Assembly: GCA_948567375.1 (NCBI GenBank)
Contig: OX419756.1
Coordinates: 38,206,333 to 38,270,332, forward strand
Origin: Lunularia cruciata
Taxonomy: Eukaryota > Streptophyta > Marchantiopsida > Lunulariales > Lunulariaceae
Length of the DNA stretch: 64,000 bases
Direction: 5' to 3'
The position numbers were made by a program, and so were the translations under genes. Below the pieces are notes generated by a model, which was given only the letters and a program-made list of their open reading frames with translations, ran no database searches and had not been told where the DNA came from. How positions within the stretch are numbered: the stretch's first letter is position 1; each line of letters begins with the position of its first letter. Below are positions 1-64,000 of the stretch, in pieces.

Positions 1-2175
1 AACTTCTATCACCGCTATGTTAGAGGATTTAGTGCCATTGCCAAGGCCTTGACGAAGCTGACCAAGCTTACACAAGAGTGGTGTTGGGGAGATGAGCAGG
101 AGAGAGCTTTTGTAGAGCTCAAGGAGAGGTTGACATCTGCTCCTATTTTGAGGAGACCAATCAGGGGACGAGCATTTCAGGTTCACACTGATTGGAGTAT
201 GTTGGGGCTTGGAGCGGTGCTCACCCAACATGATGATGAGGAGAAGGAGTTTGTGGTGGCCTATGCTAGTCGCTCCAACAATTCAGCGGAGGCGAAGTAT
301 AGTTCATATGAGGGAGAGTGCTTGGCAGCAGTTTGAGCAGTAGCACATTTCCGATGTTACCTATTTGGTAACCCCTTCACTCTCATCATTGATCATCAGC
401 CGCTGAAGTGGTTGATGGAGTCCGAAAAGCTTTCAGGGAAGCTTGCACGATGGGCTCTAATTTTACAGGAGTATGATTTCACGGTTGTTCACAGACCTGG
501 AGTGGTGAACCGTGATGCAGATGGGTTGAGTAGAAACCCATGTCCCAGCCAGCAGGATCAGACCGGAGCACGTTGGCATGGTGAGACAGATGAGGAGATG
601 GTGCCAGGTTGGCATGCATCGGCCTTTCTGTGTATATTTGCAGAGACTTTGGTGGTATCTCTCTCAACACATACAGGAGGAGTTATTGAGGTCACAGATC
701 CAGAGAGTGAAGATATTGGTACAGTTCAGCGAGACATTCATGATGATGTCTTAGTGATGGACTATCTTCGCACTGGTGTTGTGGGTGGCACAGTTGGGGC
801 CAAGGAGAGAGACCGTGTTCTTCAGCGAGCCAGACGGTTCAGATTGGAGGGTAGACACCTTTTGCGTGTATGGGAGGATGGTAGAGTGCGAGTAGTACCA
901 CTTCCATCACAGAGACCACAGTTGGTCCGTCATGCTCATGAGGAGCTAGGACATTTTGGAGTAAAGCGTACATATAGCTTACTCCAGAGTCATTATTGGT
1001 GGCGCGGTATGCAGACCGAGGTATAGCAGTTTGTTGCCAGATGTGTGGTTTGTGACCGAGTTAGAGCATCATTCAATGCTCCTACGCCACAGTTATACCC
1101 ATTACCTATCATGGGATTGGGTTACCGTTGGAGTTTGGACTTCGCCGGACCTTTACCGCTGACTGTGAGACATCATTGGTATGTTTTGGTGATGGTGGAG
1201 CACTTCTCCAAGTGGATTGAGTTGGTGGCACTTCCTGACAAGTCTAGTGAAGGGACAACTTACTCGTTCCTGGATCGAGTTCTTAGTCATTTTGGTGCAC
1301 CAGCTGAGGTTTTGACTGATCAGGGTACAGAGTTCTTGGGAGAGTTTCAGGTCTTGTGTGACAAGGCTTTGATTGATCATCGTACTACATCCCGAGATCA
1401 CCCTGAGGCAGATGGCTTAGCAGAGAGAGTGGTTCAGACGGTGAAGAGAGGATTGCGAAAGTATGGTTTGCAGAGAGGCCACTTGGGAGATTGGGATCTC
1501 CAGTTACCTTGGTTGGCCATGGGCTATCGGTTCAGCCGGCAAGCCTCCTTAGCATCCTTCTCTCCATACTTTCTACTCTATGGACGAGATCCAGATTTAC
1601 CTGCAGCCATTCGTCGAGATGCTACTGTAGTTTTGGACTTGGATGACCCTGATGTATGGATGAGCGCATGTTCTCAGCGGGCAGAGATCTTTCGGAGAGT
1701 GATGCCAATGGCCTTCGAGAACTTGGCAATTGCTCAGCATAGAGATACTTTACGCTGTGCTACCATTCGAGGAGGAGGTTATAGACCCTCGATCCGTCAA
1801 TTTCATCCAGGCGACTATGTATATCTACAGCAGACAGCACCAACGACACTTGATGTTTCTACAGGCCGCACTATCTTGAGAGTGCGCGAGGTTTTGCCAT
1901 CTGGAGTCCTTGTGTTAGAAGGACGTGATGGTGTTGTTTGGAAGGATCATGTGCGCAATTGTGCACCATGCCACCTCCCAAACATTGATGGTACTATGGA
2001 CCCAAGCTTGGCACTTGTACGTGCAGGCTTGAGGTGTATGTTATGTGGCTCTTCTGGTGGAGCTGCTACTATGTTAGTGTGTGATAGCTGTTCGAGAGGA
2101 TGGCATATGGCATGTATGACTTCTCCCCTCACGGTGGTTCCTCAGGGACAGTGGTTATGTCCTAGATGTACTTGA
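1..2175 (+). pseudogene. pol: Pol polyprotein, 3' part: RT end, RNase H, integrase, PHD finger (two premature stops)
   Basis: One frame is open from base 1 to TGA 2173-2175 apart from TGA at 334-336 and TAG at 1024-1026. RNase H shows VHTDWSMLGLG, then YEGECLAA, IDHQPLKWL and DADGLSR, so the acidic residues are present. Integrase has an HHCC-like zinc site (HEELGH, then CVVC across the second stop). Its catalytic triad is Asp 1138-1140 (LDFAGPL), Asp 1318-1320 (LTDQGTEF) and Glu 1423-1425 (ADGLAERV), with 34 residues between the second Asp and the Glu, one fewer than the common 35. An SH3-like tail (HPGDYVYLQ, about 1800-1960) precedes the PHD finger. Each stop is one transition from a sense codon (TGG to TGA, CAG to TAG), as expected from methylcytosine deamination. 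Probably dead, but recently so. Confidence 0.93.
2032..2175 (+). other. PHD finger at the integrase/pol C-terminus
   Basis: The last 47 codons encode a C4HC3 zinc finger: Cys at 2035 and 2044 (CMLC), 2080 and 2089 (CDSC), His 2104 with Cys 2113 (WHMAC), and Cys 2158 and 2167 (CPRC). The Trp two residues before the penultimate Cys (QGQWLCPRC) is typical of PHD fingers, which usually read methylated or unmodified histone H3 tails. It occupies the place where chromoviruses carry a chromodomain. Copy 2 has a decayed version at about 21,250-21,400, so the finger belongs to the family. Confidence 0.9.
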
Positions 2176-2333
2176 CCTATAGCTAGTTCATTCTTTATAT
2201 GGTATAGATTGCAGACAGGCGACTAACGATGGGGCTCCATAGCACCCGGCCTCCTGATCTTTGCCCATTAGAGGGTATACCATATACTTAGAGTAGATGG
2301 CTATCTGGAGTTAGAGGGACCTAACCGCCAGCT

Positions 2334-2340
2334 AGGGGGG
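2334..2340 (+). promoter_or_regulatory. Polypurine tract of family P copy 1
   Basis: AGGGGGG lies four bases before the LTR start (TGTGGCAC at 2345), where plus-strand DNA synthesis is primed. The equivalent site in copy 2 reads TTAGGGGGC just before its LTR at about 21,546. Confidence 0.75.
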
Positions 2341-2344
2341 CGAT

Positions 2345-3002
2345 TGTGGCACTTTAGAGTCTATGTATGACTTATGTGTGAGTTGTGCTTTTATAGTGTA
2401 TGATGTTGACAGCAATGTATGTTGTGTAGCGATGTATATACGCACGACAGCTGTCACGCCATTTGTAGTTCCGCATCTAGATGCTCGGACACTGGAGTTC
2501 CAGTGATGGTAGTTAGAGTTATCTAGCTGTTTCTCAGGGACTACTTTCCGACGGTTAGATTTTGTGTTCGGGGTACTGACTTCACGGTGGGGCCCACCGT
2601 CACTTTGCACCGTTTGCACCGTCGAGTGTGCCGTCAGCGGGACCGTTAGGGTTTCAGGGCTAGCTCGAGTCCAGGGGGTATAGTTTCGAAGTGAGCTCCA
2701 GAGAGCTCACTTCTCTGATGTTGAGCCTTCGAGTTCCTGGCTATGGTGGACAGAGGCCGGCGAGCGTCACCTGGATTCTCTATGCTTGAGTGGGTGTGGC
2801 TTGACTGTAATCAGTGCCCAGTTGTTGGCAGTTTATAGAGTGACAGATCAAGTACTGATCTGAGTTGAGTTGAGTTGAAAGTGTTAAGAAATCTGATTAT
2901 TGTGGCACTTTAGAGTCTATGTATGACTTATGTGTGAGTTGTGCTTTTATAGTGTATGATGACAGCGATGTATGTTGTGTAGCGATGTATATACGCACGA
3001 CA
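2345..3002 (+). repeat. Family P LTR, 658 bp, with about 105-bp direct repeats at both ends
   Basis: Begins TG directly after the polypurine tract and ends CA. Bases 2345-2449 recur at 2901-3002, nearly identical apart from one 3-bp indel and a substitution, with about 450 bp between them. The copy 2 LTR (21,546-22,194) has the same arrangement, so this is a family property. Either the LTR is 658 bp with terminal direct repeats, or the real LTR is about 105 bp and a second LTR with 450 bp of intervening sequence has become fixed in the family. Confidence 0.8.
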
Positions 3003-3506
3003 ACTTTCCTCTCTTCCTTACAATAACATTATCATAGTGAAGTTAGCTAGAGTGAATGAGACCCAAGCAAGATTAGGCTTTCCAATTCCCTCTTCAACTT
3101 CTTCAACTCCTTTTTGCCCTTAGGCTTATGACTTTGAGCCCTAGCTTTAACACCAAATCATATCTTTATCTTCCTTAAAATACAAACTGAAAGAATAATC
3201 AATTCAGTCAAAGTCAAAGTTAGAAGCTTAAAGAAATATGGAATGGTATCAAAACAACAACTCACTAAATAAATTTTCAAAGGCTAAGTACTTATGCATG
3301 TTTCATGTAGGAAGAAGCATATAATCTTGTTGCATTATGCTTATCTTTGGTAATAGTAATAAAAGTAACAATTACTCAATAAGAAAACTACTAGTTCTAA
3401 TGACCTTGTACCAAAAACACTCCTTGCATATCTTGTAAGTGTCAAGTAACTAGTTGCAAACCATTAATAAAATAAGGTATAATTTACTCAAGGATTCCTT
3501 AAATAT
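3003..3506. other. AT-rich spacer, nothing recognised
   Basis: Flank of family P copy 1. Short reading frames only; no domain or repeat that I can match elsewhere in the window. Confidence 0.6.
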
Positions 3507-4097
3507 TGTAATATTCCAAGTGCAAGATTCCCCAAGAGAAACACAAGAGAAGAAAACATAGCTTCACACTCAATACTTCGATGCTCCAAAGGAGCAACTT
3601 GTCTTTATTATATAGCAAAGAGGATCCACTCAAAGGAAGCTCCACACTTGGATCAATACATGAATTGGTGACTTGTCAGTGAGCTCTACTCTTAGATTAG
3701 TTGTATGGATGGGAGACATTTTTGTCTTTGTCTTATCTGGTTGGTCAACAGGTTTGACCAAAGGGAATATTTAGGGAATCTACTTGTAGGAAGTTCAAAA
3801 TTGCATGGGTGAGGTACAATTGGAAAGATTTTGATGAGACAAATTATGGGGAGAAAATGGCTAGCCTTTATTCTTGGTAGGGAGGAATCATCCTATTTTT
3901 GAGGCCTAATTCACCATTTAGGCCTCTAAAATTAGCTCTAAAGTTTTCAAGGCATTTTTGGCACTTGCTCTATTAGTGTAAATACTTTTTTGGTGGCACT
4001 TCTATCCAGTCTACTTAGTCCATCATATATAACATCTTTCTAGATGTTACAAGTCAATTTTCACCTCTAGATAATATGTCTAGCTATTGGTATTACA
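3507..4097 (+). mobile_element. Solo LTR, family A, copy 1
   Basis: Non-coding 591-bp unit beginning TGTAATATTCC and ending GGTATTACA, with inverted TGTAAT/ATTACA termini. It is flanked by AATAT on the left and AGTAT on the right (4 of 5 bases). The same sequence occurs at 20,122-20,727 (minus), 44,498-45,100 and 57,063-57,649, and as fragments at 61,027-61,330. TG/CA ends, 5-bp duplications and no coding content identify solo LTRs of an element whose internal region is absent here. Confidence 0.88.
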
Positions 4098-4689
4098 AGT
4101 ATTCACTAATAAGATTATTTTAGCTTTGCTTGCTTGCTAAGACAAAATGCATTGCTCTTTTGGCACGTCATCTTCTCTACTTCCTATATTAGAAGTAATT
4201 TTATTGTGTCTTGTGGTGCTTACATTTTTGCAAAATTTTTTTATATTTATATTTATAATTTTTGTCTCTCTTTTCCAAAAGGATATGGTAGAATAATTTC
4301 TTCTTCAAGAAAAGAAACCTCTTATTGGAGTTGTGTATGTATATGAAATGGTATAAAGGGCACAAGTATGAAGCCAAATGCACTCAAAAGGAAGAATCCT
4401 AAAAATTTCAAGTCCAAAGAGTGGTCGGAGGGAAAGAACTCAAGTATAAAGGTCCTTTAGACCTAAAGATTGTACACCAATTTGAATGCATTGCCATCTA
4501 CATGGAGAATTGTTGTTGAGGACTATTGGTATCCACCAAAGGGTTAACCTGTGTGGAAAGTGATTGCTCTACCTATCGATTAGAAACCCTAGCTTTAAAA
4601 TCAAGTGCACATGGTGTAATTTCACTTTTTACCCTAAGTCTTCAACCCAAAGAGCTAGCAGGTTATTGCAGTTTTTTGTCATGACATTT
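4098..4689. other. AT-rich spacer, nothing recognised
   Basis: Only short open frames with biased composition. No similarity to protein families or to other parts of the window that I could see. Confidence 0.5.
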
Positions 4690-5230
4690 GCAATGTGAAA
4701 GCTAGTTTGCTAGAATGCTAAAGTGCTAGTCTTGGTGGTCAAAGTTATATTAGTGTAATGCCAAAGCTAGTTTTCTTGGATGTTGGAGTGATAGTCTTGG
4801 TGGTCAGAGTTATATTTGTAGTTTCTTAGAGACTATTTAGCAATGGCCAAATTTTGTATTAAGGCTATTGATTACATCATCACTTGCACCATTTGCACCA
4901 TTAGTAGTGCCGTTAGTGTTAGAGATCTAGGTCGAGTAGAGGGTATACCTTCAAAGTGGAACTTCAAAGAGCTCATTTCTCTGATGTTGAGGCTTTGAGT
5001 TCGTGGCTATGGTGGACAAAAGCCAGCCAAATTTGTATCAATGCTATTGATTATACCATGGGACCCACCATCACTTGCACCATTTGCATTAATAAATGTT
5101 CAGTCAATGGCATTGTTAGGGTTGGAGATCTGGCTATGGTAGACAAAGGCCGACCAACTTTTGTATTAAGGCTATTGATTACACTATGGATCCATTGTTG
5201 TTGTGTTGTGGTTTGCTTAGCCCATGAAAA
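4690..5230 (+). repeat. Fragments of family P LTR
   Basis: Contains the family P LTR middle: the TCACTTGCACCATTTGCACC motif, AGAGCTCATTTCTCTGATGTTGAG and the GGCTATGGTGGACA segment, partly repeated at about 4880-5030 and 5065-5190. Rearranged remains of one or two LTRs with no internal region. Confidence 0.7.
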
Positions 5231-5269
5231 AGTAAACTAGTGTTGTTTTTCTCCATAAAGATAGAGTAG

Positions 5270-7350
5270 ATTGTATGATGAATCCCACGGTTGAGCTATT
5301 GCTATGTGAGCAATCTATGTGCATTTAAGTGGTTGGCCATGTGGAGTATGATCTTATCCTTTTCAAGGGCTCTAATGTATATAGGTAGTGGAGAGATGAG
5401 AGACTAGGGGTGTGTTTTAGTCTAAGAGTCTTAAGCGGAAGGAGGACATTAGGAGTGAGAGTTGTAACAGAGTGCAAGCGTTAGAGTGTCAAAGGAAGCA
5501 TTTGAGCAAGAGATGTCCTATGCTCTCAATCTGCCACTCCCAAATCCTTTTCCCATCAGACTTTAGATTTTGCACCGTGATTGCTTACAAGAATGTATGG
5601 TGGTACATTTTGGGGCGACATTCATGGAGTCAATGAAGGAATACATAGATCTGATGTCCTTTTGATGCTTACTTATTAGAAACTTTGGGACTTTACAATC
5701 TATGTGCTCTAATAGATGGAGAATGACTTAATCTTGTTCAACGGCTTCAAATTTGTGTGGGGTCCATTTGACAAAAAGAGAATCAACTAAATGACAAAAA
5801 ATGTGCAAGTGATTGGGTCCTAAGTGGAGAAGTATGGAGCTTTTGACCATTGAAGGAGAGAAGGAAGGGCATTTGAGGATAGAAGACCACGCTCGGATAG
5901 AGGAGCTAACAAGCTACAATTTGAAGATAGAAAGCAAATGATTTAAGTAGATTATGTAGGGAATATGATCAATTGAATCAAGGGGAGTAGGACTCATACC
6001 TAAGAGCACAAAATAGACAATTTGTAGAGCTTTGTGAGACATTTTCTTTATATATCAGTGGAACTGAAGAGTAGATAGGGTCCTTATAGTGTTGAGTGCA
6101 AGAAATTGTAGGTTTTGATCAATAAAAAATCAGATCTAGTCAATTGAAGTTGGAGCTTTGGAAAGTAAGGTGTTGGAGATGAGATGCTGATCAGGTTTGG
6201 AATTTTGGTCACTCCTAAAGTTGTGACTTGAATCACCTTGTGAATATTTCAAGTATTTTTGGTGGTTAGGTCTTGCAGCTCTATATAAAGGTTTCATGTA
6301 AACTCCTCAAATAAAGAATTTAGGGTCTTGGATCAAGCGTACATGGGTATGTAGAGCTCACAAGTTAGCCCAACTCTGGAATTGATCCAAATCTACAGAT
6401 TGGAGTTAGATTAGACTATTAAACTTTGCAAGGGGTTAGAAAAGGGTGCAACCAACTACTATGTAAAATTTTTCTGGCTCTAGATCTATAAAGAGTGAGA
6501 GCTGATGCAACAAGTTCTACTGAAAAGACTATCATAAGCTTGGTAGAGCATTTCTATCTTCAATCATGATTGAATGTCAATTCTCTCATTTTTATGACTG
6601 TGATTGAGGATTTTAGGTTGATAGAGTGATTTAAGGATTATGTGTACCTCTGATCCAAAAATTTGGGAAAATTTGCCAAGAATCAAGAGCAAATATTCAA
6701 TTAGGGATTTCAAAATTAAGATGGAAACTACAAAAAAATGGCCAAGTTTGAGAGCTTGTCAAGGGAGTTGTAGTAATCAAATTTTGAATTGCTTCATACC
6801 AATGGAAATCATATAACACAAGTTTTTCAAAAAAGTTATTGTTACTTGAGTTACATAGATGTTTAACAATCAAAATATATAGAATTACTCCGATTGGAGT
6901 ACTTGGTTTGAAACTTGAAGTATAGATTGAAATAAGTTTGAGGATAGTGAAGAAGGCTTTGAAGATGATTTACTCCAAAAGCATGGAGAGTTGTTGTTGA
7001 ATTCTTGTGGTTGGATCCTCTTTGTGTTTGCATGCTTTTTTGTATGCCTAATTGGCTTGGATTGGAGTGCAGACGTTGCACTTAGGTTTGTTCCTTCTAA
7101 GAGTGCTGATTATTTTTCCTTGGTAATGTTTGAAGTGATTATCAACAAACCAAGAGTGTGTATTATGATGAAAAAGTTAGGTTGCACTTTACTCCCCTAC
7201 CCATAGAAGGAATCTTAGAAACAAGAGTGGAAAATTCTATTGGTTGAGCACCATGCACGCTCAAACTAGTAGAGACATATTTAAATACAACCTCTGATCC
7301 ATAAGCTCCATAGCTAGGCATCCTATGTGTTATTAGAGAGAGAAAGGCAA
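5270..7350 (+). repeat. Dispersed repeat family C, copy 1 (non-coding, decayed)
   Basis: Several blocks match, in the same order, the stretch at about 52,140-54,590. Examples are the GAGCAATCTATGTGCATT block, the GGAGAGAAAG... block near 5400, the GATCAATTGAAG-type block and CCATAAGCTCCA near 7300. No open frame spans it. Probably the body of an old LTR element without recognisable coding sequence. Confidence 0.5.
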
Positions 7351-7359
7351 AGTATGACA

Positions 7360-7930
7360 CTGTCACTTGCACCATTTGCACCAACAAATGTGCCATCAAC
7401 AACATCATTAGGGTTGGAGATCTAGATCAAGTAGAGGAGAGCTCATTTCTCTAATTTTAAGCCTTCAAGTTCTTGGCTATGGTAGATAAAGGTTACTAAG
7501 TGTCACTTGGAGTCTCTTAGCTAGAGTGTGTGTGGTTTGATTATAATTAATGCCTAATTTTTGGTAGATTTTTGAGTGGAGGATCATTATTTGCACTATC
7601 AATGGTGCCATAAGGATTGGAGATCCAGGTTGAGTAGAGGGGTATACCTTGAAGTGTAGCTCTAAAGAGCTCATTTATCTGATGTTGAGCCTTTGAGTTC
7701 TTGGGTATGGTAGATAGATGCCGGCCAAATTTTGTATTAGGGCTATTGATTACACTGTAAGAACCACCATCACTTGCACCATTTGCACTATCATATGTGC
7801 CATAAATGGTGCCATTAGGGTTGGAGATCTAGGTCAAGTGGGCATACTTTCAAAGTGCAACTCTAAAGACCAATGCCCAATTGTTTTCAGATTGTTGAGT
7901 GGAGGATCAAGTTCGGATCCAATTTGAGTC
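7360..7930 (+). repeat. Rearranged family P LTR pieces
   Basis: At least two overlapping copies of the LTR middle (TCACTTGCACCATTTGCACC at about 7370 and 7770; GAGCTCATTT at about 7440 and 7670), in the same orientation as copy 1. A third piece, the LTR tail, lies at 8812-8970. Could be the wrecked 5' LTR of family P copy 2, whose coding part begins near 11.8 kb. Confidence 0.7.
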
Positions 7931-8108
7931 TTCAAGGTATAGGGATGTGGGCCTAAAATGCCTAGAAAGCTAGCTTGATGGTGTAAGGCTAGCTAGTTTA
8001 GTTAGATTGTCGATGGTTGTTTGGAAAAATCTACTCACCCTTTAGGATTGTGTAGAATAGGGTTACCGAGATCTTTGATTCCTAGAGTGATGCCCTAGCC
8101 AACTAGAC

Positions 8109-8811
8109 TTGTGAGTTGGCCTGTCTCTCATGCAAGATGAACTCTGATGGCTATTGAGGTTGCACAACATGGACTAAGAAGGCAAGGAACCCCAAATCCA
8201 TCACATTCCTTCAAGGCTAGAACTCCAAGGCACCTTTAAGACTCAAGACATTGATCACTAGAGAACTCAATGAGAGAGAGATAGTTGCAAATGAAAGGAC
8301 GATGAGTACCTCCTCACTCCTAGCTTATATACTTTTGAAAAATTTACACACCAAAGTTTCTAATTACTAGAGTAATTCAACTTACTATGCTAAAAGGCAA
8401 ATAAAGTCAAAAAGTCTAAAAGAATATCCAAGAATGTGCAAATAATCCCATGAGTAGGTAGTCTTATTCTCACCTACCAGCTAAGTCAAGGATTCCTTCA
8501 CATGAACTATCCTTGGACTATAGAAAAGTCCACACCAACAAAGCTTGTGGGCCCAAGAAGTTCTCAACTCTTTCCTTAAAGTCAAATAACTAGGTATAAT
8601 ATCAAATCAATACACTAGAAGACAAAATAGTGGTACTCACTCCTTTCACTTCCTCTAGAATAGGGTCATCTTTATCTTATCTAGGACTAAATTTAACTAA
8701 TCATGACTAATGTAGAAGCCTAGCTAAACTCTCTATAGATAATATTTTTCCACTACTTGCAATACTAAACTTAATATCCCTATAGATCATATATGCATCA
8801 ATGGGTGTTAC
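8109..8811 (+). repeat. Dispersed repeat family B, copy 1
   Basis: About 700 bp starting TTGTGAGTTGG and ending GGTGTTAC, matching 11,061-11,760 along its whole length with moderate divergence. Non-coding. TAGAC precedes this copy (8104-8108) and follows the second (11,761-11,765), so the pair could be the LTRs of one 3.65-kb element. Against this, the next 160 bp (8812-8970) are family P LTR tail rather than a primer-binding site. Confidence 0.7.
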
Positions 8812-8970
8812 TGATCAAGTTCAGATATGATTTAAGAGTGATTTGAGTGGAAAAGAAAATTGATTATTGTGGTACTTTAGAGTGTATATAAGAATTTTTT
8901 ATGAGTTTTGCTTCTATAGTATATGATATTTACAATGATGTATGTTGTGTATTTGATGTATATACACATA
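8812..8970 (+). repeat. Family P LTR 3' tail fragment
   Basis: GATCAAGTTCAGAT followed by TGATTATTGTGGTACTTTAG and the terminal about 100-bp repeat of the family P LTR, ending near ACACATAACA. Confidence 0.75.
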
Positions 8971-9345
8971 ACATCTTAGTAATGCTTCATATTCCTTTGT
9001 AGTTATTCTAATTTAGTCCTTTGTGCTCAATAAGAAACGTGATATTTATTTAGGAGCCCATGAGGAAGATTCCTTGAGGAAATTCTCCACGCCCTAGCAA
9101 TAAAAAAATGTGCAATTTATTGTAGGAGAAAGTTGGTCCAAAGCAAGTATCCCTCCTTCTTGCTATAGAATTGGGAGCTTAGTGATTTTGGAATCATCCA
9201 TGGATGAAAGGAAGGAAGAAAGAGCTACATGGGATCTTAAAGGAAACCCCTTTGCATGGACAAAGGTAAATTAGAGGAATGTACTTAGATTGAATATAGC
9301 TCAACTTGGAAGTATGACTCTTGACACCAAATTTGGGTCTCTAGG
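8971..9345. other. Spacer, nothing recognised
   Basis: No domain, repeat or RNA gene recognised. Confidence 0.5.
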
Positions 9346-9740
9346 TGTAATAATATGGAATTAGTAGATGAGTTAGTAGATGAGTTAGTAGTCAAAACTA
9401 AATATAGAAAAATGAAATAGAACTAGCTTAAGAATGTACTTGAAGCATCAAGAAAGCTTGTGGATAGAACATTCTAGAAGCACCCATGAAGCTTCTAGAA
9501 ACTTTCCAATGGTGGTTGAGTAATTTGGAAGTCAAGTTGATGGCACACTTAGATTTTATACCAAGTAGATGGCTAGCTTAGCTTACATTCCAAGTGAGGT
9601 GGCTCTTAGAAGGAACTCTCCTTGGAAGCTCCTTGGGAGGTGTGCAACCAAGTTACCTATAAATATCTAAGCCAAGCTCAAGCTAGGCATCAAAGTTTCC
9701 CACAGGTAGTTTCTTTATAGAGTACTATGACTCTCCACAA
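9346..9740 (+). repeat. Decayed chromovirus-type solo LTR
   Basis: Starts TGTAATAATATGGAATTAG, like the old chromovirus LTR at 37,911, and keeps its landmarks in order: AACATTCTAGAAGC, GAAGCTTCTAGAA, GCTAGCTTAGCTT, ACCTATAAATAT and AAGCTCAAGCTAGGCAT. The right end is uncertain. No primer-binding site follows, so it is a solo LTR. It carries two perfect heat-shock-element triplets. Confidence 0.75.
9467..9500 (+). promoter_or_regulatory. Two heat-shock elements in the solo LTR
   Basis: GAACATTCTAGAA at 9467-9479 and GAAGCTTCTAGAA at 9488-9500 both fit GAAnnTTCnnGAA, the trimeric heat-shock-factor site. Preserved although the LTR around them is decayed. Confidence 0.6.
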
Positions 9741-11060
9741 GATCCTTCACCAAGGCCTCTAACACTATTACTACTCCTTTATACTCATGGCTCTTTGGAA
9801 GTCCTTCCACTCTACAAACCTCACATAATTCCTTGGGTCCTAGATCTCCTCTCTCTCAATCTTGGTGAAGAAGGTCCAATATGCAATCCCAAGTCAAGTA
9901 AGCCTCTCCTTTGTGTTAGTCTTTTGCTCTCAAGACTCAATAACCATGAACTTGTCTTGTTTCCCTTCTCTCCACATAAGAATCACTTAGAACTAGTCTT
10001 TCCTCTAAACGGTGAAGGTCTTTGAATCCTCTCAACTTTCTCTTCTCAGTTCTATTCTAAACTCTCCTTTCTTCAAATCAACCAGTACTATCACTTCAAC
10101 TCCTTGAGGAACCTTACATAGCCTTAATTTCCACTCATGATGGCTCTCCATGCTCCCAAGATGATTCTAAAAATTCAAACATGCTTTTGGTCAAACCTAC
10201 ACTCCTCATTTATGAGAACTTAACTCTCTTAAAATGACCCTCCTCACAATGTCAACTAGTTCTCCAAATTTATAACTCTCACACCTTTGAAATTTTCTGC
10301 ACTTGATTTGCACTCTAGGTTGTTCTTTGTTGTAAAATATCAGCCATTTTCATTGAGCCATTTAGCTTAAGCATCTTTGTATTCTAAGTATCTTTCTATT
10401 TAGCACATATCTTTCTATTTAGCACATATCTTTCAAATTTGGTCTAAAAACCACCCCCTTCAATTTAGAAATTCTTAACTTCTTCCACAAAAATGATCCC
10501 TCCCTACTTCTTGGGCCAAAAGGTAGGATATCTTGCACTTAATGTTCTCAGAAAGTCTCAAAACAATCCAGTGAAAAATGAAGAAATGGTACACTTTGTA
10601 CAAAATTCCAAAGAGCGAGGAGTTTGTGGGAATAGTTTACCCTACCACCTTCCAAAAGTTCTAGCTCAATGTATGTAGTAGCCCTTACAATAATTTTAAA
10701 TTTCAAAATTAAAAGATAATTCAAGTTATCCTCTTTGAAAATTTCAAGTCCAGATCTTATATTTGAGGTATTGCAAAAATCACTGTATCCCCAAAACTTG
10801 CAATCCACCTCACACAATCTCTCCAAATCCTCTCATGTGTAGAATATGTATAATATCATCTCAGAAAAATCATAATAAACTATAGGGTATACAAATAGAT
10901 CCATGTTATCTAACATAAGTTTAGCACTCTCCTTCCCTTATGTTCTCTCTAAGTGAGCTCTCATTGCCTCCTTTTACCTAATCTATATTAGACTGAAGGA
11001 GGAATTTTACGTGGAACATTATCTTACCTTCTAGAGAGGTCTTGGCAATAGAACCAAAAA
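9741..11060. other. Spacer, nothing recognised
   Basis: AT-rich, with short frames (the longest about 92 codons) that resemble no family and lack sensible composition. Confidence 0.5.
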
Positions 11061-11760
11061 TGTGAGCTGGGCTTGTCTCTCACTTAGGATGAACCTCTAA
11101 TATCTATTAAGGTAGTGCACCATGGAATAAGAAAGCAAGGAACCCCAACTCCATCACTCTCCTCCAAAACATAGAAGTCCAAGGCACCTCCAAGACTCAA
11201 GATATTGCTCACTATAGAATTCATTGAGAGAGATACTTGAAAATGAAAAGATGATGAGTTCTTCTTCACCCTTAGCTTATATGAAAATGAAAAAGTTACA
11301 CACCAAATTTACTTTTACTAGAGGAACTCAAGTTACTAGGTTAAAAGTCAAATAAACTCCAAATGTTTAAAGGAATATCCAAGCACATGATAATAATCCC
11401 ATGAGTAGGTGATCTTATCCTCACCTACCAACTAAGTCAAGGATTCCTTCACATGGGCTATATTTGGACTTTAGAAAAAGTCCACACCAACAAGGCTTGG
11501 GGGCCCAAGAGTTGTCAATGCTTTCCTCAAAGTCAAATAACTAAGAATAATACCAAGTCAATACACAAGAAGAAAAATAATGATGCTCACTCTTTTCTCT
11601 TCTTCTAGAACTTGGTCACCTTTATCTTAGCTAGGACTAACTCTAGCTAATTATGACTAATGTAGAAGCTTAGCTAAACTCCATACAGATAATATTTCTT
11701 CACCACTTGCAATACCGTACTTAATATCCTTATTGAATATACATGCACCAATAGGTGTTA
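11061..11760 (+). repeat. Dispersed repeat family B, copy 2
   Basis: Begins TGTGAGCTGG, ends ATAGGTGTTA, and aligns throughout with 8109-8811 (shared blocks include GGCAAGGAACCCCAA-type sequence and ATGAGTAGGT). Followed by TAGAC and then by the protease region of family P copy 2. Confidence 0.7.
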
Positions 11761-11859
11761 TAGACCCTACCTTTGGGCAAGTTTGGTTCACACCTAGAGT
11801 TGTCCTATTAGACAAAAAAATGGGGATTTTCCATTTGGTGTGACCTTTAAGGAAGGTCT

Positions 11860-12080
11860 ACACACCAAAGAGAGGCTTATTAGACTTTGGTGTGCAACTC
11901 CTTATATTATGGAAGGCTATTGTTATTGATATTGAGCTATGGAAGACCAATGTGTAGAGATGTCCATGTTAGATCCAAATATGTCTAGAGGGTGGTTCTA
12001 CACCATACATCACATGAGAGGACCTCATTGTCCAAATTCAGCCTGATCATTTGACTATATCTTTGTAGTGATAACTCAAG
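11860..12080 (+). pseudogene. Retropepsin-like aspartic protease remnant
   Basis: One frame reads LLDFGVQLLILWKA near 11,878-11,920, placed like the active-site loop of retroelement proteases, where Asp-Ser/Thr-Gly would be expected. Here the Ser position is Phe. About 60 residues further on, peptide fragments around PDHLT lead into the conserved stretch at 12,090. Several stops and shifts. It sits directly before the methyltransferase module. Confidence 0.55.
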
Positions 12081-12084
12081 CCAT

Positions 12085-12600
12085 GTGATAATGGAAGAGT
12101 CATATGATGTGCTAGTTGGTGGAGCAATGTTATACCCCATGGGTTTCAATATTGACTATTGGGAGGAAATAGCTTCCTATAGGCCAAATTGGCCATCAAG
12201 GGAGGGATGGGTATGTTGCCTACCATGTGCTTTAGTAGTGGTAGTTTTGTCTCACTATAGTCAATGTTTATGGTATCAATTTCAAATTTTAGTAGTTTTG
12301 TTGCTAGGCTTGGTGAAATTTTGGAAGGAAATGCCCATATGGAAGATAACCCAGTACCAAAGGAAATGGATTGGATTTTGAGTACAAGTGGCATTGTTCC
12401 GTCCACCTTGGATGTTCTATTGAGGAGTTGTGAAGAGGTATTGCAGTAACATGCAGATCAATTGGCACAATAAGTTTGGAGTGGAACCTTTCTACCACAA
12501 AGAGACTAGTGTGAGGATGAGCCTCTAGAGTCTATCACCTTATCACCTTTGGATACCACACTTATTGCTTGGTAGATCCAACAAAGGGAGTATGTTGATT
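12085..12600 (+). pseudogene. Linker between protease and methyltransferase, frame-shifted
   Basis: Opens with ESYDVLVGGAMLYPMGF and IDYWEEIASYRPNWPS in one frame, a compact aromatic-rich segment that looks folded and conserved. It continues in another frame through LGEILEGNAHMEDNPVPKEM and LDVLLRSCEEVLQ. I cannot assign a domain; it may finish the protease or begin the methyltransferase. The frame changes near 12,250 and several stops show it is dead. Confidence 0.6.
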
Positions 12601-12601
12601 G

Positions 12602-13650
12602 GAGTTGTTTGGTGGCATTAGCACTAGACTAGTTATGGTACTATAGGCAAGTATATGAGTACAAAGGTACTTGTATATGGAGAGAGATGAGATTGCTAGG
12701 TGAGTCTTTGTACATTTGTGGTACACTTGGCCTATCAATATCTTGAGTTATTACTAATGTTAGTAGTTAGGGGTTACCAAAAGACCCTACAAATAGATAT
12801 TTCCTTGCTGGGATGCAAGATTTGAAGAAACATGGTCCTATTCATATGGTGATTCTAGATGGTCATGTCAAGGATATATTTGCATTGGCCAATGGCAAGG
12901 TCTATAAGATCCCCATTTTGGTATGTTTTGGGAGATGGTATGTATACTATAACATATCTAGGTTCATTAGTATGTTTCTCTAGCCTATATTTTGGAGAAT
13001 ATCACTTTGATGGGTGATTCTCATACGTGAGTGGTAGCAAGTACACACTAGGTCCAATCTTGGATGGGACCTCCCATGTTGTTGGATGCAGCCAAAGTGG
13101 GATCATGAGCTCCTTGTCTTAGTCTTTGGTGGACAAACCTCTTATCAAGAGAGGTTCTACAATGTGCTTATGATGGAATTTAATGACTAGACTACCTTAT
13201 TGTCAAAATTATTTTGGATGTGAGGTGCCAGTCTTTGACGGTGGTAGTGATTGACAGGTCACCTATGGGAATCATGAACCTTGTTAGATAGACTAGAGCC
13301 GCTTTACCCATACTTATGAGTCTCCAAAGCTCCCATGCTTTTCAAGAGGGAGGTCCTAGATTTGTTTGGAGCTCATAGTTATAGTAGTTGGTGCAGCCCA
13401 ACACCAATGAGAGGGAGTGGTGATGGGTTTTTGTCCCAATAGTACAATTATTATCATGCTTTTCAAGAGGGAGGTCCTAGATTTGTTTGGAGCTCATAGT
13501 TATAGTAGTTGGTGCAGCCCAACACCAATGAGAGGGAGTGATGATGGGTTTTTGTCCCAATAGTACAATTATTATGGCAATGCTAGAGGCGTCCAAGCAT
13601 CAGATGTTAGATTACGCTATAGACCTGAACTATTTGACCTAGATTGTGAG
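12602..13650 (+). pseudogene. DNA (cytosine-5)-methyltransferase domain inside the retrotransposon, decayed
   Basis: C5-methyltransferase motifs appear in order over about 310 residues. Motif I: ELFGGIST (12,602-12,625), the cofactor-binding loop. Motif II region: RYLYMERDEIAR (12,665-12,700). Motif IV: SCQG, with the catalytic Cys at 12,866-12,868; the usual Pro before it is Ser (a CCA to TCA change), and a one-base deletion lies just upstream. Motif VI: LENITLMGDS (Glu-Asn at 12,995-13,000). Then WWTNLL (about 13,127) and a C-terminal NERE...LEASKHQMLDYAIDLN segment resembling motifs IX-X. Many TAG/TGA/TAA codons interrupt it, and a 121-bp tandem duplication lies in the late part. C5-methyltransferases have been reported in a few charophyte-alga and dinoflagellate retrotransposons. 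Position between protease and RT shows it is element-borne, not a host gene. Confidence 0.85.
13334..13575 (+). repeat. 121-bp tandem duplication in the methyltransferase region
   Basis: Two adjacent units, 13,334-13,454 and 13,455-13,575, starting CATGCTTTTCAAGAGGG, with a single mismatch seen by eye. They cover the segment before motif X. The copies are far more alike than the surrounding decayed sequence would allow, so the duplication is young. Confidence 0.93.
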
Positions 13651-14039
13651 CCTTGGCATGGCAGAGCAACATAAGATGTGCTTGATAGACATCACCACTT
13701 GGACACTTATGAGCTCTATGCCTATGAAGATGATTAAGGCACATGTGGGGGTGGGGGATTGAGTGGGCATGGTATTCTTGGGACAAATCCAATGGCTAAA
13801 AATGAGAGTGGTCTACTTGGGTCCATCCAAGTGAGTGTGGTCTACTTGAGTTACACCATTGGTCTACTTGGGATGCATCTAGAGGACACATGGAGCTTAC
13901 AATAAGAGTAGAGGGAGTCTCCCATATTGAGATTGAGGATTCTAGTGGTTGGAGGCATGATATTACTATTACTACTCCCAAGGGCTTGATGTAGTAGCCA
14001 GCCAGTCCATCTTCTACTCCTACATCAATTAATTTGATA
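13651..14039 (+). other. Linker between methyltransferase and RT, decayed
   Basis: Frame fragments continue (for example GMAEQHKMCLIDITTW just after motif X), with no domain recognised. A short repeated phrase GTGGTCTACTTGGG occurs at about 13,808-13,870. Confidence 0.5.
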
Positions 14040-14419
14040 CTTTGAAGCCAAATATTGGACCTAAGCTTACAAGAGAAGAAAGATGGAGAGTTTGAAGGTT
14101 CCTGAGGAGCTAGATGTGTTGTTTTTCCATCAATATAAAGAATTTTGGTGCTCTAAAAGGATATGGTATTTAGATTGAGTTGACTAGTGATACATTAGTT
14201 TTTTGATATCCCTAGTGATATGAAGAGAGCATTGATTTAGAGCCAGAGTAGAGACTTTTTTGAGACTAGTTTGGTGGAGATTTCACATGGAACGTATGCT
14301 TCAACTAAAGTGATACCAACCAAGAAAGATATGCATGACAACTACACAAATAAGTAGATGTGTGGAGATTACCATCCTATCAACCTATAGACTAGGGTTG
14401 ATAGGTATACCATGCCTAT
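14040..14419 (+). pseudogene. pol: Reverse transcriptase N-terminal part (family P copy 2)
   Basis: Fragments such as LVEISHGTYAST, IPTKKDMHDNYTNK, MCGDYHPIN and VDRYTMP correspond to fingers/palm blocks 1-2 of Ty3/gypsy RT (the K-D-G-x-R-M-C-x-D-Y-R-x-L region). Stops interrupt it. The frame ends at 14,419, where a foreign element is inserted; RT resumes at 18,172. Confidence 0.8.
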
Positions 14420-15189
14420 TGTGGTATACATATTTTTTGGGTTTTGGATAGTTTTTAGGAAAATTTGAAGAAGAAGTACATTAGTAAAGCCTAAAGAGGG
14501 CTAAACGGGAAAGAAATAAGAAGAAGCATGTGTTTGGGGCAAACCCAAAGTCGACCTTGGGTCAAGACCAAAGGACCCAAGAGGGACAAGACACAAAGAT
14601 GAAGAAGTCCAGACTTTGTATCAAGTGGTGTGGTCTGCTCCAAAGAACTGGTAACAAACTTTTTTGGAGGCGGCCCAATCAAGAAAGTACACAAGAAGAA
14701 AGTAATGGCCTCATGATCAAGATGTTCTTAATAGTGATAGGAAACCAATCCCACAGAATTGGTGACTAGAAAGGAGAAAAAAACTGAAGAATGACTGATC
14801 AGCGCAGGACTATAAAATCAAGAGTTTTGCAAGAAAGCAGCACAATGTCCAGACGCTACCCTGTCCCTATTTAGAGTCAACCCAAAGTAATGCAAATTGC
14901 ATATCCATAAGAAGAAGAGTGGGTTAGGATCTCAAGAATGATCTTTCACAAGAAGAAGGTGAGGAAACACACAATGACCCCGAAAGTGAGTAAGCAGAGT
15001 GCGGTGAGTGGACTTTGCAATTTGTAGTTAGAAGTAAAAGTGCGGATCAAAGTCTTGGCAAGACTTTGTATCACGTTCTTGGCCTAGAACTAGAACTCCA
15101 ATTTTCCAGGTTTCATTGTAGAAATCACCGCAAGCAATTGCAAGGATGGACTAAAGCACAAGGGGAAGAGAAGAAACCCATCTTGACGG

Positions 15190-17378
15190 ATGGAGTCGGA
15201 TTGGAGAGTAGTCCTAGGGAGAGAGGCAGGAGAGGTAGGAGGTACCACCTTCTATTGGAAGTGTGATGCTTCAAAAGAGACTATCAAAGTGAGGAACTTG
15301 TTCAATCAACCTCTAACCAAGAATGGGTATAAGGTGGATAGTGATAGAGACCCCAAGCGGAGAGGGATTGTTAGAACGATGATGGCAATGTTCAAATGAG
15401 AGCAAACCACCTATATTATGATGCAACAGGCGGTGTTCTTTCACCAAATGTTTGTAGGAGAGGTAGTAGATTGGGCAAAATGTGTGCATCAGAGAGTAGG
15501 GCAGATGATTTTGGGGTGGAGAATGGATATGCCACCGCATTATTTCATGCCCTTTGTAGTGCATTTTTACTTTGGGTTGAACTTGTTGACTTCGGAAGAA
15601 AGAAATCAAATGCACTCGCACTTTCATCCGGATCTATGGAAGGAGGCAGATGCAGATGAACAATATTATATGGAAAGGGCGCAAGACAGGGATGAGTACT
15701 ACAAGAAAAGTGGGAAGGAGAAGATTGTAACAATTGACATCCCAAAGGCTAGAAAGAGAACCAAGCTTGAAAGTTGCCTTGCGACAGTTCAGCTCCCGAA
15801 GGTGCCAAAGCTTAACCCAACGACAATGATGGTGAAGATGAAAGAATCCACACCAAAAGGAAAAACTGGATCGAAGGAATAAGCGTCAGGAGAAGAAGAA
15901 GAGTTCACTCTGCAAAGTGAAGAATCAAGTAGTGGCAATGAAGGTGAGGTAGAGGTTTAGCAAACCTAAACGCCGATGGTGGATGCAAAGAAGCCAAGTC
16001 CAAAATTTTTTCTGATTGAACGGGGAGGTGAGAAGAAGAAGGAAGAAGAAGTCATGGCACAACCACAAACTGCAAGACAGAAGAACAATGTGCATGCAGC
16101 CGAGGTAGGGCCTAGTAAAGTTGTCATGGAAGGAGAGGAAGCTTAGATGGTGAAACCTTGAAAGTACAAAGATCATGACTTTGGAGTAAGGTGCAAGAAG
16201 TAGAGTTGCTGGAAGATGAAGACAAAGGCCGAGCTGATGACAAGAAATGTGAAGGAGTGGAGTATTTCTGAAAAGTAGTGTGTCCGTTGTTGGTGTTCTT
16301 GCAGTATAAGAAAGTAGAGATGGTGAGTGCCAATCTTGATGTACGTGATGAGTTGGCAGTAGTGAAGAAATGGAGTATAGAAACCTTGTTGTTGCAAAGT
16401 AAGCTAACAAGAGTAAAGATGGAAGCCAAAGAACTTCGGGTGGAGGAGATTCTTTGGAGTAAGCACTTTGAAGTCATGAGGGAAGACTTAGTAAAATGTT
16501 GTGAGGAGGCAAAGGAGATGAAAACTTTGGTTGCGGTGTTGAAGGGAAAAATCATAGATGCTTGAGTCAAGTTAATACACTCAAAGGCAAGTATAGTAAT
16601 GACAGAGTAGGAATTGGAAAGTCTCAAGAAGAAGGCCATTGAGAAAGATCAAGCCTAGCAGCGAGAGTTAGCAGAGCACGGTAGAGAAGAAGATTGATTG
16701 CAAGGATTGGTGAGGGTAGTAGAGGAGCAAATCTTTGTGAATCAAAGAGAGAAGGAGGCATTGAAGGCTGAATTTAAAGATGTGTTAGACGAGCTCTAGA
16801 TGTATCATAATGAATTGGAGGAAGAAAGAAAGAAGGAGAAGCTCAAGATTGTAGGAGAAGCTCAAGATGGTAATTGTGTAAATGAAATCAAGGCGATGTT
16901 GAGCATGGAAGTTGAAGGTAAACTCAAGGAAGCAAGATTGCATGAGCTGAAATTATTGGTACAAGAGACGTGCAAGAGAAAGGCAAAGGACATGGAGTTG
17001 AATAATTTGTTAATTCATCTGCGAGAACGTGTAGATAGGAAGATGTTAGAGGTAGGAGACAATGTGTGTCTTAGATTGGATCTTGTTGGGACACAGTTAG
17101 ACAAACTTTCTAGTGAGGTACAAGAAGTAAGAAGACCCTAAGTAGTAGAAGTAGGAGTACAAGTGTCTTTGGAGTTGTCATCTGAGACATTAGAGAAGAG
17201 TGGGGTAGAAGATAATGAATTAGACAAGGTACCCACTAGTGCAATTGTAGTTTGTAGTGAAGACATTATAGAAATAGAAGAGTTAGGAGTAGGATTGAGT
17301 AGACCCAAACATAGTGAAATTCTTGAGAGATCATTGGGTTTGGAAGCCAAAGTCGAAGTAGACATTGAATTGGAGTAG
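15190..17378 (+). pseudogene. Unrecognised gag-like/coiled-coil protein of the inserted element
   Basis: A reading frame of roughly 700 codons, broken by stops and one or more frame changes. The N-terminal part (15,190-15,880) starts MESDWRVVLGREAGEVGG and has a globular, Trp/Phe/His-rich region (QMFVGEVVDWAKCVHQRVG, PPHYFMPFVVHFYFGLNLL, HPDLWKEADADEQYY). The middle (15,880-16,260) is rich in Lys, Glu and Ser. The C-terminal part (16,278-17,141) is a long charged, heptad-like coiled coil (KEARLHELKLLVQETCKRKA). Stops are mainly CAA/CAG/CGA-derived TAA/TAG/TGA. No RT, integrase or zinc knuckle. I do not recognise the family. Confidence 0.6.
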
Positions 17379-18171
17379 AAACCAATTTTGAGATTTGAAG
17401 AGGCAGATATGAAGAGTTGCATTGCCATTTTGGATTTGTAGGTTTGTAGAGTTGTTACAAATGGTATAGTTGTTAGTAACTGTTGCTTGCTTTACTATTT
17501 AAGGGGAGCATTCACAGTCATATGTTGTTTGGTATTCATAATTTCTGAGAATAGAAAAAGCAAAGTGCTGATTTTAGTGCTCGTCGCGTGAGCTTGATTC
17601 CGAGTATCAACGTTGTGTGTGTGTTTCTAAGTCTGTGGAGAATTCTGAAGTGCAAATCAGAGTGTGTTGGATGTTAGATTATGCAGCTTGATCTTCATTC
17701 TGTGTGTTTGATCCAAAGAGAAGTGCAATTAGAGCAATGCCTTGACAGATTTGAGAGGAATTGCAATGTTGGTATTATTTTGCATTTGTGAGTGCAATGC
17801 AATGTTGATGTGAAGAAATTTTGCTCAAGGAAGTTGTGCCTTCAGTGGAGGGGTGGAATACAATTTTGAGGCAAAGTTGTTTTGCAGTGAAGTGCCATTT
17901 TCAAGAGAATCAGAATCCTCACAATCAAGATTGTTTGGAAAGAATTGATGGAGTTGTGATTAAGTGTGACAAATTGTTATGATGAGACTGCAAATCAGTG
18001 CTTGTTACTCTCTTTTGGGTGTAGTTGCTACTTGAGAGATTAAAGATGCAGCCAAGAAGAACTACATTGTGACATTTGACTTTATATTTGACCAATTCTA
18101 ACTAGTATCTCTCCAAGAATGAACTTTACTTACCTGATTATTGCAAAAGTGATATTTGCCAAGTTGTCACA
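17379..18171 (+). other. 3' non-coding end of the inserted element, possible LTR
   Basis: About 790 bp with no open frame, GT- and TG-rich, containing a TATA-like CTATTTAAGG near 17,500 followed by a TGTGTGTGTG run near 17,615. It ends in GTTGTCACA at the insertion boundary. This fits a 3' LTR with its own promoter, but no matching sequence was found at the 5' end. Confidence 0.4.
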
Positions 18172-20121
18172 CCTAAAGTAGAGGAGATCTTTGATGCAAT
18201 TGGGTATGCAAAGGTCTTCAATACTTTAGATCTTTGAGCAAGATATCATCAATTGCCAATTAGGGAGGAAGACAAGTCCAAGACACATTTTGGGCTATTG
18301 ATCATCATGATAAGGATGTATTATATCAATGGAGATTCTTATCATTTGGGTTAAAGAATGCTCCTACCAAGTTCTAGAGGATCATGGACAAGATACTAGT
18401 ATGATTGGGTTTTGCTTGGTACTATATTGATAATATTTTGGTCTACAACACTATTTTTGAGAAGCATAAGAGACATTTGTTGGAGGTGTTTGAGAGGTTG
18501 AGATCTAAAATTACATCATGTGAAGTGTAGATTCTTCCACAAGGAGGCTGAGTATTTGGGTCACACTATATACCTTGGAGTACTTGATTTGCAGTAGACC
18601 AAGGTGGAAGCTATTGCATGCATTCTTGAGACTATCCATGTGAGAAACTATTCCTTGGGTTGGCAAACTTCTATGGCCAATATGTTTGAGGATTTAATGC
18701 CATTGCCAAAGCCTTGATGAAGCTAACCAACCTTACATAGAAGTGGTGTTGGGAAGATGAGCAAGAGAGAGATTTTATAGAGCTCAAGGACAGATCGACA
18801 TCTGCCCCTATTCTTAGGAGATCAATCAAAGGATGACAATTCCAAGTTCATACTAATTGGAGTACATTAGGGCTTGGAGTAATGCTCACCCTATAGGATG
18901 ATGAGGAAAAGGAGTTTTTGGTGGCTATGCTAGTTGCTCCAACAATTCAAGGGAGAAAATTATAGTTCATATGAGGGAGAATGTTTGGCAACAATATGGG
19001 CAGTTGCACATTTATGATGTTACCTATTTGGTAACCCTTTCACTCTCATCAATGATCATCAACCACTAAAGTGGTTGATGGAGTCCAACAAGATTTCAAA
19101 AAATCTTTCATGATGGGCTTTGAATTTATAAGAGTATGATTTCATGGTTATTCACAAACCTAGAGTGGTGAATCATGATGCAAATGGGTTTAGTAGAAAC
19201 TTATGTCCTAGCCAATAGGATCAGACTAGAGCATGTTGGCATGGTGAGACAAATGAGGAGATAGTGCTAGGTTGCATGCATCTAAATTTCTATTTTTATT
19301 TTTGAGGCCATGGTGATATCTCTCTTAGCACATATAGGAGTAGTTGTTGAGGTCATAGATCCAAAAGGTGGAGATATTAGTGTAGATCAATTGGACATTC
19401 ATGATGATGTCTTAGTGATAGATTATCTTCATATTGGTGTTGTAGATGGCACAATTGGTGCCAAGGAGAGAGACTTTGACCTTTAGCAAGCAAATTTGGA
19501 GGGTAAATATCTTCTTCATGTATGGGAAGATGGTAGAGTGCAAGTAGTACCACTTCCATCTCAAAGACCACAGTTGGTATATCATGCTTATGATGATATT
19601 TTGGAATAAGGTGTCCATATAGCTTACTCCAAAGTCATTATTGATGGCACAATATGCATACCAATGTGTAGTGGTTTATTGCTAGATGTGTGGTTTGTGA
19701 CCAAGTTAGAGCATCATTTAATGGTCCTATGCCAAAATTATACCCATTACTATCATGGGATTGGGTTATTGTTGGAGTTTGGAATTTAGAATTTATTGTA
19801 CTTTTATCATTGATTGTGAGACATCATTGACATTTTTTGGTTATGGTGGTAACACTTCTCCAAGTGGATTCAGTTGGTGGCACTTCCTGATAAGTCTAGT
19901 GAAGGGATAGCTTACTTGTTCTTGGATTAGGTTCTTGGTCATTTTGGTGTACTAGTTGAGGTTTTGATTGATCAAGGTACAAAGTTTTTGGAAGAGTTTT
20001 AGGTCTTGTGAGACAAGGCCTTGAGCAATCATTGTACTACTTCTTGAGATCACCTTGATATAGACGTCTTAGCAAAGAGAGTGGTTTTGATGATGAAGAG
20101 AGGATTGCGTAAGTATAGTTT
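18172..20121 (+). pseudogene. pol: RT C-terminal part, RNase H and integrase of family P copy 2
   Basis: Resumes with VEEIFDAIGYAKVFNTLDL and runs through the RT active site, which reads YIDN at 18,423-18,434, so the second Asp of Y-x-D-D is lost by a GAT to AAT change. From about 18,650 it parallels copy 1 base by base: RNase H, then the integrase zinc region near 19,680 and the core near 19,800-20,110. Many nonsense codons and indels. The frame is cut by a solo LTR at 20,122. Confidence 0.88.
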
Positions 20122-20727
20122 TGTAATACAATAAGCTAGACATATTATCTCAAGATGGGAATTGGCTTGGTACTATCTTTAAAGATGTTATATATGATGG
20201 TCTAAGTAGATCAGATAGAGGTGTCACCAAAAGAGTACTTTCTCTAATAGGGTAGAGGTTAGAAATACCTTGAAAACTTCAAAGCCAATTTTGGAGGCTT
20301 AAATGGATGAATTAGGCCTTGAAAAATGAAAATGATCTCCTGTGATCTCCTTCAAGAAGTAAGGCATTTTTTTCTCCTCCCTTCCTTTTTTGTCTCATCA
20401 AGAGCTTTCCAAAAATACTTCACTCATGATGTTTTGAGCTTCCTATAGGAAGATTCTCAAAGATTCCTTTTGGTCAAACTTGTTTGACCAACCAAATAGG
20501 ACAAGGATTGACATGTCACCAATCCATGCAACTAATCTAAGGGTGGATCTTGCTGACATGTCACCGATCCATGTATTTGATCCAAGGATGTAGTTCTCTT
20601 TGAGTGGATCTTCTTTGCTATATATCAAAAGCAAGGTGCTATTTTTGGGACACCAGAGTATTGAGGAATGAAGCTTTATGTTTTTCTTGTGTTTCACTTG
20701 GGGTTCTCTTGTCCTTAGAATATTACA
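20122..20727 (-). mobile_element. Solo LTR, family A, copy 2 (antisense)
   Basis: 606-bp unit in reverse orientation, with GTAATACAATAAG at the left and GAATATTACA at the right. The flanks are AGTTT (20,117-20,121) and AGTTT (20,728-20,732), an exact 5-bp duplication. The uninterrupted target is visible in copy 1 near 1457-1470 (AAGTATGGTTTGCAGAG), proving the insertion point within the integrase. Confidence 0.96.
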
Positions 20728-21400
20728 AGTTTGTAGAGAGGCCATACAAGAGATTGGAATCTCTAGTTACCTTAGTTGGCCATGGGATATTGGTTCAATT
20801 GGCAAGTCTCCTTAGCATCCTTCTCTCCTTACTTTCTACTCTATGGAGAGGATCCAAATTTTCCTATAGCCATTCATTGTGATGCTACTATAGTTTTGGA
20901 CTTGGATGATCTAGACGTTTGGGTGAGTGCATGTTCTCAATAGGTAAAGATCTTTTGGAGAGTGATGCTTATGGCCTTGGAGAACTTAATGATTGCTCTA
21001 CCTTACACTATTCTGCTATTTAAAGATGAGGTTATAGACCCTTGATCCATCAATTCATCCAAGTGACTATGTACATCTATAGCAAACTACATGTTGACAC
21101 TTGATAGCAACACTATCTTGAGAGTGCATGAGATCTTGCCTTCTAAAGATTTTAATTTGGACGGACGTGATGGTGTTTTTTAGAAAATTCATGTGCACAA
21201 TTGTGTGCCGTGACACCTTCTAAACATTGATAGCACTATAGACCCAAGCTTGAGGTGTATGTTATGTGGCTCTTCTAGTAGAGTTGCTACTAGATTGGTG
21301 TGTGATAGCTATTCAAGAGGATGACATATGGCATGTTTGACTTGTCTTGTCACAATAATTTCTCAAGGACAGTGGTTATGTCTTAGATGTACTTGACATA
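20728..21400 (+). pseudogene. pol: Integrase C-terminus and PHD remnant of family P copy 2
   Basis: Continues the integrase after the solo LTR and parallels copy 1 positions about 1465-2175. The PHD finger is recognisable (CMLCGSSS, then CDSYSRG, HMACLT, QGQWLCLRC) but one zinc Cys is Tyr, and a stop precedes the His. A short deletion removes the linker before it. Confidence 0.85.
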
Positions 21401-21545
21401 TAGCAAGTTCATCCTTTACGTGATATAGATTACAAACATACAACTAACAATGGACCTCTTGATCTTTGCACACCATAGGCGTATCACATACTTGGAGTAA
21501 ATGGCTATTTGGAGTTAGAGGGACCTTAACGCTAGTTAGGGGGCA

Positions 21546-22194
21546 ATTTAGCACTTTAGAGTTCATTTATGACTTATATGTGAGTTGTGCTTCTATAGTG
21601 TATGATGTTGATAATGATGTATGTTGTGTAGAGATGTGTATATGCATGATAACTATCATGACATATGTAGTACAAAAGCTAGTTTGCTCAGACATTGGAG
21701 TGGTAGTGTTGACAATCATAGTTATTTTAGTAGTTGCTCATGGACTACTTGATGGTGGCAAGATTTCATGTTAGGGCTACTTATCACATGGTCGGACCCA
21801 CCATCACTTGCACCGATTGCACCATCGAATGTGTTGTCAATGACATCATTAGGGTTAGAGACCTAGGTCCAATAGAGGGGTATACTTTTGAAGTGCATCT
21901 CTAGAAATTTCACTTCCTTTGAGTTCTTGGGTATGGTGGGCAAATGCCGGCGAGTGTCACCTAGAGTCTCTTAGCTAAAATGGGTGTGGCTTGATTATAA
22001 TCAATGCTTGATTATTGGGATATTGTTGAATGAAGGATAGAGTATAGATCTGATTTGAGTGTGATTCAAGTGGAAGCATGAACTGATTATTGTTGCACCT
22101 TGAGTTCATGAATAAATTATGTGTGAGTTGTGCTTCTATAGTATATGATTTTGACAACAATGTATGTTATATAGGAATGTATATATGCATAATA
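21546..22194 (+). repeat. 3' LTR of family P copy 2
   Basis: Follows the G-rich tract TTAGGGGGC. Aligns with 2345-3002 in full, including the roughly 100-bp repeat at both ends (21,546-21,655 and 22,092-22,194). TG/CA ends are mutated. Confidence 0.85.
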
Positions 22195-23352
22195 TATGAA
22201 ACTTTGAATGATTGGATCCAAATTACTAAGGAGTGTATATAATTTCATTTAAGTAGCTTTCTTTAAAAAAATGTGATTAAAAAATATATGTATTTTTCTA
22301 CCATTAAAAAGTTTGCATTTTGCAACATGAGTACCTAAAACTCTTGTTGAGGTTTGGACTGTATGACTTGAGGTCCAGATTCAATACTTACGTACATCTA
22401 TAACTAGACCATATGTAGAGATCTAGGCAATTGTATATGTAAGATCTAGACCTCTTCTACAAGGTCCAAACTTCAACAAGGTCAAAAGAAGGGTTTAACT
22501 CTAGAAGGATCTTGATAGAAAGTCTAAAAACTTTTTATAGTTATCTAGACTTCTATATGAGGAGTTCAAACTATGAAAATACTAAGGCAAGGACCGCCAA
22601 ATGATTGTTGGGACCTTTTGTCAAGTGTCAAAAGCTTCAAAGTAAAGGTCTAACATTTGAGATTGGTCAAGTCCAAACTAGAACATAATGTAAATGCTTA
22701 TTTTTCTTTATCAATGCTTATCTTTTTGAAGGATACATACTTAAATATTTTTAACCCAATCTTCATGATTTGCATAAAGATGATTGAAATGTGAACCTTT
22801 ATAGTGATGGTATTTCAGCAAGGTAAAAATAATTAAAGCGTTATTTTCTGAATTATCTACTAAATTGAACTTCCTTTCAGCCAAGATCTAAGCATTGCAC
22901 TTAGAAAAATGCAATTCAACAAAAATAGCCATGTTGTACCTCTATATTATCTTCTTCAAGTACTAGTTAAAAAATTCAAGGTATGTATGTATGTATTTTT
23001 TGGCTATAAACTATGTTGAAATGCATGTTTTGCATGAACAATGACCTTGTATATGGAGAGTCCTTTGACTCTCCACATGAAAAATATCGTTCCATGATCT
23101 TCATGAAATGAATAAAAAACACGTATAAATAAGAAATCATTAGCTTTAGCTCACTCATACCTGAATACCACAAAATCCATCCATCTCGGCTTTTATCATA
23201 ATAGATAGGTCCACCCCTGGCTATATTTTTCAGTATCTTTTTATCTTTTTGACCTATACCCAACTAGGTTGGAAGTTTATGTGGTTAATGTTAAAATGGC
23301 CATCTCCGAATCCTGAAACCCAAGCGTTATCTACCGTTAGAGGTTTTGGTTC
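22195..23352. other. Spacer, nothing recognised
   Basis: AT-rich, with no coherent frame, repeat or RNA gene recognised. Confidence 0.55.
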
Positions 23353-23399
23353 AATACTACAGTACATAGGCCGCTACACGGCCTATGTACTGTAGTATT
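23353..23399. repeat. Perfect 21-bp inverted repeat, 5-nt loop
   Basis: Arms 23,353-23,373 and 23,379-23,399 are exact reverse complements around the loop CTACA. The arm contains ACAGTACATAGGCC. No mismatches, despite strongly decayed surroundings. Transcribed, it would form a stable hairpin on either strand. Confidence 0.97.
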
Positions 23400-23753
23400 A
23401 CCCATGTCCTTGCCTTTGGTGCGTTACCACTAAAGGGCCTTAGAGGCCAACAAGCAGAGTAATAAATCACACAAACTGCAATCAATCTTAAGTCTCTCCA
23501 AGACACTAGTGGTGTCATAAATATATCCTTGTCAAAAGTTGATATCCTGGTTGGTTTTTGTAGGCTTTTTAAAGGTGGTGCGCTAAACCATACTATATGG
23601 TGACCTTGTTGATCATGTGCTTTTCTGAGCTCAAAATTTTGGATGGTGATTGTTGAGTGTATCTTGCTTTTCAAACTAGAAAGTCTTAGGTTCCAAATAA
23701 GTCATAAGTCATTAATGTACAATGAGGCTTTTTAGGGGACATATCTTAATGCA

Positions 23754-25325
23754 TACTCCTCCAAATTGTTTTAGCTATCCAATTTTTGCTCATTTTTCTG
23801 ATTGGATATAGGTGTCCTTATTGTTGTTTATTCTATTGTTTGTTGATATTGCAGTTAATGCTTGCTCAATTATTTCTCTTGGGCATTCAAGATGAACATG
23901 AAGACATCCTTGAAAAATCAATCTATATTTGCTTATATGAGGGATTTATAATAGTTGTTGCCACCAACTTTCAAGGTTTCAATCATGCACTGTTGGTGGG
24001 TGAGGAAGACCTTATTCAAAGCATCATGGTCCAATGCCACAAAGGATCTTCTCACCAATTTGATGAGCTCATCAATTGTCATTGCAGCCACTTTGTGTGA
24101 CAAAGACTGAATAGCATTGAAGTAGCACAAATCCAACACATTGGTCTCAGGGCTATTTGGTGGCTGTTTTGTCATTTGAACATCAAGATTGCGTTCCTTT
24201 AATTTGGTGGCAGCTTCACAGAAAATTATATTTCCTGGTTTGAAATGAGGCCTTGCATGGTCTGCCTGAATGAACACCCCTTCCATAGTACCTTGAGTTT
24301 TTCTACCCACTGTGGGCCACTTGTTGTGAATGGCAACAAGCACTTTGTCAATCATGTACTTGCAATAAACATCATGATCAATAGATGTAATTGCCTTAGT
24401 TACCAAACTACCCTGGGGTGATTTTTGCTTGTGTGCTTGGCAGGCTCTTGGTAGAAAAAAGGGAAGTGGCCAAGGTAACCATCAAATAGTTGGTTTTTGC
24501 TATGATTGTGACGAGGGCAAGCAACCGCTGCCTTGGTAATGTATCTTTTGTTTTTGATGCATTGGTCGGGAAATGGCTCATCATTTGTAAGAAAATACTA
24601 GTGGTTGAGCTTTGTGATGTAGAACCACTTCTTGTTGATGTGAATGCAATTGTACATGATGTTGAAAAATGAAAAGGAGTAGTCGCTGATCCTTGATGAT
24701 GGCTGCAAATGGGCCAAACAGTACAAGATGTGTGCTTTCTTGTTTCCTAAGTAAAAAATGGTTTGATAATAAATGAATGAGCTTGGATCTTTCTTTCCTT
24801 AAGACTGGCTTGCACTTAACAGTATGTCATGCCCAAAGCATGCACTAAGGAACAAAGAAAAGGTAGCAGATTGACTGTGATATTTTTCATCTTGTCTGTA
24901 TCAATTTCAATCTTTTTCCACCCAGCCTTGCAAGAATTGACAACAGCTACATCACTGCCTTCTCTAAGAAAATTGTACCCTTGATGCTAGATATGGCTGA
25001 CTGTTTTGGTGCTGATGTTGAATTTTCCGGCTGCTTCAACAAGAGCAGCATGTTTTAATTTTCCATTTTCACTGCATGATAGCAGATGATGGAACATGGC
25101 TTGACATTGATCATTAATAAGCTCTTTGGTAGCAGAATGGTCAAACATTGTCACAAAATTGGCATTTGGATGTTGTTTTTATAGTTGAAAAACACTCACA
25201 ATTGAATTCTAAAACACCCAAAATCGAATTTAGAGCAGCTCATTCAAAATAATATGTTTCTAGAAATCTTTGTTTAATTTTACTTATTTTTGGAAAGTGG
25301 ACTGCTAAAACCAATTGGAGTGGTA
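23754..25325 (-). mobile_element. Mariner-like element, plant type, dead
   Basis: About 1.57 kb between TA dinucleotides (23,754-23,755 and 25,324-25,325). The ends are imperfect inverted repeats of roughly 30 bp: the left TACTCCTCCAAATTGTTTTA pairs with the right end read in reverse, TACCACTCCAATTGGTTTTA. It encodes a transposase relic on the minus strand. TA flanks and CTCC-rich termini are usual for plant mariner/Stowaway elements. Confidence 0.82.
23933..25150 (-). pseudogene. Mariner-like transposase pseudogene
   Basis: Read on the minus strand. An N-terminal helix-turn-helix region (ENGKLKHAALVEAAGKFNI, about 25,050-25,000) is followed by the catalytic domain. The block normally bearing the first Asp reads HINKKWFYITK (about 24,640-24,600), so that Asp is Asn. 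The second Asp is kept in FIQADHARPH. The third is in QPPNSPETNVLDLCYF (about 24,160-24,110), typical of plant mariner transposases. The C-terminal 157 codons (24,406-23,933) are open; the N-terminal half has stops and shifts. Catalytically dead by sequence. Confidence 0.88.
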
Positions 25326-26540
25326 TTGTGTGAGCCAAAATTATTTTTAAATTGTATCTTGGTGTGCAAATGAAAACAAAGCATACACAAGGAGAAGTGA
25401 ACTAAATCTTCTATACACTTAATTAGTTGGATGATTGAAAAAAGACAACAAGATACTCTTTTATAGCTTTTAATTGCATAAGTGAACTTGTTGCAAGAGT
25501 TATTTTCATTATTATTGAGTCTGCTTTCCTCGTGGTTTATCAAACTCATGTCAAGGTCAAGAAGAGGATTGATGCTTTGTTTTTGATCTAGAATAAATAT
25601 AGATCTTATTAGTATCAACATTCCTACCTTTATGCAATTCCCTACTATGTTCTTCATAAAAGACAATAAACACGATTTTTCCTGTCATGCAAAAAATTGC
25701 TCATTTGAGATCTTCTTTATTTTAAAGATTATCTACTAAAGATGAAAAATCAAACTTGCTCAATTACCTTTTGCTTTCCTATGCAAGGTAATATTACAAT
25801 CTTCCAAATGAGAGAGATTTATGACATATCTTCGTTACTTATAGCGAGCAGATCTTTGTAGAAGAGGAATAAACTTACCTCATAAAAGATTATTTTGTGC
25901 TATGGTTTGAACCCTATTCAAAGCTTGATTTTCATCCAAAGTCCACATAGATATTTCTTTATCTCTAGAACTATGTCAAAAATTTAAGATACATTAAAAC
26001 AAACTATGATGGGAAGGAGTTCTAAGACCTATAATATATCATTGCATATCGGGAGTAAGTGTACATGTATAGGAGGTTTACAAAAGACGGAGGATGATTT
26101 TTGGCCAACAAAAGAAACCAAGATATTAGAGTAAAGACAGTATCAAGCACAAGAGAAACTTTATTAGTTTTTGAATCAGAATATGAATTGGAAGTGAGGT
26201 TGTTGAAGAACTTGATGAGTATCGGAAGATTTTGTTGGTCCACCAAGAGATTTATTTTACCTTCTACTTGTAACTTTAAAGGCTAGTCTTCATAGTGTAA
26301 TGTTCATAATTTGACAGGCAAAATTTTTTTGGCATTAAATCATGTGTGGTTTGGAAAAAACTCTTGGTCTGATAAATAAGAATAAAGAGAAGGAAGAGAT
26401 ATTTAAAACTTTGAATCTAGATTAGCTTGGATTTCGTGGATAGACTGACTTAGATATCCTCACCCTAACTTCATCAACTAGTGGTAAGTCGTCATGCATA
26501 TACCTTTGATTAGGATAAAAGCCTAAATCGTAGTTGTCAA
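25326..26540. other. Spacer, nothing recognised
   Basis: Low-complexity AT-rich DNA. A 128-codon minus-strand frame at 25,280-25,666 overlaps the mariner end and resembles nothing I know; probably chance. Confidence 0.5.
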
Positions 26541-27080
26541 TAAATTTAGGGAGCCCGATCGGGGAGACACCCATCTTTGGTTGGTTCGGGAGACATCCAT
26601 TTAGAAACTGGATGGTACTAAAAAAATCAATCGTTCATGAACACATTATTTATAGTCCTTGTGTTCATGACTGCAGGCTGGGTACTTGTCAAAGCTCCTC
26701 CTCAATTCAACTCAAATTCTCAGTTTATGGTGTATACATACGCGCAAGATATCAGTCTCGAATGTCAGATGAGATATATAGAGACTCAATGCTGTTTCTA
26801 AGTTTAACTTGAGCGATAAATGTTAAAAGAACAAAATCTCGAATGACACATGAGATATATAGAGGTTCAGTGCTGTTTTTAACTTGAGCGTCAAATGTAA
26901 AAAAAAAGAAGGAGTCTAGGATGACAGATGAGATATACGGAAGATCAGTGCTGTTTCTAAGTTCAATTTGAGTTTAACACTTGAACGTTAAATGTAGAAA
27001 AAAATTATTTAACTCTCGAGGTTCTGGAAACACTGTCACAAGATTGATAACGGTGTTTCCCGACCAGCTCCCTAAATTTA
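26541..27080. mobile_element. Short terminal-inverted-repeat element (MITE-like) with internal tandem repeats
   Basis: Left end 26,541-26,571 (TAAATTTAGGGAGCCCGATC...) and right end 27,052-27,080 (...CCAGCTCCCTAAATTTA) are near-perfect inverted repeats of about 30 bp. Both ends have TA outermost, compatible with a TA duplication. The 540-bp interior is non-coding and contains three tandem units of about 80-95 bp (26,755, 26,836 and 26,915 onward), each with the TGACAGATGAGATATA-type motif and a GTGCTGTTTCTAAG block. Fits a non-autonomous DNA transposon. Confidence 0.75.
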
Positions 27081-30000
27081 GTAAAAAATTTATTTTCAAA
27101 TTTGGGTACATCTCACTCAAAATCGAGTAGAGAACTAAGAGAGACTTATGGAATAATCGATATTTTGAGAAGTATCAAACAATTCGAACAATGTTTGATT
27201 TAATCCTCCACTATCCCATTTTGAATCAGGACTACAGTTCTCAGTATCAGAAACTTCAAACCCATTTACTACAGAGAATGACAGAGTCGCTACAGCAGTT
27301 TGCTACAATCGGCCTCGAAATGAATACTAGAGATGATAGAAGAATCGAATCACTACAGAGACGAGATAGATGTCTGATGGCGAGAGCATGGGCGAGTGTG
27401 GAGAGGATATCCACGGTGGAATCCACGCCGAGAGAAACGGGGGAGAATATCATACAAAACAAACAAATTGCTACTAGCCTTATAAATTGAAAAGAAGAAA
27501 GTCAATGCCATCAGGCAGTAGCAACACCAATTCAACCTTGCAATTCGGAATTCTCCGATGTGCTATGAACTCAATCAAAACGACTTAAAATTCTCGGATT
27601 GGAATTTTCGTATTCTTATCTTATTTGAGATGTGATGTCCCCATCGAATTCGAGAGGTGTTCTGAATATGGAAGTCTTCCTTAGAGGAATGCGTTGATCA
27701 CTGTCTATACTGCGCATGCGTGCCAGCACATGAATTGGTTGATGAGTGCATGCAACGATGAACTGATGAATGCGTGCAACGGTGGTCGACGAGAATTGAC
27801 GGGCAGTAGGCAACGCTCTAGTTTTCCTCCTCTACTTACGTTTTCGATACAGTATTTACAAGTGCCCTGCCGTCGATTGTCTTGAACCAAGTTCCAGGCA
27901 AGTAGAGCGGCCGGCTTTTTTGAGATTTTAGGACACCGTGAATGTCCTTTACGCTCGTGGGTTGGTGCCCCGGTCTTTGAAATTTTCTAGATAATCCGAA
28001 TGAGGATGGGTTTTTAATTCACTTGGCCAATATCCACCATCAGATTTCTATCTCCTTCATATCCAACTTTAATTCCTTTTTCCGCAGGTCTATTCGACAA
28101 TGCAATTCCCAACCCAAGCAAGCAGTCGACTCTTCCCCGGCCATCAAGTACAATCCAGGTCGCCTGTATTATCTATTACACGGATACATGGCAAGCCGTA
28201 CGTTAAACAGGAGGAGAACTAGAACTAAGCGCCGGGTAGTCTCCTTTCCAATCGGGAAGGGTCTGGTACCATTCCAAGAGCAGCGCAGGGCTCCGCAGAT
28301 GCAGGCCCTCGGCTAAGGCCATGGACAGAAAACGTGGACTTTCAATAGCAGATGTCAGCTAGCAGTACTAGAATTGACTCTCGTGTAGTAAGTAGGAGGC
28401 ACCCTAGAGAAACACTCCGGGTCCGGCGTTAGCTTAGTTCTGCTCCTTCACCGAACTTTACACTATGGGACCCAGCAAAAGATACTACGATGGTTTTCCT
28501 CCGAGATGGAGGAAAACTGGAACGAAGCACAATTCCATGATTTGAGATTTCGGCAAGCAAAGCATCCGAACCCGGTCTTTGTTGAGATTCCAGGAAGAAG
28601 AGCAAGCATATTACAACATCGATGCTTGAAGCTCGGATGTATGACAATCAACCAAATTGCTGGAGGCTCGGAATTATATTACCACCTATTACATGATAGA
28701 AAGTGGTGATGATATACATAACTTAGCAATAAAAACATTACACATCTGCACCATTGTTAGTGAAGTGTTCAAAGCAGTAGAGGTGTTGTGTGTCTCAGCT
28801 TGTTGAACATGTCCAGCAAGTCTCTACGGCAATCCACCGTTCGGCAGCCTAGTATTGGCTCTTCTCCTGTGGCCGGTATCGTGTAGGGCTGGTATAGCGT
28901 GGAAGCGGCCGAACGTAAAACAGGAAGAAAGCTAGAATCAAGCGGCGTTAATGCCTTCGTCTGTTCTCTAACAAGCACGTGGGTTCACCGTTTCCTGCCT
29001 CTGAAAGCGGGGATTAGTGAGGTTCATTTTATGAGTACGTGAACTGAGTTTGGAGGGAGGGGGACCGAGAGCCGTAAAAGCTGGTAGCAATTCAAGCAGA
29101 TGGATTAAAACGGAGGCGAAGCCTGAAACCTTGATCCCAGGTGAAGTGCACACAATGTGCAGGAGGATGAGTGTGAGAAGAAGAGGAATTTCTTGCGCAT
29201 GATATGCAGCATCAGGAGAAGAAAACAAGAAGATCCTGTTGCTATGCACACGGATCATGGAAATTTGGGGGACAACAGTTCCAAGGGAGTGGCCCCCTGC
29301 ACTGCCGGCACGCACAGGCATGTGTTAAACACACGCCGGTACGTTACCACGAGCTGGGGGAAAGCGCTTATCATGGGTCTGTAAAAGGAAGCTCCTCAGG
29401 TGTTTGTATCATGCACGCTTTGTTTCTCCGACCGAAGTGCTTTACTGCGTCCAGACCATTGACCCGGACGCATTACGCTGTGCCAGCTAGTGGAAGCATT
29501 CAAATCGGCGTGAATCTAAAGCCATGCATGCACGACATGTTTATCTAGACGGATCAAACTAGAATTTCGAGCCTCACCACAAGTCTCATCCTCGCGCGTA
29601 CCTCGGTAATCTGTATGTAGATAATAATGCTGTTCGCACGCCTGCTGTAGCGTTTGAATTTTTCATTAGGAATAGGAAAGATGAGGGTACATGAATAAGC
29701 TAACGTTTTGGAGAAAGTCACCACAAATCCCGTGACATTGGGGGATCTAGCTCACTTGCAGGCGAAGAATAAGATAGTGCAGCATGTGGACAGGCAGAAA
29801 TACGTTTGAACTCGATCAGCTCTAGGTCGCACCTGAAGCTTGAGTGATCATGCTATAAGTCTCTTCCATTTTCTCATCAAAGACTCATTGAGTTGATTTG
29901 ATTCGCAATTTCTTATGGCGAATTTATCAGTGAATGGAATGATCCGGGAGAGAGAAATAACGGAATTTGAAATTGAGATCTTGCGGTGATAGTCAATGAA

Positions 30001-30620
30001 ATGTTACCTACATTCGCAAATTCAGCAAGAAAGGAAGAGTTCTAATGATCCATTCTGGGATGGGTCATCAGTTCTGATAACTTATGATATTACACTCACC
30101 ACTGAATCTTAAACGAGCGACTAGTTCATTGAATTTCTTCAATAGACGGGCACGCTATAATTCATTCAAACGGAGTGTGGTGTGCACAACTTGTATCCTA
30201 CTGGAAATCTCAAGAAACTTCACGCCTGTAAGTCGTATACATCAACTTAAATTTGTGTTGTTTTCCACGAGGTTTTCATGAACGAAAGATTCCGTATACG
30301 CTCTATTCAAATGTTTAAATGAATAGAAAGAATACTTACTGCAGTCTCTGTGTAATTCCATACTGTTGGCAGAAAGTAGCAACTCTCCTCGTGGATGATG
30401 TGTAGGTTAAATTAGGGGGTTTGTTGACATGGATTAGTCCACATGGCAACAACTGGACAAGAGTTGCCTAGGTAGTGCACCATGTGTAACTTTAAGTTTG
30501 GACTTTTGGCAGGAGAATTTTCAGTTGGTATTTTACAAGAGACCATCAACAATGCCAGAAAACGACAAAACAGCAAGGGTCAAAGTTGAATGACTAACAA
30601 ATGACAATCCGAAGACGGAG
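27081..30620. other. Lower-copy region, locally GC-richer, no supported gene
   Basis: Composition differs from the retrotransposon relics: more CpG and fewer homopolymer runs. Short frames exist, such as a 99-codon plus-strand frame at 27,191-27,490 and a 117-codon minus-strand frame at 28,968-29,321, but none shows a known domain or codon pattern. A degenerate direct repeat of about 38 bp occurs at 28,195-28,235 and 28,910-28,948 (CGT(T)AAACAGGA...CTAGAA...AAGCG). Could hold unrecognised exons or non-coding RNA. Confidence 0.4.
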
Positions 30621-30628
30621 TATATAAG
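30621..30628 (+). promoter_or_regulatory. Candidate TATA box
   Basis: TATATAAG in a GC-richer context (GACGGAGTATATAAGCCG), followed by a pyrimidine-rich stretch. No convincing coding region follows (an ATG near 30,696 meets a stop after five further codons), so this is only a candidate. Confidence 0.22.
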
Positions 30629-33600
30629 CCGAACTGTTTTGCCTACGAGTCCATTTCTGTCTTGTCCTTTAGTTCTCGTTTGCAGTGAGAATTCCATGGA
30701 AAAGATTTTGTCATGATTTACATTTCTCGTTTACATGAATCAATATGGTGAAATTGGGACAGAGTGTAGCAATCCATCAATAGCTTCAACCTTGGGTTCC
30801 AAAGGAGAGTATATAGGCAGTGAGGATACGAGAGTAATAGGAAGTGAGGATAAGAAGACACCTAGAGCCACCACCTTGAGCCTTGAGCCTTGTGCACTGG
30901 GTTGACTTGCAACTGTGAGAGTGAGAAAGATTAACTTGGCAAATATAATGACAGTCATCCATGATGACCGGCGTGATTGGGCTTCAAATCTCTTTGAGTT
31001 GGATTGGACATGCGGAAAGAGCTCCTTGTTAATAAGTGGTGGTTAGAGATCAAATTGAGGTTATCCTCACCTTATGCCCTTTGTGTCTAGCAGGATAAAT
31101 AGATTACCAATGCATCCGCCACAACTTTGAGGAGACTTTTAGAAGAACAAACTTCGTGTTTTAATTTGATCCCACTCCTATTTCTAAGAAACTATTTGGA
31201 GATAAACCTTTCTCCTTTGGAGAAAGATAGTTTGAAATTGACACCAACTTCAAAAATTACCTTGATCCACTTTGTATGTTTTTTACCCAATGCTGCGTGA
31301 AGTTATTGTCACCTTTCACAACCAGTTAGCATGAACTGTAAATGGGAGAAATTATGCATTGGTACTATCATATGACCTGGTTTTAGCTTACAAAACACTT
31401 AACAAGAAGCGGTTAACTCGAAATACCCCTGCTATTTCTTGGATACCTGCATGGACTTCATCAATCAGTGGGAAAATTGAAGCTAAAAAGCTGGTAAATC
31501 TGACTACCAAAAGATAAGTGAAGCCTGAGAGGACTACTGCCAAAAGCAAAGCTCCACCTCCAAAATTGAAGGTGAAGCCCCATTAAGAACCGAAGACTAA
31601 GTCTTCTCTCAAGAAAGCCTTGTCTTATTTTCACGACCTTGTAAGTTAATAAGTCTTTGGAGAAGTGACGAGCAAAGGTATAACCATCTTGATGCAAGCC
31701 CTATTCTATGCATAGCAGGAAAGTTGGAAAGGAGTATAGAGATCTCAAACAGAATATAGAAGATTATTATTTGAGTGCTAGGACTAGGAGAATAGAGTAT
31801 CATGAATCCTTTGATACACATACTAATAAATTTTATGCAGCAATGAACCCAATGTCTATCCTCCCTCGCCTCTTACTTCTACTCCTCTGACCAAGTAGAT
31901 CCAAATTCTCCCAAGACCAAAATTTTGCTATCAAATTTGCATTTTTCACCTTCAGATTTTACACCTTTGGAGCTGCCACAACCTTCAAATTTACCCCATC
32001 TTTGCAGTACCTACCTTTTGGTTCGCCAATTTAAAAACCAGCGCCAGAAGCAGAGGAAGAAGACTACTTAGAGACATGATGTAAACCCTTCATCTGGAGT
32101 GAGGATCCTTAAAGGAGAATCACTCTCTCTGGAGTCCAACTCAGAGAAATTCTGTCTCAAGGTCAAGGACTACCCTTGCAATTTGATACACCCTAGAGTA
32201 CAATGGGATTTATTTATGTGGGAGAGATCATCCTCATTATGGACTAAGTTGATATGCATAATATGGTCCATAAATTAGTGTCTGCTAGACTTCATGGATG
32301 AATTATTACCATTATCATAATTATTATAATTATCACCATGGGAGTACATTCAAAATTGTATAGGAATGACAAGAGAAAGTATTAAAGGTAAAGTGCACTA
32401 GATATTGAAATTTTATGAAGGAGGAAAGAAGTGGCATAGTCTTGAGGAAGAGATATCAAAGATGTAAGCGAGAACAATATATTGAAGCCAAGAAATCAAG
32501 AACAAACTCATAATTTGGTGGACAAGGTGTCCTAGGTATAGAACCAAGATAAGGAGTTAATAGATTGCATAGCATTGCAACCTATGGAACTTGTAGCTTT
32601 AGAAGAGTATGTCCAGCCTATGACAATGAGTGTGTGATCCTTAGTTGATAGATTGAGGAATTCAAAGTCTGCTGTGCAAATTTCTCTCCTCCCTTCTGAT
32701 TTCAGTTCTTATGTTGAGTATATTTGAGGTGCCTTATGATTATTATAGGAGGAAAATCTTCACCTTTAGATCAAAATCTAGAGTTGCAAAGCCTAGGTAC
32801 TCCAATTCAGCAGGTGGAAGGCCTTTAGAATGAGTATGAGAAGCACTATTTTTTTCGAAGAGGCAATTACTTAAACCAAGTGTTTACTGCAGAAACAAAT
32901 GTTGACTGAAGGGAAATATTAAGAAAGTGATGCCTTGTGGTTTACGTATGTGAATCCATGTTATTGAGGATGAGTCTAATATACGAGGTGACCAAAGAGA
33001 TGAAAAGGAGTTCAAGTATTACATTTTAGCTTGGTATGATTATTGCTAAGAGGAGTTCAAGTGGGATTTGCCACCGTCGCAGAGTTGGTTACTGAATTTG
33101 GAGAGAAGGAATAGTTTTCTGGTCGAACTTCCTCCTCTTCAGGTCTGCCTCCGAACGTTTTTGTATATGTAGTTAATTAGTTAGCTAGAGAAGTTATGAA
33201 ACTTTTTGGTTGACGTAGATGATGTTAGATACCAAAGGCTTTCTTATGTTTTTGTCAACTCTACACAATGCATTTTATATCAGAATTTTGATTCCACTAA
33301 CCTTAAGCTCTTTCAATTTTTCATATCAATCATTTTGAACCAGATTTTTATGTCCTCCAGTTTAATGAATGAAATCCATCGTCCTTTTTGAGTTACTTCT
33401 TTGAAAGAATTGGATCTGGAATAAATCCAAGCAATCTTTTGAATGGAAATTGGATTATAAGATCTACACCCAAACGTTGAGCGTGCAAAGAACTGCTAAG
33501 GGTTTTGATCCTACTTTGCAACTGCCTTAACTAAGAAGGTATAAGTTAGTGAGAAGCTGCAAAAATATAAGAAGATGATGATTGTAGGCAGAGTTCAGCT

Positions 33601-34786
33601 AGCTTAGTTGACAGAGTTCTCCTATAATGAAAATTTGGTATCTATATTAGGTGGACCAGTTAACCACTTAAGATAGATACTTAAATATTTATTTCTTTCC
33701 AACTGCAGTTTCAGCTTCTGAATTCTACACAATTACAAAGTCATCTTCTTATTGGATATAAAACATGCTCTTCTGATTTTTGGACAGTTGAAGATTGACA
33801 AATACAAAGGTTTACTACTGTGCTATTTCTTACATGAGATATATTTAAACTTTACTCTTGTTCTCGATGTAAAAGTCTCTTTGTTTACATTTGTGGATCC
33901 GATACATGTACACATTTCTGGCCCTGACCATCAAACAATGTTGAACTTTATGTTTGTCTGAGATGCGAAAATTCGTGTGTATTTCATTGTTGAGTCTGAT
34001 ACAAATTTTCCTCATGTGACTCATTGAATCGCACGTATATCCTATCTCCAGTACACTTTGTGCTTGAGGTGGACATTTAACCTATACCCTGCCTTCGTTC
34101 TAGCACTATGTAGAGCTAGAATAGACCATTTATTGGTTCGCCCACAACTTGCTGGGATAAGCCTTCCCGTGAAATAGATTATTTGCATTGAAAATAGGGA
34201 CATTTGCATAGCTCTGTTATAATGCAGATGCACCATAATTTCCACCATCACATGCGTCACATGTTCATGATCTGAAGAGGGACCGGCTATTCGTTGAAAG
34301 TAACGTGAATCCATAAAGCCACCTGCGGAAAGCAGAATCTCTTGATGGAGCGTGTTATGTTGCCATTTGTATGTCCAAGCCAACCTGCTATCAGAACTGT
34401 GGATCTATGGAACATTGACATTCGTGCGTCCCATATGATGAGACAATGATAACCGTAAGTCTGGACACGCTCTTTCCGGAGACAGCTGTCACTGAGCAGT
34501 TCCGCTTTCATCCAGGTTTATATGGGGGGTTAGTCTAAGAATAAACGGCTGGGAACATATATACCAGCCCCTATACAGTACATAGCATCAAAGTTCATGC
34601 TTGAAAAGAAGAACTCGAGCAGAAATGGATTCCCCAGTATTCCACCAGAAATGGCATTCCATAGGAGAACAATTACATTAGGTGATGTTATTTTCGGATG
34701 TTCTAGACCGGGTGATTTGCATAACTTGGATGGGATGTCTTAGTAGTAATAAGTCTAGTATGATACTCAGATTTATCATACTAGGG
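30629..34786. other. Low-copy region, no supported gene
   Basis: Short frames only. Around 31,460-31,640 a broken Lys/Pro-rich reading (KAPPPKLKVKP) suggests an old coding fragment that I cannot identify. A 113-codon minus-strand frame at 34,042-34,383 is unmatched. Confidence 0.4.
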
Positions 34787-35016
34787 ACAGATTTATCATA
34801 CAGACTCTATTGGAACTTAGCTCTATGTTATTTATTTTTGTCTCTCCCTTTTATATGGCTTGATGACGTCTTCCCATCCTTCATTTTTCCTCCGCGATCA
34901 GAACAGATTTTTCATACAGACTCTATTGGAACTTAGTTCCATGTTATCTATTTTTGTCTCTCCCTTGTATGGCTTGATGGGGTCTTCCCATCCTTCATCT
35001 TTCTTACGCGATCGCC
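34787..35016 (+). repeat. Tandem duplication, period about 116 bp
   Basis: Units 34,787-34,902 and 34,903-35,016 share CATACAGACTCTATTGGAAC, TTTTTGTCTCTCCCTT and TCTTCCCATCCTTCAT, with scattered differences. Non-coding. Confidence 0.9.
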
Positions 35017-35214
35017 TTTTATACTTTGGCACTTCGACTTAACGTACCCAAGCTGGCTAAAAGACTTAATAGTATCCCAAAGCTTGACGTGGAGAGACGT
35101 GGCAGTTTAGTCTTAGTTAGCCACGAATATATCAATGGAAGTGGCAATGTTCCTGTCCTGAAAGTTAAGTTACATAATTATTGAGAAATGCAAATTTCAG
35201 ATCTATTTAACTAC

Positions 35215-35485
35215 AGAGACGATGACGCAGTTCTGGACGAGCTTCCCGGACGACTTCCCCGATGACCTCTCATATAAACCTCGAAAAATGCTTAGGGAAT
35301 GTAGGAGAGTTCGCCCGAATCCCGGAAGGAACTCCCTGCATGAGCTCCCCGAATGGAGTCGCCCGAACCCCGGATAAGCTAGCCCGAACTTCGGGGCGAG
35401 CTCCCCGGTGAGAAATTCGGGCGAGTTCGGGCTCGAATTCGGGGTGAGTTCCTCGGATGCCCGGAGTAGCTCCACCCGGTCTAGG
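35215..35485. repeat. GC-rich degenerate short repeats
   Basis: An isolated GC-rich patch built from variants of GAGCTCCCCGGA, GCCCGAAC and TTCGGGGCGAG in both orientations, giving many potential stems. Strong contrast with the AT-rich flanks. The minus-strand frame over it is Ser/Pro/Gly-rich and probably a by-product of the repeats. Confidence 0.65.
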
Positions 35486-37910
35486 GTTGGCTGTGTACAA
35501 TGCCAGCAAACTCCTGCGTTCGTTGATGGAGATTATCGATGCTGAGATATAGGGGCTTCCGCTGTTTCTAAGATTACTGTGGATTCTGAAATTAACATAT
35601 GTTGAAGGGTTACGTTGGCTTATCTCATGTACAGTTATTTTTGAAGTTCAAACTGCCTGCTAGTAATTGGAGATCATTTTCTCGTCCAGTCTAGTAGAAG
35701 GAAACAATAGCTACAGAAGATTCCGCTGTTTATGGGTTTGCTTTGGATTCTGAAAATTACAATTGTTCAAGGGCCGCGCTCGATTTCTTCATGGGCAGTT
35801 TTTAAGTTCAAACTCCCTGCTAATTCGAATCATTTTCTCATTCTATCGTGTTGAAGAAATTAATGAGCGAGCTTCAGATCGTCTACACGAATGCAGTAAT
35901 CTGCTTTGAGACTGATGCAGCTTGAATGGAAAGATAACCCGTTCTGTCAGACCAGCAACGACGGCTAGATGTACGTGGCAATCCTCCGCTTCGGCGTGAG
36001 ATCCCCGACTAGCTTTCCTGAAGTTTACGAGCCATCGCGGCTTTTTGAGCTGTGGCTCGTAAGATACACCTTTCATTATATCGTGTTAAGAAATCAGGAA
36101 GTTTACCTTCTCTTCTATCCTCTGTCCCTCCTGCGATTCTTCATACCCCGTTTTCTCCCTTCCTCGCTGGTATCACGAGTGATACCGAGGGATTGACTGA
36201 TGAAGCGAACCACAAGTTGGTCGATACCCACAACCGCGATGAGTTATCTGGAAATTAGTTCTCTGTATTACCATGACCGTTCGAGAAACAAAGTTTAATT
36301 GTCCGATAATTTACACGCTGAGTGACTAAGCGTTGAAGTTCTGTCAAGTCTTTTGGCAACTTAGGGTATTTGCTAAGGGAGAAAGAGACAGGCATAACAT
36401 AACAAGAAGGATTGGGAATACCCCATCAAGAAGCCATTTAAGAATAAAACCTAAGAGGTAAAATGAGTCTCTTCAATAAAGTTTCAAAAGATTTTTTTTC
36501 ATTTTGCACCTAGAATATCATAATCCATCTGAATACCATTAAAATATACGTAGAAGAATTATATATTGTGATAAGAGCTACATAAGTCAAACATCTAGTG
36601 TGATAAGAGCTCCATAAGTCAAACATTTGATATACCTTTGGATGCTTGACATTTGATATACTTTGGAACATCCTAAGAAGCATCGCTTAATATATTTGGG
36701 TTCATTTGGATGGTCCCATCAAGTGCTCTTTGTAAAACAATAGGTATTATGAGTGAATATAAGCTATAAATTACAAAAGTGAATGTGATACGCTTTGTCA
36801 CGGGGAAGGTTAAACTCTTGTACATGTGTTGACAAATGTGCCAAACGTATCCAGAGCTTCATATAATTCAAAGGTTACAGGAATTCATCGCAATTTGGCT
36901 TCTTATACTTGGAGATTACTGCTATTACAGTTATGCTCTCTCCCATCCAAAAGGACAAGTAATCACTCATTTCAAAACTATATTGCAGGTAGGATCTATA
37001 ATTACAACCTATGCTATTATTACTTGATTGCCTTAGACCATACAAAAATTTGTACTTGATTGTCTCAAACCATATAAAAGTTTGTACTAACTTGTGTTAT
37101 CTACAATGCATACAAACACTCCTTCTAAGTGAAGATTACTCCTCCATGCCATTCCACCCATTATATCTCTAATGGCATCTTATGTAACTATCCTCTTTAA
37201 TCCAAAAGTATAACAAGTACTATAATTCATATTGCATTCAAGGTAGTACACCACTCACAAGTGAGTAATGAAGATATAGATGGATAGACCAAATCTAGGC
37301 AAATCCTCATTATTGTAAAGAAATTAGTGTGTGCGAGTCAAAATGCCTTATTGTAAGGTCAAGCTAGGATCCAAAAGCATACATCCTTGCTAAAGCAGAA
37401 GCAAAGATATGTTATAGTAGCAAAAGGAATTGATGTGTAAACTAGAAGAGAATGTAGAGCATTCTAAAGTTATTGACCTATCAAGAAAAGCTACAAATCT
37501 CAAGTCCAAATAAAAAAGCAAAAGATTGAAGTATCTTATGCCTAAAGAGACTAATCATTTGTTATCTTCCATGTTAGTACATGAAGAGAAAAGGATTCAT
37601 CCTCCACCTCAATCACATACATTGCCAACCAAAAAACCAACCAAAACATAAGAAGAAAGCAAAGGTGTTGAGAGTATCTCACTATTTGAACACACCTCAA
37701 ATGTCTTCTCCATAAATACAAGGCTTAATTCTCTACACAAAATTGATAAAGATATCTTTTTATGCTATTGTGTTGCAAATTGCCTAGTAAGTGAAAGTCT
37801 TTCTTTGAGAGGTATAAGGTTAAATTGGCTCTTACTATAGCCTAAGATTTGGAACAATATGAGTGAGCACGACCATCCTACTATTGTAAAAGCCATAGTT
37901 AAAGCATACT
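35486..37910. other. Spacer with short tandem repeats, no supported gene
   Basis: Two small tandem pairs: TGATAAGAGCT...CATAAGTCAAACAT at 36,569 and 36,601 (period 32), and GATTG...ACCATA...TTTGTACT at about 37,026 and 37,062. No coding region recognised. Confidence 0.45.
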
Positions 37911-38640
37911 TGTAATAATATGGAACTAGCAAACAAGTTATCAAAGGCTAATCAGGTAATAAAATAAGCCAAATATAGCTAGGAATTCTTAAAATGTTCT
38001 AGAAGCATTTAGTAAGCTTCTTGGTAGAATGTTCTAGAAATGCCTAAAAAGCTTCTTGGTTGGAAGCTTCTAGATACCTTTCAAGGATTGGGTAACTTGC
38101 GTACCAAGTTAATGGCTAGCTTGTTAGCCAAGTAGGTCACTTCTAGAAGGAAACTCCCTTGGAAGCTTCTCGACTAGCTTAGCTTGCATTTCAAGAAGGC
38201 GGCTTTGTGAAAGAAGCTTCTTTGGAAGCTTCTCATGAGCCTTATATTGCTTCACTATAAATATCAAAGCCCAAGCTCATTCTAAAAATAAAAATTTTCT
38301 TCACATGAAACTTTCAATGTGATATTCCACCCTAATCTAGGAAGCTTCTTGGGTAGAATGTTCTAGAAATGCCTAAAAAGCTTCTTGGTGGGAAGCTTCT
38401 AAATACCTTTCAAGGATTGGGTAACTTGCGTACCAAGTCAATGGCTAGCTTGTTAACAAGTAGGTCACTTCTAGAAGGAAAATCCCTTGGAAGCTTCTTG
38501 GCTAGCTTAGCTTGCATTTCAAGAAGGCCGCTTTGTGAAAGAATCTTCTTTGGAAGTTTCTCAAGATCCTTATATTGCTTCACTATAAATATCAAAGCCC
38601 AAGATCATTCCAAACATTAAAATTTTCTTTGCATGAGAGT
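37911..38640 (+). repeat. 5' LTR of the old chromovirus (first part), with internal tandem duplication
   Basis: Contains two units with a period of 329 bp, the second starting near 38,351. Both carry TAGAATGTTCTAGAAATGCC, GGGTAACTTGCGTACCAAGT and CACTATAAATATCAAAGCCC, so the promoter region with its TATA box is duplicated. The LTR end lies at 44,270-44,324, beyond the nested insertion. Confidence 0.85.
38027..38368 (+). promoter_or_regulatory. Heat-shock elements in the old chromovirus LTR (one per duplicated unit)
   Basis: GAATGTTCTAGAA occurs at 38,027-38,039 and 38,356-38,368, both perfect GAAnnTTCnnGAA triplets. GAAGCTTC dyads follow each one. Confidence 0.6.
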
Positions 38641-38715
38641 TCCAATGTAACAATATGGAGTTTAGCGACGAAGTTAGTCAGGCTTATAAAGTAGCAAATA
38701 AGACAAATTAGCCTA

Positions 38716-38728
38716 GAATATTCTGGAA
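38716..38728 (+). promoter_or_regulatory. Heat-shock element 1 in the chromovirus 5' LTR
   Basis: GAATATTCTGGAA fits GAAnnTTCnnGAA exactly and lies about 220 bp upstream of the TATA box. Confidence 0.6.
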
Positions 38729-38790
38729 GTATCTAGGAAGCTTCTTTGCAAGCTTCTCGGCTAGCTTAGCTTGCACCTCAAGTAAGTAGC

Positions 38791-38865
38791 TTCTAGAAGC
38801 TTCCAACTAGCTTAGCTTGCATGCCAAGTAGGCGGCTTCTAGAAGGAAGCTTCTTGAGAAGCTTC
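38791..38865 (+). promoter_or_regulatory. Heat-shock element cluster in the chromovirus 5' LTR
   Basis: TTCTAGAAGCTTC at 38,791-38,803 is a perfect three-module site. It is followed by TTCTAGAA (38,837-38,844), GAAGCTTC (38,846-38,853) and GAAGCTTC (38,858-38,865). The TATA box lies about 80 bp downstream. Confidence 0.6.
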
Positions 38866-39058
38866 CTTGTTAACTTGGCTTGCACTCTAAGAAAGCATCT
38901 TGAGGAAGCTTCTTGAGAAGCTTCTCAAAGCCCTTATATGCTACCTATAAATACCAGAGCCAAAGCTCATGCTAGGCATTCGGAGTTTTCCCTCATTCAA
39001 GTGTCCCAATGTGAGTTTCCATTCTCATATTTCTCTCCTCGGATTCGGTTTTTTACAT

Positions 39059-39070
39059 TGGTATCAGAGC
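39059..39070 (+). promoter_or_regulatory. Primer-binding site (initiator Met-tRNA)
   Basis: TGGTATCAGAGC, the standard plant retrotransposon site complementary to the 3' end of initiator Met-tRNA, one base after the LTR. Confidence 0.93.
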
Positions 39071-39327
39071 AGGAATGGGATGATGGAATTTATGGACCAC
39101 CAAATCCACTTCTACCAAACCATTGGGATTCTTGCATCCAAATACTACCCAAGCATCATTTCACACAATTCATCACCTCGCACTTTGGACAAGATTTTTT
39201 GCATATGATCACCATATCTAAGGAACCCTTGGTGCTTCCGGTTGTAACTTATGGAGAATGGTGGACGTGCTATTTTTATGTGTTAATAAATTAGATAAAT
39301 TGGGAGTGGTGTGATAGAGTAGCAACC

Positions 39328-40255
39328 ATGGCGGTAATACCCGATGTTATCCTTGCTATGCAACAACTAATTGAGCACCTTACTTGATTGTTGGATGAAC
39401 GAGATCTTCAATGACAAGAGCAGGTAGAGAGAGTACCAATTTGAGAAGGAGAAGATCAGATCAGATTCCCTAAACCCAAGGTATTTGAAGGCAAGAATCT
39501 TTTGGGTGCAGTGGAGAATTTTGTGTTTGATTGTGAATGTTATTTTGAAGCTACCAATCTACAAGATGAGCAAAAACTGATTCTCTTGGCTTTTAGCCAA
39601 TTGGATGGAGTAGCAAAGCTATAGTGGAGATTCCAAGTGGAGCGAGCTGAACGAAAAATGGTTGCACTAATCTTGACATGGGTAGAATTCAAGAGCGCAA
39701 TAATTAGTTGGTTTCAAGCTATAAATGCCACACAAGCTGCACAAGATAAGTTGGCAGAGTTGAAACAAATTGGCTCTGTAAGAAGTTACATCACGCAATT
39801 CCAAAACACCATCATGCAAATTCCAAATATATTGGAAGGTGAAGCTCTAGATCAATTTGTTAGGGGCTTGAAGGGGAGAACCAAATGAGAGGTAACCATG
39901 CAAGAGCCACAACACTTAGAGGAAGCCATGCGGTTGGCCAAACGTTTTGATTCCTTGGTGGCAACAACTTGGTCTTGACCTCGACCTCCATAGAGCCTAC
40001 CAATACACTACACACAAGTGGAAGAGCCAACACCAATGGAGATTGATGCCATTCAACGAAGACCACTTGGCATGGCAGATAGAGAGAAACTGTGACAAAA
40101 TGGTGGTTGTTTTTATTGTTGCCAATTGGGGCATTGCATTGTTGAATGTTCATTCAAGAATGGACGGCCTTGACAAGTTGCCCAAGTGGAGGTTGTGGAG
40201 CAGAATGATCAGGGAAACAAGGAATCCAAGTAGGAGATTTTGAGCCACATACTAG
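39328..40255 (+). pseudogene. gag: Gag of the chromovirus
   Basis: Starts ATGGCGGTAATACC (MAVIPDVILAMQQ), the same start as the open gag at 63,604. It has the capsid-like region (DKLAELKQIGSVRSYITQFQ; ALDQFVRGLKG, 39,637-39,888) and a CCHC zinc knuckle CFYCCQLGHCIVEC at 40,108-40,149 in the same frame. Interrupted by several stops, including TGA in the first 40 codons and one at the end of the capsid region. Confidence 0.9.
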
Positions 40256-40339
40256 GAGCTTGATTAGTTCCAATGGGATTGAAGGCTTGACCTATGCAAG
40301 TTTGCTTCACTTGTAAGGTACAATATCTAATTGGGGATG

Positions 40340-40610
40340 TAGGATTTTGGTTGATTTTGGAAGTTTGGAGAATTGCATGTATATGCAAGTAGTAAAGGAA
40401 TTGTGTATTCCTATCAAGCCAGTGATTGGAAGTAGTTTGATGATGGCGGATGGTAGAAAGGGTTTTGCATTCCGCACCTTGCATCCTATTACCTTCAAGA
40501 TTGGGAAGGAGTATTTGGAGTGTATGAGGTTTGTAGTGGCACCTCTACACTATGACATCATTCTGGGTCTACCTTGGCTTGAACATCATAAGGTTCAATT
40601 TGATTGACCC
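40340..40610 (+). pseudogene. Retropepsin of the chromovirus
   Basis: MVDFGSLENCMYMQVV gives the active-site loop, where the family has Asp-Ser-Gly; here the Ser is Phe, one transition away. The conserved end HYDIILGLPWLEHH marks the second half of the fold. In a frame different from gag. Confidence 0.85.
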
Positions 40611-40696
40611 GACGCCAAATTCAAGTACAACACCAAGGTAAGAATTTCCTATTAGGTTGTCTGGCACCTCTGAGTAAGACACCTTAGAATAGTCAA

Positions 40697-40876
40697 TCCC
40701 AAGATGGGAAGTTTGTCGAGAAGGTAGCCATAGAGCAAACCTTGAAGGGAGTGGAGTCCCAAGATGGGAAATTTGCCAAGAAGGCAACCATGGAGCAAGC
40801 TTGGAAGAGAGATGAGTCCCTAGAAGGGAAGTTGGTTAGTAAAGCAGCCATAGAGCAAGCTTTGGAGGAAGATAAA
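40697..40876 (+). repeat. Three in-frame 60-bp repeats in the protease-RT linker
   Basis: Units start at 40,697, 40,757 and 40,817, each encoding a 20-residue motif of the form S-x-x-G-K-x-x-x-K-x-A-x-E-Q-A plus charged residues. Period 60 keeps the frame. Confidence 0.9.
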
Positions 40877-40948
40877 TCTGTATTTGCAGTGTGGATCAAG
40901 CTGATTGCACAAGAACAATCGGAGGAGAGCCAAGAGCCTCATTAAGCA

Positions 40949-42319
40949 ATGGTTGATCGGATAGTTCATGAGTTTGTAGACATGTTTTTGGATGATCTTC
41001 CAAAGGGATTACCCTCTGATCAAGGTATGCCCTTCAAGATCGAGTTATTGCAAAGGAGTACTCTAGTGAGTAGAGCGATCTATTGGTTCTCACCAAAGGA
41101 GTTGGAGGAGTTGCAAATAACATTTATAGAGTTGTTGGAGACGGACTTCATACAACATAGTACCTCTTCTTGGGGAGCACTGTTACTATTTGTTCCAAAG
41201 AAGGATGGAGGACTTTGTTTTTGTATTGATTACCGTGGGCTCAATAAGCAAACCGTGAAGAATGCATATCCCTTGACTCGGATTGATGACTTGCTTGATC
41301 AACTAAGTGGAGCACATTACTTTTCCAAGTTGGATCTTTGCAGCAGCTATTGGCAAATTCCTATTGATAGAGAGGATGTGCAAAAGACTGCCTTTCATAC
41401 AAGGTATAGGCATTTTGAGTGGAGAGTTCTACCTTTTGGACTCACTAATGCTCCAGCAATCTTCATGGATCAGATGCATCGGGTGTTGGATGGACTATTA
41501 GATCGGTCCGTGGCGGTGTTCTTGGATGATATCTTAATTTATAATAAGACAGAGGTAGAACACTTGAATCATGTGCGAGAAGTCCTAAGACGACTATGAT
41601 AATGGAAATTTTACTACAAGAAGTTGAAGTGTCCCTTTTGGCAGAAGGAGGTTACCTTCTTGGGTCATAAGATCTCATCAGAGGGGATCAAGTTGGAAGA
41701 AGAGAAAATCAAGGCTATTACTGATTGGCCTACTCCAAAGGATGCTATAAAAGTACGGGCATTCAATGGATTGGCCCGTTTTTACCAATGGTTAATCCAT
41801 TATTATGCTCATATGGTTGCACCATTGAATGACCCCTTGGGAAAGAACTTGAGTTTCCAATGGACCACCAAGCATGAAGAAGTATTCAAGAAGTTAAAGC
41901 ATATGGTGTCTTCAAGACCCATTCTTCAACCATATGATCCTCAACTACCCTGTGTGGTTGATTTTGATGCTTCTAACTTTGCGATTGGAGCCGTGTTGCA
42001 ACAAGACTTCCCAGATGGACTCCATCCTATTGCCTTTGTGTCTCACCGACTCAACATGGCTAAACAAAACTACTTTGCTCAAGATCAAGAACAACTTGCA
42101 ATGGTATACGCCACCAAGATATGGAGGCATTACCTCTTGGGGAAACAAGTGATCATGCAAATTGATCATAAACCATTGTTGCAAACCTTAAAATTGGAAC
42201 ACATGAAGAATCAACATCATCAATGGGAGGAACAACTCCAACTATATGACATTGAACTTGAGTACAAACCAGGTTGGTTCCATGTCATCCCTGATGCTTT
42301 ATACAGTGACCTGATTTGA
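40949..42319 (+). pseudogene. pol: Reverse transcriptase and RNase H of the chromovirus
   Basis: A single frame, broken only by the double stop TGA TAA at 41,597-41,602. RT blocks: [46 protein letters not shown] and the active site VFLDDILIY (two Asp kept). Thumb/connection: VTFLGHKISSEGI. RNase H: VVDFDASNFAIGAVL, DQEQLAMVYA, MQIDHKPLLQ and IPDAL. Length and order are normal for Ty3/gypsy. Confidence 0.95.
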
Positions 42320-43840
42320 AGTCTCTTCTTCTCATCACAATGGCAATTTCAACGGTGTCAGTTGACTCCAAGGTCCAAAATGAGTTTCAATCAGCTCTAC
42401 ACCAAGATCCCTTCTTCCAAATGGTACATAATTGCCTTACGGCTGAGATAAGGAGTACAACACCTTCTCCATCAAGGAAGGCCTTTTATTCCATGAGGAC
42501 CGGATCTATGTTCCAACTAAAGGTGATCTTTGACTTGTATGCCTTCAAGAGGCCCATGATTTACCCATCACTGGTCACATGGGTGTAGACAAGAGCTTGG
42601 GTACCCTCTAACGTCAATGGTGGTGGACCAACATGACACAAGATGTTCAAGAATTTATCCGATCATGTGAGAGCTACCAATGTAACAAGGCCAGCAACTA
42701 GAAGCCGAGTGGACTCCATCAACCACTTGCCGTTCTATCCGCTTGCTGGGAGCATGCGAGTTTGGATCTCAACACATCCTTGCCAAAGACAAAACAAGGA
42801 CACATTGCAATCGTGGTGTTTGTAGATAAGCTTAGTAAGCAAATCCACTTGGAACTAACCTGTGATACCGTGAATGCTCCAGCCTTAGTGAAAATCTAAT
42901 TTGACAATATCTTCAAGCATCATGGAATGCCATGTGTACTCATCTCCGACCGTGATCCTCAATTTACCGGGAAGTTTTGGCAAGCACTCTTCCAGATACT
43001 CGGCACCAAGCTTGCTTTGTCCATGGCTTATCATCCTCAAACCGATGGACAAACCAAACGTGCAAATCGTACATTGGAGGATATGTTGCGTGCCTTTGTC
43101 AATGTCCACCATACCAATTGGGATGAATGTCTTGCAGTTGTAGAATTTGCCTACAACAATTCCAAACAGGCAAGCACCGGATTTTCTCCTTTTGTTCTCA
43201 ATTTTGGCCAAGATCCGCTTATTCCAAAGTCCCTTCTTGCTCCCCCTCCATCTTAGGTTCCTTACACTTCCACGTTCTTGACCATTATATCCAAATCTCT
43301 CCAACAAGCCAAGTCTCACCTCCTTGTTGCTCAGAATCACCAAAAACAATATGCGGACCACCATCGTTGTGATCTCACCTTTGAAGTTGGTGATAAAGTC
43401 ATGCTATCCTCTAGTAACCTCCTTCTAACACTTGATACCCAAGTTTGTAAACTTACCCCTAATTGGATAGGACCCTTTGATATCACCTAAATTGTCTCTC
43501 CTATTGCTTATCGACTTGCTTTGCCTTGTCACATGCGTATCCATCCTATCTTTCATGTTTCCAAGTTGAAACCCTTTGTTCCTACCCCTCTTCCTTTTCC
43601 TCTTGAGTCCAACCTCCCCTCTTTTTGTCCCTATCAATGATCATGAGGAGTACAAAGTTGATTGTATCCTTGCGTGTCGTCATATTCAACGAGGCCGTCG
43701 CCAACATATGGAGTACAAGGTTCTTTGGAAAAGGGTATCCCCTTCATGATGCCACATGGGAACCTCTTTCTCACCTCCAAAATGCACATACGGCCATCCA
43801 GGAATTTGAAGCTTCACTAGCAACAAGGACATCACCAACT
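42316..43840 (+). pseudogene. Integrase and chromodomain of the chromovirus
   Basis: The zinc-binding part (42,330-42,720) is badly decayed. The core from 42,927 is readable: VLISDRDPQFTG (Asp 42,948-42,950) and YHPQTDGQTKRANRTLEDML, where the catalytic Glu position is Lys (43,056-43,058, GAA to AAA), so the integrase is dead. The C-terminal GDKVMLSSSNL segment is followed by a chromodomain (about 43,642-43,815): EEYKVDCILACRHIQ, EYKVLWK, then after a 1-bp shift GYPLHDATWEPLSHL. Chromodomains bind methylated histone H3 and steer integration. Confidence 0.92.
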
Positions 43841-43852
43841 AGTGGCGGGGGA
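43841..43852 (+). promoter_or_regulatory. Polypurine tract of the chromovirus
   Basis: AGTGGCGGGGGA, three bases before the 3' LTR. Confidence 0.8.
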
Positions 43853-43855
43853 ATA

Positions 43856-44264
43856 TGTAACAATAAGGAGTTTAGCGACAAAGTTAGTCGGGCTAACGAA
43901 GTAGCAAATAAGACAAATTAGCCTAGAGTATTCTGGAAGTATCTAGGAAGCTTCTTGGCAAGCTTCCCAACTAGCTTAGCTTGCACCTCAAGTAAGTAGC
44001 TTCTAGAAGCTTCCAACTAGCTTAGCTTGCACGCCAAGTAGGCAATTTCTAGAAGGAAGTTTCTTGAGAAGCTTCCTAGTTAACTTGGCTTGCACTCTAA
44101 GAAAGCGGCTTGAGGAAGCTTCTTGAGAAGCTTCTCAAGGGCCTTGTATGCTACCTATAAATACCAAAGCCAAAGCTCATGCTAGGCATTCAGAGTTTTC
44201 CCTCATTCAAGTGTCCCAATGTGCGTTTCCATTCTCTTATTTCTCTCAGATTCGGTCTTTCACA
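43856..44264 (+). repeat. 3' LTR of the chromovirus
   Basis: TGTAACAATAAGG ... TCTTTCACA, followed by TCCAA. TATAAATA at 44,156-44,163. The heat-shock triplet TTCTAGAAGCTTC is intact at 44,001-44,013; the first one is changed to GAGTATTCTGGAA. Confidence 0.96.
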
Positions 44265-44269
44265 TCCAA

Positions 44270-44337
44270 TGTGATATTCCACTCTAATCCTCTATTCTCT
44301 TACTTCTTTCCTTGATCTTTTATATTTGTATCAGAGC
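44270..44337 (+). repeat. End of the old chromovirus 5' LTR and its primer-binding site
   Basis: TGTGATATTCCAC... to TTTTATA at 44,324 continues the LTR left at 38,640. TTGTATCAGAGC (44,326-44,337) is one base from the Met-tRNA site. Confidence 0.85.
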
Positions 44338-44497
44338 AAGAACGAGATAGATGGAGTCTATGGAATAACCATCAAATCCATTTCTTCCAAACCATTGGAA
44401 TTTTGGTGTCCATGTAATACCTAAACATAATTTTGTACAATTCATCATTTCATGCCTTGGGTGAAATTTTTTGAACAGAATTAGCTCATTTGATGAA

Positions 44498-45100
44498 TAT
44501 AATCTTCCAAGGATAGGAGACTTGAAGAGAAACATAAAAGAAGAAACACATAATTTCACACTCAACCTCCGATGCCCCAAAGGAACACCTTGACTGTACT
44601 AATTAGCAAAGAGGACTTCTCCAAAGGAAGCTCCACCCTTGGATCAGATATATGGATTGGTGACTTGTAAGAAAGCTATCCTTTAGATTGGTTGTATGCA
44701 TAGGTGACATGTAGGTTCTGATCCTATCTGGTTGGTCAAACCATCTTTGACCAAGTGGAATATTTTGGGAATCTTTAGGGAATCTTCATGTAGGAATCTC
44801 CAAATTGCATGGGTGAAGTAATGTTGGAAAGCTCTCAATGAGACAAAGGGGGGAAGGAAGGCTAGCCTTTCATCTATTGGGGGGAGAATTTGCACATTAT
44901 TTAGGCCTAATTAATCTGTTTAGGCCTCCAAAATTGGCTCTAAAGTTTCCAAGCTATTTTTGGCTCATGCTCTACTAATAGAAGTCCTCTTTTAGTGACA
45001 CCTATATTTGATCTACCTAGCCCATCAAACATAACATCCTTCCAAATGTTACCAAGCCAATTTTCAACTCTAGATGATATGTCTAGGTATTGGTATTACA
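44498..45100 (+). mobile_element. Solo LTR, family A, copy 3
   Basis: 603 bp, TATAATCTTCC (TG mutated to TA) to GGTATTACA, flanked by ATGAA (44,493-44,497) and ATGAA (45,101-45,105), an exact duplication. Inserted between the primer-binding site and gag of the old chromovirus. Confidence 0.95.
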
Positions 45101-45204
45101 ATGAACCATTGATCCTTCTAATTGTAACTTACAAGGAGTGGTGGATGTGTTACATCTACATGTCATCTTAGTTAATTGCAAGTAGGTAATTTGCTAGAGT
45201 AGTC

Positions 45205-48200
45205 GTCATAGTGGTGATACCACAATTATTACTACTATGGAGTAATAGATTAAGCACCTTATTTGATTGTTGGAAGAGTGAAAGCATGATAAAAGCAAGT
45301 AGAGAGAATAACATTTGGAGAACAAGAAGATCAAGTTTGATTTCCAAGCCAAAGGTATTTGAAGGCAAGAATCTATTTGAGTATAGTAGAGAATTTAGTG
45401 TTTGATTGTTAACATTATCTTGAAGCTATAAATATTCTTGGTGAATGGAGATAGATTTTCTTGGCTATAAGCCAATTAGATGGAGTGGCAAATCTAAGTC
45501 AAGCAAGCTCAATGGTAGGTTTTTGCTCCAATCTTGATATAGGAATAATTCAAGAGAACAATAATTAGGTGATTAAAAGCAATGAATTCTACACAAGCAA
45601 CATGGGATAGATTGGTTGGATTGAAGCAAATTAGTTCAATGCGGAGTTACATCACTCAATTCCAAAATAATAATGTAGATTTTAGAGATACTAGAAGGCA
45701 ATGCTTTTGATTGGTTTGTGAAAGGCTTGAAATCACTCACCAAATTGGAAGTAACCATGCACAAGCCCAAACACTTGGAAGAAGCTACATAGTTGGTTGA
45801 GTGCTATGATTCATTTGTTGCCATAACTTGGTCTCAACCTCAACTTTCACAGATTTTACAAACATGCCACACACAGGTGGAGGATTTTGCACCAATGGAG
45901 ATTTATGCCATCTAACATAAACCACTTAGTATTGAAAATCTTGAACATCATAAGGTTCAATTTGATTAGGCCCAACAACAAATTCAAGTAACACAAAGGT
46001 ACGGCTTATTGATTAGATTGTTTGCACCTTTAAGGAAGACACCTAAGAGCAGTCACTACTAAGATGAGAGATTTGTCAATATAGTGTTGTAGAATAAGCT
46101 TTGGAGGAAGATATTCCCATTTTACCTTTATGGATCAAGAAAATTATGCAAGGAGAATCTAATGAGTATAAGAAGCCTCAACAAGCAATGGTTGATCAAA
46201 TAGGTTAGGAGTTTGTAGATGTGTTTTTGAGGATTCACCCTCTAATTGTGTATCAATTTCAAGATCAAGCTATTGCCAAATAGTACTCCAATGAGGAGAC
46301 CAAGCTATCAGCTCTCACCAAACTAGTTAGAAGAGCTTTGAATAACATTGATTGAGTTGTTGGGGAAGGATTTCATACCACATAGTACATCCTCTTAGAG
46401 AACTTTTGTACTATTTGTATCAAAGAAGGATGGAGGAATCTTATTCTATATTGACTACCGGGGTCTCATAAACAAACCATGAAGAATATGTAACACTTGC
46501 CTTGAATTGATGACTTGTTGGATCAATTCATTAAAGCAAAATACTTCTCCAAGTTGGATTGTAAAAATGGCTTTTGACATTAATTGATGAAGAAGATTGG
46601 CAAAAGATTGCCTTTCACATAAGGTATGGGCCTTTTGAATAAAGAGTTTTACATTTTGGGCTTACTAATGCTCCATCAATCTTCATAGGTCATATGCATT
46701 AGGTGTAAGAAGAGCTGTTAAATTGACACATGGTCATTTCTTGGATGAAATTTTGATTTATAGTACGACAAAAGTAGAACACAAGAATCATGTTTGAGAA
46801 GACTTGAGATGGCTACAACAATGGAATTCTACTGCAAAAAGTCCAAGTGTGTCTTTTGGCAAAAGGAAGTTACCTTCTTGGACCATAAGGTTTCAATGGA
46901 AGGAATCAGGCTAGAAGAGGAGAACCATTACCAATTACTAATTGGCCTAGTCCTAAGGATGCCATAGAAGTTTGGGGATTCAATGGATTGGTGAGTTTTT
47001 ATCGATGGTTCATCCACTATTATGCTCATGTTCCGTATCGTTAACTAATCTCTTGGGAAAGACAACAAGCTTTGAATGCCCAAGCATATAGAAGCATTAA
47101 AAAAAATTAAAAAATGGTGTTTTCATGACCCATCTTCCAACTATATGATCCTCAATTACCTTGTATGATTGATTTTAATACTTCTAGCTTTTTCATTGGA
47201 GTTGTGTTGCAACAAGTATTTTGAGATGGCTTACATAACATTGGCTTTGTTTCTTGCCCACTAAACACAACAAAAAGGAATTATTCTACTTGGGATCCAA
47301 AAAACTAGCAATGATATATACCACAAAGGTATGGAAAAATTATCTCTTGGGCAAACATTATCTCTTGGGGAAACAAGTGACATGCAAACCAACCACAATA
47401 GACCTTGTTGCAGACCTGTTGCAATAGACCTATTACATACCTTAAATTTTGAGCACATGTAGTGTAAACATCATCAATAGGAGAAACAATTACGATTTTT
47501 TGATATCAAGCTTGAGTACAAACTTTGCAAGTTCCATATCATTCCCAATGCCTTGTCAAAATCACCTTGTCAAAATCACCTAATTTGATGATTCTTCTTG
47601 AATCTCCCATGATAGTAGTAATCACCTTGATTTCAATAGACTCAAAGGTACACAAAAAGTTCAAGATTGCTTTAGAATTAGACCCCTTCCTTCATCTTGT
47701 GCAAAATTATCTTGTAGCACATGACAAGGAGTACAACACCTTTCAAAGATAGGATTCTTTTTTACAAGAACTAAATATATATTTTCTAGCTATGTGAGAT
47801 CTACAATTAGTGCAACTTCAAGAGGCACATGCCTTATCAATTTGTAATCACATGGGGTTTAACAAGAGCTTGCTTGAGTACTCCATAATGTCAATGATAG
47901 CGGCTAAACATGACATGCAAGGTTTAGGAATTTGTTCAATCTTATGAGAGTTGCCAATGTAACAAAGCCTGCAACCAAAAACCAAGTGAACTACTTCACT
48001 CCTCATCCATCTGTCCAATGGGAGCATATGAGCTTAGATGTCATGATATCCTTGCCAAAGATGAACCAAGGTCATACAACCAAGATTCACTACAAGATTG
48101 ATGCCTACTCTAGATAAAGAAGATGCTCCAACAATGACATATATCTACTTTGACATTATCTACAAGCACCATGGGATGCCATGAGTTCTCATCTTTGATT

Positions 48201-48460
48201 TTGATCATCAATTTAATAGTAAATTTTTTCAAGTGCTCTTTAAGCTACTAAGCACTACGTTTGCCTTGTCTATGGCCTATCATCCTCAAATTGATGGGCA
48301 AACCAAACAAGAAAATTTCACTTTGGAAGATGTGTTCCGTGCCTTTGGCAATGTTCATCACATTGATTGGGATACTTGTCCTGTAGTTATCAAATTAACC
48401 AATGACAATTCCAAGAAAGCAAGTACTATATTCTCTCTCTTCTTTCTTGATTGAAAAGGT
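45205..48460 (+). pseudogene. pol: Gag-pol of the old chromovirus, heavily decayed
   Basis: Aligns by eye with 39,328-43,200: a gag start resembling MAVIP near 45,205, capsid fragments to 45,800, an RT remnant (46,190-46,830, with LTNAPSIF-like and FLDEILIYSTT-like pieces), RNase H (46,980-47,500) and integrase to 48,454 (TFALSMAYHPQIDGQTKQENFTLED is readable in part). The integrase Glu position again reads Lys. Dozens of stops and indels; the chromodomain and 3' LTR are missing. Confidence 0.85.
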
Positions 48461-49334
48461 AGAAAAAGGTAGAAAGATGAGTTGATGTAAGAGTAGTACC
48501 ACTACTTATGACAAAATGATATCCAAGGAGGAGATTGTGAACTACTTCATAATAGTATTCTATACAACCAACATTAAACCATGAGAAAATTCTCAAGGTG
48601 TTGGTTAGGACCTAATGTGGTTGTTAGTCCTCTTGATGATGCTATTTACTCTCTTTGAGAGTAAGATGGAACAAAATTTAAGGTGCAAATAAGTCAAGCT
48701 CTTCAACCAAGGAGAAAGGAGTGTAAACACAAAGGATGTAAGCAAGAAGTTTGATCTTTGTGAGTTTTAAGATGAAGAGCTATAAAATTAGCTAAAGTGG
48801 TTGTATGATGCCAACCATGATATATGATCTGGATATGTTATCTATGAGTATGCATCTATTCTTTACAATTATTAAATTGAAATAGATAAATATAAATTAC
48901 AATTGCACGTTATATCAATCTAGATTTTCAAATATTTGTAGAGAAAGATATATCTCATCTTTCTTCACACTTTAAGTTGGATGCAAACCTCAATATCTTC
49001 ACTTAACATTTTCTTGTGTTGATTGATTTGTATGAATTAGCAAAGCATAGAAATCCAGATGCAAGTGACCAGTATACATTAGATATCTTTTCTTCTAGAT
49101 TTGTCATCTTTAGTGGCTCACAAAATCCAATTTGTTCCCAAGTATTTTTTCTTGAAAATATTTTGACGGATAGACTATAATACCTATCCCTTATGGTTTC
49201 TACCCTAATTTGCAAAGAATTCACAAGCAAGCATTTTTGGGTGCGTGTGTTTGATCTTATTTGGCCATGCTTCAATCCTCCCCATTAATCATGCAATAAG
49301 TGTCATAAGCCATAGACCTTACATTTGTAATCAA
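48461..49334. other. Spacer, nothing recognised
   Basis: AT-rich. No continuation of the chromovirus LTR and no gene recognised. Confidence 0.55.
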
Positions 49335-49347
49335 TTGGTTATGTCTA

Positions 49348-51962
49348 GGCCTGCTTATAATAGGCAGGCAGGTAGGGTTTTCAGTGCATAATTGATCTAA
49401 ATTAATTCTTGTGAAGTGCCTAAATTAAGGCACTTGCACACCATGGCAACACCTCATTGACTGCACACATCCCAAGCTTCATGTCAAAGAACAAGTGCAG
49501 CTCTGCATGCATCAAGTTATATGTCAAAGAACAAGCACAACTCTGCCTATATCAAGGCCAATGATGCTAAATATGGTTTGAAAGTTATCTCTTGCAGTAT
49601 TTCTACTTCAGCCATCAACAGGTTGCAATGTCTTTTGCATCATGTTTGGTCATGAGGAGAATTTTGGCACGAAGCGCAAGATCACAACTAAAGTGCAAGG
49701 TTGGAGTGCACCATTTCGGTTTGACAACATTGAGTCTCACAAAAGCACCATGCTCTCAAATTTGGATAGTATGAAAAGCTGCAATCAAAATCAGAGCAAG
49801 AGCATTTCTTTGATGAGGGTGTGGTCCTTTTTAGAAGCACTCTTAAGGCTCACAGATGTAGGAAGTTGTGAGATTTTCTTCATCATTGACAAAGGAATCA
49901 TTCAAGTAATTGTTGGCGAGATGATGTATTCAATGGAGGATGAAGCCAATGATTTTGATGATGACGATGAGCAAGAGCCTACATTTTGGAGTGAGCATGG
50001 GTGAACATGCAATTGTGGTTGCTAACTGCCATGCTATTGCTATGAAGGCAAAGGAGTGAGCAATGGCAGTTTTCAAACCTAGCAAGCTAGTAGACAATGA
50101 CAAAGTGCCTTCTTCCTATATTGTCACAACTGCAAAATCCAAAACTTAGCTCTTCAACCTTGCCATTTGATATGTCGCATGTAAGGCATCATTTCACATG
50201 GTAGCAAACATCATCAACAAGACATAGGAAGTCCTATCCGCTCTATTGCTACATTCTTGCTCTTGTGAGAATGTATGCGACTTTGTTAGGATACTTTGTG
50301 CAGCCAACTTTCAACAACTATCATAGTTGCTGAAGAAAACTTGGGTTTTTTTGTGAGCACTAGACTCATCATTGCACTAGAGCACATCATATTTGGATGT
50401 TTGTCTTTGTATGTATGTGGAGAATAAGCACATTGTTGTTAACCTACATGGGTGTGTATTGCTAATTTTTTACCAACACATAGGCAAAGTCATGTTCAAC
50501 ATGATTTCTTAGTTTCTTGACGTACTTTGCCCTCATTGGAGAATGTTTCTTCTTGCCATGTCAAATGATGGAGCTCAAAATATGACCAAATGTGCTGCTT
50601 GCATTGTGACAAAGCATTAGGTAGAACTTCATAATGATTGTGATCTGATCCAAATCTGGTGCAGAGCACTCAGCTTGATCTAGTTATGCAATACATCATG
50701 AATGTAGTTGTGAAGGAGCGCTTCTTCTCTATGATGATGGGTTTTATTTTGCATCCCACACAATAGCAAAAACTGATTGCAGAAATGAGTATAACATGCT
50801 CTTGTGTTGTAAATCAATGGCTTTCTACAGACATGGTTACAACTTGGTTCAAGAAGCACCGGCCTAAGCTCCTAGCTTACATTGAGTTGAAGCAGCCTAT
50901 GAGTGCTTCGCCTTGAATTTGGTGGGTATACCTTCTTGCCATGGATACCATCATGGTGAACAATACCAAATCTTTTTGCAAGATTCAAGGCTTGATGACC
51001 CTATTATTGCAACAGCTTGATGCTCTTAGTGGCACCTTCATTGAAGATCTGGGTATTAATAGTTGACAAAAGAAATGATTTCTGTCCTAGATGTGACAAT
51101 GTATATCATTAGATGTATTATGTGCTCACACTTTGGAAAGTGCATGAACTTGTTATCAGACTTGCATCATGGGTTGAAAGCATTCTCAATGCTACCAATG
51201 AGACGGACTGTAACAAGTTTTTGCAAGATGTTGGTCTATTCTTTGTTGAAGCATGTGCTTGCATTGAGAGAATTGTTGTGCAACATGATGCAGACAACAT
51301 CCCATTCATCAATCCACTTGCACTACCAACTATTTTACCACAAGAGCTTGGTTGTGTGTCTACTGCTGACTTCATTTGCAAGGCTCGTAGATAGAGCTTT
51401 TGCTTGTTGCACCAATACTCAACCACACAAATAGATGTCATTGCCAATGAGCATAAAGCTCTTCTTTGAGCTTATAACAATGAGCCTATGTTGCACAAGG
51501 GCATTGATGGCTATAACCAAAAGACATCCTTTGACAATGCTTGGATCTTACCCAATGCTTGGTTTCCAAACTTGGTAAAGTTTAGCGGTGGCATAACAAC
51601 TATACTTCTTTGCACGAGTATAATGGAGTCTAACTTCTCTGTTCTAAGATGGGAGAAAGATGATCACCACAAGACTCTTTCAGACTTTGGATTTGAAGTT
51701 GTGTTGCAAGCAAAGCAGTATATACAAATTGAGGCACTTGTGGATTATGATAATTGAGGAGAAACCTCCCATCTTGTATTAAAATCTATAGATTGATCAG
51801 TAATGCTACTAATGCACATCTTGTTGCACAAAAAAGATTTCTAATTCTCATTCATTGGCCTTCAATCTTGATTGAAGGTGTGTACCACCTAGATCAATTT
51901 TGAAATGATGCCTATATTAAGCTGATTTAGGTATTTTAGTCAATTGCCTATTATAAGCAGGC
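49348..51962 (+). mobile_element. DNA transposon with 18-bp TIRs and hAT-like transposase, 13-bp flanking repeats
   Basis: The ends are perfect inverted repeats of 18 bp (GCCTGCTTATAATAGGCA at 49,349-49,366; its reverse complement at 51,945-51,962). TTGGTTATGTCTA lies outside both ends (49,335-49,347 and 51,963-51,975), an exact 13-bp direct repeat. The interior holds a transposase relic on the plus strand. hAT elements normally duplicate 8 bp, so either the family differs or the target already carried a longer match. Confidence 0.85.
49600..51757 (+). pseudogene. hAT-like transposase pseudogene
   Basis: Broken frames. N-terminal portion about 49,642-50,004 (GWSAPFRFDNIESHKSTML, with an acidic DDDDEQE tail). 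Middle about 50,520-50,690 with LAMSNDGAQNMTK, resembling the SDGAxNMT block of hAT/DUF659-type transposases, then IQIWCRALSLI. C-terminal about 51,488-51,757 with TSIMESNFSVLRWEKDDHHK, placed like the hAT dimerisation region. Stops and shifts throughout. Assignment to hAT is from motif shape only; an unclassified relative is possible. Confidence 0.6.
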
Positions 51963-52139
51963 TTGGTTATGTCTATCACACTAGCCAACCATTGAAGTTT
52001 TTTTATTATCCTTTGCTAGAAGCATATGGCAAAGCTTGTCATTAGGATTGGAAGCTTTCTACTTTTTTTAATTGTGTTTAGAAGACATAATGGTAGACAA
52101 GTAGTGTTTTAATATTCTAAATTAAAATATCCTATAGGT

Positions 52140-54590
52140 CATGTGATCAATCTATGTACATTCTAATGATTGGCTATAAGGATTATGATCTTGTCCTCAT
52201 TCATGACATTTGATGTATATAGGGGGAGAAAGCTTTGTAGAGAGAGATGCATTTTAGTGTTAATTAAGACTCTTGGGTGATAGTAGAATTTAGAAGCTTG
52301 AGTGTTTGAGTGTAAGCTTCATGAGAGATATTTTGCATGTTATTGATCTACTTCTCAAATTAAACTCCAAATTTTACATTGTGAGCAATTTTTTTTAAAT
52401 AGTTGCTTATTTTGGTCTTGAGTTATTGCATTGGTGATGGATAAAACATATCTAATTATCCACCTTGTCTTGACTCATGGATAGGTTTGAGACTTAACTA
52501 TTTATATCCTTTTGAAGAAGGATATACTTTTGAGAGCAAAAGTTTTGCTCAAGACTTGGGAGATGGGGTTTGGAGGTCCATATAAAAAAGGGAAGTTGCC
52601 AAAAGTCCAAGGTATAAGATTTAGATCAAACCAAGTTCTATTGAGGGTTTAGGAGATTTGGGAGAGTTTTAGAGGAGCATTTAAGGATTGAAAACCACCT
52701 TTGGAAATGTGAGCAAATAGACTAGAACAAGAGAACCAAAATGAAAGATTTGAGGAGTTAAGGATTGAGATTAGATGAATTGAAGCAATGTGAGTCCATT
52801 TTATACCAAGGAAAAAAACTTTGGAGAATTGTGGTTATTCTAGAAAGAGCTTGTGATATTTTACAATGAGGTTGGAGAGGAGATAAAATTGTGATCACGT
52901 TGCAACCAAGAAATTCTTCTTTTGAGTTGGTTCCAAATTTAATATGATCAATTGAAGATTGGAAGACTTGAAATTAAGGTGTCCAACTGAAGATTATAAT
53001 CAAGTTGGGATTTTTGATCATATCTTAAATTTTGTTTGGAAGTGACCTATGAAATTTCATAATATTGTGAAATTTCATATTCTTGTACCCTTGTATGAAT
53101 TTTGGTCTAAAAATTATTCAAAAAGATAATTCATGGTCTTAGAGAGATGTAGGACACTTAGGTTTATAGAGCTAAAATGCTAGTTCAAGAGTTAGGGTTT
53201 AGGTTTATTGATCCATGTCTAAAAATTAGCTTAACATTCATATTCTATACTTCATAGAGCTTTAGAGAAGGATATAAGCAACTACATTGTAAATTTTGGT
53301 TGAATTAAAGTTAATAAACATAAAAATTTGATCCATCAAACTTCAAAAAAAATATTATTATAAGCTCCATTAGATTTTTTCCATTTGCAATGAAAATTAA
53401 CTATAATTTCTCCTTGAGGTAATGGTTGAAGAAGTGATAACTTTGTGGAGAGTTTTAAAGTTCTACAAAACAAATTACTCAAGACTTTGGCAAGAACTAG
53501 GAGTGATACCTTGTTTACAATTTTTAATTAGGGTTTTGAGTTGAATACCAAAAATAGCTTGTAATAGTTTTCCTTTTGGAGCACAAAGCTTCTTCTATTT
53601 CTTGAGGTATTAATTTACCTACTAAAACATCTCCCATTTCAATGCATGATCATGTTATACAAAACCATTTTCATCTAAATTACCTTATAAGCAAATTTTT
53701 ACTTTAATTTATAAAGCACATATTTGTAACATCTGCTTTATAGATTCAAATTATAAAAAATTTCTGAAAATGATCATTTATCAAAAAATCACATAAGCTT
53801 GTCAAACAAAAGCTATAAGAACAAAAACAAACATATAATTGGTATTACGTCTACAATTAGATCAAAAATTGAAGAAGCTTCAGGTTACAAAAATCTAACT
53901 AAGTTCAAGACATTGTTAATGGAGTTGTAATAATCAGATTAAATATTATTTTTATAATAATCAAAGTGTAATTGTTGTTGATAATAATTGTAATGTAATA
54001 GAAAAATTGTAAATGAATAGGAAGCTTAGCTTACAAACTCTCCATTGAGTCAAAAAATGTTTGACATGGAGCTATTCTAAAAAATTTGTCTCAAGCCAAA
54101 CCTTAGAACTATTGTCCCACCAACTACTCATATCCTATCAGAGGTACATGTTGAAAGCAACTCTTAGATGAAATAAAGATGCTTTGAGGCATACATGTGT
54201 ATACCAAGAGCATAGAAAGTTATGGTTACTTGTGATTAGATCCTCTCCATACTTCACATGCTTGATGTTACACCAAATTTGGTTTGGATTGTTGTTTTTG
54301 TATTTTGCTAAGGTTTCCTTTCTTTAGGCATGTGATCTATTTACTTGGTAATGCTAGAGGTTATGATCTGCAAATTTAGAGTGCATATAATAATGTCAAG
54401 TTAGATAGATTTTATCCTACTCAAAAAAGGAATGTTGGAACTTAGATGATTTTTTTAGTAGCTAGGAATATATGTGGGTCCAAACTGTCAATGATAGATC
54501 TAGATATGACCTTCAACCCATAAGCTCCACAAATATACACCCGGTGTGTTCTAAAAAGAATAAAGCATAGTACAAAAATGTACCAATCCT
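52140..54590 (+). repeat. Dispersed repeat family C, copy 2
   Basis: Non-coding stretch sharing ordered, diverged blocks with 5270-7350 (GATCAATCTATGTACATT, ATGTATATAGGGGGAGA, GATCAATTGAAGATTGGA, CCCATAAGCTCCAC). Spacing is similar, so both are copies of one old element about 2.1-2.4 kb long. Confidence 0.5.
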
Positions 54591-57062
54591 TTATTACACA
54601 TTCAAAAGTCCTTGGTCTACTAATATCACCAAAAAAACTCCAACAATTCTCTTATAAGAGGTTCTCAAGTGTGACAAGACGGTAAAAAAAGGGTGAACTA
54701 TACAAAAAAGATAGGATGTTGAAAATCAATACTAGAAGAAAGTATACAAAATACCACTTGCAAATTGTCTTATGGAGTGTAGTCATCCTTGTAAAGGATA
54801 TCTACTACAAGTGAGGCATCTAATAGGTGTGTGATAAAAATCTCAAATCTTACTAGGTCCTCATAATACATGTATGTTATTGATAGATGAAATATCAACT
54901 CCCTTAAAAGCTCCAAGTATGCAAGAATACCTAAAAGGAAGCATATCATATACTTTGATACATAGATTCTAAAGCCTACAAGATGATGCTACATAGTCAA
55001 GTGGTCAAAGACTTGCCTATTTGGTCTACAAGATCCAAAATGTGTGTATTGCTTGCTAAGGAAGAAAGACAAAATCCAATATTGCTAGAGCAGTAGACAA
55101 AAGAGCTCAAAGATGAGATATAGCAAGAAGAGGTCCCTTTATGGGATTTCCTTATTTTCTTATCAACAACTTATTGAAGAGTAATGATTCACTTAGATGA
55201 GAAGTTATGTTGGTAGTAAAGAAAAGAAGGAGAATCATAAAAGAAAGGATGAAATAGGACTTACTAAGGATATGCAATCTTAAGCTCACTAAAGATAAGT
55301 CAAGTGAGATGCTAATAAAGTGTTCTCAAAATCTACTTGTAAGTTAACCCAATGTAGGTGAATATCTGGGAGTACTCTAATGCCAAGAGATATAGCTTCA
55401 CAACCTCCTATGTAGTAGCTTTAAATTGATATGGACTAATGGGTTGTTTGAATGGAAAATAATGCTAAAAGACAACAATATGACTTACAAGGCACAATAA
55501 GACATTCTATGTGAGTAATTGTAGTGTCCTTATGTCACTCTCTATCACAAGAAGTCAACTAACACCTAGCACTTGATTAACTACCATAAGAATTTCTTGT
55601 CTTGCCATTATTACAATCACTTTGGATAACTCTTTAGCAACAATAAAGGGGTTATTTGCTTTGAAGCAACTCTAGGATGCTCTACACCATCCTTCACAAG
55701 ATCTTTGAGGAGAATCATGGGGCTATACATAATATATAGGAAAAATGATCTATCAAGATATAATATCTTCTCAAGTTGACACTCTAAGACCTCTTATAAT
55801 ACTCCTTCTCTTGGCAAAAGGATGTAATAAATGTGAGAAGGAAATAATTCACCAATAGTAATAGTCATACATAAAGATGTATGGCTCATGCTTCTTTATT
55901 ATACTCTCAAAGAGTTTTGAAATAATAAAGTGGAATCTATAGTATCTTATGACTTAGACTATCTCCTAGAATATGTACTTTGAACTTACTCCTCTTGTAA
56001 TGTAGTTCAAACTTTGAATCTATAGAATCCAATAGCTATCTCTCTTTCCTCTAATTGTCCTACTCTAGTATAACAAAGATAATATTTTGAGAGATAAGGA
56101 CTATGCTAACTCATCTAAGGAATCATGAGGTAATAAATCAGATGGTAAGTATAGTAAGACACTTCAATTGAACTCACTCCTCTTGTACTATAGCTCAATC
56201 TTGGGCTCAAAATTTAAAAATATAAGAACTACCACTCTCTTTCTTATTTGTCCTCCACTAGTATAAGAAATATAATATTGCAAGAGTAAGAAAAATAAGA
56301 ACTATGCTAATTCATCTAAGAGATTAGGAGGAATTGATAGCATAGTAAATATAGGAAGAGTACTAGCTTATGGAACAACCAAGGCATGAAAAAATGGTCT
56401 CAAATAGCCCTAGAATATAGCATATTAGGATAGTAATCACTCCTATTACTTGATTGATATATTTAGAATAATCAATAAAACAATCATAGTAGTGTGTGTA
56501 ATCTCTAATGACAACTCCTGATATCAACAATACCAATGTGATTGTATACCTCACATGTAACATCCACAATGATCCAATTATAATCCTTTTCTATATTTCA
56601 TGCATGAGTCTTTGCTCTTTCTGTGAAGTAAAGAATATATGTCGACTTGGTGTATCTTATGTTATTTTAGTTAACACCATATGAAAAATGAGACCATAAC
56701 TAAAAAAGTAACATTATAGAAAAGGACAATAAACCTTTTATTTCCTACAAAACCATAAACCTTTCATATCTAGATAGCATTTGACGAGTACCCATCAAAT
56801 TCATGTAAAGTAATTTATGTGAAGTCTCTAATTTGTAAGGGGGTACGTGAATTAGTATCCATCAAATTCATGTAAAGTAATTTATGTAAAGTCTCTAATT
56901 TCTAAGGTGTAAGTGACTTGGTACACTAGATTTATGGGTAATGTTGTAGCCATGTAAAATTTTTGCTTGATTTAATAGGTAATGTTGTAGCCATGTAGAT
57001 TTTTTTGTTATTTTATCCTTGATCCTAAATGTGAACCAAATTTTTTTTGGGGTAAATGGTAA
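54591..57062. other. Non-coding DNA with tandem repeats
   Basis: No gene recognised. A degenerate tandem pair of about 185 bp lies at roughly 55,985-56,355 (ACTCCTCTTGTA, CTCTCTTTC, TGTCCT...CTAGTATAA, AAGGACTATGCTAA in both units). A 67-bp pair starts at 56,792 and 56,859 (CCATCAAATTCATGTAAAGT). GGTAATGTTGTAGCCATGTA occurs twice near 56,940-57,000. Confidence 0.6.
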
Positions 57063-57649
57063 TATAATATAATGAGGACAAAAAAACTCCCAAGAGAAAC
57101 ACAAGTTTTCACTTCTCTATACTCCGATGTCCCAAAGGAGCATCTTGTCTTTATTATGTAGTAAAGAAGATCCACTCAAAGGGAGCTACACTCTTAGATC
57201 AAATACATGGATAGGTGACATGTTAGCAAGCTTCACCTTTAGATTAGCTATATGGATTGGTGACATGCTGATCCTTGTCTTGTTTGGTTGGTCAAACATG
57301 TTTGACTAGAGTGAATTTTTATATAGGATGCTCAAAATAGCATGGGTGAGGTATCATTAGAAACCTCTTGACAAGATAAACAAGGAAGAAAGGGCAACAT
57401 ATTCTCCCTTTTGTTTATCTTTTTTATGGGGAAGGAAATTTTCTATTTTTTAAGCTTAATTCATCCATTTAGGCCTACAAAATTGGCTTTGAAGTTTTTA
57501 GAGTGTTTTTTGCATGTGCCCTATTAATGGAAGTACTCTTTTGGTGACATCTACATCTGATCTATTTAAACCATTATATATAACATCCCTCAAGATATTA
57601 CCAAGCCAATTTCCACCTCTAAATAATATATCTAGTTAATGATATTACA
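57063..57649 (+). mobile_element. Solo LTR, family A, copy 4
   Basis: 587 bp, TATAATATAATGAGG (TG mutated) to GATATTACA, flanked by GGTAA and GATAA (4 of 5). Aligns throughout with the other family A units. Confidence 0.9.
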
Positions 57650-58646
57650 GATAATCCAAGAAATAAACAGGGAAAAAGTTAATGTAAAATTTTGCTTGTA
57701 ATAAATTTGTCCCACCGTCAAACATTTTACTAAAGCATTTTTTAATAGATACCATCATTTTCCATTTTCTCACCAAAATCCTATAAAATCTGCATCTAAA
57801 ACTCCCTAGTGAATGTTTACAAATTTTTTTGAGTATTTCATGCATGGCACGTCCACGTCATGTCTGATGGACAATGAGGCTCTAACACTGATAATGATGT
57901 CATTTTGCAACCACTGACTGTTAATAAAATAACATATAATTTGAGCACAAAGTTGCAGTTTCCTCCTTCTTGAAGTACGATCTCCTAGGTTGTATGCTCT
58001 AGGTTATAAAAAAGGAGTTCATTGCATGAGTTGGATTGTGGAATTGAGACCACAAGGACAAGACACAATAAATAATAATTTCAAAAGAAAAAAAATAACA
58101 TTGACTTTCAAGACCATGGAATGAATGCTTGCTAAGAGAGTGGCAAAATACAAGAGTAGTTGGAATTGGACTTTTATTGGTTCCATAGCAATTAAGTAAA
58201 ACAAATTTTGGGTCCTCCCATAAAATATTACCTATTATCTTTGGAGGTAATCCATAAAGATATTCTAAGGGTTTTTCATAACAGAAGTCATATATATTTA
58301 CATGCAAACTGAGGATATTCATAAAATAATTTAGAGGTATCCCAAAAATGGAAAGCACCTAAAAACTGAATTCTATATAAACTATTTTATGGGTAAAAAA
58401 TAAGGAAGTGCATTCAATTATCAAAGTATGCATAATATTAGCATGGAAATAGGTGCACTTAGGATGCATGTGGGGAAAGCAACAGGACCATGAGAACTTG
58501 CCATGTGGGAGAATTACAATAACACATTTGAAAATCTTTGAAGTTCTCCATGTTTGGTTGCTTCCAATGATAAAGTAGAAACTACATGCTTGCAAATGTG
58601 TTTAATTTTATAGAATTCCCTCCAATTTGAGAGTATTCTCCCTTGT
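57650..58646. other. Spacer, nothing recognised
   Basis: AT-rich. A 119-codon minus-strand frame at 57,999-58,358 has no recognisable feature. Confidence 0.5.
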
Positions 58647-60024
58647 TTGAATTCACAAAAGTGTATTTTGCTCAAGAGACCCAAAGAGAATAATTGTGAA
58701 ATGTTGGCATGGAAAATGAGGGAGTGTGTGGACAATAGAATTAAGAAGAATTTGAGCTTTGCAAAACTGCCAATAGTGCCAAATTGTGAGAAAATGGGAG
58801 ATTTAGTGAATCATGATGTGGTTGAAAACATGGAAGACTCTCTATTCCTAAATAGTATTTTTGACTCAAAAGAATATCTTGGTAGTACATTTGGTAGCTA
58901 TTGATGATGATCTCATCCATCTCTTCCCATCACCTTCTTTTACAATGAGCAAAGTGAAACCAAATGAGGACCGGTTTAGTATGATTGCACATCACTACTC
59001 TCAAATCTTAGATTATCTTGAGGATCCAAAGCATGCAAGGTGGAAAATGCAAGAAACCAGTCTTAAAAAACGTTCCACCTTTAGTTACATGGCTACATAT
59101 TTGGTCCTTCACTTTCCAAATTTGATGATATATGACAAATTATGTAAAAATTGAAGTTGATATATGAATTGTACAAGGAGGCACAAGATTTAAAAGACAA
59201 AAACACTAGAGAAGGTCTCACTAACAAGGAGTATCCCATGGATGAATTGATGACAAACTAAATCATCTTTGCACTCAATTTTATAGGATGGCAAAGATAT
59301 TTGGAGGTCAAACTAACATCAGTCCACCTAATCTAGTAAACATGAGGTTAGGAAAAGAGATAATAAATATAAGTGGAAGTGTGGGGCATAGGAAGGATAA
59401 ATATATCATGCCCAAAGATATTCTTATATCTAGTACTGCACAATTTCCATCTCTTGAGGTAGGATAGGGACTCAACTCCTTTTGTTATATAGAACACACA
59501 AGAAGGTGAGCTAGGTGGAGAAGAAGGATGCCTCCGTGGTCTACAAAAACACATGAAAAATGAAAACATGAGCAACAACAATGATGAATGCAATGAATGC
59601 AAGTCTTTTACCATGGATGAGATTCCACAAGGAGAGAAATATTTAGCAATGGATAGAAAACCATGAGAGCAAGTAGGGAAAAATTCAGCAATAGAAAAGA
59701 AACCATGGGAAAAAGCATAAAAGAGTTTCCAAAGGGACTTCCAAACCATTGCCACTAGTGGCTTTTTCCCAAGACTTAACGAAGATTACCACATTGAAAT
59801 CAAAGATTTTCATATCCATGGAGAGATGCAAATTAGCTAGAATTGAATCTATGAATATGAGAAAGCTTGAGAAAATGCAAGTGAAAATAGAAGGTACAAA
59901 TAGAACTAGAGTTGAAATTGAGAAGTTGAAATTGGAAGCTAATAGGAAGGTGAGTGAAGAGAAAAGGAGATCTACATTTGAGAAATGGAGAAAACATTTT
60001 CACGGTATAGAATTGAGTTGGTGA
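58647..60024 (+). pseudogene. Unrecognised decayed coding region with C-terminal coiled coil
   Basis: Several plus-strand frames in succession look like one broken gene: 58,647-58,904 (MLAWKMRECVDNRIKK, FAKLPIVPNCEKMGD), 58,861-59,154 (EDRFSMIAHHYSQILDYL, TFSYMATYLVLHFPNL) and 59,749-60,024 (MRKLEKMQVKIEGTNRTRVE, heptad-like and charged). The order globular-then-coiled coil recalls the unknown protein at 15.2-17.4 kb, but I see no direct sequence match. Function unknown; may be the gag-like gene of another element. Confidence 0.35.
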
Positions 60025-61020
60025 GGGTTGTGAAACCTCCAAGGAGATACTTCTTTGCACTCTCTACTCCTCAATACCCTCTCTACAGTAGTTATAGTAA
60101 TGACACAAAATTTCCACATTGTTGACGTGCAAATGACAATAGTGATGGTGAGGATACTTTGATGTAACTAAAAATTTTCTTGTAACTCTTTGTGTTCAAT
60201 AAACTATAAGCTTCCATTAAAATATTTTATTGAATAGTGAATGAAAAAAATATTATTTCATGATCATATATTATTCACAAATTTCATTGTCATATATTCA
60301 TATCAAAGACAAGTTTGCAAGATAACTTATAAATTTATCAAAATATAGGGTTTACTAGAACATTCACAAATTTAACAATGTAGTATGTGTTGGAATGCAT
60401 TGGTATGTGCTTGGGTATGCCACTTTTTTGTGCAAAATGCCACTAGGAGATGTTGGAGGTGGGAGAAAACTCATGTAATGTTGTTATCACTCATATGCAC
60501 TGGTGGATGCTCATCTATCCTTGTAAGTTATATGTATAAGTGTATTCATTATAAACCAAGTATGTGTTTGTATGTATGTGATGGTTGGCACTGGTATCAG
60601 TTTTACTTGCACACCAAAAACTTATATTGATAATAAACATAAAAAATGGAGGTAGAATATAAAGCTATATGGATTTTGGATAATCATCATTTTTACCTAT
60701 AGTGCATTTCCATGAGAAATTGCTATGAATGCAAACAAAGTGTGCAACCATCTTTGAAGCATCTATTTGTAGAAAAATCATTGTTAGAAACTTATGTTAC
60801 AAGGTAGACAAGAAGGTCAGGTAGAGTAAGGAATATACACTATTCTTGAGAATTCTTGGGTTAGATAAGATTTAGATGTTTGTGCAAAGAGAGTTGCTAG
60901 GAAAGTTTCATCTCATCTTTTTGTTATAGGATTGGTCAGTAGTAGTATTCCTCATTGGGTAGGAAATTTTTACCATAAAAATTGAGGGAAGGAAACTCTC
61001 ACAAGGAAATCTTGAATTTT
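60025..61020. other. Spacer, nothing recognised
   Basis: AT-rich, no coherent frame. Confidence 0.5.
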
Positions 61021-61026
61021 GAGTTT

Positions 61027-61330
61027 GGTAACATATGGAATGATGGTCAAAATAGATCAGATAGAAGTATCACCAAAAGAGCACTTCTACTAATAGGGCA
61101 GAAACTGAAATAGACTTGAAGACCTTAGAATCAATAGCTAGACATATGATTCAAAGGTGAGAAATAGTTTGGTAACATCTGGAAGGATGTTACACATGAT
61201 GGACTAAATAGATCAAAAAGAGATATCACCAAAAAGGGACTTCTACTAATAGAGTAGGAACCAAAATATGCTTGAAATCTTTGAAGGCAATTTTAGAGGC
61301 CTAAACGGATGAAGTAGGCCTTGAAAATGT
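61027..61330 (-). repeat. Family A LTR fragments (antisense), partly duplicated
   Basis: Reverse-oriented 3' part of family A. The block with ATAGATCAGATAGAAGTATCACC and CACTTCTACTAATAGGGCAG at 61,045-61,105 recurs at about 61,205-61,260, so two partial copies lie side by side, ending in GGCCTTGAAAATG. Confidence 0.75.
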
Positions 61331-61339
61331 GCACATACC

Positions 61340-62909
61340 TCCCCCTCCCTAGCGTGAACAGCAATGCAAGAAAGAGTGCTGAAGAATTTCAAATCGGTGG
61401 ATTCTGTGCAGATGGCATGAATCCGACTATGGGGATTGAGATAGCAGAACAACATACAAGAGTATGTGAAGGCATTTTTGGATCTACAAGTTGCAATAAC
61501 CAACATGAGTCTAACAAAGGCTCTTGACAATTTCAAACAAGGGTTGAAGGAGCGGATTTGCCAAGAAGTCATGGTGCAAAATCCTTGCATGGTATTTGAA
61601 GCCATTGCTGGTGTGCAGAGAATAGCCGGAGCATTAGGTGGAGGTGAAGGAGTAGTTCTACCTCAACATTATTGGGCAGAAATGTCACACATGGGTGGAC
61701 CTGTACTGATAGAATTGTGCAACCTTTGATTTCAAGATTGAGGAGCACGACCGCTTCAAGGGGAGCATGGATGAGTAGAAGAACAAAGAGATGGAGTCCT
61801 ACAAGGAGAAGGAACTCAAGGAGAACAACACCATTGTTACAATTGTGGCCGTAGTGGGCACATATCTACCAATTGTCATACTCATTTCCCTAGAGGCCCT
61901 TGGCCTTCATACACGCAATCTTTGAACAACATAAAGAGGCGCATTGAAGAGGAGGAAGTGGAAATCACTTTGGAAAATAAAGATCACCAATAAATGTACC
62001 TCATGGCCTTATAGGCTCAATAAGGAAGTAGAGAAGCAAGGGAAAGAAGAAGACAAACACGCAATGATCTTGAAAGGAGACCTCACACTTGATTATCGTG
62101 AATGGAGTCCTAAAAGGCAATCAAATGAGAGTATTAATAGATCCCATAGCAACAAAGAATTTCTTGTCTTGCTCTATTGCAATAAGATTGTGAATGGATC
62201 TAAAGAGAGATGAGAGTGAAGAAGTAGAGTTACCTAACAAGCAAACATAGAGGACCGAATCATTACCTAGACTAGTAACACTCTCTGTAAGAGAACATAA
62301 GGAAGCAATTGAGTGGCAAGTGATACAATTAGCTCGTTATGATACAATGCTCCATCCATGCAATGGATGGAGCATTACAACCCTATGGTAGATTGGAGGA
62401 AGAAAGTAGTAAGAACCCACCAATGGTCAATCATTAGGGTTAAGGAAAAATCACACAAGCAAGAATTGCCTCTATATGTCATAGGGATGGCAACTATCTA
62501 TAAGACCATTAGATGTTTCTTGGGTCTAATAAGAGAAGTCCAGAGTGCACAACTTGATGGAAAAATTCTTGAGAAATCAAAACATGTGGTGGATGAGTTT
62601 CAAGATGTCTTTCTTGATGATCTACCCTCGGGATTACCACCAAAACGGAGAGTAGATCATTAAATTGAGACACTCCCGGAGAAGACACCTCCTTGTAAGG
62701 CCCCATATTGCCTATTACCTCATGAGTTGGAGGAGTATAAGACTCAAATTGAGGAAATGTTGCAAAAAGGGTTCATCCAACCTAGCGTATCACCATATGG
62801 GGCTCTTGTCTTGTTTGTGAAGAAGAAGAATGGTACAATGTGCATGTGCATTGACTATTGGGGTCTCAATCAGCAAACAATGAAGAACAAATATCCCTTA
62901 CCTTGCATG
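61340..62909 (+). pseudogene. Gypsy gag-protease-RT relic, cut by a chromovirus insertion
   Basis: Gag part at 61,466-61,729 (LDNFKQGLKERICQEVMVQN). CCHC zinc knuckle CYNCGRSGHISTNC at 61,835-61,876. A protease-like loop at about 62,131-62,205 (VLIDPIATKNFLSCSIAIRL; the usual Ser-Gly after Asp is changed). RT start at 62,584-62,909: [59 protein letters not shown]. Stops in each part. RT stops abruptly at 62,909, where the next LTR begins. Related to the chromoviruses but a different family by sequence. Confidence 0.85.
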
Positions 62910-63332
62910 TGTAACAATATGGAGTTTAGTGACGAAGTTAGTCGGGCTTACGAAGTAGAGAATAAGACAAAATAGCCTAGAATATTCTAAAAGCATCTAA
63001 GAAGCTTCTTAGGAAGCTTCCCAACTATTTAACTTGCGCCCTAAGCAGGTAGCTTCTAGAAGGAAGCTTCTAGAAGCTTCTAACTAGCTTAGCTTGCAAG
63101 CCAAGTAGGCGGCTTCTAGAAGGAAGCTTCTTGAGAAGCTTCCTAGTTAACTTGGCTTGCACTCCAAGAAAGCGGCTCAAGGAAACTTCTTGAGAAGCTT
63201 CAAGGGTCTTGTATGCTACCTAAAAATACCAAGGCCAAAGCTCATGCTAGGCATTCGGAGTTTTCCCTCATTCAAGTGTCCCAATGTGAGCTTCCATTCT
63301 CCTATTTCTCTCCTCGGTTTCGGTCTTTTACA
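62910..63332 (+). repeat. 5' LTR of the right-edge chromovirus
   Basis: 423 bp, TGTAACAATATGG to TCTTTTACA. The TATA position reads TAAAAATA, a change from TATAAATA that could weaken transcription. Confidence 0.95.
63063..63080 (+). promoter_or_regulatory. Four-module heat-shock element
   Basis: GAAGCTTCTAGAAGCTTC, alternating GAA and TTC at exact 5-bp spacing, preceded by TTCTAGAA at 63,054-63,061. A strong heat-shock-factor site by consensus. Confidence 0.65.
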
Positions 63333-63333
63333 T

Positions 63334-63345
63334 TGGTATCAGAGC
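63334..63345 (+). promoter_or_regulatory. Primer-binding site (initiator Met-tRNA)
   Basis: TGGTATCAGAGC one base after the LTR. Confidence 0.93.
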
Positions 63346-63603
63346 AGGAATGGGATGGATGGAATTTATGGACCACCAAATCCACTTCCGCCAAACCATT
63401 GGGACTTTCATGTCTAGATATTACCAAAGCATCATTTCACACAATTCATCACCTCACGCTTTGGGTAGGATTTTCTACATATGATCACCGTGTCAGAGGA
63501 ACCCTTGATACTTCCAGTTGTAACTTATGGAGAACGGTGGACGTGTTGTATCTATGTGTTAATCAACTAGATAAATTGCGGGTAGTGGAATAGAGTAGTA
63601 GCG

Positions 63604-64000
63604 ATGGCGGCAATACCGGATGTTATCCTTGCAATGCAACAACAAATCGAGCATCTTACTCGATTGTTGGATGAACGAGACCAGCAACGACGAGAACAGA
63701 TAGACAGAGTGCCAGTTCGAGATGGAGAAGATCACATTCGATTTCCGAAACCCAAGGTGTTTGAAGGCAAGAATCTTCCAGGCACAGTGGAGAATTTTTT
63801 GTTTGACTGTGAACGTTACTTTGAAGCCACCAATCTTCAAGACGAGCGGAAACAAATTCTCTTGGCTTCTAGCCAGTTGGATGGAGTGGCAAAACTTTGG
63901 TGGCGATTCCGAGTAGAAAGAGCTGAACGACAAATTGTCACACCAATTTTTACATGGGCAGAATTCAAGGATGCAATACTTGGTCAATTTCAGACTATAA
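63604..64000 (+). CDS. gag: Gag, N-terminal 132 codons, open to the window edge
   Basis: ATG at 63,604 (MAAIPDVILAMQQQIEHLTR) and no stop up to base 64,000. The start matches the decayed gag at 39,328. It continues through a charged helix (LLDERDQQRREQID), FPKPKVFEGKN, LFDCERYFEATNLQDERK and the capsid-like KLWWRFRVERAERQ, then the sequence that in the older copy begins WVEFKSAI. Unlike every other gag in the window it has no early stop, so this copy is younger or better preserved. It would form the retroelement capsid. Confidence 0.9.
   Translation, partial: MAAIPDVILAMQQQIEHLTRLLDERDQQRREQIDRVPVRDGEDHIRFPKPKVFEGKNLPGTVENFLFDCERYFEATNLQDERKQILLASSQLDGVAKLWWRFRVERAERQIVTPIFTWAEFKDAILGQFQTI

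Follow-up and report, generated by a model that had tools for sequence, protein, structure and literature searches.

The window analysed here, 64,000 nucleotides of the Lunularia cruciata genome, contains two copies of one Ty3/gypsy family, both on the forward strand. Copy 1 (positions 1–2,172) is clipped by the window start and comprises RNase H, the zinc-binding and core domains of an integrase, and a PHD finger (2,035–2,169), as assigned by Pfam and by tblastn with the related protein P0078 (72%; relatives are denoted throughout by P numbers). Its integrase is of the rve type (Pfam), and the PHD finger lies at the integrase C-terminus (Pfam E = 5e-10). With two in-frame stops (334 and 1,024), copy 1 is young yet not intact. 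In a tree of integrase-PHD sequences the two copies are sisters, hence members of one family, and both lie beside bryophyte and other rows (SH-aLRT 94, below the mark at which branches were starred). A PHD finger at the integrase C-terminus was also seen in proteins of Klebsormidium, Tetrabaena, Gonium and an organism whose code we take to denote Chromochloris.

Copy 2 extends further upstream, and its features were located by tblastn with relatives. A decayed aspartic protease occupies 11,766–12,062 (P0004 and P0022), where the motif of P0004, LLDSGAQPLMLGK, corresponds to LLDFGVQLLIL in the window. It is followed by a conserved linker at 12,085–12,572, in frames +1 and +3 (P0001, P0002 and P0004), which reads YDVLVGGAMLYPMGFNIDYW, then LEGN and LSPLDTTLIAW, and by the methyltransferase domain described below. 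The N-terminal part of the reverse transcriptase (RT) is found at 14,045–14,435 (P0006, P0019 and P0052), and the remaining RT with RNase H at 18,160–19,272 (P0024 and P0059). The gap between these RT pieces marks a nested insertion with approximate edges at 14,436–18,159, for which self-blast of the window revealed no terminal repeats or repeat pair and a search for target duplications returned only 6-base matches, none of them clear. The first part of the integrase (19,349–20,121; P0123) is separated from its end and PHD finger (20,729–21,393, the PHD finger at 21,256–21,390; P0008 and P0076) by a repeat of about 600 bp at 20,122–20,728, identified by self-blast and having a candidate 5-bp target duplication, AGTTT. 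Self-blast aligned the segment 18,666–20,121 with copy 1 at 82% identity, and the integrase end and PHD segment contains eight stops in 219 codons. The order of parts is thus that of Ty3/gypsy elements: protease (11,766), RT (14,045 and 18,160), RNase H, and integrase (19,349 onward). Upstream, no gag was detected: of the 193 protein queries, none had a match at 2,400–11,600. Similar stretches at 2,343–3,008, 7,358–7,909 and 21,551–22,195 are candidate LTRs, their pairing obscured by nested insertions. Two further features of this region were recorded. Direct repeats of 700 bp (8,110–8,810 and 11,061–11,760; 82% identical) lie just 5' of the protease of copy 2, which suggests the LTRs of another nested element. 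The repeat of up to about 600 bp that interrupts the integrase recurs on both strands, at 3,506–4,098, 44,525–45,101, 57,115–57,649 and 61,040–61,328; it may represent a non-autonomous element or a solo LTR.

Between the protease and RT of copy 2, the only one of the two copies to reach this region in the window (the share of copy 1 begins downstream of it), lies a DNMT3-type cytosine-5 methyltransferase (MTase) domain at 12,578–13,741 on the forward strand. It was delimited by tblastn with relatives and is read in frame +2 through 25 in-frame stops in 388 codons. Along this frame the motifs ELFGGIST (I), YMERDE (II), SCQG (IV), LENI (VI), WWTNL (VIII/IX), MGF and AIDLNYL (X) follow one another; the motif order, the catalytic Cys and the motif-VI Glu are retained, and the P of PCQ, the motif-VIII Arg residues and the G of motif X have been lost. 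A repeat search also revealed a 121-bp tandem duplication (99%; 13,334–13,575) between the ERE/MGF region and motif X. The best tblastn pieces scored 223 bits for P0001 (E = 8e-88), 225 for P0002 (8e-67) and 200 for P0003 (8e-55), compared with a top score of 28 bits among 100 dinucleotide-shuffled windows, and the closest solved structures are DNMT3A and DNMT3B. A preliminary description of the window had proposed, from ordered motifs, that a C5-methyltransferase is built into this element (its family P copy 2) between protease and RT. Both the placement and the motif order are borne out; its span of 12,602–13,650 does fall on the domain, but is too short. It had also proposed a direct search against C5-methyltransferase profiles, and here the window gave no match in two Pfam attempts: frame +2 with X at the stops returned no families, and four MTase pieces returned no methylase. 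We do not count this as a refutation, in view of the heavy decay of copy 2 and of the matches that its relatives do give. As a separate observation, residues 1–58 of the Riccia protein P0006 match 12,865–13,038 in frame +1 rather than in the MTase frame +2. The annotated protein thus seems to start in a different frame of the MTase region, one that the window shares with it; the similarity is at the DNA level, and the Riccia annotation probably contains a gene-model error.

Those relatives carry the identification. A protein search with the stop-masked reading of copy 2 retrieved 12 proteins at E <= 0.01, headed by one from Calypogeia fissa (E = 1e-89) and followed by a metagenome protein and by Marchantia polymorpha, Sphagnum and Riccia among others. 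Ten of the 12 were scanned and five passed the Pfam DNA_methylase cut-off, the other five having a partial domain; in P0006–P0010 the MTase domain is truncated or deleted. Marchantia contributed 20 of the 67 proteins of a wider search for relatives, a count that spans more than one genome annotation and may correspond to fewer loci. Relatives named by organism were confined to bryophytes and green algae (for the integrase-PHD set, among the 120 matches listed out of 306), and in a search of viral contigs for relatives of P0001 nothing fitted the patterns. Of 74 proteins bearing the domain, 48 have a protease on the upstream side of the MTase and 13 have RT on the downstream side, while six (five from Marchantia and one from Sphagnum) encode protease, MTase and RT in a single protein. 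Because of these fusions the MTase cannot be put down to an accidental insertion next to the element; it belongs to the family, as had been supposed. The end of the MTase likewise continues into RT in Riccia P0006. By homology established through these relatives, the domain is a predicted DNMT3-type C5-methyltransferase within a Ty3/gypsy family. We conclude, with a probability of roughly 0.97, that copy 2 is a dead Ty3/gypsy LTR retrotransposon, in whose Pol the integrase is normally followed by a PHD finger and such an MTase separates the protease from RT.

A second position of the MTase was evident in other relatives. In eight of the 74 proteins RT and RNase H lie upstream of the MTase, and five of these (P0060, P0061, P0064, P0066 and P0068, none of them in the window) have the integrase downstream, giving the order RNase H, MTase, integrase. 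Together with three proteins lacking a visible RT, the eight form one branch (100/99), to which the green alga Monoraphidium also belongs; the second position would be explained if the MTase had moved within Pol or had been acquired a second time. In the MTase tree, in which a partial DNMT3A was the sole outgroup and host plant DNMT3s were left out, as in the other trees, copy 2 groups with Sphagnum and P0002 (95/97) on a very long branch. Three pairs of proteins come from contigs of equal length (P0038 and P0082, 8,955; P0027 and P0080, 6,232; P0029 and P0081, 36,659), which suggests that each pair represents the MTase-bearing ORF and the RT-integrase-PHD ORF of one element.

The decay of copy 2 has a pronounced sequence context. 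When copy 2 was compared with copy 1, C>T changes were counted at 65 of 126 CG, 86 of 191 CHG and 96 of 762 CHH sites, with two stretches summed and copy 1 assumed to represent the older state. In four other pairs of elements in the window the C>T proportion was higher at CG than at CHH sites in 8/8 directions, and higher at CHG than at CHH sites in 7/8, although in several pairs the sites are very few and the contrasts weaker than in copy 2. Self-methylation as an explanation of the decay was therefore rejected. Because other elements of the window share the pattern, it points to CG and CHG methylation of silent repeats by the host plant and is uninformative on self-methylation.

Methyltransferase-bearing retrotransposons have been described previously, and comparison with them places the present family. 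DIRS elements use a tyrosine recombinase; the integrase of copy 1 is of the rve type, so that this trait of SymbioDIRS-Dnmt3 is not found here. The nearest precedent is KnitGypsy-Dnmt3 of Klebsormidium nitens, reported in the text of PMC5890265 (de Mendoza et al. 2018) as a Dnmt3 domain in a Gypsy Pol ORF under constraint (Ka/Ks < 0.2). It resembles the present family in having an unrearranged Dnmt3-type domain inside a Gypsy Pol of the green lineage, and differs in its algal host, where ours are land plants, and in that the term PHD is absent from the main text of that paper while the present family has a PHD finger. The legend in PMC5890265 gives the K. nitens element a DIRS-like repeat structure; the ends of copy 2 are obscured by nested insertions. 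K. nitens nevertheless has integrase-PHD proteins of the same lineage (P0087, P0093, P0110 and P0133; 47–54% identical to copy 1), although none of the relatives found in protein searches could be recognised from its name as an MTase of K. nitens. The dinoflagellate SymbioDIRS-Dnmt3 and SymbioLINE-Dnmt share a retrotransposon-borne C5-MTase as presented in PMC5890265, but belong to other classes of retrotransposon than the present family with its rve integrase. Host DNMT3 proteins of non-flowering plants (such as PpDNMT3; PMC6453930, as there described) have a DNMT3-type catalytic domain in canonical motif order but are encoded by host genes, not by a retroelement polyprotein. Chromoviruses, in the account of PMC6317226, also append a module of histone-reader type to the integrase of a Ty3/gypsy Pol; theirs is a chromodomain, whereas the present family has a PHD finger and an MTase, and neither "PHD" nor "methyltransferase" occurs in the main text of that survey.

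The occurrence in a charophyte alga and in dinoflagellates cited by the preliminary description agrees with what PMC5890265 reports, a Gypsy element in Klebsormidium and DIRS and LINE elements in dinoflagellates, and its proposed extension to land plants holds, with relatives in Marchantia, Calypogeia, Riccia and Sphagnum. PMC12344493 cites the 2018 paper for retrotransposon-borne DNMT3 members of "streptophytes and dinoflagellates". Among the literature matches listed, in which subscription journals are thinly represented, we found no MTase-bearing Gypsy element in bryophytes or vascular plants and no report of the combination of MTase and PHD finger or of a second position in Pol; the available text of PMC9033089, PMC5784723, PMC10952607, PMC6317226, PMC6338049 and PMC6453930 likewise contains no such bryophyte or vascular-plant report. 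K. nitens already provides one known case of a Gypsy Pol with a DNMT3-type domain, and the element in the window is a further, dead member; the conserved bryophyte copies are of greater interest.

To our knowledge, no activity is on record for any Gypsy-borne MTase of this kind. The preliminary description had envisaged self-marking of copies, milder damage to the host or evasion of other silencing as possible uses of such an enzyme. We tentatively propose, at a little short of even odds, that the enzyme methylates the element's own cDNA and so spares the insertion. The MTase would be made as part of the polyprotein, packaged together with RT, and would methylate the freshly made double-stranded cDNA prior to integration, probably at CG sites; the new copy would then arrive already marked, host maintenance methylation would preserve the mark, and the insertion might be tolerated or hidden instead of being treated as foreign, naked DNA. 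The packaging, the activity and its substrate, the timing and the benefit are all steps that we infer. Methylation of cDNA has been proposed for DIRS elements in PMC5890265, where, as the text relates, two domains of SymbioDIRS-Dnmt3 methylated CG in yeast; KnitGypsy-Dnmt3 gave no methylation in yeast, a result its authors considered inconclusive because human DNMT3B failed too. Taken as a whole, identity and mechanism together, we regard this explanation as the best available and its chances as evenly balanced.

The enzyme might instead act on host chromatin near the insertion, guided by the PHD finger of the integrase, such that writer and histone reader together create a safe, silenced neighbourhood. 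The PHD finger of copy 1 and its relatives speaks for this, as does the presence of MTase and PHD finger together in eight of the 74 proteins, a count limited by the many MTase proteins too short to reveal a PHD finger. In most of these eight, however, the MTase adjoins the protease, far from the PHD finger, a putative reader, and protease processing would probably separate the two. We consider this reading unlikely. DNMT3 enzymes act on DNA, and in both sequence and fold the domain is nearest to DNMT3, the DNMT2-type tRNA methyltransferases reaching at best 0.009 in one structure comparison and 0.0014 in another. A role other than on DNA, in methylation of RNA or tRNA or in nucleic-acid binding within the particle, therefore seems quite improbable, even though RNA methylation is raised for SymbioLINE-Dnmt by its authors in the text of PMC5890265.

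Conservation among relatives bears on whether the domain is retained for any function. Relatives show the canonical, unpermuted order of motif I, the PC dipeptide (IV), ENV (VI), RxR (VIII) and X. In their alignment, whose rows were gathered through words shared with the MTase queries and are thereby biased toward conserved sequences, the catalytic Cys (55/55) and motif-VI Glu (57/57) are invariant, and the P of PCQ (51/56), the motif-VIII Arg residues (52/56 and 55/55) and the motif-X Gly (50/52) are nearly or fully so. The MTase was more conserved than the protease and the linker in all 15 pairs formed by six protease-linker-MTase proteins that we picked from the 48; one pair gave 0.72 against 0.53 and 0.45, and the smallest lead over the protease was 0.49 against 0.47. 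Because its catalytic residues are invariant and it is the most conserved segment, the enzyme looks to have been under long selection. A neutral, unselected hitchhiker is accordingly very improbable: broken copies do exist, such as that in the window and the truncated or deleted domains noted above, but the catalytic site is kept across diverged rows and the domain is found in liverworts, a moss and a green alga. That a host DNMT3 pseudogene merely lies beside or within this single copy, a notion allowed by the window, where copy 1 is clipped, is refuted at the family level by the protease-MTase-RT fusions; the run of MTase into RT in Riccia also speaks against it, and we give it practically no credence.

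With the odds, in our estimate, leaning against it, we suggest that an old retrotransposon family of the green lineage has carried in its Pol both a writer (the DNMT3-type MTase) and a reader (the PHD finger), has kept the catalytic site of the writer in hosts ranging from green algae through liverworts and mosses to the plant of the window, has borne the writer at two positions in Pol, and would methylate its own new copies; if true, the silencing of transposons in these plants would be partly self-inflicted. DNA methylation is usually viewed as a weapon of the host against transposons, and land-plant retrotransposons that keep the catalytic residues of a DNMT3-type enzyme reverse that view. 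The role of an element-borne MTase becomes testable in Marchantia, a genetic model, and DNMT3-like genes tallied in bryophyte genomes may prove to be transposon genes.

Elsewhere in the window, scans with Rfam (gathering thresholds) and for tRNAs gave no matches. The observed/expected ratio of CpG is 0.56–1.06 at 26,000–31,000 and 34,000–37,000, and mostly below 0.5 outside these blocks, which might be DNA of recent organellar origin or DNA unmethylated for some other reason; the one ORF from them tried with Pfam (27,131–27,490) had no match. Further Ty3/gypsy elements lie at 38,007–44,265, 44,500–48,437 and 62,907–64,000. In the first, Pfam recognised RT and RNase H and, weakly, a chromodomain (E = 6e-5, just below the cut-off), and 92% identical repeats lie about 5.2 kb apart, and by self-blast the second resembles it with 69% DNA similarity.
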